Source: Amphiura filiformis
Taxonomy: Eukaryota > Echinodermata > Ophiuroidea > Amphilepidida > Amphiuridae
Direction of reading: 5' to 3'
Length of the DNA: 64,000 nt
Assembly: GCF_039555335.1 (NCBI RefSeq)
Contig: NC_092636.1
Span: forward strand, 2,723,464-2,787,463
Positions 1 through 64,000 of the stretch are shown one piece after another; the first letter of the stretch is position 1, and every line of letters starts with the position of its first letter. Under the pieces are notes generated by a model, which saw nothing but the letters and a program-made list of their open reading frames with translations, was not told the origin of the DNA and made no database searches. The position numbers and the translations under genes were made by a program.

Positions 1-267
1 TCTGACTTTCTATGTGTAGAACAAGTCATTCTCAATATTTTGGCCAATATACGGCACTGAAACTCCAGCAAACATTTCCTGTGTTTGGCACTCTGGTGGT
101 AGAGCCAAAAGCCAATACATTCTTGTTAGTGCACGATCAGAGGTTACTGTTCCAAACCCAGGCTACTTTTTGTACATTACAATGCATACAGCCTGTATGT
201 AGTATGGTCCTCTATATAACAATTCGCCAGCGAAGTGTTACATCAACTGTAATCTGATTATCACTGT

Positions 268-348
268 GTCAACTGGATCACGCTTTTGAGTTCTGCACCA
301 CGATCGAAATGATCGCAACAAATCCAAAAGGTGCGTGATCCAGTTACC
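268..348. mobile_element. Short palindromic element with AACTGGATCACGC ends
   Basis: GTCAACTGGATCACGC and GCGTGATCCAGTTACC are inverted across about 50 bases; related to 46669-46771. Confidence 0.6.
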
Positions 349-372
349 AGAGAGTTATGTAACATGCAGTAT

Positions 373-492
373 CAGGGGTGGATTTAGAGGGGGCGCCCCC
401 TCTAATTTTTGCAGAGCGGCACCTGACTTTGTGTATTTTTGCAGAGCGGCGACTGACAGAGCGGCGCCTGACTTTTCCTGGATCCGCCCCTG
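373..492. mobile_element. Small hAT-like MITE, CAGGGGTGGAT termini
   Basis: CAGGGGTGGATTTAG at the left and TGGATCCGCCCCTG at the right, with two GCAGAGCGGC-type direct words between. No clean duplication is visible. Confidence 0.4.
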
Positions 493-2226
493 ACTATCAC
501 GACCATGGGAGATCAAGGTAGGCAAACTGAATATAATATAATTAAAGCCTGATGCAGACTCTAGATCGTGCCCGAGATATATTGTTATACATTTAAATTT
601 CATCCCACGTTGCTGCAGCGTAAAAAAGCATCACAGCATCGCACGCTGTTGCCATCTGGAATCTGTATTGGACTTTAGTCATGCAGGATCAGGGTTGACT
701 GAAGCCTGGATACCATCCTGGTCTATCGGGGATCCAGGGACAGAGCCTGGTGGAAGTCAAAGGGGCGAAGCCTTGGAAAATTCCGGGATTAAACATCTTT
801 TAAACATAATTTTGAAGCATGCCATGTCATACAAGATATGCCTGATTCAAAGTTTACTTACCAAATTAATTTTGAAAAGTCCAACCTGAAAAATACTACT
901 GAACCAACACATGTTTCTGCTTTATTATAATTTCTAATCCTATAACACTAACACAGACAGTCAATATGCAATCCAATATTCATCATTAGCCTGAATCCTT
1001 CTGGCCTCTAATGGCAGCACCTTTTTTTTACCCACAATCCTTCACATCGCTTTCCAACAGCACAAAGTCTAAAGGATCAACATGATCAAGAAGATGGTAT
1101 GAAAGAAACATAAAAGTGTTTGTAACAAATGTAAACACTTTGTCCACATAACTTGAAGTGCAGTGTGTGGATGTCAAATGAAATGTTTTGATCAAGTTCT
1201 GATTTAGGCGAGGGTGTACTGTCACAACATTTTTTTAAACCACTACCAACTGGATCTTACATTTGTTTAACACATTTTCCTGTGAGTTCACAAATCAGTT
1301 AATATAAAATATATATAAATCACTCAAAGTGAGACATGAAAATAAAATAAATATTTTTAATACTTGCATGTTCTTCCCATTGCGGATTGCTTCAATACTG
1401 TACGTTAATCTACAGCTGATGGACACTTAGCTTTTATCTGACAAGGATTTTGTTAATTGCTAGTATGACCATGGAGTATCTCTTACTTCCATGGTATGAC
1501 AAGCTTAATTCTATGCCAAAGGATCACTTTCTTGGATTGTTAAATCATCTGACATTCAGATTTTGTCCAGCGAAGACATTAATTTTGTTAAATACTTGTA
1601 TGAAAAGCTTATCATGACAAATGAAAATATTTTCTGGAATTGTTAGATCATATCTTTTTTTATCTTTCACATCATATCACTAGTATTTAACAGCTTATGC
1701 TCTTTCACTTTAGATAATCCTTTCCTCTGTTTTTATCGGGGAAACTAAATTTCCCATGGCTATGTATGGAAGCCCTAAACCACCATGCTCTGCCCCCCAT
1801 CAGACCCGGTGCCCCCAATCATGGTTGGTGTCACCCCCAACAAAAGAGTTAAGATTTTTATACCACTGGAAACCTCTGGCTACATAAATATGTTTATGTA
1901 CAAAATAATTTTCAGATCAATTCGTTTAGCAAAAATATTGTCAAATTTGTATAGAGCAGTGTAGTACACATAATCATGCATAAACTTGCAAACACAAAGT
2001 TGGAATCAACAGAACATTTAGGAATAAGCATTTTCGTGGATATCTTGTGGAAAATGTCATAAAAGAGGATGCTAGGATCACAAAATACTCCTTTAGCAAA
2101 CTTTTACAATGATCATTGATAACAATTGGTGGCCGCTATTAAAGACCAGTATTATTTCCATTATATGTATATAATTTATGTCTTTTTGTGGTTGAATTTG
2201 CTGACATGTTAACATGTTAATGTTCT
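493..2226. other. No gene seen
   Basis: AT-rich DNA with only short unsupported reading frames. I recognise no domain, RNA or well-bounded repeat. Confidence 0.6.
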
Positions 2227-2230
2227 TTAA

Positions 2231-2890
2231 GGGAAGGGGTATGAAAGTTTGGAAAGTATTTATTGTGGGACATTAGAGCACATCAGACATATCGAATTGC
2301 ATTCTGAATAAGAAGAATGTCCTTCTGATATCAAATAATTTTGATTTTTGAAATTCGCAATGTAATACACATTTTATGGCAAATCATTAAAATTGATATT
2401 TTTTATATTTAACAGTACTTGAAGTAAACTGTATAAATCTGATGATTTATACTTAAAGTGTATGTAGGTGGGATGAAAAGCCCACGATCAATTGAAAATT
2501 TTGACCTTTCGTATTGAAGATATGGATTTTTTTTCCCAAAACACCAAAAAAAAAGGTCTTTTGGGGAAACAAATCCATATCTTCAATATAAAAGGTCAAA
2601 ATTTTCAATTGATCGTTGGCTTTTCCTCCCAGCTACATACACTTTAAGAATATATCATTAGATTTATAAAATTTATTTTGAGGACTGTTATATATCAAAA
2701 ATTTGAAAAATATCAAATTTTAATAATTTGTCATAAAATTTGTATTATATCTAAATTTCAAAAAAAAAAATTATTTGATATCAGAAAGACATGCTTCGTA
2801 TTCAGAATGCAATTCGATACGTCTGAGGTGCTCTCATGTCCCACAAAAAATACTGTCGAAACACCAAAAACGCTCATTCTAGGACAAGTA
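2231..2890. mobile_element. Copy of the TTAA foldback MITE
   Basis: Follows TTAA at 2227-2230 and matches 51368-52026 along most of its length (GACATTAGAGCACATCAGAC, AAAATTTTCAATTGATCG, GCTCTCATGTCCCACAAAAA). The right end is altered after CGCTCATTCTAG. Confidence 0.85.
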
Positions 2891-3321
2891 TTATTTCCAT
2901 CATATTTCTAGCGTCTTTTAAAACAATGTTTTGTAAAAAGCTACAACAATTGCTACTGACAAGGATTTCCTATGATTGAACTTGCTAAAAATGTTTATAT
3001 TCTGACAATTATTAAGATAATTATTTCCATCACATTTTCTTGTCTTTTACCACAATGCCTTTTAAAAGCTACAATTGCTACTGACACAGATTTCCCATTT
3101 GACTGAACTTCCTAAATAACTGTTCTGGCAATTGAATTATTAAGGGGTCTGTCACCCACCTTTGCACAGTATTTTTAATCAGGTTTTTAGGATTTTCAGA
3201 AATGGTCTATTATTAAGATAATTATTTCCAAAATAGTTTAGCATTAACTACTAATAGGGCTATTTGCATCATATTTTTAGCATCTTTTTAACACAATGTT
3301 TTTTTACAGCTATTTGCCGCG

Positions 3322-3459
3322 CCTATTGCATGGTTCCACCATGATGCAAGGAGAGCCTCAAACTGGCATGACATGAAAGGGAGAATTACATAACTTTACT
3401 CAATTATTACTAGTATATGATCAAGGCTCTCCTCGCACATGGCGGAACCATGCAATGGG
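3322..3459. mobile_element. Foldback element CCTATTGCATGGTTCC
   Basis: The left CTATTGCATGGTTCCACC is inverted on the right as GGCGGAACCATGCAATGG; inner AGGAGAGCC/GGCTCTCCT also pair. Confidence 0.75.
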
Positions 3460-3757
3460 TGAATAACAATTGCAACTGACATAGATTTCCTATGATTGAA
3501 CTTGCTAACAAAATTATGTTCTGACTATATCATTATTTTCATTATACTTTTAGTGTCTCTTAATGCAATGTTGTTTCAAAACAGAGGTGGAAATGAATGA
3601 AAGTTCAGAAGATAATTTAGTTTGAGCAGAATACCATTTTTTTTTCAGATCAGGTTTTGATGGAGAAATTGTTGAAAATACAAATCTTCTCAAATCCGCC
3701 GTGCTCGACTAGTCCGCTCTACCAAACTATCTGAAACCTTTTTGCGTTTTATGTGTT

Positions 3758-3968
3758 CACTCTAAATTACAAGGATTTAAAAATAAATTCTTAAGGATTG
3801 TAATTAGGGACCAATCAATTTTGGATTTAAAATTAATCTTATAGATTTGAATTTTAAATTTTAAAGATTTGAATTTTAAATTTTAAAGATTTAATTTTAA
3901 ATCTGTAAGATTTAATTTTATAATCACAATCCTTTAGGATTTATTTTAAATCCTTGAAATTTAGAGTG
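3758..3968. mobile_element. AT-rich foldback element with CACTCTAAATT ends
   Basis: CACTCTAAATTACAAGGATT is inverted as AATCCTTGAAATTTAGAGTG; the centre is an ATTTTAAATTTTAAAGATTT repeat. Confidence 0.75.
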
Positions 3969-4110
3969 TATAAAAAACACAATTCTTTCCACAGATGAGT
4001 TTCTATTATATTTACACCTTTCATGATCCTTTCTTAGCTCACCAAGAAATTCATGTCCCCGGTTGCTGAAGTTCTGTATACGCGCTTGGTTTGGCCAGTT
4101 CTTTCAAATA

Positions 4111-4333
4111 TACCGTAAAACCTCGTCTACAAGCATATAGAGCGCTTCTGATGAAAGTTACATTAATCCAGGCGCCATTATGGATTTCGAGCAAATAAAT
4201 TACAGATCCAAGCATATACAATTAAGTATTATTGTAAGACCAACCTCTTGTATTGGCATATTCACGCTTGTTTCATATTAATTGAGCTTTCATCAAAGAC
4301 GCTATATATGCTTGTAGACGAGGTTTTACGGTA
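4111..4333. mobile_element. Foldback MITE with TACCGTAAAACCTCGTCTAC ends
   Basis: TACCGTAAAACCTCGTCTAC is inverted at the right as GTAGACGAGGTTTTACGGTA; the next bases, AAGCATATAGAGCG, also pair. The TA ends suggest mariner-type mobilisation. Confidence 0.82.
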
Positions 4334-4344
4334 TTCCATAGTCC

Positions 4345-4474
4345 CAGGCCTGTAACCCCCAATCACCAAAGACCAAAAAAGTGAGATTTTTGTGCCTCTT
4401 TGGTCAAAAAGTTCCAAAAAGTCCACTTTTTCCAAATTTCCCCCCCCAAAAAAAAACACCTGGTTACAGGCCTG
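4345..4474. mobile_element. Small element with CAGGCCTGTAACC ends
   Basis: Left CAGGCCTGTAACC and right GGTTACAGGCCTG are inverted. The interior is a run of AAAAAGT/TTTTTGG words and a C run. No clean duplication seen. Confidence 0.55.
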
Positions 4475-4825
4475 TTTAGACCTGGTATATCTCAAATGCT
4501 TTTTTTATAACAAAAGGTTATTTATCTAAATACATGCAGTTAACAATCCCTTTGCAACAGCAAAGCTAGAGATACAAGAAAGGTTTTTCAAACTTTTCAA
4601 CCAAAACACATGACATTTTCATTTCTTTCATGCATGTCTTTGTTACCATGGCAACCTTACTCAATCCCATAATAGTTTGAGGGGATATAAGTGTGATTGA
4701 CTTACATTTGTTTCCTCCAGTGATTATGCCGTCAACTGTTTTTAATGTTGAATACATTATTGTTTTGACAATTTCATGGCCCAGTATTCACAAAGGAAGA
4801 CTTAGTCCTGGACTAAAGGTGGCTT

Positions 4826-5766
4826 CAAGGGCGTAAATCGGGTGGGGGACAGGGGGACACGTCCCCCTCACTTTTCAAAGTGGGGGGGACACAATATCAA
4901 ATGTCCCCCCACATTTTGGTCCCCACCCCAAAAAAAAAGGGAAAGGAGAGAAGAGAAAGGGAGAAAAAGAGAAGAGAAAGGGAGACAAAGAGAAGAGAAA
5001 AGGGAGAAAAAGAGAAGAAAAAATGTTAAATTGCACGTAATTGAGTAGGCCAATCACTGCCCATACCTAAAAATCCGCACAGCCGGGTCGATCGTAAGTA
5101 TAATATATATTATAGGCCTGTGATTATTTTTGGCAAATTGTTTGAAGGCGGGTCCTCGGCCCAAAAGCCTGTACTGCGGGCCCGTCGATATGCAGGGCCC
5201 GTCACATTTGATCACCAAAGTCAGTTTTAAGACGGACTCAATGCTGACTATAACATCAATCCATGCATGCTTTAGTAATAATTCCGAATCTCAAATCTCA
5301 AGTAAAATTTTGCAAATTGAGTTCGGTCCCTTTTTTGTTTGTTTTTATGATAACACTACATGAGTGTAAAAATTATGCACCAAATGACTTCAATTGGACC
5401 TTCATTTTGCACAATTTTCCAACGTCTGAGGGCGGAACATCCCCCCTCAGACACCTCCCTGCGTATACATAAACAAGTGGTCGCTTTCGCTTCTGTTTTA
5501 GTGAAGACTTGTCCACAAGTTAGGCCGTCATTTTTTTCAACTGTTTCAAACTAAAATTTTACACAATAATAGTGCCAAAATGGTCCACCAAATGGCTTCA
5601 ATTAGGTCTTCATTTTGCAAAAGTTTCTTACTTCGAGGGGGCACATCCCCTCAGACACCCCTACATCGAGGGCGCGACGTGCAGCGCTGTTGCACCAAAG
5701 TATCAATGACTTGTAATTTTCATTGTTCCCCCCCCCCCCACTTTCAAAAATGGATTTACGCCCCTG
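4826..5766. mobile_element. hAT-like non-autonomous element, 941 bp, exact 8-bp duplication
   Basis: Left CAAGGGCGTAAATC and right GATTTACGCCCCTG are inverted. GGTGGCTT flanks both sides (4818-4825, 5767-5774). The interior has a purine tract (4928-5022) and two related direct segments (5365-5460, 5575-5670) around CCAAATGGCTTCAATT. No transposase. Confidence 0.85.
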
Positions 5767-5837
5767 GGTGGCTTAGTGATAATTTAGGACAAGATTCATA
5801 TTTCAACTGTAGCCAAAAGTGTGAATGAGTAGGAAAT

Positions 5838-5930
5838 TAGGGTTAGGGTTAGTTTAGGGTTAGGATATTAGGGTTAGGTTTAGGGTTATGATTAGGATTA
5901 GGATTAGAGTTAGGGTTAGGATTAGCTTAC
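5838..5930 (+). repeat. Telomere-like TTAGGG-rich tract
   Basis: Irregular TTAGGGTTAGGG with variants TTTAGGG and ATTAGGATTAGG. A smaller tract lies at 6625-6690. The degenerate form and position next to repeats argue for an interstitial tract. Confidence 0.75.
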
Positions 5931-5984
5931 ACAAAATAATTTCATGAAGGATTGACCATAATTTTGATTTTTTTTTTTTTTTTT

Positions 5985-6080
5985 GAAATTTGCAATAAAT
6001 ACAAATTGTATGTAGCTGGGAGGAAAGCCAATCATCATATGAAAATTTTGACCTTTTGTATTGAAGATATAGACGAATCC
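5985..6080. mobile_element. Fragment of the TTAA foldback MITE
   Basis: GTATGTAGCTGGGAGGAAAG and TGAAAATTTTGACCTTTTGT match the middle of the 51.4-kb copy; both ends are missing. Confidence 0.6.
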
Positions 6081-6286
6081 AATTTCACGCATTCCTACAC
6101 CTCAATGGCTGCCAAAGTTGGGTCCCAGTCAGCTCTATCTCACCTAAAATGTGAAATGATGTGGCCTTGGAGGGTATTTTAAACTACATTCTATCACCTG
6201 TGTTACACGTAGACAAAAGAATAATGACAGTGTACAATACAAAAGAATCTAACATTGAATTTTAAGCGGCTTTAATCCACCCAATT

Positions 6287-6424
6287 GGGCTATTACAGAA
6301 ATTAACGGCACCTACCCTATAGAAGACATGGGATTCCCAAAATAAAATTTTTTTTTATTTACGAGGTTAGATGTGTCAAATTTGTCTTCTATAGGGTATG
6401 TGCCTTTTATTTCTGTAATAGCCC
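6287..6424. mobile_element. Foldback MITE GGGCTATTACAGAAAT, copy 1
   Basis: GGGCTATTACAGAAATTAAC pairs with ATTTCTGTAATAGCCC; inner ACCCTATAGAAGACA/GTCTTCTATAGGGT also pair. Confidence 0.85.
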
Positions 6425-7284
6425 ATACAGAGCAGGGTCACGTGACACAAAACTTCGGACACTCTGAGAGGTTGCATATCAATCTTCTGTCACAGTTCCA
6501 TAACAGAGATTCAAGAGTGAAGCTAAAGCAGCAGGCAGAGTTGGGGTATGAGGCTATTATTGAGTTAGTTTCCAATATTCTAATATAGTTTGGTTATTTC
6601 TTCATCATGTAGGCCTTATTTTACACGAAATTAGGATTAGGGTTAGGGTTAGGGTTATTAGAAGGATAATGGTTAGGTTTGGGTTCGGATTAGCGTATAC
6701 GAAATCATTTACATGGAGTATCAACTTGGATTTTTTGTTCGTTTTTTTCTTCTTTTTTTTAAATTTTTTTTAAAAGTTATTAAGCATATATAAAGATTCT
6801 AAAAAACGAGTTTGAAGAAAATTTATCTTCGAGTCCCAATTTTTTTTCTTGAGAAAAAGGCAGTTTTGTGATTTTTCTTCCATAGATGACAATGTTAAAA
6901 CTATTTTTGTTTTTATCCGTTTGCCAAAATGGAGACTCGGATGGCTTTCAAAATAGAGTACCATGTGCCCACGGATATGATGATTGATATAAAAAAGTTT
7001 GAAATTGACAACCAAAATCCGAAATATTTTTCATTTTATACCAAGAGAGATTTTCCAATTCAGAACAAAATATTTGATGTGCATTTTACGAAAAATGTCA
7101 ATTTTAAGCTGTTGAAATCCAAAACGGAAACAAATTTCGTTCCTTCGGGTTGCAAGAGATACGATGTGCATAGAAATGGTCAAAGAGTGTGCTTTTCTAG
7201 CACTTTGGAGAAAATCATATTAGTTCAAATTAATGCAGATATCCCGTTTTGTCGGTTGCGTAGGTCTATACATTTTTAAACATT

Positions 7285-7571
7285 GGATATTGATAAACTA
7301 ATGATTGATGATCGATAATCGATAATTGATGATCGATAATCGATAATTGATTATCGATAATCGATAATTAATTAGCCATAATTAATTCCCCGCACAAACC
7401 CCCCATACCCAGAAGGAATCATCCTTAGCGATTCCCAGTTTTGTCGGTTGCGTAGGCCTATAAATTTTTCAACATTGAAAAATTGTTAAATGATTGATTA
7501 TCGATTATTGATTATCTATAATCGATAATTGATTATCGATAATCAATACCCCCCCCCCCCCCCCCCCCCCC
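7285..7571. repeat. ATCGATAATTGAT simple repeat and poly-C run
   Basis: GATAATCGATAATTGATTAT words at 7300-7375 and 7493-7545, then about 26 C at 7546-7571. Part of a diverged direct repeat around TTTTGTCGGTTGCGTAGG (7250 and 7440). Confidence 0.8.
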
Positions 7572-7822
7572 AGTATCCACAAGGATATCATCCTTAGCCA
7601 TTTGAACATGAGAGTCTTTTTCATCATTGCGTGCTACGGTTTAGAATTTAACTGAACGTTGATAACTGATTGATCATTGATTATCGACTATCTATAATTA
7701 TATCTCCTCCCCCACCCACACCAACTCAAGCACTACTTAACTATGGCATCTACTAGCGTGGTGGGAAATGGTTCTGCATTATGAATTTTTTTGGGGGGGG
7801 GAATAATAAATAAATAAATAAT

Positions 7823-7958
7823 GGGCTATTACAGAAATTAACGGCACCTACCCTATAGAAGACATGGGATTCCCAAAATAAAATTTTTTTGATTTACGAG
7901 GTTAGATGTGTCAAATTTGTCTTCTATAGGTATGTGCCTTTTATTTCTGTAATAGCCC
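7823..7958. mobile_element. Foldback MITE GGGCTATTACAGAAAT, copy 2
   Basis: Nearly identical to 6287-6424, with small differences (TTTGATTTACG, ATAGGTATG), so the family has moved or duplicated recently. Confidence 0.85.
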
Positions 7959-7964
7959 ATTGGG

Positions 7965-9456
7965 CAGTCACTACACCAGTTTGGTGCATGCGGGGACCCG
8001 TCATGGCCGGCTGACCAAATCCTGACCACGACTTGGCTCGTTGGATTCGTCTATAGGCGAAGTTTCCCAAAAGACCTAAAATGTTGAGCAAATGGTGTCT
8101 CTGATGTGCATGTGCAAAGGTGGATGACTGAGTCCTTAACTTTTACTTATTTGCATAAAATTTGAAGTAGGGGGGTGTGATAATTCAAAAATTTTATGAA
8201 TTGCTGCTGAAAATATGGTATCGACTATACTAAACAAGAATATGATCATTAAAAATAAATTTAAGTAGATTAACCCCCTGTACATGCCCCTGAAGATTTG
8301 GTAACAAGGTTGCCGAATTCGGCAGCCTTGCACATGCTTAATGTAGTAGATTATCATAGAAACTGAAAGAAATTGTGATTCTTGCCTGTTTAATAATTAT
8401 TTTGTATTGTAAATGCTGAGTTTGATACAATATGTTGACAATATCATAAACAGCTTATCAGCTGGAGGATAATTATCACTTTTTATTTGTCTAGAAGAGA
8501 GTGCAATGCTTCATTGAAGTCTGTTAATCCAGCCGCAGTCTGCCTTAGACATCACATTCCTCAAATAGAGGTTCAGGTTTTCGGCATTATATTTCACACA
8601 TAGTTTTCTATGATCTTTTAATTGCAAACATCACTTGATTTAAGAAGTGAAAGACTTGTGTCCCTTGCATATCTTCAAGATACAGCTGCAAGGTTTTGGA
8701 TCGGTGGTTTGTCAAGCTTCTCTGGATCCATGGAAGATAGGCCTATGGCATGCTCAGCTGTACGATCACATTCCCCAAAGGTAAAACTGTCTCCCTTCTG
8801 CTTCTGAAACCCGGAACAAGACATGATCAATCATCTTTATCTTTGTGGCTTCATATATGAGAAAGATTCTGCTACTTTAAATGAGTAGGCCTGTCACAAA
8901 ATTTATGTCATTATCATACATGTACTTGATTTGCTGGAATCTGTCCATTGACACAAATTGATGTTAAGAAGGTTCTTGGGATCATTGCGCAATTAGTCAT
9001 CATAAAGTTGATAAAAGGCTGGTATCAGTTTTGAGTAGGTTGTAACTGTTGAAGTTTAGTTAGTGAAAAATATGGCTCTATAATTATGATGTAAACTAAT
9101 CAGAGCTCCTGTATAGTAAGACTATATGGTTTCAGGGAGTCCAGATCCCAGAAGCACTGACAATGCATGCAAGTATGTGTTTATATCGGGCCTACGTTTG
9201 AAGATCTTCTAGATAGCTAGAGTTATATCCTATAGGCCTATGTTAAGTCATTAAAGCGTTTGTCCTTCAGGCTCACTGGGAAATGTGGATGTCAATTCAC
9301 TGGACTTTCCTTGTTCCATGATTTATTAACTTAATTTGTATGCACCCAAGTGTCTGTTGAGTCAAACTGCTCGACGATGAGGCAGTAGTTGAGTAGAATT
9401 ATTCTTGGGTATTATTTGCCTCTACCTATTCTGTTCCCAATTACGTGCTTGGTAAG
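7965..9456. other. No gene seen
   Basis: Apart from the repeat at 8155-8335, there are only short unsupported frames. The stretch near 8600-8790 has higher GC and a 61-codon frame without a recognisable domain. Confidence 0.55.
8155..8335 (-). repeat. Dispersed repeat, inverted relative of 13270-13475
   Basis: Contains GGGGGGTGTGATAATTC, ATATGGTATCGAC, CCCCCTGTACATGCC and CGAATTCGGCAG. The other copy carries the inverse words in reverse order. Confidence 0.65.
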
Positions 9457-9486
9457 ACTCTTAGGTCCGTATGCACAAATGAGTTA

Positions 9487-12400
9487 AGGCTGGTTCAAAG
9501 TGTATATTCGAAGGCGAATATTCGGCTTCGAATACTTTTTGGTCGTCAAAATATATGCGGCCGAATATAAAACTATGAACCGGAGAAAGATATATTTCTA
9601 CAATTCACAGCGTTGCCCGACTGTTAACAAGTATTGCCCGTTGACCTAGGTAAGCAAAATTTAGAGAATTTCTTTAACGTAGTCAATGCAATAATAGGTA
9701 AACTCAATATTGAACTACTGTCATGATTTAATGTCTGTAAAATAAAAATGAATAAATAAATTAATAAGTTAATAAAGAAATAAATAAATTAAGAAGTTAA
9801 TAAAGAAATAAATAAGTCAATAAATAAGTCAATAAGTGGCCATGCGTTTTAAGTGGAGATGTAACATTTTGGGGTTCATATTATTAATATAGGCCTACCA
9901 CGGGGAGCCCTACAGCCTATGTAGTTAAATTTGGTGTCAAACTAAAGCTTGTGATGAGACCAATATAGTAAGCATGATAAATGTTGTAAAAAAGTATTGA
10001 CATTTGAATAATTGGTATATAATTAGCATAATTTGCGGGGTGGAGGATGATCAGGAGGAGCAAATTGAATATAAGTGACCCCCAGTGGTCATATAATGCA
10101 AGAGGTCCATTTCTTTTTTCACATTTTGTTTTCAATTCACTTTAAACTGCATACATAAACACCATACAATCATATTCCAGGTAATTTAATTTGCTTTGAG
10201 AAGCAATTTTGCATATTTTATTTTCTGTAATTATCAAACACATGGCTAATTGTTATCTAATCAAGTGTAACATTATAATTATAATTATAGACCTATTAAT
10301 AGTAATGCGTTGAGTTTTTAAAAAGTAATATCCGCCTTTTTTTCTTTCTTTTTGAAATGACATACTCGTTACCCAGAGGATGATTTAAGCACTTCCCACC
10401 ACGCCACTGTGTTGACTTGCGGTTAGCACAGCTGTGTGAGTGAACATGACACGACTGCTCGCACATAGCATTGACGGCCATGGTTAAATTTGAATTTGGA
10501 CTGATATATTTACAATAAAAACGCATTCACAATGCTGGTCGATTTCACATTTTATGTTACCTACAGAAGGTGTGAATTATCCTTCATGCATACATCACTT
10601 TAGATCTGAAATCGACCAACTAATAATGACACACGCACAATTCTTAAACAACATCTTTTGCACAGAGTTCAATGGGATTTGAAAAGTAAAGTGGCAGTTG
10701 AAACTCTGGTAATAACACGTTTGCAGTGCATGATGGGGCTTCCTTAAATCATCCTCTGCTCGTTACCAAAACAAATCAGCATGGAAAACATTTTTTCGTC
10801 AGAGGCAGATATTTGGTCTATTCAGTGTGATAAAGCTACAAATAGACGATCTTTTAAATTCATTTTACAATGGCTTTTTGTTTTTCAACCGTTGTATTTG
10901 TAATGTTCACACAATCTGGCAATGTCCCAACTTATACCTAATGTGAATCGAGCCATTTAACAGGTGCGTGTAGGACAACGATTTTGAATTAAACATGTTA
11001 ATTGTGATATTTTAATTCCCCTAGAACACCACAGTTAAGCATCAAGTCCAAAATTGTTTCGTTAAAATTACTCAAAAACCCTCCTAAGAGTTGTTACTGA
11101 TATACATTTCATAATTTTGGGCAAAGAATAGCCAAATAGTTGACCGAAGTCGTATATTTGCACCAATATTTGACTGAAATCGTATATTAGCATTACCGCC
11201 CCTTCGTGGCTTTATTGCAAACCAAAGTGCTGCTAATGAGATTACTTGAAATATATATTTCCAGAGTTGAACGAGTTTCAACTCTACGAATATATTTCTG
11301 AAATATGTCTATCTGATTGGTTGATGGTCAAGAGGATTACGGCATCCTCAAAGTCTCTTGCTGTAATTCTCTAATCGATATCTATTATAGGACCGATCTT
11401 TTGAAATCCATAAAACCGTGTCAAATGAAATAGTCTCGGATCATAATTTGTGCACGATACAACGTTGATACTTCAGATTTCGGAATTTTATTTAAAATAG
11501 GCATAAATCACCTTGAACAGGTTGAATGCTGGCAAAAGTATCTAGATAAAATAACTATCATGGGTCGAATTTACATTAATCAGTGTCCTGGGCCAGGATA
11601 ACATGTAAGACTACTTCGCATTCTAAAACAATACTTCACCAAATGTCCTTGCCTTCATTTTCTCATTTAATTTATATTTATTTTTATTAATTTCTTTATT
11701 CACTGCCTATGTGGTAAATCCGGTATTGCCAAATATTTCTCGTCCATTACCCGTGTTAATCTATTTATTTATTAAAATGCACCATCTATTAAATTCCTGT
11801 AATACAATGTATAGTCCTAGTGTATTTGATAACAAAGTTGTTTTTATTTTTGATTGGAATTTGGGGTTCCATAGATTTACAAGGGGTCAGTTTTTACACG
11901 ATTTCATATATCAAATATGTTTGGGCATGGCGGAATTAGTATATGATTAAAAATAGACATACTCTTAGGCCCCCCTTTTTAATGTTTGTACATTATTAAT
12001 ATTAATATTAATGTACAAAATGCAAACGAATGTATATATATATTTGATTGTTTTGTAAACATTAATTTTGATGTTTACTCATAATTATGTCTGGAAAGTC
12101 AGGGAAAAAAACTAAGGAGTATCGATATTTCCTGGGAAAGTGGATCAGATGAGCAGTGAGTAAAAACATTCGCTCTAAATGTTTATTTTATTTTTATTTC
12201 TTTATGAATTTATTAGGCCTACTGGTAAAGTGCAAACAATGCACCGTTCACTTGTACATTTGTAGGTTATGTTTGTAAGCCTAAATATCATATTATTTGC
12301 ATAAAACATAACTTACCATCACTACAGCATTGGAATGCTATTACCTGCCAGGCATTTTCCTTTTTCTGGACGTCTTTATATAGTCCCTTACTTTTATGTC

Positions 12401-12725
12401 ATATAAAATGGATACGCTTGTACCGCACTATATATAACGTTTTCTTTCAGTTCGTCAGCCATTTTTGAACTATCCAGGCGTATTTTGCACAACTGTGCAG
12501 GTTAATTTTCATTGGGGATTTTTGAAATCATCATTCGTCGAACGATATTCAGGTGACCTCAAGCCTTTCATATAAATCAATAGTATCTCGCTATCAGTTG
12601 CGCGATATTTAATCCGACTCAACTCGGCGTGTCATCATATTTTATTCAAGGTCGTATATATTTTGACGTCACAAAAGTATTCGACAACGAATATTCGACT
12701 TCGAATATTCACTATGAACCGACCC
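9487..12725. mobile_element. Harbinger-like 3.24-kb element with about 77-bp TIRs and TTA duplication
   Basis: The left end AGGCTGGTTCAAAGTGTATA and the inverse of the right end GGGTCGGTTCATAGTGAATA agree, as do the next 55 bases (TTCGAAGGCGAATATTCG, CGTCAAAATATAT). TTA flanks both sides (9484-9486, 12726-12728), the PIF/Harbinger duplication. An outer pair, TAGGTCCGTATGCACAAA near 9460 and TTTTGTGCATGCGGACCTTA near 12903, shows it landed in an older element. No transposase frame; a TAAATAAG-type tract lies at 9738-9836. Confidence 0.78.
10374..10758. mobile_element. 385-bp MITE, CAGAGGATGATTTAAG ends, 9-bp duplication
   Basis: CAGAGGATGATTTAAG and CTTAAATCATCCTCTG are inverted ends; CTCGTTACC flanks both sides (10365-10373, 10759-10767). 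Nested in the Harbinger-like element. Confidence 0.82.
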
Positions 12726-13269
12726 TTAGACCGGGTCTAAAGTTAGACCTGGTCCCAGGACAAGGGACATTTTCCTTTACATTAATTTTCTTAAGCTATT
12801 TATTTTGTCTTATTTTTGGACTTTGCATGTAAATCTTTAGAATTTGCTAGCTACTCTATGAAGTAAATAAGAGTAAAAGACCATTCCTGATGGAACTCAA
12901 TTCCAATTTTGTGCATGCGGACCTTAGGGCCTACACCTAAAAAAGATGGTCAGACATAAACCCAGAATCCAGCCTTTCATCAATAAGACTTTCTACACCT
13001 TCACTATGAGCTGTTTGATCTCTAATGACAAAGTCTATCTTTTCATTTTAAAGTGTTTTAGCTCCACTTGCTGCTTCTAACATCACGAAGATAGGCCTAC
13101 TCACTTTTTACACAACACCAACCTATAGGCCTAAATGTCCAAAATTGCTCAAATGTCATCATATGGAACTAATTTCACACTAGCTAATCAAGAAGACCAC
13201 ATACACAACCCATAGTTTTAGCGAAAAGACTTTAATCAAGTGTTTACAGCCATTTCAACTTCCATTAAT

Positions 13270-13475
13270 GTCGTCTGCTACACAAGCCTGCCGAATTCGG
13301 AAACCTTGTTTCAAAATTTTCAAGTGGCATGTACAGGGGGGTTAGAAATCATTTTTGAATAAAATTCTTTCATATTCAAGTACCCCAATGTTGATACCAT
13401 ATTTTGAACTGCAATTCATATTAAAAAGTTGAAATTTGCCAAATAACACACCCCCCTATAATTGAAGTTCCCAAT
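13270..13475 (+). repeat. Dispersed repeat, inverted relative of 8155-8335
   Basis: Contains CTGCCGAATTCGG, GGCATGTACAGGGGGG, GATACCATATTTTGA and ACACACCCCCCT. Confidence 0.65.
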
Positions 13476-13480
13476 AGCAT

Positions 13481-13656
13481 TTTAGAGATAGTGCCACCTC
13501 CATTCCAGTCTGTTTTTAACTGGCTGTTCTGCACCAGATTTGCATAGAATTTGAATTTCCCTGTAGCATCCCTAGCTGAGATAGTGCCCCCTCCATTTTC
13601 AGCCTGTTGTTAGCTGCCTGTTCTGCTCCAGATTTGTGGAGAACTTGAAGTTCCTT
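13481..13656 (+). repeat. Two tandem copies of an about 90-bp sequence
   Basis: GAGATAGTGCCACCTCCATT and GAGATAGTGCCCCCTCCATT begin each; both continue to TGTTCTGCNCCAGATTTG and a TTGAA-TTCC end. Confidence 0.75.
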
Positions 13657-13664
13657 ACACATGC

Positions 13665-13800
13665 TACACAGCGTCATCATCCATATATCTTCGTGTCAAA
13701 AATTGCTGTGATAGTACGGCGAATCCTCTCGTTTTTCAAAAGCTACGCATGGCGATTTTGTTCGAGATAGGCCGAGCGACTCAGGCTAAGCATACGTACC
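13665..13800 (+). repeat. Dispersed repeat, partner of 26818-26955
   Basis: Contains CTACACAGCGTCATCATCC, GTACGGCGAATCCTCTCG and CGAGCGACTCAGGCTAAGCA, matching 26818-26955 in inverted orientation. Confidence 0.7.
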
Positions 13801-13809
13801 ATATGCACA

Positions 13810-16645
13810 TGATATGAGATACCACATAGCCTGCACCAGAGTTTCTATTCTATGTTTTTACGATTTGTGCATGATCAAGTACCCCATATGATATTGCCAT
13901 TACAAGAAAATTCAATTTTTGTCAGGTAAACCCCAGGTTTACTTTCCAATACACTAACTGAAAATGCAATACACTAATTTCTGCTCCAGATAATGGGAGC
14001 TGGGCATCGTGCCAAAATTGGTTTTTAAAACACAGCGCATGTGGATGGCCCCTTCCTCTATGTTTAGTCAAATCCTGATCAAACTTATTCAAAAGTCTAT
14101 TATTTTGCATTCTTCTGAAATGGCCAAACTATTATTATTGACATTAACCAAATCTCATCATTCTTCTTTATTTTTGTGTTGTAGATCTTCTAAGGGTGTA
14201 AGACCCAGCTCCATATGTTGCAATTGGTATGATAAGAGACTAATTTAAATTAAGTTAACCCCTGATCATCTTGAGAAGTTGTGGTATCAAAATAACTGCA
14301 ATAATTTAGTATGCTAATATGCCATTTCTAGGGAAATTATTGTAATTGTAGGTATTTTTTTATTTCCTTGCTGAAACTGTGTACCTTACTACAATTTTGA
14401 GAAAATGATGGCTATTTGGCAAGTTTTCGGCAAAAATGACCATTTTGGTGTGACAAAATTTTGATTTTGATTGTTCCTTGCACCTCATACACTTTTAATT
14501 AACAGGATGATAATAGCACTTTCCTTATTGTTAATTGTGAAGTACTCCTTTGGCGGAGACCATTGTTTTATTCAATTATCAGCAGTGGTGGCACCACAGG
14601 GTGCATGGGGGAAATTGAGATCTTTTCGCCAGCCCATTAGGGGCTGGTACCTGTTTCAGGTTTGGGGTCAGTTTACTCAAGAGATTATATTTTAGTGGTA
14701 TTGGAATGATTTTTTTTTTTTACTTTTTGTGGTTAAATTTTTTTTAATATTTTAATTCGATTTGTTAGGAAAAGTAAGTATGTTTTGCCGTTTCAACGAA
14801 CTAAAACGCAGTGAGTATTACCAAAGTTATGTTTGAACTAATTAATTATGACTTTAAAAGTTTAAAGGCCTAAATGTAACAATAATAGTTAATATATATA
14901 GCATCATATGGTCAGCAGAAGAAAATCTGACATCACCTATGATGTCATATCAGTGTCCTTGACCGGGGGCCCTTACTCCTTGACCACTGCACAGCGTGAT
15001 ATCATGTTGATAACAGATCTATAGAATCAAAATCTTCATCATATCCTCGGATCATATCACAGATTCTCAACAATCTGTGATCATATGGACCATATTGATG
15101 TGAAAGTAGTTATCTATCATATCCTGTGTCGCTTTTATGGATAAAAATGACTCAAAATGTTATTGATGAAATGGTTGCTATCATAAACATCAGTTTTGTC
15201 TTTTCAACGGGAAAAATCCGATGCAAAATAAAGTTTTTAGGGCCTAGCTATAATATGGGCATAATTTATGCATATAGTATTGAACAATGTACCCCATTTA
15301 TGCACTTATAGATAAATAAATTGTCTTACTTTATTAATTTAATAACTTCTTTATTATAAATAAAATGACACATAACTATTTGATTCATAAAATTACATTC
15401 AACAAAATGATTGAAGAGAAAACACACAAGGCACTAGGCAGACTGTTATAGAATGGAGTATGTAAGATGCCATGTCCATAGCTTCGCAGGAGTTTCCGAC
15501 TAGCAATCAACATGATCAGCACATTCACAAAAACACAGTTTAAGAGTGAAGATTGTAGTGAGTAACCAGTCCTTTATAAATGTGCTGGCCACTATCTATT
15601 ATAATATAGTAGGCTTAAACTATACATTGCGAATTAATTAAGTTATTTTAAAATAAAATGTACATGTAAGTTAACTCAAACCGCAGTGTATATATCGAAA
15701 GCAGTGAAATCGGACATTCCTAAGCGAAGATATTGAGTTAAGTAAGTTCTGGTATTACAAAATTGGAAATTGAGATATCGTGGGTAAAAAGCTGAAAAGA
15801 CAAAAAAACCAACAACAACAACAACAAAACAAACAGACCAGAACAATTTGGAGTACATGTAATGAATTAAAAGAGTTGACATGAGATTAGGAATTAATGT
15901 TTTCTGCTGTTTCAGTGTGCATGTTCTCATCGTTGATGGTTTGGTGGACTGTCATGTAGATGTAAGCGTGATCCTAAAAATGCCTTTCACATTGACCAAA
16001 ACTAATTACAAGACCTCTTCTACATTGAGGCTCAGCTTTCCCTTTTAAAGGGAATTTTTATTTACATATACATTTGAAAATCTTCCTGTGTTTGCTATAA
16101 TTGATATCCTGAATTAAATTCTGGTTTTTACACGATTGTAATGTACTTTAGTCAATAAAGATACTCTGAAAAATCAAGACTTTAGGTGCTGTAGTTTTGT
16201 CAAAATCTGAGATTTTGAATAAAACGCTGGAACCGGCGTTTTATTATTACGATGGAAATATTAGTCAAACACATATGCACAGTACGTACACATACACACA
16301 CACCCCGAGGATCGTACCGTATTACAACCGCGGCAGTAACATGCATGGGCGCTAGTAGTAAATTCTAATTTTCTATGCTTTACCTCACATGTTCGGCTCA
16401 AAATTATAAGGGGACATATCTGACACTAAAAGCTAATAAATTTATGGAAAATAAATATCTATTTTTACAGAAATGTTATAATATGGCTTTAAATGTAATT
16501 GCATATTCTGCTTCATCATTCAAATCAAAGATATGCTTAAGTGTTCAACTTGACTTTCCAAGGTCAAATTTAGCTCCGATTACAGTAGCTTTATTTAAAT
16601 CACTTCCTGCAAACCTTCACTTGTTTAAAAATGCAGGGCCCTTAA
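13810..16645. other. No gene seen
   Basis: Short frames only (60-98 codons) with no domain. There is a small AAC simple repeat at 15807-15827, and 16165-16260 is related in inverted orientation to 44340-44410. Confidence 0.55.
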
Positions 16646-16646
16646 G

Positions 16647-18030
16647 GAATCGGATATTAACGTTTGCATAGACTATGCCATAGTCGATTTTTGATAAATA
16701 AAACATGTCATTAATCATGATGAAAGGATTCAGTTGAACTCGAAATTATACTGATATTTATTACATCAAAATACTAGTATAAAATTGTTATGAAAAAGTT
16801 ATATAATTATATTAGTGACAGTAAAAGTAAAGTATATACGTAGGCTTATATTATTGAATGCAACATATCATAATGTCATAATTATATTGGCACTTCAATA
16901 CTGCACAATTCTGATTTTAGAATCTACCAGTTTATTAATCGCGAAAGTCCGGGTTAAAAATCGACTATGGACATTGCATTTTAAACGGGACTTTGATCGG
17001 GCAAAGTCCCTAACAATCCGACAATCTCATCCATAGACAACTGTGTTAAGCATGCAAACCACAATCCAAAGTCAGTAGTCCTCTTGGGAAGCTAACAAAC
17101 AGAGGGGTATGGTGACTGAAAAGATCAGTTGTGAAAATCTATCAATTGTGCACAAATTAATTAAATCAGAGTTTTAAGCTTAAATGCAATAACCAGAGTA
17201 TGCACAATGGACAAGTGGACTACGGAGTAGTCTAACGTTTGCACAGTATTTTTTGTGGAAGCTGAGAGTACACCATACATATCGAATGGCATTCTGAGTA
17301 CGAGAAATGTCCTGATGATATCAAATAATTCTGATTTTTAAAAAATTCATCACAATATAATACAAATTTTATGACAAATTACTAAAATTTGATATTTTTA
17401 AAATTTTTGATATCTAACAGTCCTTGAAGTAAACTTTATAAATCATATCAATTTGTAAGCACTCTTTAGCGAAGTCATAGTTCATTGAATTTACAACCGT
17501 ATGACAAAACAGGCGAAATCAGTAACTTTTTGCACAAGATTTGCAATTTCAAGAGAATTGGCCATTGCTCATTCTAATTTGGCCAATATAAGTGTGCTCT
17601 TTCATTTAATGACATAAATTTGAAAAATATTGTAAGGAACACTTGAGGTTTTGACTTTTGAAACCTACATTTTAGTCAAAAAATGTGCTTGGATAGGTAG
17701 TTTTCAACAGATTTACCACTTTCGCCTTTTGCTATAACATCATGCTATCTGCTGACCTAATGTAAAAAAGTATTTTTAAAGTCAAACCTTTTCATATATA
17801 TAAACTGTATGTAGCTGGGATGAAAAGCCGATGATGATCAATTGAATTTTGACCTTTCATATTGAAGATATACTTTTTTTTCCCAAAAAGACCTAAATTT
17901 ATTAGGTATTTTGGGGAAAAAAAATCTTAAATACGAAAGGTCAAAATTTTCAATTGATCGTCAGCTTTTCATCCCAGCTACAAACACTTAAGTACTTAAG
18001 TATATAAATAGATTTATAAAGTTTACAGAG
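16647..18030. mobile_element. TTAA foldback MITE copy broken by two insertions
   Basis: Starts after TTAA (16643-16646) with GGAATCGGATATTAACG, resumes at 17244 with CAGTATTTTTTGTGGAAGC, and continues through AATTTTGACCTTTCATATTG to about 18030. The 566-bp element 16669-17234 and an unrelated block around 17445-17795 interrupt it. Confidence 0.75.
16669..17234. mobile_element. 566-bp element with 9-bp duplication (TAGACTATGCC family)
   Basis: Begins TAGACTATGCCATAGTCGA and ends GGACTACGGAGTAGTCTA. ACGTTTGCA flanks both sides exactly (16660-16668, 17235-17243). Relative of 50074-50488. Confidence 0.85.
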
Positions 18031-19713
18031 TGCCCCCCTGACAAAAAAATGAAAGAAAAAGTGCCCCTCTGACAAAAAATGAAAGAGAAAATCAGGAGGG
18101 CAAAGGAAAAGAAAAAGGGCAAGGAGCCCTTTTCTAGCAAAATTCAGGGCCAAAATAGTGTAAAATACAAAATTTTTCCACGCTACACACCGACATCGCC
18201 TGGCTAATAATTATTTGGTGCAGCAGAGACACTAAAATGAATACACGGGATCGATACACGTGAATTGCTATGCACGATTTTGATATCAGACGAAAATCTT
18301 CGGATACCGGGTTAGAAAATGATGAATATCTCCCGTAAATGATTTTTTCTCAAGAAACCAGATGTGGTCTCATACACTTGAAAATATGTGTTGAACAGAT
18401 ATGAAAGTCGTTAGTTTGCGCTTTGAAGAAAGGCCGTGCGTCTTGAACTCAAAATCTGACCAAAATTCTAATTTTATATTGCGTTGGTCCTGTATGGACT
18501 ACAGCGCGCAACCTATAATCTGCACTCACAACAGTGTAGGCAGTATGACCATTGACCGCAATGTCGTATACAAGCTTACTCACACAGCGAGAAATCAATT
18601 ACCCCGCCTATTGTCAGTAGCCTTAGTCAGGTCACTTGGCTAATTATATGCGTCTCATAAGGTCGGAATAAAATGACCTTTCGTGGCTGTGGATTCAGCC
18701 TACCATGGCGATTTCTACCATGGAGATATCGGGGCGATGCCACTGTGCGCTACGCGCGCACATTGTAACAATAAAGCCCTCTTTTAGCCGGATAATGGGC
18801 GAAAATACCATTTTTTTCACGCTACGCGCGCACATCATCCCAATAAGGCCCTTTTCGGGAAGGTCGAAGACATACAGTCTCTATGACTGTATTGTATGAT
18901 GCAACTCTGTGCCCCCAAAATTTTATTTTGCCCCCCGACCAAGAAAGCTGGCTACGCCCCTGCTTGTTACTAATCAGGTAATTGTGCTGCAATCAACCAA
19001 AAAATTATCATGATTATAGCACTAAGGGGTTAAGTGTGGGCAAAATCATTTTTATATTTTTTCACTTCACATCTTATAGTCTTGGCAATTTTATGGGATG
19101 ATATTTTAAAATTTTACCAACTTCACAAATTGCCAAAAAACATTTAGGGTTGAAATTTTGTAAATATATTAATTCAATCTTTATTCCAAACTTGTCAAAA
19201 TGCATAAATGTTTAAATTCAGGATATTTTTATTTGCTATTTTGGGCTCCTCATTAAATAAATGGGTATTCAGTATACGCCAATAGTCTCATAGAATTTGA
19301 ACTCAGGTTTTTAAACTAAAGTTATAAATATTTTCATCATTCAAAAAAATATGAAAGAATTCAACAAAACTATAATTAATTTTAATAATTTCTTTTTGTC
19401 CAACAGTTTAATCAATTCTTATTGACAAAACCCTCATTTGCATCACATTTCTAATACCCTTAGAACCCTCTTCATGTGGGTGTTGACTGCAGACGACAAG
19501 TTTCAATTTTTTTTAATTCAAAATTTTTAGAATTGTAAATTTTCATGACCATATTTGGAACCAGCATGAAAAATGCATTAAAATCAGTACTAACAAGCCT
19601 CAGTAGCTCTTAAGATAGTTCTTAATGTTTGAGAAAATATCTCAAAACTTGGGACTTTTTATGTTGCAGCCCATGACTAGCATGCAGAGTATTAAGGTCA
19701 AAATATTGGGTAC
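18031..19713. other. Mixed repeat DNA, no gene
   Basis: hAT-like ends appear (GGCTACGCCCCTG near 18950) and a CGCTACGCGCGCACAT word is repeated (18745, 18818). Nothing coding recognised. Confidence 0.5.
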
Positions 19714-19908
19714 ACCCCATCAGTCCGAAATCCTGTCAGTCCAAACCACATCTAGTTTGAATTTTAAGCTTAAACGCTAACCATAACCCTAAACGTAACC
19801 CTAAACCAAAACTTAACCATAAACCTAACCCTAAACCTAACCCTAAATCGAACCCTAAAAATTTGGACTAGCGGTGGTTCGGACTGACAGTGTTTCGGAC
19901 TGATGGGG
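19714..19908. mobile_element. MITE with CCCCATCAGTCCGAAA ends and telomere-like core
   Basis: CCCCATCAGTCCGAAA and TTTCGGACTGATGGGG are inverted; inner CTGTCAGTCC and AACCAC also pair. The core is CCTAAACCTAACCCTAAAC-type repeats (19770-19860). Confidence 0.82.
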
Positions 19909-21749
19909 AGACCCCAAAATATTATCCCCAAAAAGAAAATTACTTACATCTGCACATCCAAAGGATTTCTTTGGTGTTGATGTTGGCGTAGATATTGTTG
20001 CTGAACTGAACAAAACCATTTTGAATCAAAAAGCAATAGGCTCCAGGTTCCACTTTCAAAACAAATATCCAAGTAGGCTGTAGGCGATATTATTAAATAT
20101 GTTTCCGTTACGATATATCCTCAAGAAGTTTCTGCATCATTATTTCCTCAATTGCAGGTAGGGATATAATTTCCTAAGTACATAGGCTGTTTCCATTTGG
20201 TCCTTAGGTGATGACATTTTGGATAATTCCATGTAGAAGATGTGTCAAAATAATATTCACACGAGACTATGGAAGTGTTAGGAGTGACCCTTCTGTCAAA
20301 TACAGAATAGCATATAATCAGGCTATCATATTATAGCGACATTAGCTACCGTACTTTCCATGAGTGAACAATTCTGGAAAACACAATGATTGTCAAGGGA
20401 AGGACAAGGTCTTTAACATGAATAGTAAGACTGCATGAACAGAAAGTTCTTTCCAATAAAAAATCAACACATCATTCGATCTCCAATGAATAACATCTTT
20501 CCATGCAGTTTGGTGCAAATCCACCTGAGTCCCTATGTTGACAACATTTTTGTGGTGAAATCCAAGTCTTATCCTGCTTTGGTAATTCCTGGACAAAATG
20601 AACACCACAATATTGAAGCCTTATACAGAGGCAGCCTTTGTCATCTGCAGCGCAAGTACAAATATATCAAGTCTTGATTCAGCACTAATTGAAATAACCC
20701 ACCAAGACATCCAGACACTATGGACCACAATGGCCTCATCCCAATGGCATAGTTTAATAACCTCAATTAAACAATCACAGTGCACAATTTGACCTCAAGT
20801 TTCAGAGTATGAGTTTTTGTACCCAATTTTTCAAAGGTCATTCAATGAATGTGCAAATGTATTGGGGTTAAAGAACTGTGCCCTGATAGATGAGCATGTT
20901 GCGGATCCTAGTGAGAAAATGGTGAACTTAATTGTGACCTTCAGATTTGAATCTGTACTTCAGTCCCGAATTGGTAAAGATATCATGAGTTTAACTTGCA
21001 GTTGCGGAGTTAGACCTGCATTAGGCTTCAAAAAGCTTCAAAAGAGTCCAAACCATGGAGCTTAATAAAACTAAAGGCTCTGTGGTCCAAACATGGCCAG
21101 TCTTGATTCAGTGGTAAATTTGACGATCTATGATTCAGCTCTTGAGGTCCCTCACCACATTCACCATAAAAGCTTCCACTGTATACAGCATCATATGTAT
21201 TCTGTAAACATAACAGATTTCAGTAATTCCTGGTTGAGTGACTGGTGTCAAGTTATTAAACACTTGTGCAGCTCACATGTTGGAAGAGATGGTAATCACA
21301 GCAATGTAATATCTAACCAAATGTTGAAATCATGCAGGAAAGAGGTGTTGCATTATATTTCCTGTATAGCTTCACATGTTAGGTTCCGATTTTGACAAGT
21401 TGCAGAAATAAGTGCGCCGGCACAGAGCACCGACCCAATCAGTAGTCATGTAGTGATATATAAATCTGGCAGGTGAATGTGCTTTCCTTGCTTAGATATA
21501 CTGCTGGCAATAAAAAATTTAATGCATTAATGAACACTTATGACTTTGTATAATCGGTTTAAACATTCCAGTACATTATTGCCGCACTATGGAACACCAC
21601 AGACATGATAGACAAAATAATTTTATTTAGTATAGTTTCCACCTTTAATGAGAAATAGGCCTATTACTTAAAATTTGAAGAGGGCAGAAATATTTGAGAA
21701 TTTCAATGTGCTGCTTTAAAATCTCTATATTTTCTGTGCTATAAAAATT
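19909..21749. other. No gene supported; cluster of short frames
   Basis: Between 20390 and 21395 frames of 60-100 codons occur in all registers on the plus strand (20435-20677, 20817-21065, 21093-21395). None has a recognisable domain or convincing splice sites joining it to the next. A diverged coding relic cannot be excluded. Confidence 0.45.
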
Positions 21750-22238
21750 AAATAAAGTCTGCACAAAAAGAAACGCAGCTGTTATACATATGCCTATAGC
21801 TTCAGAACTAATAACTGTTTCTACAATATTTCTATAATAGAAAGAAGGATGATTTATTTACTCACATTTTGGTACCCCAATTGTCAAATGTTGTTCAATA
21901 TTAACAACACAGTAGTTCTTTTAAAGAAACATACCCGAATTAAAAAGTTGCAGTTACAGCGATCAATGGTTATTACGCAAGCACTGTGGCACGTAAATTA
22001 TCTTTGCGCTGTCTTCAAATCAATACAAATAGCTGCAACTTTTAAATTAGGATATATTTCGTTAAAACACTGCTGTGTTGTTAATATTAAAACGAAATTG
22101 GACAAATGGGGTATCAAAATGCGCATAAATAAATCATCCTTCCTTCTATGTTGAAATATTGTGAACGCAATTATTACTAGTTCTGACGCTATAGGCGTAT
22201 TTATAACAGCTGCGTTACTTTTTGTGCAGTCTTTATTT
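21750..22238. mobile_element. Foldback MITE with AATAAAGTCTGCACAAAAAG ends
   Basis: AAAGTCTGCACAAAAAG pairs with CTTTTTGTGCAGTCTTT; the interior (GAAGGATGATTTATT/AATAAATCATCCTTC, GCAGCTGTTATA) is also palindromic. A 101-codon frame inside is an artefact. Confidence 0.83.
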
Positions 22239-22401
22239 CTGCCCTGTTCAAATTTTTAAGTAAGTGTGTACGATTGAGCACACTGGATTTACCAAAATTA
22301 AAGACATACAATTGTTGATGGAAGAAACTTTAAACATGTTATAATTAAGTGACATTCTGTTGTCATCATAGGATCATGCAGTACCAGGAAACAATATGCA
22401 C

Positions 22402-22659
22402 ATATGTGACATGATCAAGCGGAATGAGTCACATGTCGACCCTGGTCGAAAATGAGTTTTACAGAGGTTTCTAAAGAAGACATTTCGAGCTTTCAGAAAC
22501 TGAAAACCCCACGTTGATACGACTTTTCTTTGCTAAGTTACATCAATTAATCAATTGCTAAAAACAATATAAAACAAAAGAATTTTAACATTTTTTTTTT
22601 AATATCTCAAAATCAATATTAGCGACATCCGACTCATTTCCCTTGATCGTGTCACATAT
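22402..22659. mobile_element. Foldback element ATATGTGACATGATCAAG
   Basis: ATATGTGACATGATCAAGCG is inverted at the right (CCCTTGATCGTGTCACATAT), with GAATGAGTC/GACTCATTT next. Confidence 0.78.
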
Positions 22660-25600
22660 TTACTTCATGTGACAAACAGGTGTGAAATTATCATGATTAT
22701 GGAGATTGATGTTTTCATGCACTTTATTGACAAACATGTTTCATAAACTATATAGGCCCTAATAGTATACTGTAAATTGGAAATATCTGCAGTTAATTTT
22801 TCAAGCTTTGCCATTATTTTAAACTGTTTCACTTGTTCTTCCGATTCTAAGCTTCCTTAAATTGGCCTATACACAAAAGGAACATAATTATTTTGTGGTA
22901 ACTACTTGGATGCAGCAATAAATGTAGTTTAAAACTTTTAATTTCATAGTATTTTCTGTTCAGTTTTTTTATCCCATTTGATAGGAATTTGATGAAAAAG
23001 TGAAATTAAAGAGCCTAGAATACTTACTATGAATAAATTACATATTTTGCAGCACATTTTCTATAAAAACCTAATAAATGTCAGAAATAAAAAAGTGTCA
23101 TTATAAATGGACCAAAATGACATGTGTGTAAAGCTTACATGAATGCATGTACTCAAACTATTAGATTAAGACTTTGAAAAAAAAAAAAAAAAATGGATCA
23201 TGAATTCTTTAATATTTACCAATACCATGACAATTTCTAGTTTAGATAAATACTACTACTATGGAATCATTGCATCTTTGGCTGGGGGGTCTCAACTTTG
23301 GTTTGGGTGGGGATGTGCGGCTAGGCTGGGACTCCGAAAAACTACACAACTTTAAACCAAATTTGATGAAAAACTGACCTAAAATTATACCATTTTATGG
23401 AAAATGAACACAAATATTACTAAAAACAATGAAAAATTTGCACTTTTTTGAAAAAACAAACAAACACCCTTTCTTAATAGTCCAGGAGCAAGAGCCCACA
23501 GGAGCCCTAAATAAGGAGTTCGTTCATCCCCCACTACATACACAGTTTGACACCATATGTAATTTTTTTTTTTTTTTTTTTTGAATTTTGACAAACTTCA
23601 CCAACAATGGTTGAAATTTAGGTCAAAATCATGTCAACGAACTTTTGCCGCTTTAACATCAGTTGGCCTGATGATGCATCCGAGATAGGATGTGAAATAT
23701 TGCCACTCACAAAAACGTAAGTCCAGTAGATCAGATTATAATAATTTTATAGTTATTTATACCTGGATGAATGATAATCTTCATAATCGTATTTTATGGA
23801 ACTGAAATTATCGCAAATGTTACTATAAACAATGAAAATTGGCATTTTGGAAAAGTTTCATGCAGTTGAGGGTCATTAAAACCAAAATGGCTGAAAATGC
23901 ACCCAGAGTCTGCCACACATCCACATACTCTCATTTTCACTAGAACCTCCCCCCTCCCATCTTGGATTGTTCAAGTGGGGCATTTATCTACTGTTTGTTA
24001 TTATGAGTCCAAATATCTTTTATCTCAGCATATTTATTCATTATTAAAAAGAAAGAATCAATATTGTCTTGTTTTTCAATTTTGAAGTAAAGTTGAAATG
24101 TTTCAAAGAATTGTTCATAGTAAATATATTAAAGTAACAAAATTTTCATGAGCTGTGCCAAAATATTGTGTGTTCTGGTTCTGGTTCTAACAGTTCAACA
24201 CCCCAAGTGGGGAAAAGTGAACCGATCGTAGTGTGTGTGCGTGCTTTGAAGAGTGTTTGGATTGGATTAGGTCCAGTCCAGTGACCACTTTTTAAAAATA
24301 TTATTAGATGTGAAAATGCCAAGTTTTGGAGAAAATTATAAGAAAGTACGGTATGATTTTGACACAATTTGTTTGGGCAACAAAAAATAATTCTTCTCTA
24401 ATTCTAATTCTTTTTCTGACTGTCTAAAACTGGATATTAAGATCTATTAATGTATTTGTTATTTTTTAAAATTTTGAACAACGTCACCAAAAACAGTTCA
24501 AATTTTGGTCAGAATGCTTTTTTGTGATATTCTCCAAAAATTCAACCATATTTGGTGGGCATTTCTGAAAAGTTGGTCAAAATTTACTGATAAAAGTCAT
24601 ACCAATTTCATACCAATATTGATTTTATGAAGTGACAAAATGCAAAGACCTACTTGTGAATTAATTTTTTGGGAAACAAATTGAAGACATTTTCAGCAAA
24701 TGACATAACAAAATCAATTGAATTGACAGCAGCTCGTACTAAACAATATTAAAAGGTTTAAAAATAAACTTACAGTTTTGCATTCATTGCGAAATGACAT
24801 GATGGGGAAAACCCAGCTGATTATTCCATGACCCTTGTAACATTTGATGTTTATACACAATTGCTTACATTGTATGTTACAATAATATCAATTATCAATT
24901 TTTGCATGTTTACAAAAGCCCACAAATCAAACATATCTCTATAATGATATTTAAGATAACAAACCTACGCAAAATTTAAGCATTTGCCATAAGATGCACT
25001 CATTGCCTGCCCAACATGCCTGATTGGGCTTCTTTCAAATGCCACTATGCCTCAAAAAAAGCACCACTGCTGTACAATTATAATATCTTGTTATTTTGCC
25101 AATTTTCACTGACAGGTTTTAGTCTCACTAATATGAATTGAATGCCCTTTCAAAGTGCTTTATTTTCACTTAATTAATTTACAAATCTATGTGAAGTATG
25201 TATTTTAGTATACACCTAATTGGGTGCATCCCTGGTGGGTCCGGTCTAGTAGGATTTTTCTTCAACTTAAATGTAAATACCGCCCATACTGGTGCTTTGA
25301 CATGCATGATAATTATGCATGTTACTTGAAGGCTTCAGTTTGACATGTTGGACAGATTATAGCAATCCGTTGATGGACCACTGAATCTAAATTTGCCAGT
25401 CAATTACATCCTAGAGCTGGCCCATCCATGCAAGTCGCATCCCATGCCGAGTCACATTGGCTGCCATTCCACCAGACTCATTTTCAGGACAAATCAAGCT
25501 GCTGAAAAGTTGGAAATAACGGAATCTAGTCTACCAGATGTTAATCTCTTGCATAGATGAAGGAACCAATTTTGTAACTAAAACCGCTTAAACCATCAAG

Positions 25601-25726
25601 CTGGATTTGAAGTCCTACTGCCGCATCTGGGAATTTAATTCCTACAAGCAAAACCCCAACCCAACTTTTAGGTGCACTGTCATGACATAGAACCTACATG
25701 ATATAATAGCATAATAGACTTTCACC
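22660..25726. other. Upstream flank of TRIM-GIMAP gene; no gene seen
   Basis: AT-rich with simple runs (A run 23177-23194, T run 23564-23582). The last 200 bases should include the 5' UTR; ATATAATAG at 25701-25709 is not convincing as a TATA box at that spacing. Confidence 0.5.
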
Positions 25727-26035
25727 ATGGCTGAGTATGCTTCAAATTTTACTTCACTACCTACAGATTTAACATTTCAAAATAGTCCTATTCCTGAAAA
25801 GGATACTTGTGGAATATGTCACAAGGAACTTTCCAATCCCCGCTGTCTTCCATGTAAGCATGTATTTTGTCATCAATGCTTGGTAGATCAATGTTGCACC
25901 AGTGAGGATCCAGAGACAATCATTTGTTGTGTGTGTAACAAATCTTGTCCCAAACCAAAGGATGGAATCAGAGCTTTCCCCTCATCAAGAATTTCAAGTA
26001 GACAATCCATCCGAGGTCTTAGGCCCAAGTACCAG
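25727..26035 (+). CDS. Exon 1: RING finger (C3HC4), start of TRIM-GIMAP gene
   Basis: Encodes 103 residues. The start ATG sits in a strong Kozak context (TTCACCATGG), with an in-frame TAG 12 bases upstream at 25715, so the start is well fixed. Zinc ligands are C28, C31, C43, H45, C48, C51, C67 and C70, with spacing fitting the C3HC4 RING consensus; this domain recruits ubiquitin-loaded E2 enzymes. The exon ends at ACCAG followed by GTAAG, an excellent donor, in phase 0. Reading past this donor gives 24 more codons before a stop, which is intronic. A separate RING exon followed by a B-box exon is a common TRIM arrangement. Confidence 0.88.
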
Positions 26036-29000
26036 GTAAGTTTTGCCAGTAGTAGGTGTATATGCATGGTGCAGCTAATCAATGAAAATGGGCAAGGTGG
26101 CTGGACATAGCCCTGGCAAATTATGTCAACCATAGTAGCATGGTTAACAGTGGTATAACCAAGGCAGTCAGGCCCGTACACAGGATTTTTGGGGGGGGGG
26201 TGCTGATTTTTAAAAGTGGACTTTTTTCCCAAAGGGGGGGGGGAATTTTGTGAAGAGTGGACTTTTCCCCCAAATTTGGACCTTTTTTTACCAAGAAAAA
26301 TGTAAAAACCTGAAAAATTCTTAATTTTGGGACTTTTGGGTCCTTTGCCAAATTTATGTCGCACCCTCCCCCCCTCCATACGGGGCTGAAGGCAGTTGAC
26401 CATGGTTACTGACCAAAGGTTGATCATACTTGGAATCACACATGGTCAACAATTCTTAAGCATACATGGTTGACCATGGTTAGCCCCGTTCATTTGCTGG
26501 CTTGACCACGGAGCTTATATATTCGTGGAGGCGCAATAGATTATGTAAAGCATTGTAACTTTGTGCCGATTAGAAGTTCCGCCAAGCTATTCATTGAGAG
26601 GTACCTTTTGTTCGAGACAAAGGGCTTCCGCCATTAAATCGGTAACTAACCTGACAGCGTATTAACGCGTTACCAGGCAGGCTACTGTCAATAAGTGATC
26701 AAAAGAATGTCATGTGAAAGCGCCCACTTCAGTGAGAGGTACCAATTGTCCTTATTCAATCCCAAGGGTGTGACTGAGTGTTCGCCAGCACACAAAATCT
26801 GTCATATTGTGTAAATGGTATGCTTAGCCTGAGTCGCTCGGCCTATCTCGAACAAAATTGCCATGCGTAGCTGTTGAAAAATGAGAGGATTCGCCGTACT
26901 ATCACGGCAATTTTTAACACGAAGATATAGGGATGATGACGCTGTGCAACATCTGCCCTATAATAATGCTAGCTTTTAGTTGACACCCTACTTTAAAATA
27001 GCCAATGTATATTTGTGGCCTGCTACCACGAAATAAGCGCAAAGTCATAAGTTGGTAGTTTCAAGCACAGATCCTGTTTTGAGACATCATGACTGTTGAC
27101 TTGATGTTCTGTTCACCTGTACAAATGTTGGGCCTAAAAAAGATTTGTATTAACCTTTCCAATCAAATCTGAAGAAAAAAAAATAGGGTAGCATTTATTT
27201 TTTTCACATTTAAATTCATACTGCACAACTCTGGTATATTAAAACCTGTCAAACCATAAACATCATTATTTACCATCACATTTTGCACTGAATTTGTATT
27301 TTTTAACATTGTATGTAACAATGGTGGTGGGTGACATATGTCACAGGGGTAGGTGATGCGTCTAGTGCACATAGTTGTAGTTGTAGATGTAGTTAGCTGC
27401 TGTTTCCCTATCCTTCATTCTTAGCTTTCTACCCTACTAGCGTTCTCCTAGCTTCTCTTCTATCAATCTCCTCGCTTCTCTTTTTTGCTTGCTTGAAACG
27501 CTTCTATACTGCGGATCAACCCAACTTGCCGCTGGCTAGCCGCAAGGCTTAAAAGGGAAGCAAATTATGTAAGTCTTCTCCTGCCAGTACATAGCCTCTC
27601 CTTACTCAAGACTCCTCATGGCCTCCCAGCGGTCACTACCGGGCAACTGGCATCTTGCGATACCAGGCAGACATGAGGGGATCTCGGAGCAACAAGCGGC
27701 CCTAGAGGTGCAGTATGCATGACCCACCGGCGTGTGGATACGCTCTGGTGCTCACCAACGCTTGTCCCAGCTATGGGTTAAATAGCTAAGGTAGTCCACT
27801 ACCTTAGGCGGATTTGGGATCTAATCTCAACAACGGCAAGAGGGTGCTTTGAAGGTAATTCATCGTACAGCCAGTGAACAAAATCAGGGAGTCCTGAGAC
27901 CTGAGCAACAACTTGGCGCTTTTGGTTGGAGACAAAAGTAACAAGTGCAGAGGGCGGATGAAGAAAGAAGCACAACTTTCATTCTCAACGGCCACAGGAC
28001 ACCTGTTGATAGGAGTTGCGACCATCAACAGTACCTACAGCAACTGAAAGACTAACAATAATGGCTACAACCAAAAGCACTAGGGTTAAAGCCCCTACCA
28101 AAGCATCACCTAGCTCGAATCTGTATCACCTGCTGATATTCATGAAGTGGTCACCTTAAAGCCGAAAGGAGGGGTGAACACGGATAGAGGAGGAGTAAGT
28201 GAGTTAAGTAAAGTAAGTAAGTCAAAACTCCTTAAATGTAAGAAGTCGTTGTACATTTCTACTCTCAATACAAGAACAATGAGTAGTATGCATCTTCAAG
28301 AGGAAATATGTGGTCTAGCCAAGTTATACAACCAAGACATTGTTGGAATACAGGAACACCGAATTGTGCACCAAGACGAGGAAATCAGGCATCAGGATCT
28401 TTACGATGGATATCAACTCGTCTCATCCTCTGCTTGGAGAAATACTGGCGGAGTATCCATTGGAGGAGTCGGACTACTGTTAAGCCCAAAAGCTAAGAGA
28501 GCATTTCTATTTTGTAACTCTGTGTCACCAAGAATATTGTGCATGACCTTTGCTGGCAATCCAAGGACTACAGTTATTGTCACCTACTGTCCTACAAACG
28601 TGTCTGAGGAAAGAGATGCAGAACAACACTTCCAGCTACTAGACAGAACGATACGATAAGTTCCAGCCCACAACTTTCTGTTCGTTATGGGAGACTTCAA
28701 TGGTCGTGTTGGCAAGGAATACTACAACTTTCCATATCACGAAACCACCAACAGAAATGGTGAAATGCTTCACAACCTAGCCCTGGAAAATGATCTTGTT
28801 ATCACAAATGTTTGTTTTAGGAAGAAGGAACCACGACTCTGGACGTGTAGCTTACCATCTGGATTTAAGGTACAGATAGATTACATCCTGGTACGCAGAA
28901 AGTGGAGAAATAGTGTTACCAACTCCTGTGCCTACAACTCCTTTGCTAGCATAGGGTCAGACCACCGCATAGTGACAGCCAAAATACGCCTTAGTCTAAG

Positions 29001-32000
29001 AGCTAGTGGTAAAACTCCACCAAGGAAAGTTAAGTATGACTGGAGACAACTAGTACATGATGATGAGCTTCAGGAGCGCTTACACTATTAAGGTGCAGAA
29101 CCAATTCAGTGCACTAAGGAAGAACTGTGATGATAATGTTACAGCAGTGTATGAATGCTTTATCCAGGCCAACAAAGATATTATGGAGGAGCTAATTCCA
29201 AAAGCTAGGAAGCGCCCTAAGGAAGCAATCTGGCATGATCCCAGGATTGAAGAAGCGAGGAGAGAACTACAGCAAGCGCAACTTGTGGACAGCCAAGAAG
29301 TTTCAAGCATATCAAGATCAGAACTGCAGTCTAAGAAGAATCATCTGAGAAAGGTTTATGAAGAGGCAAATGAACAAATCCTAAAAAGAAAGATCAAGGA
29401 TGTGGAAAATTGTAACATCAACTGCCAGCATAAGGCAGCCTGGGACCTCATCAATGAAGTTAGTGGGCGTAAATCTGCTAAAAAAGGTCAAATAAAGGGG
29501 ACACGCATAGGCGAAAAGACTGAATGCTTGGTTCCAACACTTCCAGCAACTACTTGGAGACCCACCAGATGTAACCGATGAGTATGAAGCCATAGATCAA
29601 GTAGACGAAGAGTTCAACATGCGAACTGATGCTTTTGACCAGGTTGAATATGACACTGCCAAAAAAGACATTTCAGAAGGGAAAAGCACCGGTGAGGATG
29701 GGATTCCACCTGAAGTACTAAAACGCTGCAACCTTGATGACATAGTCCTCAACTTCTGCAATGAGGCATTGATGAATGGAAAGAAACCTGACCAGTGGTC
29801 AATTCTCAACCTCATACCAATCCCCAAAAGTGGAGATTTAAGAGAAGGGAAGAACTACAGGAGAATATGTTTGACATCCATCGTAGCTAAAACATTCAAC
29901 AGGCTGCTACTCAATAGGATTCGCCCTTACCTTGACCCGGTCCTGAGATTCAACCAAAATGGTTTTCGACCTGGGAGATCTACGGTGTCACAAATACTTG
30001 CTCTAAGGAGGATAATTGAGGAAGTCAAGAACAACAATCTCAATGCAGCAGTAATATTCATCGATTTCAAGAAGGCATTTGATACCATCCACCGTGGGAA
30101 AATGCTTGACATAATGAGAGCATATGGAGTCCCAGAGAGGCTAGTGGCTGCCATAGGATGCATGTACCATCATACAATAGCTCATGTCACATCACCTGAT
30201 GGTGTCACTAAGGATTTTGAGATCCAAGCAGGAGTTCTGCAGGGAGACACTCTGGCACCATTCCTCTTTATCGTAGTCCTTGATTATGTTCTAAGGAAGG
30301 CTATGGAAGGCAATGAAGAGCGACTTGGCTTTACTCTGGAGCCCAGGAAAAGTAGGCGAATAGGCCCACGCACAATCACAGACCTGGATATTGCAGACGA
30401 TATTGCTCTTCTAGCTGACAACCTCAAAGACGCGCAAGAACTGCTACATCTTGTTGAAGCTGCTGCACAGAAGGTGGGACTAGGAATGAATGCCAAGAAG
30501 ACCAAGGCAATGCTGTACAAGGAAACTCCGTCTTTAATAAAAACACTGGACGGAAGCGAATTGGAGATAGTACAAGACTTCAAATATCTAGGTGCATGGA
30601 CTGCCAGTAGTGAGAAGGACTTCAACATCAGAAAGGCACTTGCTTGGAAAGCATGCAACAGCATGGACAAGATCTGGAAAAGTAATCTACCAAGAGATCT
30701 AAAGATCAAGTTGTTTACCACCACTGTAGAATCGGTACTAACATATGGCGCTGAAACATGGACAATAACAACCAAAATGAGAAAAGCTATGGATGGCTGC
30801 TATACCCGTCTCTTGCGGAAGGCACTAGATATCTCATGGCAAACTCACACCACCAACAAAGAACTATATGGGAATCTGTTACCAATCTCTGAGAGGCTCA
30901 GGATTAGAAGGTTAAAGTTTGCAGGGCACTGTGCAAGAAGCGAAGAGGAAGCGGCTTCACGTGTTCTTATGTGGCAGCCCAAACATGGAAAGCGAACAAG
31001 AGGTGCACCCAAGAAGGATTATATCAAGATGTTGGCAGATGATACAGGATTAACTGGCCCAGACATCAAGAATTGTATGCTTGACAGAGCAGTTTGGAGA
31101 GCCATTATGGGAGTCCGACTACAAGAGTCGACATAAGCAAGTAAGCAATGTAACAAAATATTTTAAAAAATTCTTAAATGTGCATTGCAAGGGGTACAAA
31201 AAGTACAGGTTAGAGAAGTTCATAGCAGGTGCAATTTTAGGGAGAATTTTTGTCAGAAAACATGGTTTTAAAATTCATGCCATTCCAGAAAAATACAGCA
31301 CAAATTTTGTGGGATTACAAAATATTATCCTGTTTGCCAAACAGAACATAGCTCAATCCTAATTCTTTAATAGTTCTAACTGGCAATAAAAGTGAAAGTT
31401 TACTAGTGGCAAATGGTGGTCATAGACCACAAACCTAGCTGGGGCATGTTGGTGTTGTGGAGGTATCTGACCCCTACAAAATGATCCAAAAATGCTCCCC
31501 CGGTCATGAGGTTTGTTGTCACCGAGTTTGAGTCCCGTACATGTACTCCATACAGATGTCCAAAAAATGCAATTCTATGATTTGACCCCAGATGACCTTT
31601 GACCTGACCTCTGCATGATGTTCCATAATGTTCCCCTGGTCTTGAGGTTTGTTGTCACCGAGTTTGAACCCCGTACCTCTTACAGATATCCAGAAAATGA
31701 AATTCTACGATTTGATCCCAGATGACCTTTGACATGACCCTTGCATAGTGTTCCAAAATGTTCCCCTGGTCAGTAAGTTTGTTATTATGGAGTTTGAGCC
31801 CCATACCCCTTACAGATGTCCCGAAAATGCATTTAGAAAATTTGACCTCTACATGACCTTTGACCTGACCCCTGCAAAATGTTCCCCTGGTCACGAGATT
31901 TGTTCTCACTGAGTTTAAGCCAATACCCCTTACAGATATCCAGAAAATGAAGTTATATGATTTGACCACAGATAACCTTTGACCTGACCCCTGCAAAGTG

Positions 32001-35000
32001 TTCCAACATGTTCCCCTGATCATTAAGTTTGTTGTCACCAAGTTTGAGCCCCGTACCCCTTACAGCTGTCCAGAAAATGCATTTCTAAAATTTGACCTCA
32101 GCATGAACTTTGACCTGACCCCCGCAAAATGTTCCCCTGGCCATGATATTTATTGTAACCAAGTTTGAGCCCATACCCCTTACTGATGTCCAGATAATGC
32201 AATTGCAAGATTTTACCCCCTTAATGACCTTTGACCCCAATTCTATGTACAAGTTATAGGCGTGTGGTATAGCCGATGCATATGTGCAAATGACGTCATT
32301 GTGCTGTTTAATATGTGGCAGAAGAAGCATTTTGAAGATATTTGGTTAAATACCAGAAATGCCCTTTAATGACCTTTGACCCCAATTCTGTTTAGACCCT
32401 ATGGGTACTGGACATAGTCGATACATATGTGCAAGTTACGTAATTGTAGGGTGTAACATGTAGGAGGAGAAGCATTTTGAAATTTGTTGACAGAAGAAAG
32501 AAAGAAGCATCAGATAGCATTACAGTACCTAGCCAGCTAGCTGGGGGTGTAAACCCCCAGCTAGGTAAATATGGAAATAATGCTGTGACAATCAAGCCCA
32601 AACACAGTACTAAGACTAATTTCAGGTTATGCAATTTATATTTTGCAAAACATTATTTTCTCATATATTTTAGAACCAATTATCAAAATTACCATAAATA
32701 CACTAAATTTACGAACATCTCATAGCTATAATCCAAATTTTAAATGCTTAGACTTGTGCCAAGTCTTTTAATTTTGTGACTGCAATTGTAAGAAATCCTG
32801 CAAAATTGCATGTTTTTGGCCCATTTGCTCTCAAATTGCAAAACTATTAAAATTTTAGAGCTAACTAAAAATTAAGATTTAGCTATGTTTCATTTGGCGA
32901 AACAGTAATATTTTTTTAATCCCAGAAAATTAGTGCTGTATTTTAAAATTAGTGCTGTATTTTTCTGGAATAGACTACAGGTTTCATATTAACAAAAACT
33001 TTGGACCCTCTTGAAAACTTTAAAGTCAAGTATGTGCAAGCATTATCATAGAAAAAAGTTACTTATTAATTAGTCGGTTTTCTGTTTAGTCACCATTTGT
33101 GACCCATCATATCAAAACAGCAGATTTTATTGAAAATGTACATTTAGATTTCTCAACCAAGTTAAAGGCCTGCTTTTTCCTCCTTTAAAATGAGATCTTA
33201 TAGATAGACATTGATATCAGATGCACTCTATATTCCAGAAAAATACACTCTCAGAACATTGGTTACAATTTTAACCAACTATGTGTTCACAGGTGAACAG
33301 CCCAACAGTTGGTTATATTGTTAACCAACATGGGTTGGTTAACAACAGCGTTCGAAATTTTGGTTGTCCGTTCGCCCGGGACAACAAAACAAGTCGCCGG
33401 ACAACCAAGAATACTGATTCGGTTGTCCACCGGACAACCATAAATATGTAGCCTTTGTCACCGTTGTAGGCCTACAGACAACCAAAACTTGAGACGGACA
33501 ACCAGAAATTGTAATCTGGTTGTCCGTGGGACAATCATTTATTTTTCCTTAATTCGAACACTGGTTAACAATATAACCACAGGTTAGTTAAAAACATTAA
33601 CCAACTACTGGTTAACATTTACGGTAACCAACCAGTTGGGCAAAGCATGTTGGGCAAAATATAATCAATAGTTGGTTAAACACTATGAATGGGAAGTTCA
33701 TTTCATTGTTCATATTTTAACCAATATGTTGGTTAGTTCAGACTCAGGTTAAATGAGTACACAATGGATTTCAATTGAGACATTTGAAGGTAGGAAATTA
33801 TATTATAAAGTACATCATTTTATCGGGTATAACACTTAGTTTAAGTGTGTGCGAGGCCGAGACTGTGAGCAAGACTTTATCGACGACAGCTACCACCACA
33901 ACTGGTAAGCTTAACAGTTGGTTAAGCTTACCGGTTGTGGTGCTAGCTGTCGTCGATAAAGCATCATAAGTCTTGCTCACAGTCTGGTCTCGCACACACT
34001 TAAACAGTTCGCAATGGAACACCATGTGACCATGGTTGGGCAAAACCATACTTTGCCCAACTTTATTAGCGGGAAAAGGATGTTCTTCACCAAGGTTGAT
34101 AATTTTGAACTCTGTGTAAATACCATTGACAGGTTTGACCATCCATGTATTAAACTGTATTTTGCCCAACTTCAAGAATCTTAACCATTGTTGGGCATTT
34201 TTTAAGCAATTGTTTTCTGCCCATTCTTTTTTTATCCAATTTTCTGAGAGTGTACAGCACTAATTTTGTTGGATTAAAAATAATATTATCCTGTTTTGCC
34301 AAATGAAACATAGATAAATTCTAAGCTAGTTCTAACCGACAATGAAATCAAATTTTAATATTTGGTAAATTTTTGGAAATATGGGCCAAAAACATGTGTT
34401 CATTAGGCAGAGGTACCCTATTTGACGTTAGCTTTGGACATTTAATTATTTTATTGAATTTTCAGCTAGGTAAGTCCGGTGGAAAATAAAGAAGATAATT
34501 AAATATCCAAAGGTAACACTAAATAGGGCGCCATTGCCTAAATCTAATGTTTTAGGCGTTTTCATATGCTGTTACAAGCCCAAATACTGTACTTGTACAA
34601 AGACTAATTTCAAGTTATGCATTCTAAATTTTAAAAAACACATTTTCTAAAAAATACACTAAATACTGAAATTATGAGCTAACTCTTAGCCTATGCATGT
34701 ATTAGAAGATAGGTTTGTGTCAAGTCTTAAAAATTTCGTGACTATATACAATTCTATCAAATTAAAAAAATATATTAAAATTTGACTTTTATTGCCATGC
34801 AGTTAGAACTTAAACTAAACATGCTAAAGGATTAGGATTTAGCTATGATTTCATTTGGCAAAACCCCGGGCAAAACAAGATACCGTACTGGCGCGACTAT
34901 GGTAATATTTTTTTAATCCAACAAAATAATAGGTTTTGATCTGATTTAACACTTTACTCCAGTCGGGGTCACTGGGGTAAGGGGAATTTGATGGCGGCTG

Positions 35001-38000
35001 TCGCGTTCCAAATGTGTCCAAAAACGTTTTCTCTATGAGAATATATTTTGTTAATTTTATTTCGGCTGAGATCAAAGGTAACTGGTGTTAATTCTGAAAC
35101 AAATTCAAACGCTCAATAAAAGGCAACTTGATGGAGTGTCATCCATGATTAGCAAAATCTTTGTGTCCTTGTCCTTTTTGCCTTTCTCGGTCTGAGGGTA
35201 ATTAGTAATTTTTCTCGAATAGGGAGTAGAATACTGATTTTATTTGGTAAGTTTTTTTGTTTGTTTTTTCAAATTATATATTTTCTTTATCTCAAAGGTG
35301 GTGCTAGGACAACTGCCTTGTTTCGATATGATAGGTCACAAATGATTAAAATCACAAATATTTTCAAATCTAAAAATAAGTCAACTTAACAGTATCATGA
35401 GTCTGGACTTTGACTCACAAACAAGAAGATAAAGAAAACCATGGGAAGACAAAATAATATTTAGACCATTCATTTCTACTTCAAAGTCAATCAGCGAACT
35501 ATTAAATATTAAAAGATCTAATTTTTGTTTTGTATTTTTGGGAAAAAATCCATATCTTCAATACGAAAGGTCAAAATTTTCAATTGATTGTTGGCTTTTC
35601 ATCCCAGCTGCATACACTTTAAGTACATATCATTAGATTTAGAAAGTTTACTTTGAGGACTGTTAAATATCAAAAATATAAAATTTTAATAATTTGTAAT
35701 AAAATTTGTATTATATCTCAAATTTCAAAAAATCCAAATTATTTGATATCAGAAGGACATTCCTGGTATTCAGAATGCAATTTCATATGCCTGGTGTACT
35801 CTCAGCTTCCATAAAAAATACCGTGTAAATGTTAATATCTGATTCCTTAAGATTTCTTAGTTTTTTTTGGTTTTTTATGATTTTGTGCCCCCAAGAGGAC
35901 TCTGTAGGTCCTACATTTTGTGGTTCTGGAAGGAACATTCAGTAATAAATTTAAATGCTCCTTTAATTTGTTAAATAGACCTAGCTTATATCTTTCTGAT
36001 TCTAAAATTCCTTCATAAAATTAGTATTATATCGCAAATTTCCCTTCAGAAAATCTATACTTTGACTAAATTTCTCATAATCAGAATTCAATTCGATATG
36101 TCTGATGTGCTCTCATGTCCCACAAAAAATGCTATCGAAACATTCATACCAGAGCCCTTAACAGTAAATCTGAAATTGCAAGTCATTTTTGTTCTTTTCA
36201 GCCACTTTAGACGCCCTAAATTGATTTCATCCCTAATGTAATGTTGCAGAAAACAAATCACATGTTTCTCACTTGGTGTCATTTTAACAATTTTCAGAGT
36301 CTCCGTTCATCAAACAAGAGAGAGTTATGCAAGGTTCACACTCTTTCACAAATGTCAAACGATTATTATTGTCACACATGTGAAAAGCCCATCTGCAGAG
36401 ATTGTTCAAACTTGAAAACCATGTGCCGTGATCATCATACAGTATACTTGAGTGATGCAGCAAAAGAGCATAAAAAAATCTTAGAGGACAAAGCTGAACT
36501 GCTGGCATCTAAACAAAAAGAAGTTAAAGATGCCATAGCTGAGATCAACTCTTTTCAAAGAGGATGTGCAGTGGCGGTAGAGGCAAAAGTACAAGAAATA
36601 TCCAGAGAAAAACAGCAGCATTCCAGCAAGTTTGAAGAAGCAGCAAAGAAACAACAGCAAAGACAAAAAGAGATAGCCAAAAAGCTTGCTGAAACAACAG
36701 CAGAATTATTTGAAAGAGAGATTCAGCTGCAACAGGCCATAGAAGAAGTTTCAAGAACAAAGGAGTGTGAAGATGACCACTTTGTGTCTGGGAAGTTTGC
36801 CAATCTTGTAAAGAATGTAGAGAAGTTAAGTCAAATCCAACCCAAAAAGCTGACTGAAGATGAAAAAGCTGAGTTGCGGGACATTGGGAATATTGCAGAT
36901 ATGCCTCTTCCGGATGGCAGTTACAAGATTCAAGGCAAGTAATTTTGAAAAGATCATACAGGGTGTCCCTGAAAGAACTGTGTCGTCATAAACATGCCAC
37001 AACTAAACATAACTAAATAACTGATGTGGTTGAGGTCGGAATAAATTAGCTATCACATACTTTTTGAATTTTGACAATTGACCACACCATTTTTAAAATA
37101 TAAGAATTTTGAAACTCCCTCATTTTCACATCTTTCCACCGATTCAAATATCAATCGATGATCTGTATTCGGAGTGCTAATCACTGCGCATCATCAGCGC
37201 ATGAGGTGTCTATATTGTCTTTGATAGATATTTGACTCCATGGAATGGATTGAAATGAGGTAGTTTCGTTAAATTCTATTATTTCAAAAACGGAGCGGTC
37301 AATTGTCAAAATTCAAAAAGTATGTGATAGCTGATATATATTCCTGAACCATATCGGTTATTTAGTAATGTTTGGTTTATTCATTAAAATACACAAACAA
37401 TTCAGTTCCCGATGATACAGTTCTTTCAGGGACACCCTGTAACCATGATTTCCTATATAGAAAATAGCAAATTTCATAAATGTATATAGCCTACTTTTAA
37501 TGAAAAATGAAAACAGCAACTAAGCATATAGCTTAGTTATTATTTTAAAAAGATTAGAAGGCCATTTGCCCATGTCTGAAAATCTTCAGGCTCACTGCAA
37601 AAACAGTGTCTAGAAAGTGAAGGCAAGAATGTGTTTAGAAACATTATGTTTAGAATATGGATGTCAGATGTTTAGAAATTGAACACCATCACTGACCAAT
37701 AATCAGAAATTTGACACATGATGTTCAACTTCTAAACGTGTTTACAAAGTGAAGGCAAAATTGTGTTTAGAAAAGTGTTTAATTTTTAAACACTGTTTTT
37801 GCAAATGTTCACTATGCAGGTTTTTGCCCGAGGGTCCCACATTATTTCTAACACTGTCTATATTTATCTTAATTTCTTAGGTGTGGATACCTTACGTCTG
37901 ATTCTCATAGGCCTCACAGGGGCTGGGAAAAGTACTACTGGCAACAACATTCTGGCACCTGCTTACCTATCCAAGGAAGCACCGCAATATGGCAAAAGTG

Positions 38001-41000
38001 GTATGTGGGGAACAATAAAACGTCCTTTGAAGATTAGCGCAAGTGGAGGTTCTGTTACTTCAAAATGTGAAAGAAAGAAAGCTCAAATTCAGGGTCGCTT
38101 GGTTACTGTCATTGATACTCCTGGATTCTATGATACTAAGAAGAATTATGAGAGCACCATCACTGAAATCCTGAACTGCATGTATCTCTCAGCTCCAGGC
38201 CCTCATGCTATTTTGCTTACCATTCGGTTAGGACGTCACACAGAAGACGATATCAAAGCGGTTGAACTCATGAGATGTATGTTTGGCGAAGATTCCATCA
38301 AGTTTCTCATGATTGTCTTCACTGGAGCTGATGAGTTGAAGCTTAATGATGAAAATATAGAAGATGTGGTTGCAAATTTAGAGGGGCCAATTCAAGATTT
38401 ACTGCATAGATGTGAATATCGGTATGTACCTTTTGATAACAAAGCAAAGCCTCTGTCAGGAGAGAATTCAAACCAGATCAGCAATCTCTTGACAATGGCT
38501 GAAGATATTGCCAAAAGTAATGATGGAAAGTGCTTTAAGGATAATCTGTCCTCCAGGGTAGCAGAAATGATAGAAAAGAAGCTTAACCAAACACAAGAGC
38601 AGATCAAGACACTGACACAGATGAAGATGGAACTTGAGAAGAAACTAAAAGAAACTGAAAGAAAACTGAAGGAAGGAGAAAATCTAGCAGAGATGGAAAA
38701 GGCTGAATTGAGGCAACAAATAGAAGACCTGAAAAGCGAAATAGAGGAAAATAGAGAAGATGCTTCATGAACGGACACTTGCATCAGAACAACCAAAAGT
38801 CATGTTGATAGAAGATGAAGCAACAGTTGGCATGGTTGGAGGTAAGTTTTATTGTGGGATGTAAACTGATGCAAATATCTTTAGCTTTGAGTTCCAACAC
38901 TGACCATGAACATATGAGATCTAGGCTTGTCCATGAAAAATACAGTACTATTTTGAATTTGCATTGTTATATTAAATCTAGAAAGACTGAAAGCCGAATT
39001 ACCTTTATATATTACAAGTTCACAGAAATATACACAATTAACACACTTGTCTATAATTTGAAAAAAGTGAATTATTTATTGGAAATATATATTGCTTGAA
39101 CATGTAAAATACAAATGATGATAATCACTGCTTTATGATTACTACAACAGAAATTCTATTCTACTTGCCTTTTCATGACAAGAGAGACTATAAAAATTCT
39201 GTATTACATTCTAGAAAAACCAAGGCCGAATTACCTCTTCCAAGATCACACAAATATACACAATATTAACACTATAATTAAAAACAAAATAATTATTTAT
39301 TGAAAGCATAGGATGCTTGGACAATGCTTTTGTACATAAAAAATGAATCACTGGCAAATCAAAATTAGCATCATGCATTTTTAGAAGGTGAGCAAAAGGT
39401 AGGCCAACTTTTAAGGGGGACAAACTTTCACAAAAATAATGGTAAAAAATGGGCTAAAAATACAAAAAAAAGGCCTAAAAATCTAAAAATATCAGGGCGG
39501 CCAGCATCCCACAGGTGGAAAGAGGGGGCAAGACTTCTCACGGGGAGGGAGGGGGGAATCATTATATAAACACAGCCAAAATAAAAAGTCTCCACTAGTT
39601 CCATCCCCATTTAATCAGAGCCTGATGAGTTTATGGCAAAATAATTCATCTAATAATTTTCTATACACTTTCCCTCGCAGGTTGATATCAAATTTGATAT
39701 CAAAAGTTTAATCATCGTGAGCGCTGGAACCGTTGTTTGGAAATTCGTGCAATTTTAAAAATGACATAGGGAATTGTATCACGTAGCAGAGCTCGCGTGA
39801 GTGCCAAGAATTACGTCGCCTGAATAGGCCGGCAGGTTAATGGTTTCCCCATGCATGTCAAAATGCAAGTCACAATTGTGCACAGGCAAGTGTACAACGA
39901 TTCCTGTACGGGTTGCTTTAGGCCACATAATAAGCTGATACCATGCATTGGATTTTGCGTGGTCAATTCGTAATTTGTCATTTTTGAAATTACACAAATT
40001 TCCAAACAACGGCTCCTCTGCTCACGATGATTAAACTTTTGATATCAAATTTGGTATCAACCTTTGAAGGAAAGTGTATAGAAAATTATTATATCAATTA
40101 ATTTGCCATACACTTATCAGACTCTGATTAAATGGGGATGGAAAGTCTACACAAATGTGTCATTATATGTGCCTACACACCAAAAAATTGATTTGTATCA
40201 AAAGTAATCAATGTAATAAGAACAATAATTTGGATGATGTTTGTGCAAGCTCAGCCTCAATTGCAAATCTAAGCTGGGATAGCCCTTTCCATGGGACAAT
40301 TTGGTACTCTTTGACATTATAATTTTATAGGACATGTAGGATACAAACTGACAGCCCATTTCAAGAAAATGGTTTAACATACCTTTTTTCCCATCTATGT
40401 ACCTCAATTTCTTATAATGTTTTATGTTGAGATGCATGTTTGTGGTAATTTAATAAGTAAATAATAATTATTGAAAATACTCTGTTTGTCTCTGACCAAT
40501 TGTAATAGATTTGGAGAAGAGACTACAAAAAGCTGAAGATGCAGGCAATGAAGACCGGAATCAATTAGAGGAAAAAGTAGCAACTCTGGAAGCCCAGATG
40601 AAAGAAAAGGATAGGACAATTAAAGAACAAGTTAAGGAGCTTCAAGAAAAAGACACAAAACTTCAGGAACTGCAAGATCAGCATGGAGCTGTTCAGGAAA
40701 ATGGAGGCAGAGAATTGGAGAATGCTCAACATGATGTTAATGGTAGGCCTATAAATAAGTGATGACCTTGGGACTACAATTATTGAATACCAGTGAGGAA
40801 GAAGGGCACAACTCAATCAAAACTTTTTTTTTGAGATATTAAGAAAAAACTAATATTTGGAAAAGTTTTAGAGACATAATGTTTTCAAGGTTTTCATCTT
40901 CAGGGGACCTTACATACATGTGAAATCATGATGTTCCCATAGCATTAAAGGTACAGATCTTGAATACAAGCCAGAGTTTAGGCCTTTTCCCACTAATATA

Positions 41001-42875
41001 CTACAAGTGGTAGTTCCATAAGCAGATGTGTTACAAATAGCTACAGAAATTTGTAATTATTTATTACTTGCACAAGTAGAAGCATGTAATACATATAAAA
41101 TGTTAACAAGAAAGTTTATTGTAGTGAAAAGCAGATTTCAAGGATAAACAAAACTCCACTTTAACCCAATATTTGTGGAAGAAAGGGCCAACTCCATGGA
41201 GTTGGGCCTTTCTTCCATGAAAACCATGCATGATACTTGCATGGAAGACTATTTAGAGAGTGGATTTGGGCCCTTCTTTCACACACAGGGAAGAACTGTC
41301 TGCTGGCAATAAAATGCTGGGTCTAACTCATGTTTGTAAAAAAGTGGAGTTGGGCCCTTCTATATACTTAGGTTTTCAATTACTTCATAAACATTGCTGC
41401 TGATTATTCCTCACAAAAAATGTCAAAAGTATGTATACCAAAAACTCGCATTATGATTTTGATTTAGGCCCTTCACAATTAATTCTTAGTTTCCTGTTTC
41501 ATGGTTGAAAACCAGGGATGAGGCGACTTTTAATTATTAATTATTAATTATCTTTTATTTTCTTTGTTTTAAAATAAGTGGTCGCAACCTACATCAAGCC
41601 ATTTTGACAAGGAGCATGCATTTAATTATTTTACTACTATGTTTGATTTTATACATAAGTAATGGTACAATTAGGTTCTATGTTTATTCATCATTATAGA
41701 TGATATGATTAAAGTCAGAAAGTAGCAAATGGTAGTCATTAAAAGTTATTTTTAAAGAGAAAATCCAAAATATAAATAAAATAATTAAATATTTTGCAAT
41801 TCTCTACTTTGGACGCGGGCGGGAAACAGGAAACTAAGAATCAATTGTAATTGGCCTTATAGCTCAACCTCTTTTATTTGGCCATGATGGGACCACGCTC
41901 TGGCGATGGATAAGTGAAAAATCTGGATAAATGAATTTTGTGTAATTCTGCATTGAAAGATTATGCAACACATGGTAATAATACTGAAAGACAAGCCCGT
42001 AACAAGGGGGCTGGGGTGGACTCCCACCCCCCAAAAAAAATGGTTGGCCCTGGTTAAGGGCCTGCTGAAAGATGATATTTGAGTGACATTTTATGCAACA
42101 TAGATGTCATTCTGAAGGTGCCAAAGCATTAAAAAAACATTTCCTCAAAATGTCCACATCTGGATAACATTAACAGAGAGATCTGTATAAGTCTAGATAT
42201 TAAAGGGAGGTTGAACTGTAATATGGTTCTAGTGCAATGATGATCTTGGATATGCAGGGAAACGAAATCGCCATGCCATTATGTGCTGTGCCTATATCTA
42301 GAAAGTGTTAATATATTCAAATGAATTATATTAAATAGAGGGGGGGGGGGGGTGACCTAATTTAAAGGGGTAACCTTATTAGTTTAGAATATGGATTGTC
42401 TTCAAACTTGCATACAATTTCAAATATTGTCCCCTTTATGCATCTATGAGAAAACAAGAACATTGTCAGCATAAATGTGAATAATTAGCACAATTAGCAA
42501 GCCAATATGTTGGCTATACATTTTAGTCTGACATCCCGAAACAACACTGTGTGCCAAGTCATGTCCCAATGTTTAGCCATACCACTACGCCCAAATATCA
42601 TTCTTAACAAAATATCTCATAGTTTTTGATTTAAATCTCCCCTGAAGTATAATATTCACCCCTGAAGTATAATATTCACCCCTGAAGTATAATTCGCCCC
42701 TGAAGCCCCTTTTTAATCATTTTTGCCAATGAGAAAAATTGCAGCGAAGTGGGGGGTGATGATGCTGTCGATCGGGTTACAGACCCTTAAATTAAGACAC
42801 AAAAATTCAATTATTGATTTTGCAGATGTGCCACCTGAGGAAGGAAAAAAAGGTTTTCGCTGTTTCATCCTATGA
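25727..42875 (+). CDS. TRIM-GIMAP chimera: RING, B-box, coiled coil, AIG1 GTPase, coiled coil, CaaX (five exons)
   Basis: Gene model joined by hand from exons 25727-26035, 36298-36934, 37881-38841, 40509-40742 and 42826-42875. Introns are about 10.3, 0.95, 1.7 and 2.1 kb with phases 0, 1, 1, 1, and each junction keeps the frame. Discounting one extra base near 38750 gives 729 codons and a stop. Order by residue: RING 28-70, B-box 114-150, coiled coil about 158-285, AIG1-type GTPase from 317 with P-loop 326-334, helical C-terminal coiled coil, terminal CFIL. From family knowledge, RING plus B-box plus coiled coil is the TRIM ubiquitin-ligase core, and AIG1/GIMAP GTPases are immune-associated and oligomerise on membranes. 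The fusion, with a prenylation signal, suggests a membrane-anchored E3 ligase controlled by nucleotide binding; that role is inferred. No transcript evidence is available, and an unseen small exon cannot be excluded. Confidence 0.85.
26168..26390. repeat. G-run-rich dispersed repeat
   Basis: Starts at GGCCCGTACACAGGATTTT and has runs of 9-10 G alternating with AAAAGTGGACTTTTTTCCC-like words. Similar G-rich, GGACTTTT-containing fragments occur at 4345-4474 and 46311-46470. Noncoding. Confidence 0.5.
26818..26955 (-). repeat. Dispersed repeat, inverted copy of 13665-13800
   Basis: About 135 bases, from the word TGCTTAGCCTGAGTCGCTCG through GAGGATTCGCCGTACTATCA to GATGACGCTGTGCAACATC. The reverse complement is at 13665-13800 with few differences. 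Function unknown. Confidence 0.7.
28147..29091 (+). pseudogene. LINE endonuclease domain (EEP, APE-like), broken
   Basis: Exonuclease-endonuclease-phosphatase fold motifs in order: LYISTLNTRTM, IVGIQEHR (catalytic Glu), MGDFNGRVG (catalytic Asp/Asn) and SIGSDHRIV (catalytic Asp-His). In the element's life cycle it nicks the target DNA to prime reverse transcription. A TAA at 28657-28659 interrupts the frame just before the GDFN motif; both sides are in the same frame, consistent with a CAA to TAA change. The frame is lost again at 29091. Confidence 0.85.
29057..29581 (+). pseudogene. LINE linker between endonuclease and reverse transcriptase
   Basis: Continues the polyprotein in another frame after the break near 29060-29091. 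It is a Lys/Glu/Gln-rich helical linker (AIWHDPRIEEARRELQQAQ, then AAWDLINEVSGRKSAKKG), typical of the region before the reverse-transcriptase fingers. A second frame change near 29540-29619 leads to the reverse-transcriptase frame. Confidence 0.75.
29619..31136 (+). pseudogene. LINE reverse transcriptase (RVT_1), open over 505 codons
   Basis: Motifs: LIPIPKSGDLREGKNYRRI, NGFRPGRSTVSQILALR, motif A FIDFKKAFDTIH, motif B AGVLQGDTLAPFLF, motif C DIADDIALLAD (catalytic Asp pair), then FKYLGAW and a thumb. The C-terminal part has RRLKFAGHCAR followed by a basic tail. No RNase H follows. The catalytic residues appear intact although the upstream endonuclease is broken, so the copy could act only in trans. 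The first ATG is not necessarily the natural start because the frame is continuous with the linker before the second frameshift. Confidence 0.9.
31492..32245 (+). repeat. Minisatellite, about six monomers of about 125 bp with DR1-like words
   Basis: Monomers start near 31492, 31631, 31760, 31883, 32010 and 32130 with variants of GTTCCCCTGGTCATGAGGTT, followed by TTACAGATGTCCAGAAAATG. Most contain GACCTTTGACCTGACC. Divergence between monomers is moderate. It directly follows the LINE in intron 1. Confidence 0.85.
32246..33243. other. Intronic AT-rich DNA, no feature
   Basis: Contains GCTAGCTGGGGGTGTAAACC/CCCCCAGCTAGG as a small palindrome near 32536-32565; otherwise nothing recognised. Confidence 0.5.
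33244..34254. mobile_element. About 1-kb non-autonomous DNA element with TACACTCTCAGAA termini
   Basis: The left end TACACTCTCAGAACATTGG is inverted at the right end as CCAATTTTCTGAGAGTGTA. The interior holds many GGTTAACCAACT-type words, a GGTTGTCCG/CGGACAACC patch (33355-33540) and a long hairpin (33839-34004). No coding capacity. Confidence 0.7.
33839..34004. repeat. Long near-perfect hairpin nested in the 1-kb TIR element
   Basis: Arms of about 75 bases, with GTTTAAGTGTGTGCGAG on the left and CTCGCACACACTTAAAC on the right, and TAAGCTTAAC/GTTAAGCTTA at the centre. One arm carries an extra AGCATCATA. Small reading frames here on both strands encode mirror peptides and are artefacts of the palindrome. 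Confidence 0.85.
34255..35529. other. Intronic DNA, no feature
   Basis: Related in part to 32600-33000 in opposite or diverged form (CAAATGAAACATAG, TTGGATTAAAAATAATATTA). No gene. Confidence 0.45.
35530..35850. mobile_element. Right half of a TTAA-type foldback MITE
   Basis: Shares AAAGGTCAAAATTTTCAATTG, CCCAGCTGCATACACTTTAA and GGTGTACTCTCAGCTTCCAT with the copies at 16643-18030 and 51368-52026. It ends at GTTAATATCTGATTCCTTAA, the inverse of the start of the 16.6-kb copy. The left half is missing. Confidence 0.75.
36040..36160. mobile_element. Terminal fragment of a TTAA-type foldback MITE
   Basis: Contains GATATGTCTGATGTGCTCTC, ATGTCCCACAAAAAATGC and ends ACCAGAGCCCTTAA, matching the right ends of the 2.2-kb and 51.4-kb copies. 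It lies about 140 bases upstream of exon 2. Confidence 0.65.
36298..36934 (+). CDS. Exon 2: B-box zinc finger and BBC coiled coil
   Basis: Starts after an ATTTTCAG acceptor in phase 0, matching exon 1, and encodes residues 104-315. B-box ligands are C114, H117, C128, C131, C136, C139, C146 and H149 or H150; C146 stands where type-2 B-boxes usually have His. The run from YYCHTCEKPICRDC to RDHHTVYL is highly characteristic. A long charged heptad-like helix, rich in K, E, Q and A (about 158-285), follows and should drive antiparallel dimerisation as in other TRIMs. The exon ends at CAAG before GCAAGT, a GC donor with leftover phase 1. A GT four bases further on gives the wrong phase for exon 3. 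Confidence 0.88.
36935..36940 (+). promoter_or_regulatory. GC-type 5' splice site of intron 2 (GC-AG intron)
   Basis: The sequence is CAAG then GCAAGT, the textbook GC-AG donor with otherwise perfect U1 pairing. Ending exon 2 at 36934 leaves one base (G), which with GT at 37881 forms a Gly codon directly before VDTLRLILIG. The nearby GT at 36939 would leave two bases and break the frame of the GTPase exon. Confidence 0.75.
36959..37439. mobile_element. Foldback MITE in intron 2, TA-flanked, CAGGGTGTCCC termini
   Basis: The left CAGGGTGTCCCTGAAAGAAC is matched by GTTCTTTCAGGGACACCCTG on the right, with TA on both sides. Interior arms (CACATACTTTTTGAATTTTG) also pair. The TA duplication suggests Tc1/mariner-type mobilisation. 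It fills half of the 946-bp intron. Confidence 0.82.
37881..38841 (+). CDS. Exon 3: AIG1/GIMAP GTPase domain and start of C-terminal coiled coil (frame broken)
   Basis: Begins after TTTCTTAG in phase 1. Nucleotide-binding motifs: G1 GLTGAGKST (326-334), G3 DTPG (394-397), the AIG1 conserved box LSAPGPHAILLTIRLGR with HTEDD, G4-like TGAD (463-466) and a G5-like YVPFDNKAK. This order and the conserved box identify an AIG1/GIMAP P-loop GTPase rather than Ras, ARF or dynamin. It continues into a K/E-rich coiled coil. In the frame as given a TGA occurs at 38768-38770. From 38760 another frame stays open for 27 codons to the GGAG/GTAAGT donor at 38841 and leaves the phase exon 4 needs, so a one-base insertion in the A run 38748-38751 is likely. 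Sequence upstream of 37881 is intron. Confidence 0.87.
38748..38751 (+). other. Frame lesion in an A-run within the TRIM-GIMAP coiled coil
   Basis: Four A residues follow GAGG. With three, the helix reads on as IEEIEKMLHERTLASEQ and the frame runs through exons 4 and 5 to a CaaX stop. With four, translation ends 19 bases later. This could be an assembly error, an allelic null, or less likely a slippery site. Confidence 0.7.
39601..40141. mobile_element. Foldback element in intron 3
   Basis: The left CCATCCCCATTTAATCAGAG pairs with CTCTGATTAAATGGGGATGG on the right. Inner arms TTGATATCAAATTTGATATC and CCGTTGTTTGGAAATT also pair across the centre. Noncoding. Confidence 0.78.
40509..40742 (+). 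CDS. Exon 4: C-terminal coiled-coil segment of TRIM-GIMAP gene
   Basis: Acceptor TGTAATAG at 40508; entry phase 1 joins the G left by exon 3 to AT, forming Asp. It encodes 78 residues with a strong heptad character (LEKRLQKAEDAGNE, LEEKVATLEAQMKEK, VKELQEKDTKLQELQDQ). The exon ends at AATG before GTAGGC, leaving phase 1 for exon 5. Reading through the donor gives only seven more codons before a stop. Composition and helix type match the end of exon 3, which supports one continuous coiled coil. Confidence 0.78.
41466..41858. mobile_element. Foldback element in intron 4
   Basis: The left CTTAGTTTCCTGTTTC is inverted on the right as GAAACAGGAAACTAAG, flanked by GGCCCTTCACAATT and AATTGTAATTGGCC. 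A second short palindrome lies at about 41176-41218 (AAAGGGCCAACTCC/GGAGTTGGGCCTTT). Confidence 0.75.
42635..42705 (+). repeat. Short tandem repeat CCCCTGAAGTATAATATTCA, three to four copies
   Basis: Directly repeated 20-base words in intron 4, decaying toward the right (CCCCTGAAGTATAATTCG, CCCCTGAAGCCCC). Confidence 0.85.
42826..42875 (+). CDS. Exon 5: C-terminal tail with CaaX prenylation motif, stop of TRIM-GIMAP gene
   Basis: Acceptor TGATTTTGCAG ends at 42825. Entry phase 1 joins the G from exon 4 to AT, giving D, then VPPEEGKKGFRCFIL and TGA at 42873-42875. The last four residues, CFIL, form a CaaX box. Terminal Leu normally directs geranylgeranylation by GGTase-I, and a small basic patch (KK, R) precedes it. 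This predicts membrane attachment, as known for some GBPs. The exon is short, so its identification rests on the acceptor, phase and motif together. No canonical polyadenylation signal is clear close downstream. Confidence 0.68.
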
Positions 42876-43161
42876 AGTTACCATGGAAATGAAGATGAAG
42901 TTGTTGTGTGCAAATATTTGTGAGTGGGATGGAGTTTGTACAGAACTCTTGGTTAAAAAGTTTACAAAGGTTGTTCCGTAGTAAAAGATTGTAAATCAAC
43001 ATGAATGAAATACAAAATCAATTTGCTAGCGAAGTGTTTTTGCATCTCTTTGGTAACTGGGAGAGGGGCAGCTTGAAAAAATAAGCTGCAAATACAACAA
43101 CAACATTTTTTAAATGTTGTCAACATGTTATTGCAAAATAATTTTTGGCAAACATTTTTGC
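42876..43161. other. Downstream flank of TRIM-GIMAP gene
   Basis: Presumed 3' UTR and flank. I see no canonical AATAAA before the Penelope fragment begins. Confidence 0.4.
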
Positions 43162-43352
43162 AAAATAGAGTTTTGGAATTAAATCTAATACTGGAACTTA
43201 CTTTTTGCAACTATTGCGACGTTGCGTCGCAATAGTTCATCAGGCAACTGACCCGTTGGACTGGTCACGTGATAGACGGCTAGGTATTGACCCGATGGCC
43301 CGGTCCCATGCATGAGATAAATTGGAATCTCAACATCCTTCAAACCAGTTAA

Positions 43353-43775
43353 CACGCTTGGCGGAAACTTGTGAATGTGAAGGACAAGCAACCGAAGGAC
43401 AAACGCTCAAACTTAGTGTATGGGGTTGTGTGCGGTGATACCGATTGCTCTGCGGCTTATGTTGGAGAAACCAAACAGGCGTTAAAAACCCGCATTGGTC
43501 AACATAGGAGACCAAGTACCAACGAAGCCCAAAACTCTGCTGTTTACCTCCATTTAAAGGACACTGGACACTCAATTAAGAACGAGGAAGTTGTTATTCT
43601 TGATAAGGAGGAACAATGGCATAGGAGAGGCATAAAAGAAGCCATTTGGGAACGCATTGAGCCACCGTCACTGAACAAGAAAGGGGGACTCAATTTATCT
43701 CATGCATGGGACCGGGCCATCGGGTCGATACCTAGCCGTCTATCACGTGACCAGTCCAACGGGTCAGTTGCCTGA
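43353..43775 (+). pseudogene. GIY-YIG endonuclease domain of a Penelope-like element (partial)
   Basis: An open frame after a TAA at 43350 encodes about 140 residues with no natural start. Visible motifs are LVYGVVCG, then the diagnostic YVGETKQALKTRIGQH (GIY-YIG strand and catalytic Arg), VYLHLKDTGH and EAIWERIEPPSLNKKGGL. The Cys-bearing region before YVGET is typical of Penelope-like elements rather than of UvrC or homing enzymes. The endonuclease would nick target DNA for retrotransposition. The reverse transcriptase that should precede it is absent, so this is a 5'-truncated relic. Confidence 0.82.
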
Positions 43776-43822
43776 TGAAGTCTGGTGGTTCCAGACGCAT
43801 AGCGTCATAATAGTTGCAAAAA
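43773..43822 (+). ncRNA. Hammerhead-ribozyme-like relic after the GIY-YIG frame
   Basis: Overlapping the stop is CTGATGA followed by a stem GTCTGG/CCAGAC, the order of a hammerhead core. The expected GAAA box is replaced by GCATAGCGTC, so it should not cleave. Penelope-like elements are known to carry hammerheads in their terminal repeats. The call is a resemblance only. Confidence 0.35.
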
Positions 43823-43910
43823 GTTCCAGTATTAGATTTAATTCCAAAACTCTGTTTGAAACTACTGGATGACTAAGAACATTCACTCATTTTTGCAAAA
43901 TATTTTGTCA

Positions 43911-44410
43911 CCACTTAAAGCCATATGTGATGCGATCAAGCAAAATGGGTCTGATGTCGAACAAAATCAAAATTCAGTTTTCAATCTCATTATTTGAGCC
44001 ATTCTCAGAGCTTTATTTTGCTGAAAACCCCATCATAATTAGACTTACAGAGATATGGCCATTTTAGTGTTGCTCATAAATGTTTGTAGCTTTTACTGTC
44101 AGATATGTCCACTTTTAATTTCGAGCTGAACAACTGAACAACTGAGCAAACAAGAAAATTGGAATTTACTACCAGCGCCGATGTCGCCAATGCGTGTCAC
44201 ACCATCGGTTGTGCTATGGTATGGTCCTTTGATGTGTGAATGACCATCCAGCACGCCATGTACGCACTGTGTTGTGAACATTGCGCACGTGTTCGACTAA
44301 TCTTTGCATCGTAATAATTAAGCGATGGTTCCTGCATTTTATTAGAAATCTCAGATTTTGACAAAACTATAGTCTTGATTTTTGCAGGGTATGTTAATTT
44401 AATAAAGTAC
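43911..44410. repeat. Dispersed repeat related to 22402-22659 and 16165-16260
   Basis: The left word GTGATGCGATCAAGCAAAATGG resembles the GTGACATGATCAAGCGGAATG terminus at 22.4 kb. The right word AACTATAGTCTTGATTTTTG is an inverted relative of CAAGACTTTAGGTGCTGTAG at 16.2 kb. No gene. Confidence 0.45.
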
Positions 44411-44944
44411 ATTATAATTGTGTAAAAACAGCACTTTGAAAAATACTGAAGGCATCCTCCTCAGCAAATGTTACAATATGGCTTTAATAACATTATGTTA
44501 GAATATTTTGCCCCAAGTTTTCAAAAATGTTTTCTAAATATTATTAAAACATTTTATACCCTGACAATTAAACATTTTCTGTGAAATGTTTTGTGTTTGT
44601 TGGGTATATGCACAATCTCAAAATAATCAGGTGTATGACAGGGGTGGCATACTGCTTTGGTACAGGTGCTCCAAAACTTTGTTGTCATGATGTATCACAA
44701 AACAATGTGCACATTATTAACCTCATGTGCCTTGCAAATAAATAAATAATTGCCTCAAAACAGGTCTGAAATTATATAAAAGAATAGGTTTACAGATTTA
44801 GAATTGAAAAACTTTGATGAATGCAATCATGATATTAGGCTTATGTAATTGGCCTACTGATAGCAGTATTGTTTAGTAACTTAATTGTCAAAAATGCCTC
44901 CTTTAGCCCCATGGACCAGATTATGTCACAAACAATGATATAGA

Positions 44945-45235
44945 TCATACCTAGATTGCTAAGGGGTGGTGCAATAATAATGTGTACCGGGTGGCCAATT
45001 ATTGGTGGGGCGAAGATTTTTGGCAGGCTAAGGGGTGGAGCAATAATCATGTCTACTCCGGGGTGGTCAATTATAGGTGGGGGCGAAGATTTTTTGGCAG
45101 GCCAAAAGGGGCAGGGGGTGCAAGCATTGTTTGGTAGGTTAAAAGCGAAGGGGACAAGCAATTTTTGGCAGGTCGAAGGGGGGGGGGGGGCAAGCAATTT
45201 TTGGCGCAGATGTTTGGGCACCGTTTCTATACTAC
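44945..45235 (+). repeat. G-rich tandem repeat of about 75-80 bp
   Basis: Recurring AAGGGGTGGTGCAATAATAA, GGCCAATTATTGG, GCGAAGATTTTTGGCAGG words, decaying into a G run at 45177-45190. Related words in inverted orientation lie at 46311-46470. Open frames here are repeat artefacts. Confidence 0.6.
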
Positions 45236-45260
45236 ACCCTAAAGAGGTGTAGGAAAATGT

Positions 45261-45737
45261 CAGTCAAGATTAATAGGTAAATTTTCACGGGAAAATTTTC
45301 TGGACACATGACCAATGCGTTTCAATGTGAGTGTAACCTCGAGCCTGATCCCTGACCCCCGGCGGTGACCTCGCTATTCAAGTCTTAGTTATTTTGAATT
45401 GGAATAGCATTTTTGGCGAAGTTTCGATAGAAATTAGTGCTTTGCAAAATTATTGAAAATCATGCAATCTTAATTTCTTCACAATATCATTAAAATGTAA
45501 TTTAAAAATATTTACCTACGGAAAAAATATTTATCTACGGAAACTCTTGTTATAACATTATAAACTTCCGACAAGTAACTTATTTTGCATCCAGTGAGAA
45601 ATTCTTCCTATTCAAATACATTGAAAGACCACACGCTGTGCTCGTGGTCATATTCCATTATGCTAATATGTCTGCGCCCATGGGTGTCACGTGTCCAGAA
45701 AATTTTCCCGTGAAAATTTTCCTATTAATCTTGACTG
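45261..45737. mobile_element. Foldback MITE with CAGTCAAGATTAATAGG termini
   Basis: The left CAGTCAAGATTAATAGG and TTTTCACGGGAAAATTTTCT are inverted at the right end (AGAAAATTTTCCCGTGAAAA, CCTATTAATCTTGACTG). About 477 bp, noncoding. Confidence 0.82.
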
Positions 45738-45768
45738 AATGTTATCCATGTTCAAATTAGCTTTGCTC

Positions 45769-45935
45769 CAAAGCCAACCTATTTTCCATCCAATTGAAAG
45801 AAAAAATGAAAAAACCATGCCATATGCCCTCTGACACTATAGTAAAGACCGGCTGTAGGTCTCCAAAGCCAACCTATTTTCCATCCAATTGAAAGAAAAA
45901 ATGAAAAAACCATGCCATATGCCCTCTGACACTAC
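45769..45935 (+). repeat. Two direct copies of an about 70-bp sequence
   Basis: Both copies run from CTCCAAAGCCAACCTATTTT to ATGCCCTCTGACACTA, near 45769-45842 and 45862-45935, apparently identical. A very recent local duplication or an assembly artefact. Confidence 0.85.
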
Positions 45936-46668
45936 CTCCGCTGGCGCGTCGGTCAGTGGACTTTCGCGGTTGGTGTGTGGGGTAGACCAATATCTCAGGT
46001 AGACAGTGATCTATGTTGGTGACTTGCCTATAGTGAAGCTTGCCTTCGGCAAGCTCTGTACAAATACATGTACTGCTGGGTGATGCATGGGAGTGGTATT
46101 AATTTTTTACAGAATGGATTGGCCTATATACATTTTCTTTACTAATACTAACTAGTCACTCGCTTGGGTTTATTTTACTTGGGGATCTCTGGATCTTCTA
46201 AGGTACTGCGAGGGCTCTGATCAAGAGCTATGTTCAAATATGCAAAATTTCCTGCTCTCTGCGCTCGCATTATATGGTAAGACAATTTAATGTTTTAAAT
46301 TTGGGTTCCCCCAAATCTTGCATGTGTAAGGGGGAAAAGGTTTTTTGGCATGTTGAAAGGGGGGGGCAAAGATGTTTTGGCATAGCCAAAGGGGAGGGGG
46401 GGAAGCAATTTTTGGCAGATCATTTTCAGAATTGACCACTCCAGGGTACACATAATTATTACACAGCCCCTAAACAAAGGACCAATCACATGGATGAGCT
46501 ATAGCTGGAGGAATGGCGGCTAAATGCAAATTGGGAGATTGATGTTTATGTCTGTGACATCATTTTTTGCCAAAATTATTATTTGTGCTGAGAAATAACA
46601 AACATTTGCACTTTTTTTTCCATTTAATATTGTTATATTCAGCATCGAAGTGGTTACGTAATTCTCTT

Positions 46669-46771
46669 GGTTACCGGATCACGCTACTTTGGTATGCCTT
46701 TGAGTGCCATATACTTTATGTGGTGATCATTTCGATCGTGGTTCATTACTCTGGGCGTGATCCCGTTGACA
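46669..46771. mobile_element. Short palindromic element, GGTTACCGGATCACGC termini
   Basis: Inverted ends GGATCACGC and GCGTGATCC, with CATTTCGATCGTGGTTC inside. It is related in inverted orientation to 268-348. Confidence 0.6.
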
Positions 46772-47273
46772 TAGTAACATTACGTAACTTCGATACTGAA
46801 TTGTGAAAAACCATAATATGTGACCAGCTCCAACAAAACCCGGAACAATTCGCCAGGCATGTTTTTGAGTTATAGGCCTTTAAAAATGACATTCCCATTA
46901 AAAAAAAATCAAATTTTGGAATTCCTAATTTCATGGTATTTGACCTTGGGACTGAGTGAGTGGACTTTCAAATCCTTGAAAGTATTTATTAAGAAGATGT
47001 TTATTTAATCAATAATTGACAGTTGAACTATGATAATCTCTATTCAATCCTGTATAAAGCAGGAAACTAATTAGCCCATTACTCAGATTAGCAGTTCGGC
47101 CAAAGTATCAAGGTATCATTTACAAAATTATCCATATCTTGAAAAGTATTGATGCTATGTATATAATTTTGGTATCATTTTGAAGCTTATTGTCCTATGC
47201 GACTGGTTCGTGGTTTTGTCAGAACGGGTCATATAGCTGTGGTGTTAGTCCAATATGTTAGGAAAATATTTAA

Positions 47274-47695
47274 GGTTGGTCTTAAAACTGGAATTATGGA
47301 AACTTTCGGGCCTCATAACTTTTTTTTTTTAAATTTTGATTTTAACCAACTTCACCAAAAATATTTGAAATTTGGACAAAAATCAGGCTTTTTTATGATT
47401 TTTTTGAAAAGTAAGCATTTTTTGACCATTTTTGGTGCAAATTTCTCAAAGTTGGTCAAAATTAAAAAAAATTAAAAAACTGTTCCTAGATATTTTTATC
47501 TAGTTTTTAAAATTAATTAACAAAAAAAAAACGTTTTTGGGATTTTGGGCCAAAAATAAGCATTTTGGCCCAAATTTGACCTCACAGATGAATTTATCAA
47601 GTCTTTGCCAATACTTATACTTTAGACCAACAATTTAGCAGTTATGAGGCCCGAAAGTTTCCATAAATCCAGGGTTAAGACCAACCTTAAACTGA
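47274..47695. mobile_element. Foldback MITE with AAGGTTGGTCTTAA termini
   Basis: The left arm AAGGTTGGTCTTAA, then GGAAACTTTCGGGCCTCATA, is inverted on the right (TATGAGGCCCGAAAGTTTCC, TTAAGACCAACCTT). A second copy of the left arm at 51346-51367 is interrupted by the TTAA element at 51368-52026. This copy therefore shows the empty site twice. Confidence 0.8.
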
Positions 47696-47890
47696 TGACA
47701 CCATGTTGACATTGGCTAACTAAGCTGTATTTTCACTTGCAAGGGTGACAGTTCTTATATGAATATTTAATCACAACAGCGGCTGCAACGCGCCATCTCC
47801 TAATTTGCGTACATATCATATCCTTGCATGGCACATACGTCGCAGGGACTGTCTTTTTGAATTTGCAGGAGAGCATTAAATAGTCTTCTG

Positions 47891-50059
47891 CAGGGGCGGA
47901 CTGGCCACTGTGGCATTGTAGCGATCGCCACATGGGCCGCTTGGTTCTGGGCCGCTCAGGGCCGGTTGCTCAAAAAGAAGAGAAAAGAAAGAAAATGGAA
48001 AAGAAAGGAGAAGGGGAGAAAAAAGAGAAAGAGAGAAAATGGAAAAGAGGAGAAAGAAAAGGGGAGAGAATGGGGAAGGAGTATCTTAAGACACAGGCCC
48101 TAGGGCCTGAGGCATAGGTCCGAGAGCCGAAGGCGTAAGGCCCAAGACATAGGCCCTAGGGCTTAAGGTATAGGCCCTAACACTAAGCTATTATAGGCCG
48201 GCCACTAGCGCGGCATCACCTACAAATGGCCTTTTGAATCAATTCTCTAGACCGTAAACACAGCAAAAGATGCGATACAGTAAAATTTTAAGCCAACAGC
48301 AAAATATTGGGCTGGCTGTCAATGGAATATTGGTATTTCAGGCTGCTGCATGGAATGAGGCTAGGGCGGTATGGGCATTTGGTATTAGGCAGACATGGGA
48401 GAAAGAAAGGAAAAGAGAAGAAAGGAGGGGGATCATTGAGGGGGATGAGTAATATAAGGGCCTGTACACAGTGTGCCCGCTGTTTGTCTGCATAGTGATA
48501 GGGCCTACATGTAAGGCCTGTAGAAATAGGGGCTGATAGGCCTACAGGCATTTCGACCCCATATAACCAAGGGGGTCATTCAGTAAGGAGGCCTCAAAGG
48601 GGTTCTTTCACTTTCAGTGAGGCTGAGACTGGGACAAAACTTGGGTCAAAATATAAAAGTTGACAAATTTTTGATAATTGTTTTTAAAAAGTCATCAAAA
48701 TGGGATTGTTTTTGAGAAACAACGGTGAAAGACTACCAGAAATTTGTCAAAAATTCTTTACAAAGGGAGGTCTTATTGTGAAAAAAAAAAAAAAAATAGG
48801 GGTCATTGAGTGAGGAGTTCAGTAATTCAGTAAAATAAAAAATAAAAAAGTGGTCATTGAGTGAGAGGGAGTTGAAAATGGGGTTAATGTGGGTTGTGGC
48901 CGCACTGCACCACATCGCTTCAGTCATTTTAGTGAGTGCCCCCTCCCGGCCTTTGGCCCTTTGGACCACCATCAGCTGTCAAAACTAGCACGGCTAGACC
49001 ATCATTCGAAAACCTCTTGGCTGGGGTGCTCCTTGTAATGCAGGGATTACATTACATAATTACAGCAACATTACAGTTCAATATTCAAACCAATTTCTTT
49101 CCCTTTCGATGTTTCAACTCATAGGCGTAGATCCCGGGGATGGGGGATACCCCCCCCCCCAATATTTTAAAAGGGATGGTCCATACAAGCCCCCATGATG
49201 ACACCTGTAGGCCTATGTGAGTTTCTGACCAAATCAATCTCATATTTGGCCATTTTAGCCTAAAAAGTGTCCATTTTTTCGCGCTTCCCGCGAATTTATT
49301 CCACTGCATCATCACGTCACCAGTTTAGCTTCAATAATAATGCCAAAAATGTCTGCGCCTTCACGCGCATTTGTACAAAAAACTTATGTCGCCAAAAGGT
49401 GCTATTTCAAGAATATTTTTCCAACCCCAATGTCAAAAACAAATCTACGCCACTGGAGTTTTATCACGCTCGCTATGAAATGATCAATGTAATTTTTGCC
49501 AAATCTCACTACCATTCGCTAGATGCTGTTAACTACCAAATCGCAATAGTTTAAAAAAGTTGCTATTAACCTTTACCCAGTAGGCCTAAACAATGTTTAG
49601 CATTTGTCTTTTAATGATTGAATATATAGGGGGGCTACTCACGATATGATAACACTGTTCTGCAAATATGTAATTCTATATGTGTGCAAATGAGTCAAAA
49701 CATAAAACATGCACTACTTATAGATTGAATAACTGTTGGTTTGATCTTGATTATTGCAAGTGAGTGACAATGGATAAAGAATATTTCAAGTCTGTACAAA
49801 TGGAATTTGGCTTCAGAAATCGTTGTCAAATCCGGGCTTCCTGACCCCTAGAATAGCTAAAACCCTTAGTTGTCCGGGGCTTCGCCCTGGACCCCACCAG
49901 GGCTTTGCCCTGGACCCGACTCAAGGGGCCCTTACGGGCCCCTGGACCCCATCAAGCTAGTCGCTTCACGCTTCGCTTGGCTCGCTGCGCTCTATTTGAG
50001 TAATAGGGCCGGTCTTAACAAATTTGCCACGGCCGCCTAAAACCACCAGTCCGCCCCTG
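47891..50059. mobile_element. Complete hAT-like non-autonomous element, 2169 bp, exact 8-bp duplication
   Basis: Termini CAGGGGCGGACTGG and, at the right, CCAGTCCGCCCCTG are inverted copies. GTCTTCTG flanks both sides exactly (47883-47890 and 50060-50067), the 8-bp duplication expected of hAT transposases. The interior has a purine-rich tract (47975-48075), TAGGCCCTAGGGC-type words, a CTTCGCCCTGGACCCC repeat (49868-49960) and no transposase frame. Confidence 0.88.
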
Positions 50060-50073
50060 GTCTTCTGGAACCT

Positions 50074-50488
50074 TAGACTATGCCATAGTCGAATTTTGAG
50101 AAATTTAGAAATAGGCCTATGTTATCAATCTCGATATAATGTAATAAATAGTCTATAAGCAAATCTAGTTGCCGGTGCCCTAGATGTATAAGCATTCTAA
50201 GTGATCATTTGTGTCCTGCCTTACTTTTGTTTTTTAATATTTTTTGAAAGAGGGCTCCCTTCATGCCTACCAGTGATTTTCTAGCAGTCTGTTTTATTTT
50301 TATGATTTTGGAGAATTGCTCACGTTACTCACGAAAAATACTACACTACACTTGGGTATCAAGCTAACAGAGGGCGTACGGTGACTGAATAGATCAGGAA
50401 AATCTATCAATTGTGCACACAATCGGAGTTTTAAATGCAAAGGTAATTCTGAATATGCACAATGGCAAGTGGACTACGGAGAAGTCTA
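50074..50488. mobile_element. 415-bp element with 9-bp target duplication (TAGACTATGCC family)
   Basis: Starts TAGACTATGCCATAGTCGA and ends GGACTACGGAGAAGTCTA. CTGGAACCT flanks both sides (50065-50073, 50489-50497). It shares its interior (CAAGCTAACA, ATCTATCAATTGTGCACA, AAGTGGACTACGGAG) with 16669-17234. A 9-bp duplication points to Mutator-like mobilisation. Confidence 0.82.
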
Positions 50489-51147
50489 CTGGAACCTTCA
50501 AGGAGAGCTGTTTAGAGCATTTACAATTAAATAGAATGTAAGAAGAAAATGGTCAACTAAGGAGAGCTACAAATCACTCTCCTATATCAGATTTAAGGAG
50601 AGTAGTAGAGTGATTGCTCTAACTCTCCTCAAAAGGCAGTCCCTGGCGTCGTCTGCATCAAATACTGCCGTACCTCAAAAGGCTGCCTTTTTTACTTTTA
50701 TTTTCAATGTTGTATTTCATATTTTTATTTTATATTTCAGAATGCTTCTTTCAGTTTGTGAATGGACATGAGATTGTAATATTGTGATAATACCTCAAAA
50801 ATTAATATATAAAGTTTTAACTTCTAAGTTAAAACTTTATCAGTCGAGATTTGTATTTATTTGTTGTCATGTTTAATTGTAACATTTTGGGTTGGTAAAC
50901 TGTTCACTCTTTCTTATTAAATATATTCAGTTTCCTCTTGTAGCAGCAATCGTTCCCCATTGTGTTTATTTGTTCTTGTGTAGGATGCGTATCCCCATTA
51001 CCTACTTTACTTATATTATACTGGGGAAACGATTAAGCATAAGTAATGAGTTCCTTCACTTGTGTACTTGCGTAATATTTGTTTGTGTGTATTGTATACC
51101 CCGACTGCTTGCATTAGACCCAGTTTTAACCACCGTTTATCAGTGGG

Positions 51148-51245
51148 AGCTGGTAGCCTAAATGGATAAGGCGTCCATCTAGAGATCGGAAGATTCCCAT
51201 GCCGGCACATACCCTTGCTTTTTTTCAAGGTGGGTTGTGTGCCTT
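51148..51245 (+). repeat. tRNA-like segment, possible SINE head
   Basis: A-box-like TAGCCTAAATGGATAAGGC is followed about 35 bases later by a B-box-like GATTCCCATGCC. It resembles an arginine-type tRNA body, but the acceptor stem does not pair. Probably a tRNA-derived SINE head rather than a working tRNA. Confidence 0.4.
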
Positions 51246-51367
51246 ACATTTTTATTCAAATCATGAAATGTCAAAAATGCGACTTGTTCGTGGTTTTGTC
51301 AGAACGGGTCACATATAGCTGTGGTGTTAGTCCAATATGTTAGGAAAATATTTAAGGTTGGTCTTAA

Positions 51368-52026
51368 GGGCTGGGGTATGAGCGTTTGGACAGTATTTAT
51401 TTTGGGACATTAGAGCACATCAGACATATCGAATTGCATTCTGAATACGAAGAATGTCATTCTGATATCAAATAATTTTGATTTTTGAAATTCTCAATTT
51501 AATACACATTTTATGGCAAATCATTAAAATTGATATTTTTGATATTTAACAGTACTTGAAGTAAACTTTATAAATCTGATGATTTATACTTAAAGTGTAT
51601 GTAGGTGGGATGAAAAGCCGACGATCAATTGAAAATTTTGACCTTTCAGTATTGAAGATATGGATTTTTTTCCCAAAACACCAAAAAAATTAGGTCTTTT
51701 TGGGAAAAAATCCATATCTTCAATATGAAAGGTCAAAATTTTGAATTGACCGTCGCTTTTCCTCCCTGCTACATACACTTTAAGAATATATCATTAGATT
51801 TACATAATTTACTTCGAGGACTGTTATATATCAAAAATTTGAAAAATATCAAATTTTTATAATTTGTCATAAAATTTGTATTATATTGTGATTTTCAAAA
51901 AATGAAAATTATTTGATATCAGAAAGACATGCTTCGTATTCAGAATGCAATTCGATAGGTCTGAGGTGCTCTCATGTCCCACAAAAAAATACTGTCGAAA
52001 CACAATAAACGCTCATTTTAGATCCC
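51368..52026. mobile_element. piggyBac-like foldback MITE, TTAA duplication, with empty site in window
   Basis: 659 bp bounded by TTAA (51364-51367 and 52027-52030). The ends GGGCTGGGGTATGAGCGTTT and AACGCTCATTTTAGATCCC are inverted, and most of the element folds back, with AAAATCCATATCTTCAATA near the centre. It interrupts the element whose intact copy lies at 47274-47695. TTAA duplications are the mark of piggyBac-type transposition. Noncoding. Confidence 0.88.
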
Positions 52027-52119
52027 TTAACCCTGGAATTATGGAAACTTTCGGGCCTCATAACTGTTTTTTGTTTAAATTTTTTTAAATTTTAACCAAC
52101 TTGACACAGTTATGAATAT

Positions 52120-53035
52120 TGACACAGGTCTTTCAAGGAGTGTCACCCCCAATTGGGAAATTATTTTAATTATATTCTTTACTTTTCTGTCTTTCATTTG
52201 ACACCACTCAGGGGGTCACACCTTCTTGGCATTTCAAGATATGAAAAGGACACAAAATAAGAATATTGACCCAGGGCTTATGAGGAGTGCCACCCCAGGT
52301 GGGAAAATATTTTATTATATTCTTTTTTTTTTTTTCTCTTTCATTTGACACCACTCACAGGGTTATACCTTAGTGGCATTTTGAGATATGCCCATTTTAG
52401 ACCAATAGGTTAGTCAGTCTGTAAGTAAGTAAGATACACTCATGTAGGATGATACCATTTCATGGTTCAGAAAAAAGTGTCATTAAAAATGGACCAAAAT
52501 GCCAGTTGTGCAAAAGCATGCATGCATGTAGATTGAGACTTTGCCCATCAAAAAAAACTAGAGCGATAACCGTGGCTTCGGCAGTATATTGTGGTAGGCC
52601 TATACCTACAATTGAAGCATTTTGAAAACTTGACCTTTGACCCCTGTATTGCCCCTTAATGACCTTAAATGAATTTTACAATATTTGCAACATGTTTAGA
52701 ATGTCATAAGGATCATTGCGTTTAAATTTCAGCTCAATTGGAGCATTTTGAACAACTTGACCTTTGACCCCTTTATGACCCCTTAATGACCTTAAATGAA
52801 TTTTACAATATTTGCAACATGTTTAGAATGTCATAAGGATCATTGCATTTAAATTTAAGCTCAATTGGAGCATTTTTGGTTAAAATGACCTTTTTTGACC
52901 CCTGTGACCCCTGGATGACGTCTGAGGTTTGGAAATATTTTTATTATATTCTTTATGTTTTCCTCTTTCATATGACACCACTCATGGGGTCATACCTTCG
53001 TGGCATTTAGAGATATGTCCATTTCAGACCAAATG
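52120..53035 (+). repeat. Diverged direct repeats of about 130 bp, two kinds
   Basis: One kind (near 52130, 52270, 52925) carries TTCATTTGACACCACTCA and GGCATTT-AGATATG. The other (52617-52741, 52742-52868) carries TTGACCTTTGACCCC and TTTAGAATGTCATAAGGATC. These resemble the intron-1 minisatellite in theme. No gene. Confidence 0.7.
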
Positions 53036-53050
53036 GTTAGTTAGGGACCT

Positions 53051-53323
53051 ACAATCAAGGAATTTAATAGTTGGTACACCTTGACAATATGTTGGAACTC
53101 TTCATTGCTGCTCTGATAGTTGAGTGAAATTAGTATAACTATGTTTGATGAGAAGTACATACCTTCTCCTTTCCCCTTCCCTCCCCCATCCCCCCTCAAT
53201 CAATGTTGGGGAGACTGGAGAGCCCAATGGAAAAAGTGCTGTCATCAACATTGAACTGGGGGAGAGGGGTGGCGATTTACATTTAGTATGCCCGAGTGTG
53301 CCAACATAAATTTCTTTGATTGT
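53051..53323. repeat. Spacer copy 1 of the 2.58-kb array, with internal hairpin
   Basis: Bounded by the inverted words ACAATCAAGG and CTTTGATTGT. The pyrimidine-rich CCCCCTCAATCAATGTTGGG can pair with CAACATTGAACTGGGGGAG downstream. The same hairpin theme recurs in the diverged spacer at 58487-58757. Confidence 0.75.
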
Positions 53324-53888
53324 CCGAGGCGAATGTAAAATATTTCATATATATTTCGTTTTTGTCTCATAACTCAAAAACGGAATGTCGCATGAGCTTC
53401 ATATTTCACACAATTTGGGAGTGGATTATAGGCCTTTGAATTATAATAAATTTGTAAATAAAGAAATTGGTTTATTTAGGGAGTGGTCATTGAAATGCCC
53501 CCTATGCTAAATTAAACACATTTTGTGATGGGTCTAAACTGCATCTAAAATTGGTTTTTGGTCCATATCTTTAAAACAAAAGCATGTATTACAACCAAAT
53601 TTTACACATTTTGTTATGATGATATGTTTCCACTTCTATCAAATGTACAGTACGATATTCACTCAATTACGGGAAATACAATGCAAATATGTAGCACACC
53701 ATGTAAAGCTATGTGAAAACCGACGAAGGTCAAATAAGCTGCAAAATGGTGAAATTTTGCATTTTAGCTCAAAAAAAGAGTTTGACAACACAGAAAAAAG
53801 GACCACGAACAAACTACTAAGGTTTTGTTAATGGTATTAATCATTGAGAGAATAGCGTTGAACGTTATCAAGAAGAGATAAAAATAAA

Positions 53889-53957
53889 TTGCCGGGGTTC
53901 GAACCCGGTACCTCCAGATCATGGGCCACATATCACACCATTGGACTATTATGTGCA
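53889..53957 (-). tRNA. tRNA-like segment in array copy 1, minus strand (degenerate)
   Basis: The minus strand has an A-box-like TAGTCCAATGG and a perfect T arm, CCGGG-TTCGAAC-CCCGG. The acceptor ends do not pair and the anticodon arm is poor. It could still act as an internal Pol III promoter. The copy at 56469-56535 has a damaged T arm. Confidence 0.4.
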
Positions 53958-54353
53958 ACTGTGATTAAGGCTTGAATCATTGTACTAATACGTTAAAGAT
54001 GTTAAACCATGACGCAGCGTATTGAATACTTTTTTTCTGTAACTATTGTGTAAACTGAATAAATTATGCTCTATGCATGAAGTTTTGCGAATTGACTCGG
54101 TAATCCACGATATATATTCATATTGTGTACAGAAACACCTCAAAATATAATGGCGTTGCTCAGTAACTGACGATATACCTCGATAATCCACCAAAAAAAA
54201 CATGTCTATTCTTTTTCTAATGATATAATGGATTACCGTGCAATTGCTATTGAATTCAATAGGTTTGTTTTGGAATACCGTTTGCTTGAATGACCCTGCA
54301 ACTTTATGATGACAACCATTATGACTTAAAAATGAAAGACCATTTTCACGTCG

Positions 54354-54424
54354 ATCCGTGTAGCTTAATGGTAGCAGAGGTCGCTTCATAATCGAGAGGT
54401 CCACGGTTCAAAACTTGGCGCAAT
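54354..54424 (+). tRNA. tRNA-Met-like segment in array copy 1 (degenerate)
   Basis: A box TAGCTTAATGG, D stem GCT/AGC, a well-formed anticodon loop TTCATAA (CAU), and a B-box GGTTCAAAACT. Three anticodon-stem pairs form, the T stem has mismatches, and the acceptor ends do not pair, so a functional tRNA is unlikely. Confidence 0.45.
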
Positions 54425-55630
54425 TTTTTGTTTGTTTCCCACTCAAAAGGTTACTTGTATTGGAATTGTTAATTTGGCCAAACTTATCTGAATGACAATG
54501 TTGTTATTATTTTTTTCTTTGATTTAATATATCTGTCTTTTTGATTGATTTATATTTCCGGTGTTTCCTTATTGATAACTTAAATTACCGGTTCATCATG
54601 TTTGAAATGGATGGAAACTGTACCTTTTATTCTGTCATCAATACAGTTATAATATATATATTTTAAAGATAAAATGGTGAATGATATTAACAATCCTTTA
54701 TGGAAATAAATGAAGAAAGAACAAAACAAGTTAAACACATTTAACAGTTCAAGTTCTTATCACTGCGGTTACGTATACGCATTGAACCATGCTGTCTACT
54801 GAAGATAACTAATACATAATTATGTAATGAATGATTTATGACCAATTCCTGACTTTGTTATATTATTTGTTTTCAACAATAATTAGGCGTTGAATTAGGA
54901 CAACCAAATATTCGTATACAGCAATTCGTGCTAAATTAATTACGATAATTAAGAAGAAATATGCAACAGCGTGTTAATATACGCCTATTGTTAGAAAACG
55001 TGTTTATTTGGCCTATATAAAACTCAGCATTGTGGATGTTTTCAATAACCACTCCCTAAACAAACACATTTCTTTGCCGTCTAAAGTTTGTAACATATTT
55101 CAAAAGGAAAGTAACTACTAAAAACTTGTGAGTAACAACAGTTTGATACGACCTCCCGTTTTTTAAGATATAGCACCAAAAAAAAATAACTTTGCGCGCG
55201 ACAGCTTAGAGAACTAATCATGAAATTGGTGTAGGTTAGGGTATGGGTTGTTTCGCTGACCGCTCCCTAAAAAAAGCCAATTTCTTTATCAACAATTTTA
55301 TTAAGATTCCAAAGCATATGGTATAGTCCCATATCGTGTGCAATATGAAGTTCATATGACATTCCGTTGTTGAATTATGAGTTCAAAACGAAATTTAGAT
55401 GCATATTTTACCGTTTAGAGCCTAATACGAAAAATGACGTAATTTAGCATAGGAGATGCTTTCAGTGACCATTTCTAAATAAACCAATTTATTTATCAAC
55501 AATTTTATACTCATTCTAAAGCACATGGTCCACTCCCACATCGTGTGCAATATGAAGTTCATACGATATTCTGTCGTTGAGTTAGGAGACAAAAACGAAT
55601 TTTAGATGTCATATTTTGCGTTCGCCTCGG

Positions 55631-55903
55631 ACAATCAAGGAATTTAATAGTTGGTACACCTTGACAATATGTTGGAACTCTTCATTGCTGCTCTGATAGT
55701 TGAGTGAAATTAGTATAACTATGTTTGATGAGAAGTACATACCTTCTCCTTTCCCCTTCCCTCCCCCATCCCCCCTCAATCAATGTTGGGGAGACTGGAG
55801 AGCCCAATGGAAAAAGTGCTGTCATCAACATTGAACGGGGGGAGAGGGGTGGCGATTTACATTTAGTATGCCCGAGTGTGCCAACATAAATTTCTTTGAT
55901 TGT
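55631..55903. repeat. Spacer copy 2 of the 2.58-kb array
   Basis: Same length and ends as copy 1, with one visible change in the hairpin arm (GAACGGGGGG for GAACTGGGGG). Confidence 0.85.
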
Positions 55904-56468
55904 CCGAGGCGAATGTAAAATATTTCATATATATTTCGTTTTTGTCTCATAACTCAAAAACGGAATGTCGCATGAGCTTCATATTTCACACAATTTGGGA
56001 GTGGATTATAGGCCTTTGAATTATAATAAATTTGTAAATAAAGAAATTGGTTTATTTAGGGAGTGGTCATTGAAATGACCCCTATGCTAAATTAAACACA
56101 TTTTGTGATGGGTCTAAACTGCATCTAAAATTGGTTTTTGGTCCATATCTTTAAAACAAAAGCATGTATTACAACCAAATTTTACACATTTTGTTATGAT
56201 GATATGTTTCCACTTCTATCAAATGTACAGTACGATATTCACTCAATTACGAGAATCACAATGCAAATATGTAGCACACCATGTAAAGCTATGTGAAAAC
56301 CGGCGAAGGTCAAATAAGCTGCAAAATGGTGAAATTTTGCATTGTAGCTCAAAAAAAGATTTGACAACACAGAAAAAAGGACCACGAACAAACTACTAAG
56401 GTTTTGTTAATGGTATTAATCATTGAGAGAATAGCGTTGAACGTTATCAAGAAGAGATAAAAATAAAT

Positions 56469-56535
56469 TGCGGGAGTTCGAACCGGTACCTCCAGATCAT
56501 GGGCCACATATCACACCATTGGACTATTATGTGCA
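56469..56535 (-). tRNA. tRNA-like segment in array copy 2, minus strand (degenerate)
   Basis: Equivalent of 53889-53957, but the T arm reads GCGGGAGTTCGAACCGG on the plus strand, losing stem pairs. Decay after duplication suggests no selection on tRNA function. Confidence 0.35.
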
Positions 56536-56929
56536 ACTGTGATTAAGGCTTGAATCATTGTACTAATACGTTAAAGATGTTAAACCATGACGCGTATTGA
56601 ATACTTTTTTCTGTAACTATTGTGTAAACTGAATAAATTATGCTCTATGCATGAAGTTTTGCGAATTGACTCGGTAATCCACGATATATATTCATATTGT
56701 GTACAGAAACACCTCAAAATATAATGGCGTTGCTCAGTAACTGACGATATACCTCGATAATCCACCAAAAAAAAACATGTCTATTCTTTTTTCTAATGAT
56801 ATAATGGATTACCGTGCAATTGCTATTGAATTCAATAGGTTTGTTTTGGAATACCGTTTGCTTGAATGACCCTGCAACTTTATGATGACAACCATTATGA
56901 CTTAAAAATGAAAGACCATTTTCACGTCG

Positions 56930-57000
56930 ATCCGTGTAGCTTAATGGTAGCAGAGGTCGCTTCATAATCGAGAGGTCCACGGTTCAAAACTTGGCGCAAT
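56930..57000 (+). tRNA. tRNA-Met-like segment in array copy 2 (degenerate)
   Basis: Essentially the same sequence as 54354-54424, with A box, TTCATAA loop and B box all kept. Confidence 0.42.
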
Positions 57001-58204
57001 TTTTGTTTGTTTCCCACTCAAAAGGTTACTTGTATTGGAATTGTTAATTTGGCCAAACTTATCTGAATGACAATGTTGTTATTATTTTTTTCTTTGATTT
57101 AATATATCTGTCTTTTTGATTGATTTATATTTCCGGTGTTTCCTTATTGATAACTTAAATTACCGGTTCATCATGTTTGAAATGGATGGAAACTGTACCT
57201 TTTATTCTGTCATCAATACAGTTATAATATATATATTTTTAAAGATAAAATGGTGAATGATATTAACAATCCTTTATGGAAATAAATGAAGAAAGAACAA
57301 AACAAGTTAAACACATTTAACAGTTCAAGTTCTTATCACACGGTTACGTATACGCATTGAACCATGCTGTCTACTGAAGATAACTAATACATAATTATGT
57401 AATGAATGATTTATGACCAATTCCTGACTTTGTTATATTATTTGTTTTCAACAATAATTAGGCGTTGAATTAGGACAACCAAATATTCGTATACAGCAAT
57501 TCGTGCTAAATTAATTACGATAATTAAGAAGAAATATGCAACAGCGTGTTAATATCGCCTATTGTTAGAAAAGCGTGTTTATTTGGCCTATATAAAACTC
57601 AGCATTGTGGATGTTTTCAATAACCACTCCCTAAACAAACACATTTCTTTGCCGTCTAAAGTTTGTAACATATTTCAAAAGGAAAGTAACTACTAAAAAC
57701 TTGTGAGTAACAACAGTTTGATACGACCTCCCGTTTTTTAAGATATAGCACCAAAAAAAAATAACTTTGCGCGCGACAGCTTAGAGAACTAATCATGAAA
57801 TTGGTGTAGGTTAGGGTATGGGTTGTTTAAGCTGACCGCTCCTAAAAAAGCCAATTTCTTTATCAACAATTTTATTAAGATTCCAAAGCATATGGTATAG
57901 TCCCATATCGTGTGCAATATGAAGTTCATATGACATTCCGTTGTTGAATTATGAGTTCAAAACGAAATTTAGATGCATATTTTACCGTTTAGAGCCTAAT
58001 ACGAAAAATGACGTAATTTAGCATAGGAGATGCTTTCAGTGACCATTTCCTAAATAAACCAATTTATTTATCAACAATTTTATACTCATTCTAAAGCACA
58101 TGGTCCACTCCCACATCGTGTGCAATATGAAGTTCATACGATATTCTGTCGTTGAGTTAGGAGACAAAACGAATTTTAGATGTCATATTTTGCGTTCGCC
58201 TCGG

Positions 58205-58477
58205 ACAATCAAGGAATTTAATAGTTGGTACACCTTGACAATATGTTGGAACTCTTCATTGCTGCTCTGATAGTTGAGTGAAATTAGTATAACTATGTTT
58301 GATGAGAAGTACATACCTTCTCCTTTCACCTTCCCTCCCCCAATCCCCCTCAATCAATGTTGGGGAGACTGGAGAGCCCAATGGAAAAAGTGCTGTCATC
58401 AACATTGAACTGGGGGAGAGGGGTGGCGATTTACATTTAGTATGCCCGAGTGTGCCAACATAAATTTCTTTGATTGT
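58205..58477. repeat. Spacer copy 3, right end of the 2.58-kb array
   Basis: Matches copies 1 and 2 up to CTTTGATTGT, then the sequence changes to AGTAACCTACAACC, which leads into the related 2.43-kb array. Confidence 0.85.
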
Positions 58478-59825
58478 AGTAACCTACAACCATGGCCAAA
58501 ATGTGTTGGGACACTTACGGAAAACGTACACTATATTATGGCCTTATTTCCGTTATTGTTAACGTGATAAAATGGAGGTTTCTTTGGTGACAAGCCTAAA
58601 CCCTTTCCTAACACCCCAACCCTCCCCCTTCCCCATCAATCAATGTTGGGTGCCACTACTAGGCAAAAAAAAAAAAAAAAGTAGGATTCAACATTGATCG
58701 GGGAGTGGGGGCTTATTTACATTACCCTATCAAACCGTCCCAACACTTATGGCCAGCATTGTCTCCAAGGTACAAAAAATTTTAATTTTAAAATGTGTGT
58801 TTTGGCCCATATCTCCTCAACCATAGCTTGGATTTTCATCAAATTTTACATGAAAATGGAGAAACTATTTATTTTTTCATTTATATAAAAACTATTGGAT
58901 TTTCTTCACGTGATATAAAGATACGGTCACTTTTTATATGCAATATCGTGTATTTTACAGGGCGTGCTGTACATTATTAGCCTACGCGAACTACGTATTT
59001 TGCATAAAATGACGTTTTATTTTGAAAGAATAGTGATTTAGTCGCCAGAAATACATAATATTTGTTGACAGGAATTGATTGAAGTCTTTTAAAAGAGTGA
59101 CTTTGGAAAAAAATTAATACTTAAATTTAAAAAAGCTAATTTTTAGACAAAATAACGAACTTTAATAATTTTCATCGTTTGCATCAAAAAAATGTATATA
59201 TGGTATTTGCAACGAGTACATGTATATTGTGTAAATATAATTATAGTCGGCAGGAGTGGGCTTAAATTACGCTTTATGACTGAAATCTATTAAAGCGCTT
59301 TCAAAGAAACTTACGTTTGAAAAATAACATAGCACATAAAAAGAGTAATTATTATAACATAACACATATTTCCTAAATCAGAATTTCATCTTCAGAAGAT
59401 AGCAAACATCATTGACTATTCACCTTCATATCCTATTAGACTAGTCGACTTCCTGCTGAGAAATAGAAGTTTTAGGTGCATTTTTTTAGTTAAAAAACGG
59501 TATATATGCAAATTAGCAGGTCAAAGCATATACATTATTTTTGGTATCTGTGATACATGGATTCAGCATAGGTCATGCCGATTTTAAGGATGAATACTAA
59601 CAAATATAATATTTCATGATTTAGAGATAAGTTACAACAAAAGGTGAATGATCTTCATGATACAACATTATCTATATAACACAACAAACGCAGTATATAA
59701 TACTAAGAAGCCACAATAAATGCGCATAATAGTGACATTTTGCATTTTATTTGAAAAAAGGAGTTTGTTCGTCTGCAAAGTAATTTTGAAAGAAAACTGT
59801 CATGAAATAATTATATTATAACAAT

Positions 59826-59905
59826 AAAAAAAATTGGATGGAGTCGAACCGCGCTGTCTATTGGAGATGACCAGCGCGCTAACCAATTGAGCTATCGGAA
59901 ACCAC
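59826..59905 (-). tRNA. tRNA-like segment in the 2.43-kb unit, minus strand
   Basis: The minus strand has TAGCTCAATTGGTTAGCGCGC (A box, D arm) and GGTTCGACTCC (B box). A GCGCT...AGCGC stem makes the anticodon arm unusually long, and the acceptor does not pair. It occupies a place in the unit comparable with 53889-53957. Confidence 0.45.
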
Positions 59906-60519
59906 TGGTGTGCAGTATGGTTTTGTTTATTGACAAGTGTCAAATTAATCATGATATTTAAATTGACAATATTGTGCTAAATAAGTTGAATTTCTGAAAT
60001 GATCATATCGGTAATCCATATTGTTGTGAAAATATTGTGTCGATTTGTAAAACATAACGCCATGAATCCACGATATACCACCGTATTCTTAGAATAAAAG
60101 CAATTGACTATGATCAGACTTTATAGCAATGGTTTATCGATGGGATGCATTCATTTGTGTATGGTCATGATGGTGTTTCGTTGGTTTACCGTCGCATCCT
60201 TAATACAAAGTCCATACAATATTTAAAGTTCATGATTAGTCTTACTTTAAGAACGAGACTGAATGCGGACATGCTTGAGTTCATGTCACGGTATGCACTA
60301 TAATAAAAGAGAATCACTACTATCTCTTGATTCAGTTTACGAGTGCATACCGTGGGTTTCAAACTTTCTTACACTTTAAGACTCGATTTTCTTGAAAAGG
60401 CCTTGAATACCGTTATTACGTTTCATGTCCTAAAAGCAGCGGGTTAGTTTCAACACTTTTATTCCATTTTAATAGCTTTTATACCCAAAAATACTTCATA
60501 ATGTCACTTGAACATTTTA

Positions 60520-60575
60520 GCTCAGTTGATTTGTCTGTCAAAAAAAAAAAAAAAAAGTCCGAGTTCAATTCCTAT
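60520..60575 (+). tRNA. tRNA relic with A and B boxes split by a poly-A run
   Basis: TTTTAGCTCAGTTGATTTGTC (D-arm-like) is followed by about 19 A, then GAGTTCAATTCC (B-box-like). The anticodon arm is replaced by the A run. Not functional as a tRNA. Confidence 0.35.
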
Positions 60576-60774
60576 TTAATTTTTTTTTTTTTTTTTGCTT
60601 TCTTTTTAAAATAAATAATCTCTCATATCACTGAATTTCTGTTGAAATGAAAATGTGTAGGATTTTTTTTTTCATAAATAAGATCACAAATAAAAGCAGA
60701 GCATCAACTGAGCTAACACACTGTACTTGTTCATCCATTATTGTATGTAGTCTAAATTAATCCTAACAAGTTGA

Positions 60775-60852
60775 TTTACTCCGTTACTTCAATTGAGGTA
60801 GACAGCATTAAATTGGAAAAACAAGTGTGCATGGGTTCGATTCCTTTATTTG
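60775..60852 (+). tRNA. tRNA-like relic with GGGTTCGATTCC B box
   Basis: TTACTTCAATTGAGGTAGAC resembles a D arm and GGGTTCGATTCC is a consensus B box about 45 bases later. A lone minus-strand D-arm word (TTAGCTCAGTTGATGCTCTG) sits at 60700-60722. Degenerate. Confidence 0.3.
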
Positions 60853-62163
60853 TTTTTTGATCACGAGATGTTGTGATAACTTTTATTTTCTTCTATAACT
60901 TTAATATAAGATTTTAATTGGTGGAAACAATAATTTGTCATTTTAAAACCTAACTTTTTGACAGTTAAAGTGACGAATAGTGAACTTAAACATGGCCAAA
61001 AATATGGCTTTAAGACTTTTTAAGTGACCAGTCCCTAAATTTAGAATGTAGCCATTTATATTTTTTGTGGTCAAGCATAATCATAGGATCTCTTACTGCT
61101 CCAAATTTGGTGTCAATATCATAATTACTTTTTGAGTTATAAGCAAAAACTGATATTAGATGATTTTTTTCAACTTTTCAAATACATGTCTCCAAGGTAC
61201 AAAAAATCCAATTTTAAAATGTGTGTTTTGGCCCATATCTCCTCAACCATAGCTTGGATTTTCATCAAATTTTACATGAAAATGGAGAAACTATTTATTT
61301 TTTCATTTATATAAAAACTATTGGATTTTCTTCACGTGATATAAAGATACGGTCACTTTTTATATGCAATATCGTGTATTTTACAGGGCGTGCTGTACAT
61401 TATTAGCCTACGCGAACTACGTATTTTGCATAAAATGACATTTTATTTTGAAAGAATAGTGATTTAGTCCGCCAGAAATACATAATATTTGTTGACAGGA
61501 ATTGATTGAAGTCTTTTAAAAGAGTGACTTTGAAAAAAAATTAATACTTAAATTTAAAAAAGCTAATTTTTAGACAAAATAACGAACTTTAATAATTTTC
61601 ATCGTTTGCATCAAAAAATGTATATGGTATTTGCAACGAGTACATGTATATCGTGTAAATATAATTATAGTCGGCAGGAGTGGGCTTAAATTACGCTTTA
61701 TGACTGAAATCTATTAAAGCGCTTTCAAAGAAACTTACGTTTGAAAAATAACATAGCACATAAAAAGAGTAATTATTATAACATAACACATATTTCCTAA
61801 ATCAGAATTTCATCTTCAGAAGATAGCAAACATCATTGACTATTCACCTTCATATTTTATTTATTTATTTATTTATTAGAACATACACTTTTGTAACAGT
61901 GGCACACGCCAATCCGGATGCGTTCATAAACAAGATATTAAAGGAAACAAAGCAAATTACACAAATATTATACAAAGGTGACTTAAAAAAGCAGAACTTG
62001 TTGTACAGCAAAAGAAATACATATTGAATGACAAATGAATGAGGAAAACACACAACTACCTGAACCCAAGTTGACTTGAAGTGGGTTTACGGCAATAAAA
62101 ATATTATATACGATATAGATTATATAAAACAAGCAACGTAGAATTTAGCACATACAATTATTA

Positions 62164-63074
62164 TTAGTTGTCAGTAGTCTTCAATTCTGATCTTGCTTTC
62201 CACGCTCTCTTTGCGAAAGATTTACAGAATTTATCAAGAATTTCATATATATCATCAGCATTAGTTATATTACAGAAAGTGGTCGCTGTACTTCCAAGAG
62301 CAAGATTAAATTTTACATCTAGATTGCCAGAAATAAACAATTCCCATATATCAAGGCCATTTAAATTAATCAATTCATTCTCTAGTTTACAGTATTCATC
62401 AACTCTAATATTGTTAAGTGCATAACAAGTAAAAAGAAAATGCTTTACATCTTCAACACCAATGTTACAAAGCTTACATATACCGTCGTTATCTGGAGTC
62501 CATCTGCTGATTTTACGTTCTAAAGGAAGTGTATTTGAGCGAATCTTGAATTTGAGACAAGCACCATGAAAATCAATTTCATCTAAGAGATAAGTTTCCA
62601 TACATGGAGCGTTCTTGATTGTCAAATAATCGATGAGAGAAGATTTAGATTTAACATCATCTTTCCATTCATTATTAAAGATGTTATAGATAGTACCTTT
62701 AATTGATTTAGCCCATTGTGGATTACTAGAAGCTATTCCCACTTTTGCGCGATCAATGGCGTCATTTAAGTCGCATTTGCTTAAAATATTCTGAACACAA
62801 TTTAAAATTTGTATCGCAATTTAGAGGGCTCAATGTCTAAACTAATCATCGTGTTTAGAAGCAATTTAGGCCAACGATGATGCTCCATTTCAATAACACG
62901 TGCAAAGTATTTTGCCCTAAACGAATTCTGCATAGTGGAAATTGGGACCCATCCCAAATCACCGTAAAAGCGCTGCTCATGTGTATTCCGTGGTGCTTTT
63001 AGAATATGGCGCGCCATTTGAAGCTGTAGATTTTCAATTTTATCAATGTCTGCCTGACTACTAGGAATCCACAC
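62164..63074 (-). pseudogene. LINE C-terminal region with CCHC-like zinc motif
   Basis: Minus-strand frames 63074-62802 (MWIPSSQADIDKIENLQLQM, LGWVPISTM, FARVIEMEHHRWPKLL) and 62742-62164 (DFHGACLKFKIRSNTLPLER, CKLCNIGVEDVKHFLFTC) form one C-terminus separated by a frame change near 62760-62800. The CxxC...H...C pattern is the zf-RVT-like motif found after many LINE reverse transcriptases. Confidence 0.8.
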
Positions 63075-63184
63075 TGCGCTAGCATAGTTAATTGATGGTA
63101 GGGCTATTGTTCTCCATAAAATATCACCATAATAGACACGATTAAAGTTATCAAAATTATTGATTACAGACTTAATGTACGCAA

Positions 63185-64000
63185 TTAGTCTATTACCTTT
63201 TTAATTTTTTCCTGAATGTGATGGTGATCTGAGATGTTACGAGATATGTTTACGCCTAAATACTTATATGAATCAACTTCTGAAATACATTTATCGCCTA
63301 ACTTCCATAACTTACTATTATCGATACGCTGACCTGCAATTAAAATATTAGATTTATCGTGATTAAAGCTCAGTTTCCAGTCATTAGCAAATTCTGCTGC
63401 TATGTTTAACATTCTGTTAAGTTCGTTTTCATCGTTTGCAAGTAAGACAACATCATCTGCCCAAAAAGGCTACCAACACATACGTTATGAATCCTCACAC
63501 CAACATTGTGTTTTTAAGCAATTTAGTGAATTCATGAATGAAAATACAGAATAATACAGGTGATAATACACAACCTTGCTGTACTCCTTCAGAAACTTCA
63601 AAGAAATCAGTTTCGATGCTACCAAATTAGACCTGAGCCTGAACATTATCATAAAGAGCATCGACCAATCTCACATACGCCCTCTCAACCCTGAATTCCA
63701 AGCTGCCAACAGCAAACCCTCCCTCCAAACCGTGTCAAAGCGCTTTACGAAAATCTAAAAAAATGCCATAAACGTTTTCTTTCCTTCTGCTAACCGGCAT
63801 GCGGTAATGCTTCTTAGTGTGAACACGTGATCTTCGCACCTATGTAGAAACGGAACCGCCTTGGACTTCGAAAAGCGTGTTTGAATTTTCCAAAAATTTT
63901 GAGATGCTCATCGCAATTATTCTATTAAATATTTTTGAAACGCATGAAGTAAGTGATATACCCTGTAATTATTGAGATCTTTGCGATCCCTTTTTAAAAA
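63185..64000 (-). pseudogene. LINE reverse transcriptase fragment, several frame breaks
   Basis: Read on the minus strand from 64000: RKDLNNYR, a motif A region (FLDFRKAL then DTVWREGLL after a frame change), motif B GVQQGCVLSPVLFCIFIHEF (63535-63600), motif C WADDVVLLANDENELN (63420-63470), then LSFNHDKSNILIAG and YKYLGVNISR. The Asp pair is present, but frame changes and a stop near 63630 show a dead copy. Confidence 0.82.

Follow-up and report, generated by a model that had tools for sequence, protein, structure and literature searches.

A candidate TRIM–GIMAP gene in the brittle star Amphiura filiformis, with RING, B-box and coiled-coil exons upstream of an AIG1 GTPase

The window analysed here is a stretch of 64,000 nucleotides from the brittle star Amphiura filiformis. 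Between positions 25,727 and 42,875 its + strand encodes a RING, a B-box, a coiled coil, an AIG1 GTPase and a second coiled coil, in the order that a sequence-only reading of the same DNA had claimed. When exons 1–3 are spliced, they give a product of 611 residues with the architecture RING–B-box–coiled coil–AIG1–coiled coil, which ends at the TGA at 38768. The explanation that we favour, with a confidence somewhat better than even, is a single gene, in which the C-terminal sensing domain of a TRIM was replaced by a GIMAP GTPase in a lineage-specific manner, by exon shuffling. The TRIM–GIMAP chimera proposed earlier is upheld for the order of the domains in the DNA and for exons 1–3, while two observations speak against its full form: another A. 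filiformis protein, P0007, reuses exon 1, and the reading frame is interrupted ahead of exon 4.

Organization of the locus

The animal DNA of the window contains introns and the remnants of transposons (Table 1). An Rfam scan of the window gave no match, and a Pfam scan of 10 further open reading frames (ORFs) in it gave a single one, to a LINE fragment.

Table 1. Features of the TRIM–GIMAP locus and other elements of the window; positions are those of the whole window, and a slash marks the exon–intron boundary.
Feature	Position	Strand	Description
Exon 1	25727..26035	+	103 aa, C3HC4 RING (C28-C70), ACCATGG start, donor CAG/GTAAGT, phase 0
Intron 1	26036..36297	+	10.3 kb, decayed LINE inside
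Decayed LINE, intron 1	28114..31136	+	endonuclease-like ORFs and reverse transcriptase ORF (RVT_1 6.3e-32), frames split
Tandem repeat	31467..32236		about 130 bp, six copies
Exon 2	36298..36934	+	B-box2-type zinc finger, then a long coiled coil; phase 0 in/1 out, GC donor AAG/GCAAGT
MITE-like insert, intron 2	36957..37441		31-nt terminal inverted repeats (94%)
Exon 3	37881..38767	+	AIG1 GTPase and coiled coil, AIG1 frame
Frame-change stretch	38745..38767	+	where the frame must shift to reach the exon 3 donor
TGA stop, AIG1 frame	38768..38770	+	closes the 611-aa product
Likely exon 3 donor boundary	38841..38842	+	GAG/GTAAGT, phase 1 in the other frame
Exon 4	40509..40742	+	coiled coil, phase 1 in/out, weak donor ATG/GTAGGC
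Exon 5	42826..42875	+	C-terminal 16 residues plus stop; ends in CFIL, a possible CaaX box
ORF just 3' of exon 5	43353..43775	+	GIY-YIG match below threshold (E = 0.008); possibly a Penelope-like element
Tandem duplication	53051..58504		near-identical copies, period about 2.58 kb
Tandem duplication	58775..61861		near-identical copies, period about 2.43 kb
Second LINE fragment	62164..63469	-	zf-RVT 2.3e-6

The TRIM-like exons

Exon 1 encodes a complete C3HC4 RING with all eight ligands present. A relaxed regular-expression scan of the six frames finds a single full C3HC4 pattern in the whole window, and a RING arisen by chance was rejected on this ground. The exon matches Pfam zf-RING_UBOX with E = 8e-4, under the curated cut-off, and in a sequence search its best relatives of solved structure are TRIM2 (3.6e-8) and TRIM56 (3.2e-7). 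The window RING reads CCVCNK, the TRIM relatives CPECRK, a Pro and a linchpin Arg being usual in the TRIM RING signature. Since the window RING has neither of these two residues, its E3 activity may be altered.

The B-box of exon 2 is matched weakly by Pfam (E = 0.052, under the curated cut-off); among solved chains, TRIM-family members account for all seven matches at E ≤ 1e-3 and for 11 of the 12 at E ≤ 1. Residues C11, H14, C25, C28, C33, C36 and H46 of the exon are invariant in an alignment with 14 TRIMs, and the zinc ligands, read by eye, are all kept, with Cys at one His position. The predicted structure of exon 2 is confident only for a long helix (residues 44–156), which is the coiled coil following the B-box, and the B-box part itself has a pLDDT below 60. 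A Foldseek search with this model gave no match at E ≤ 0.001; its first four rows are KAP1 (two rows), another TRIM ligase and a TRIM25 coiled-coil complex, a likeness to the TRIM fold which is not independent, given that the structure was predicted on a TRIM alignment. A protein search with exon 2 alone gave no match at E ≤ 1e-3 among 2174 candidates.

The best solved relatives of exons 1 and 2 are TRIM2, TRIM3 and TRIM56 (TRIM-NHL class), together with other TRIMs. The window differs from these three in the presence of an AIG1 GTPase in place of the filamin/NHL part, in the lack of B-box1 and in a RING without the CPxCR signature.

The AIG1 GTPase

A GIMAP-type GTPase with a P-loop, a DTPG motif and the AIG1 conserved box had been proposed, and the analysis bears this out: exon 3 matches Pfam AIG1 with E = 1.8e-48, and its best solved relative is human GIMAP7 (2.7e-38). 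The G1, G3 and G4 motifs are all present, and the P-loop GLTGAGKST, DTPG, the APGPHAILL..LGR box and FTGAD are intact. The conserved box, which lies between G3 and G4, reads APGPHAILLTIRLGRHTEDD in the window and aligns with PGPHAIVLVLQLGRYTEEE of GIMAP7. Within it, the Arg of LGRHTEDD (R119 of exon 3, R434 of the product) is invariant in all 11 aligned AIG1 proteins, and by a hand count against GIMAP7 it aligns with the residue that we take to be the trans-acting R103 of that protein. In the structural model of the exon (mean pLDDT 82.7) a helix spanning residues 223–295 forms the coiled coil adjoining the AIG1 domain, and GIMAP chains fill the top 20 Foldseek rows.

Like the GIMAP/IAN GTPases, the window therefore has a full AIG1 domain, the GIMAP fold and a C-terminal coiled coil, but its GTPase sits behind a TRIM motif, and the P-loop helix is followed by about 20 inserted residues, an insert shared by the proteins P0001, P0034 and P0004. 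TRIM23/ARD1 is a TRIM with a C-terminal GTPase of the ARF type. A TRIM followed by a C-terminal GTPase is common to TRIM23/ARD1 and the window, the GTPase being ARF in the former and AIG1 in the latter; an ARF-type TRIM was rejected here, as AIG1 is the best of the 15 Pfam rows for exon 3 at E ≤ 0.1 and Arf is not among them.

Relatives in the brittle star, in fishes and in other animals

Among the matches listed, the closest named relatives are proteins of A. filiformis. The N-terminus of P0007 is identical to exon 1 at 85 of 104 residues (82%), with the same KYQ boundary; past the RING exon it carries two CPQC..CLVC repeats and two TAZ fingers, and neither a B-box nor AIG1. P0007 is, in its own right, an odd RING–TAZ protein. 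In a tblastn search of the window it matches exon 1 only. A RING exon common to two kinds of gene suggests either an exon duplication or that exon 1 belongs to a RING–TAZ gene. P0004, also of A. filiformis, combines AIG1 with Hint, and its AIG1 domain is 39% identical to that of the window; P0007 and P0004 each share one half of the architecture with the window and neither has both. The contigs that encode these two proteins are equal in length, at 70,254,058 bp.

The order of the domains had also been said to match no known named family. No combination of RING, B-box and AIG1 was found among the matches of either protein search: with the whole query, AIG1 is listed by Pfam together with RING or B-box in none of 33 matches (best 7997 candidates scored), and with a RING + AIG1 query the 19 matches (best 4345 candidates scored) are all listed without RING. 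Searches of the open-licence literature likewise turned up no description of a protein with RING, B-box and AIG1. The claim of novelty has nevertheless to be narrowed, for the B-box + AIG1 half is, by its listed domains, already known from fishes, without RING, and hence is not unique. P0045 and P0046, both of Salvelinus and both among the 19 matches just mentioned, list B-box and AIG1; in a Pfam scan of eight of the 19 matches and P0012, the B-box lies above the cut-off in these two and just below it in P0047 (Scleropages) and P0049 (Anguilla). In all four teleost proteins one or more B-box fingers precede AIG1, as in the window, but, unlike in the window, no RING is listed. A 26-row AIG1 tree (midpoint root) groups the window with P0001 and P0034 and then with P0004, both forks at 100/99. 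This tree led us to reject a shared origin with the B-box–AIG1 proteins of fishes: the fish fusions appear to be independent of that of the window, because their AIG1 rows lie apart from its clade.

P0001 and P0034 are encoded on contigs of 1.6–1.7 kb. Virus contigs were scanned with exon 3 and exon 1; of the 22 and 4 pattern matches, respectively, none was confirmed as a relative. An NCBIfam scan of three proteins gave no informative match.

AIG1 has entered other mosaics too. In the snail Biomphalaria its partners in shuffling include death, CARD, kinase, ARM and Hint domains (PMC7053062), and in lancelets CARD and Hint (PMC12373286); AIG1 shuffling is thus shared with the window, but no TRIM motif is named in the relevant passages of the two sources. 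In PMC8195603, an AIG or a TRIM domain is described as a variable component of TRADD-N proteins. P0038 of the ark shell Tegillarca combines a RanBP zinc ribbon with AIG1. As a separate observation, P0037, another RanBP-ribbon–AIG1 protein, ends in CSIM, a possible CaaX box, which its near relative P0038 does not have.

One gene, two genes or a decaying copy

Five exons in matching phases had been claimed for the locus, and for the first three the claim is correct: phases are 0/0 at the junction of exons 1 and 2 and 1/1 at that of exons 2 and 3. The donors of exons 1 and 2 each agree with the consensus at 9 of 9 positions, and exon 2 is the only later exon compatible with the phase-0 donor of exon 1. 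In the joined product, RING and B-box are 44 residues apart, in TRIM-like order and spacing, and of the 14 TRIM proteins found with the whole query (P0020–P0033) 13 match both exons in TRIM order, the fourteenth, P0023, matching exon 2 only. The phase-matched exons predict RING, B-box and coiled coil in one polypeptide, with P0007 as a counter-example; the membership of exon 1 in a TRIM–GIMAP gene is plausible, not proved, because the same exon also heads this unrelated RING–TAZ protein. Exon 1 could indeed be the start of a gene like P0007, with its remaining exons outside the window, and exons 2–3 (with 4–5) a B-box–coiled coil–AIG1 gene that has another start. This division into two genes, which we consider rather unlikely, would fit the retention of exon 1 to the residue in P0007 ahead of its TAZ fingers, the length of intron 1 and the fish proteins that have B-box and AIG1 without RING. 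It is opposed by the lack of any further P0007 match in the window, by the TRIM-like B-box exon with an in-phase RING upstream at TRIM spacing, and by intron 1 itself, where none of the five GT donors scoring at least 8/9, the range to which the count applies, closes an ATG-started phase-0 exon. The boundary could also fall further downstream, with exons 1 and 2 encoding a short TRIM that ends at TAA 36940 and exon 3 belonging to a separate GIMAP gene. Intron 2 is a GC-AG intron and GC donors are rarer than GT donors; moreover, the TAA follows the GC donor directly, in frame, and an AATAAA lies at 37040. We nonetheless hold a short TRIM to be very improbable: the GC donor is a full consensus match, exon 3 opens without Met at a phase-1 acceptor, and the single AATAAA is no signal, because the 8.1 kb scanned contains 23 instances of AATAAA or ATTAAA. 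At the start of exon 3 P0001 is similar (...SLGVDTLR, against ...FLGVDTLR in the window), and the shared LGVDTLR would be explained if P0001 kept the same acceptor.

After exon 3 the claim of matching phases fails. The AIG1 frame stops at TGA 38768, past the second coiled coil, while the donor after 38841 (8/9 consensus), whose phase 1 fits exon 4, lies in the other frame; exons 4–5 are for this reason not reached in the given sequence, and need a change of frame by mutation, allele or error. A break of the frame would lie within about 38,745–38,767; failing that, residue 611 is the end of the protein. The other frame is closed upstream by a TAG at 38742–38744 and open thence to 38841, and its codon score is 0.39 against a 99th percentile of 0.20 for intron sequence, on a score for which exons 2 and 3 of this gene served as the training set. 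This coding-like tail, the donor at its end with the phase of exon 4, and the continuation of P0001 and P0034 in the alignment for about 33–36 residues beyond the TGA site suggest a decaying copy, that is, a former five-exon gene with its frame broken at the end of exon 3, or else an error of sequencing or assembly. We regard this as a possible reading, though a doubtful one. The G motifs and zinc ligands are all intact, nothing is missing from the 611-residue product as far as the second coiled coil, and the other-frame tail is not significantly like P0001 or P0034 (72 and 473 of 500 shuffles, respectively, score as high).

The last two exons carry further reservations. The donor of exon 4 agrees with the consensus at 6 of 9 positions, and exon 5 codes for 16 residues only; if reached, it would end the protein in ...GKKGFRCFIL. 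A CaaX box with terminal Leu is of the geranylgeranyl type, and CFIL is a possible box of this kind, on weak evidence. Of 200 acceptor-like sites in the window, one leads to a CaaX-type end, a background counted with a pyrimidine-fraction filter of 0.6 that the exon 5 acceptor, at 0.57, falls below, and the evidence is weaker still since several downstream acceptors could have been picked as the start of exon 5.

A possible mechanism and its significance

If the locus is the single TRIM–GIMAP gene that we favour, a TRIM2/3/56-like gene would have supplied the exons for RING and for B-box and coiled coil, joined via a phase-1 intron to an AIG1 exon, and one transcript would run across them. The coiled coil, if antiparallel, would form a dimer with RINGs at both ends. 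Upon GTP binding, the AIG1 domains of neighbouring dimers would pair via the face of the conserved box, as in GIMAP2 and GIMAP7, and this pairing would stack TRIM dimers on a membrane or on a target, bringing RINGs together for the ubiquitination of a captured substrate. The stack would then come apart on GTP hydrolysis, in which the conserved LGR arginine would act in trans. GIMAP2 dimerises upon GTP binding and GIMAP7 stimulates GTP hydrolysis by itself and by GIMAP2 (PMC8201404); the RING activity of TRIM2 and TRIM3 depends on self-association (PMC9732051). The earlier proposal, in which nucleotide binding of the GIMAP kind governs how a ubiquitin ligase assembles, can be built from these parts, and such a protein would have E3 activity, a GTP-gated assembly and, perhaps, an immune role. 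A bolder extension, which we consider quite improbable, is a class of membrane-anchored, GTP-switched ligases of the brittle-star lineage that would combine a TRIM motif, a GIMAP domain and a geranylgeranylation box, with membrane assembly activating the RINGs and with RING starter exons dealt to AIG1 or, as in P0007, to TAZ.

A survey did not find AIG1 in the sea urchin Strongylocentrotus (PMC3723955), whereas it is present in an echinoderm here, in the window and in P0004 of A. filiformis. That P0007 carries the RING exon as well would be an instance of exon shuffling among immune-type genes. Few effectors of GIMAPs are known and, if the fusion to a ubiquitin ligase exists in nature, it would be a direct sign that a GIMAP switch can control ubiquitination, testable in one polypeptide.
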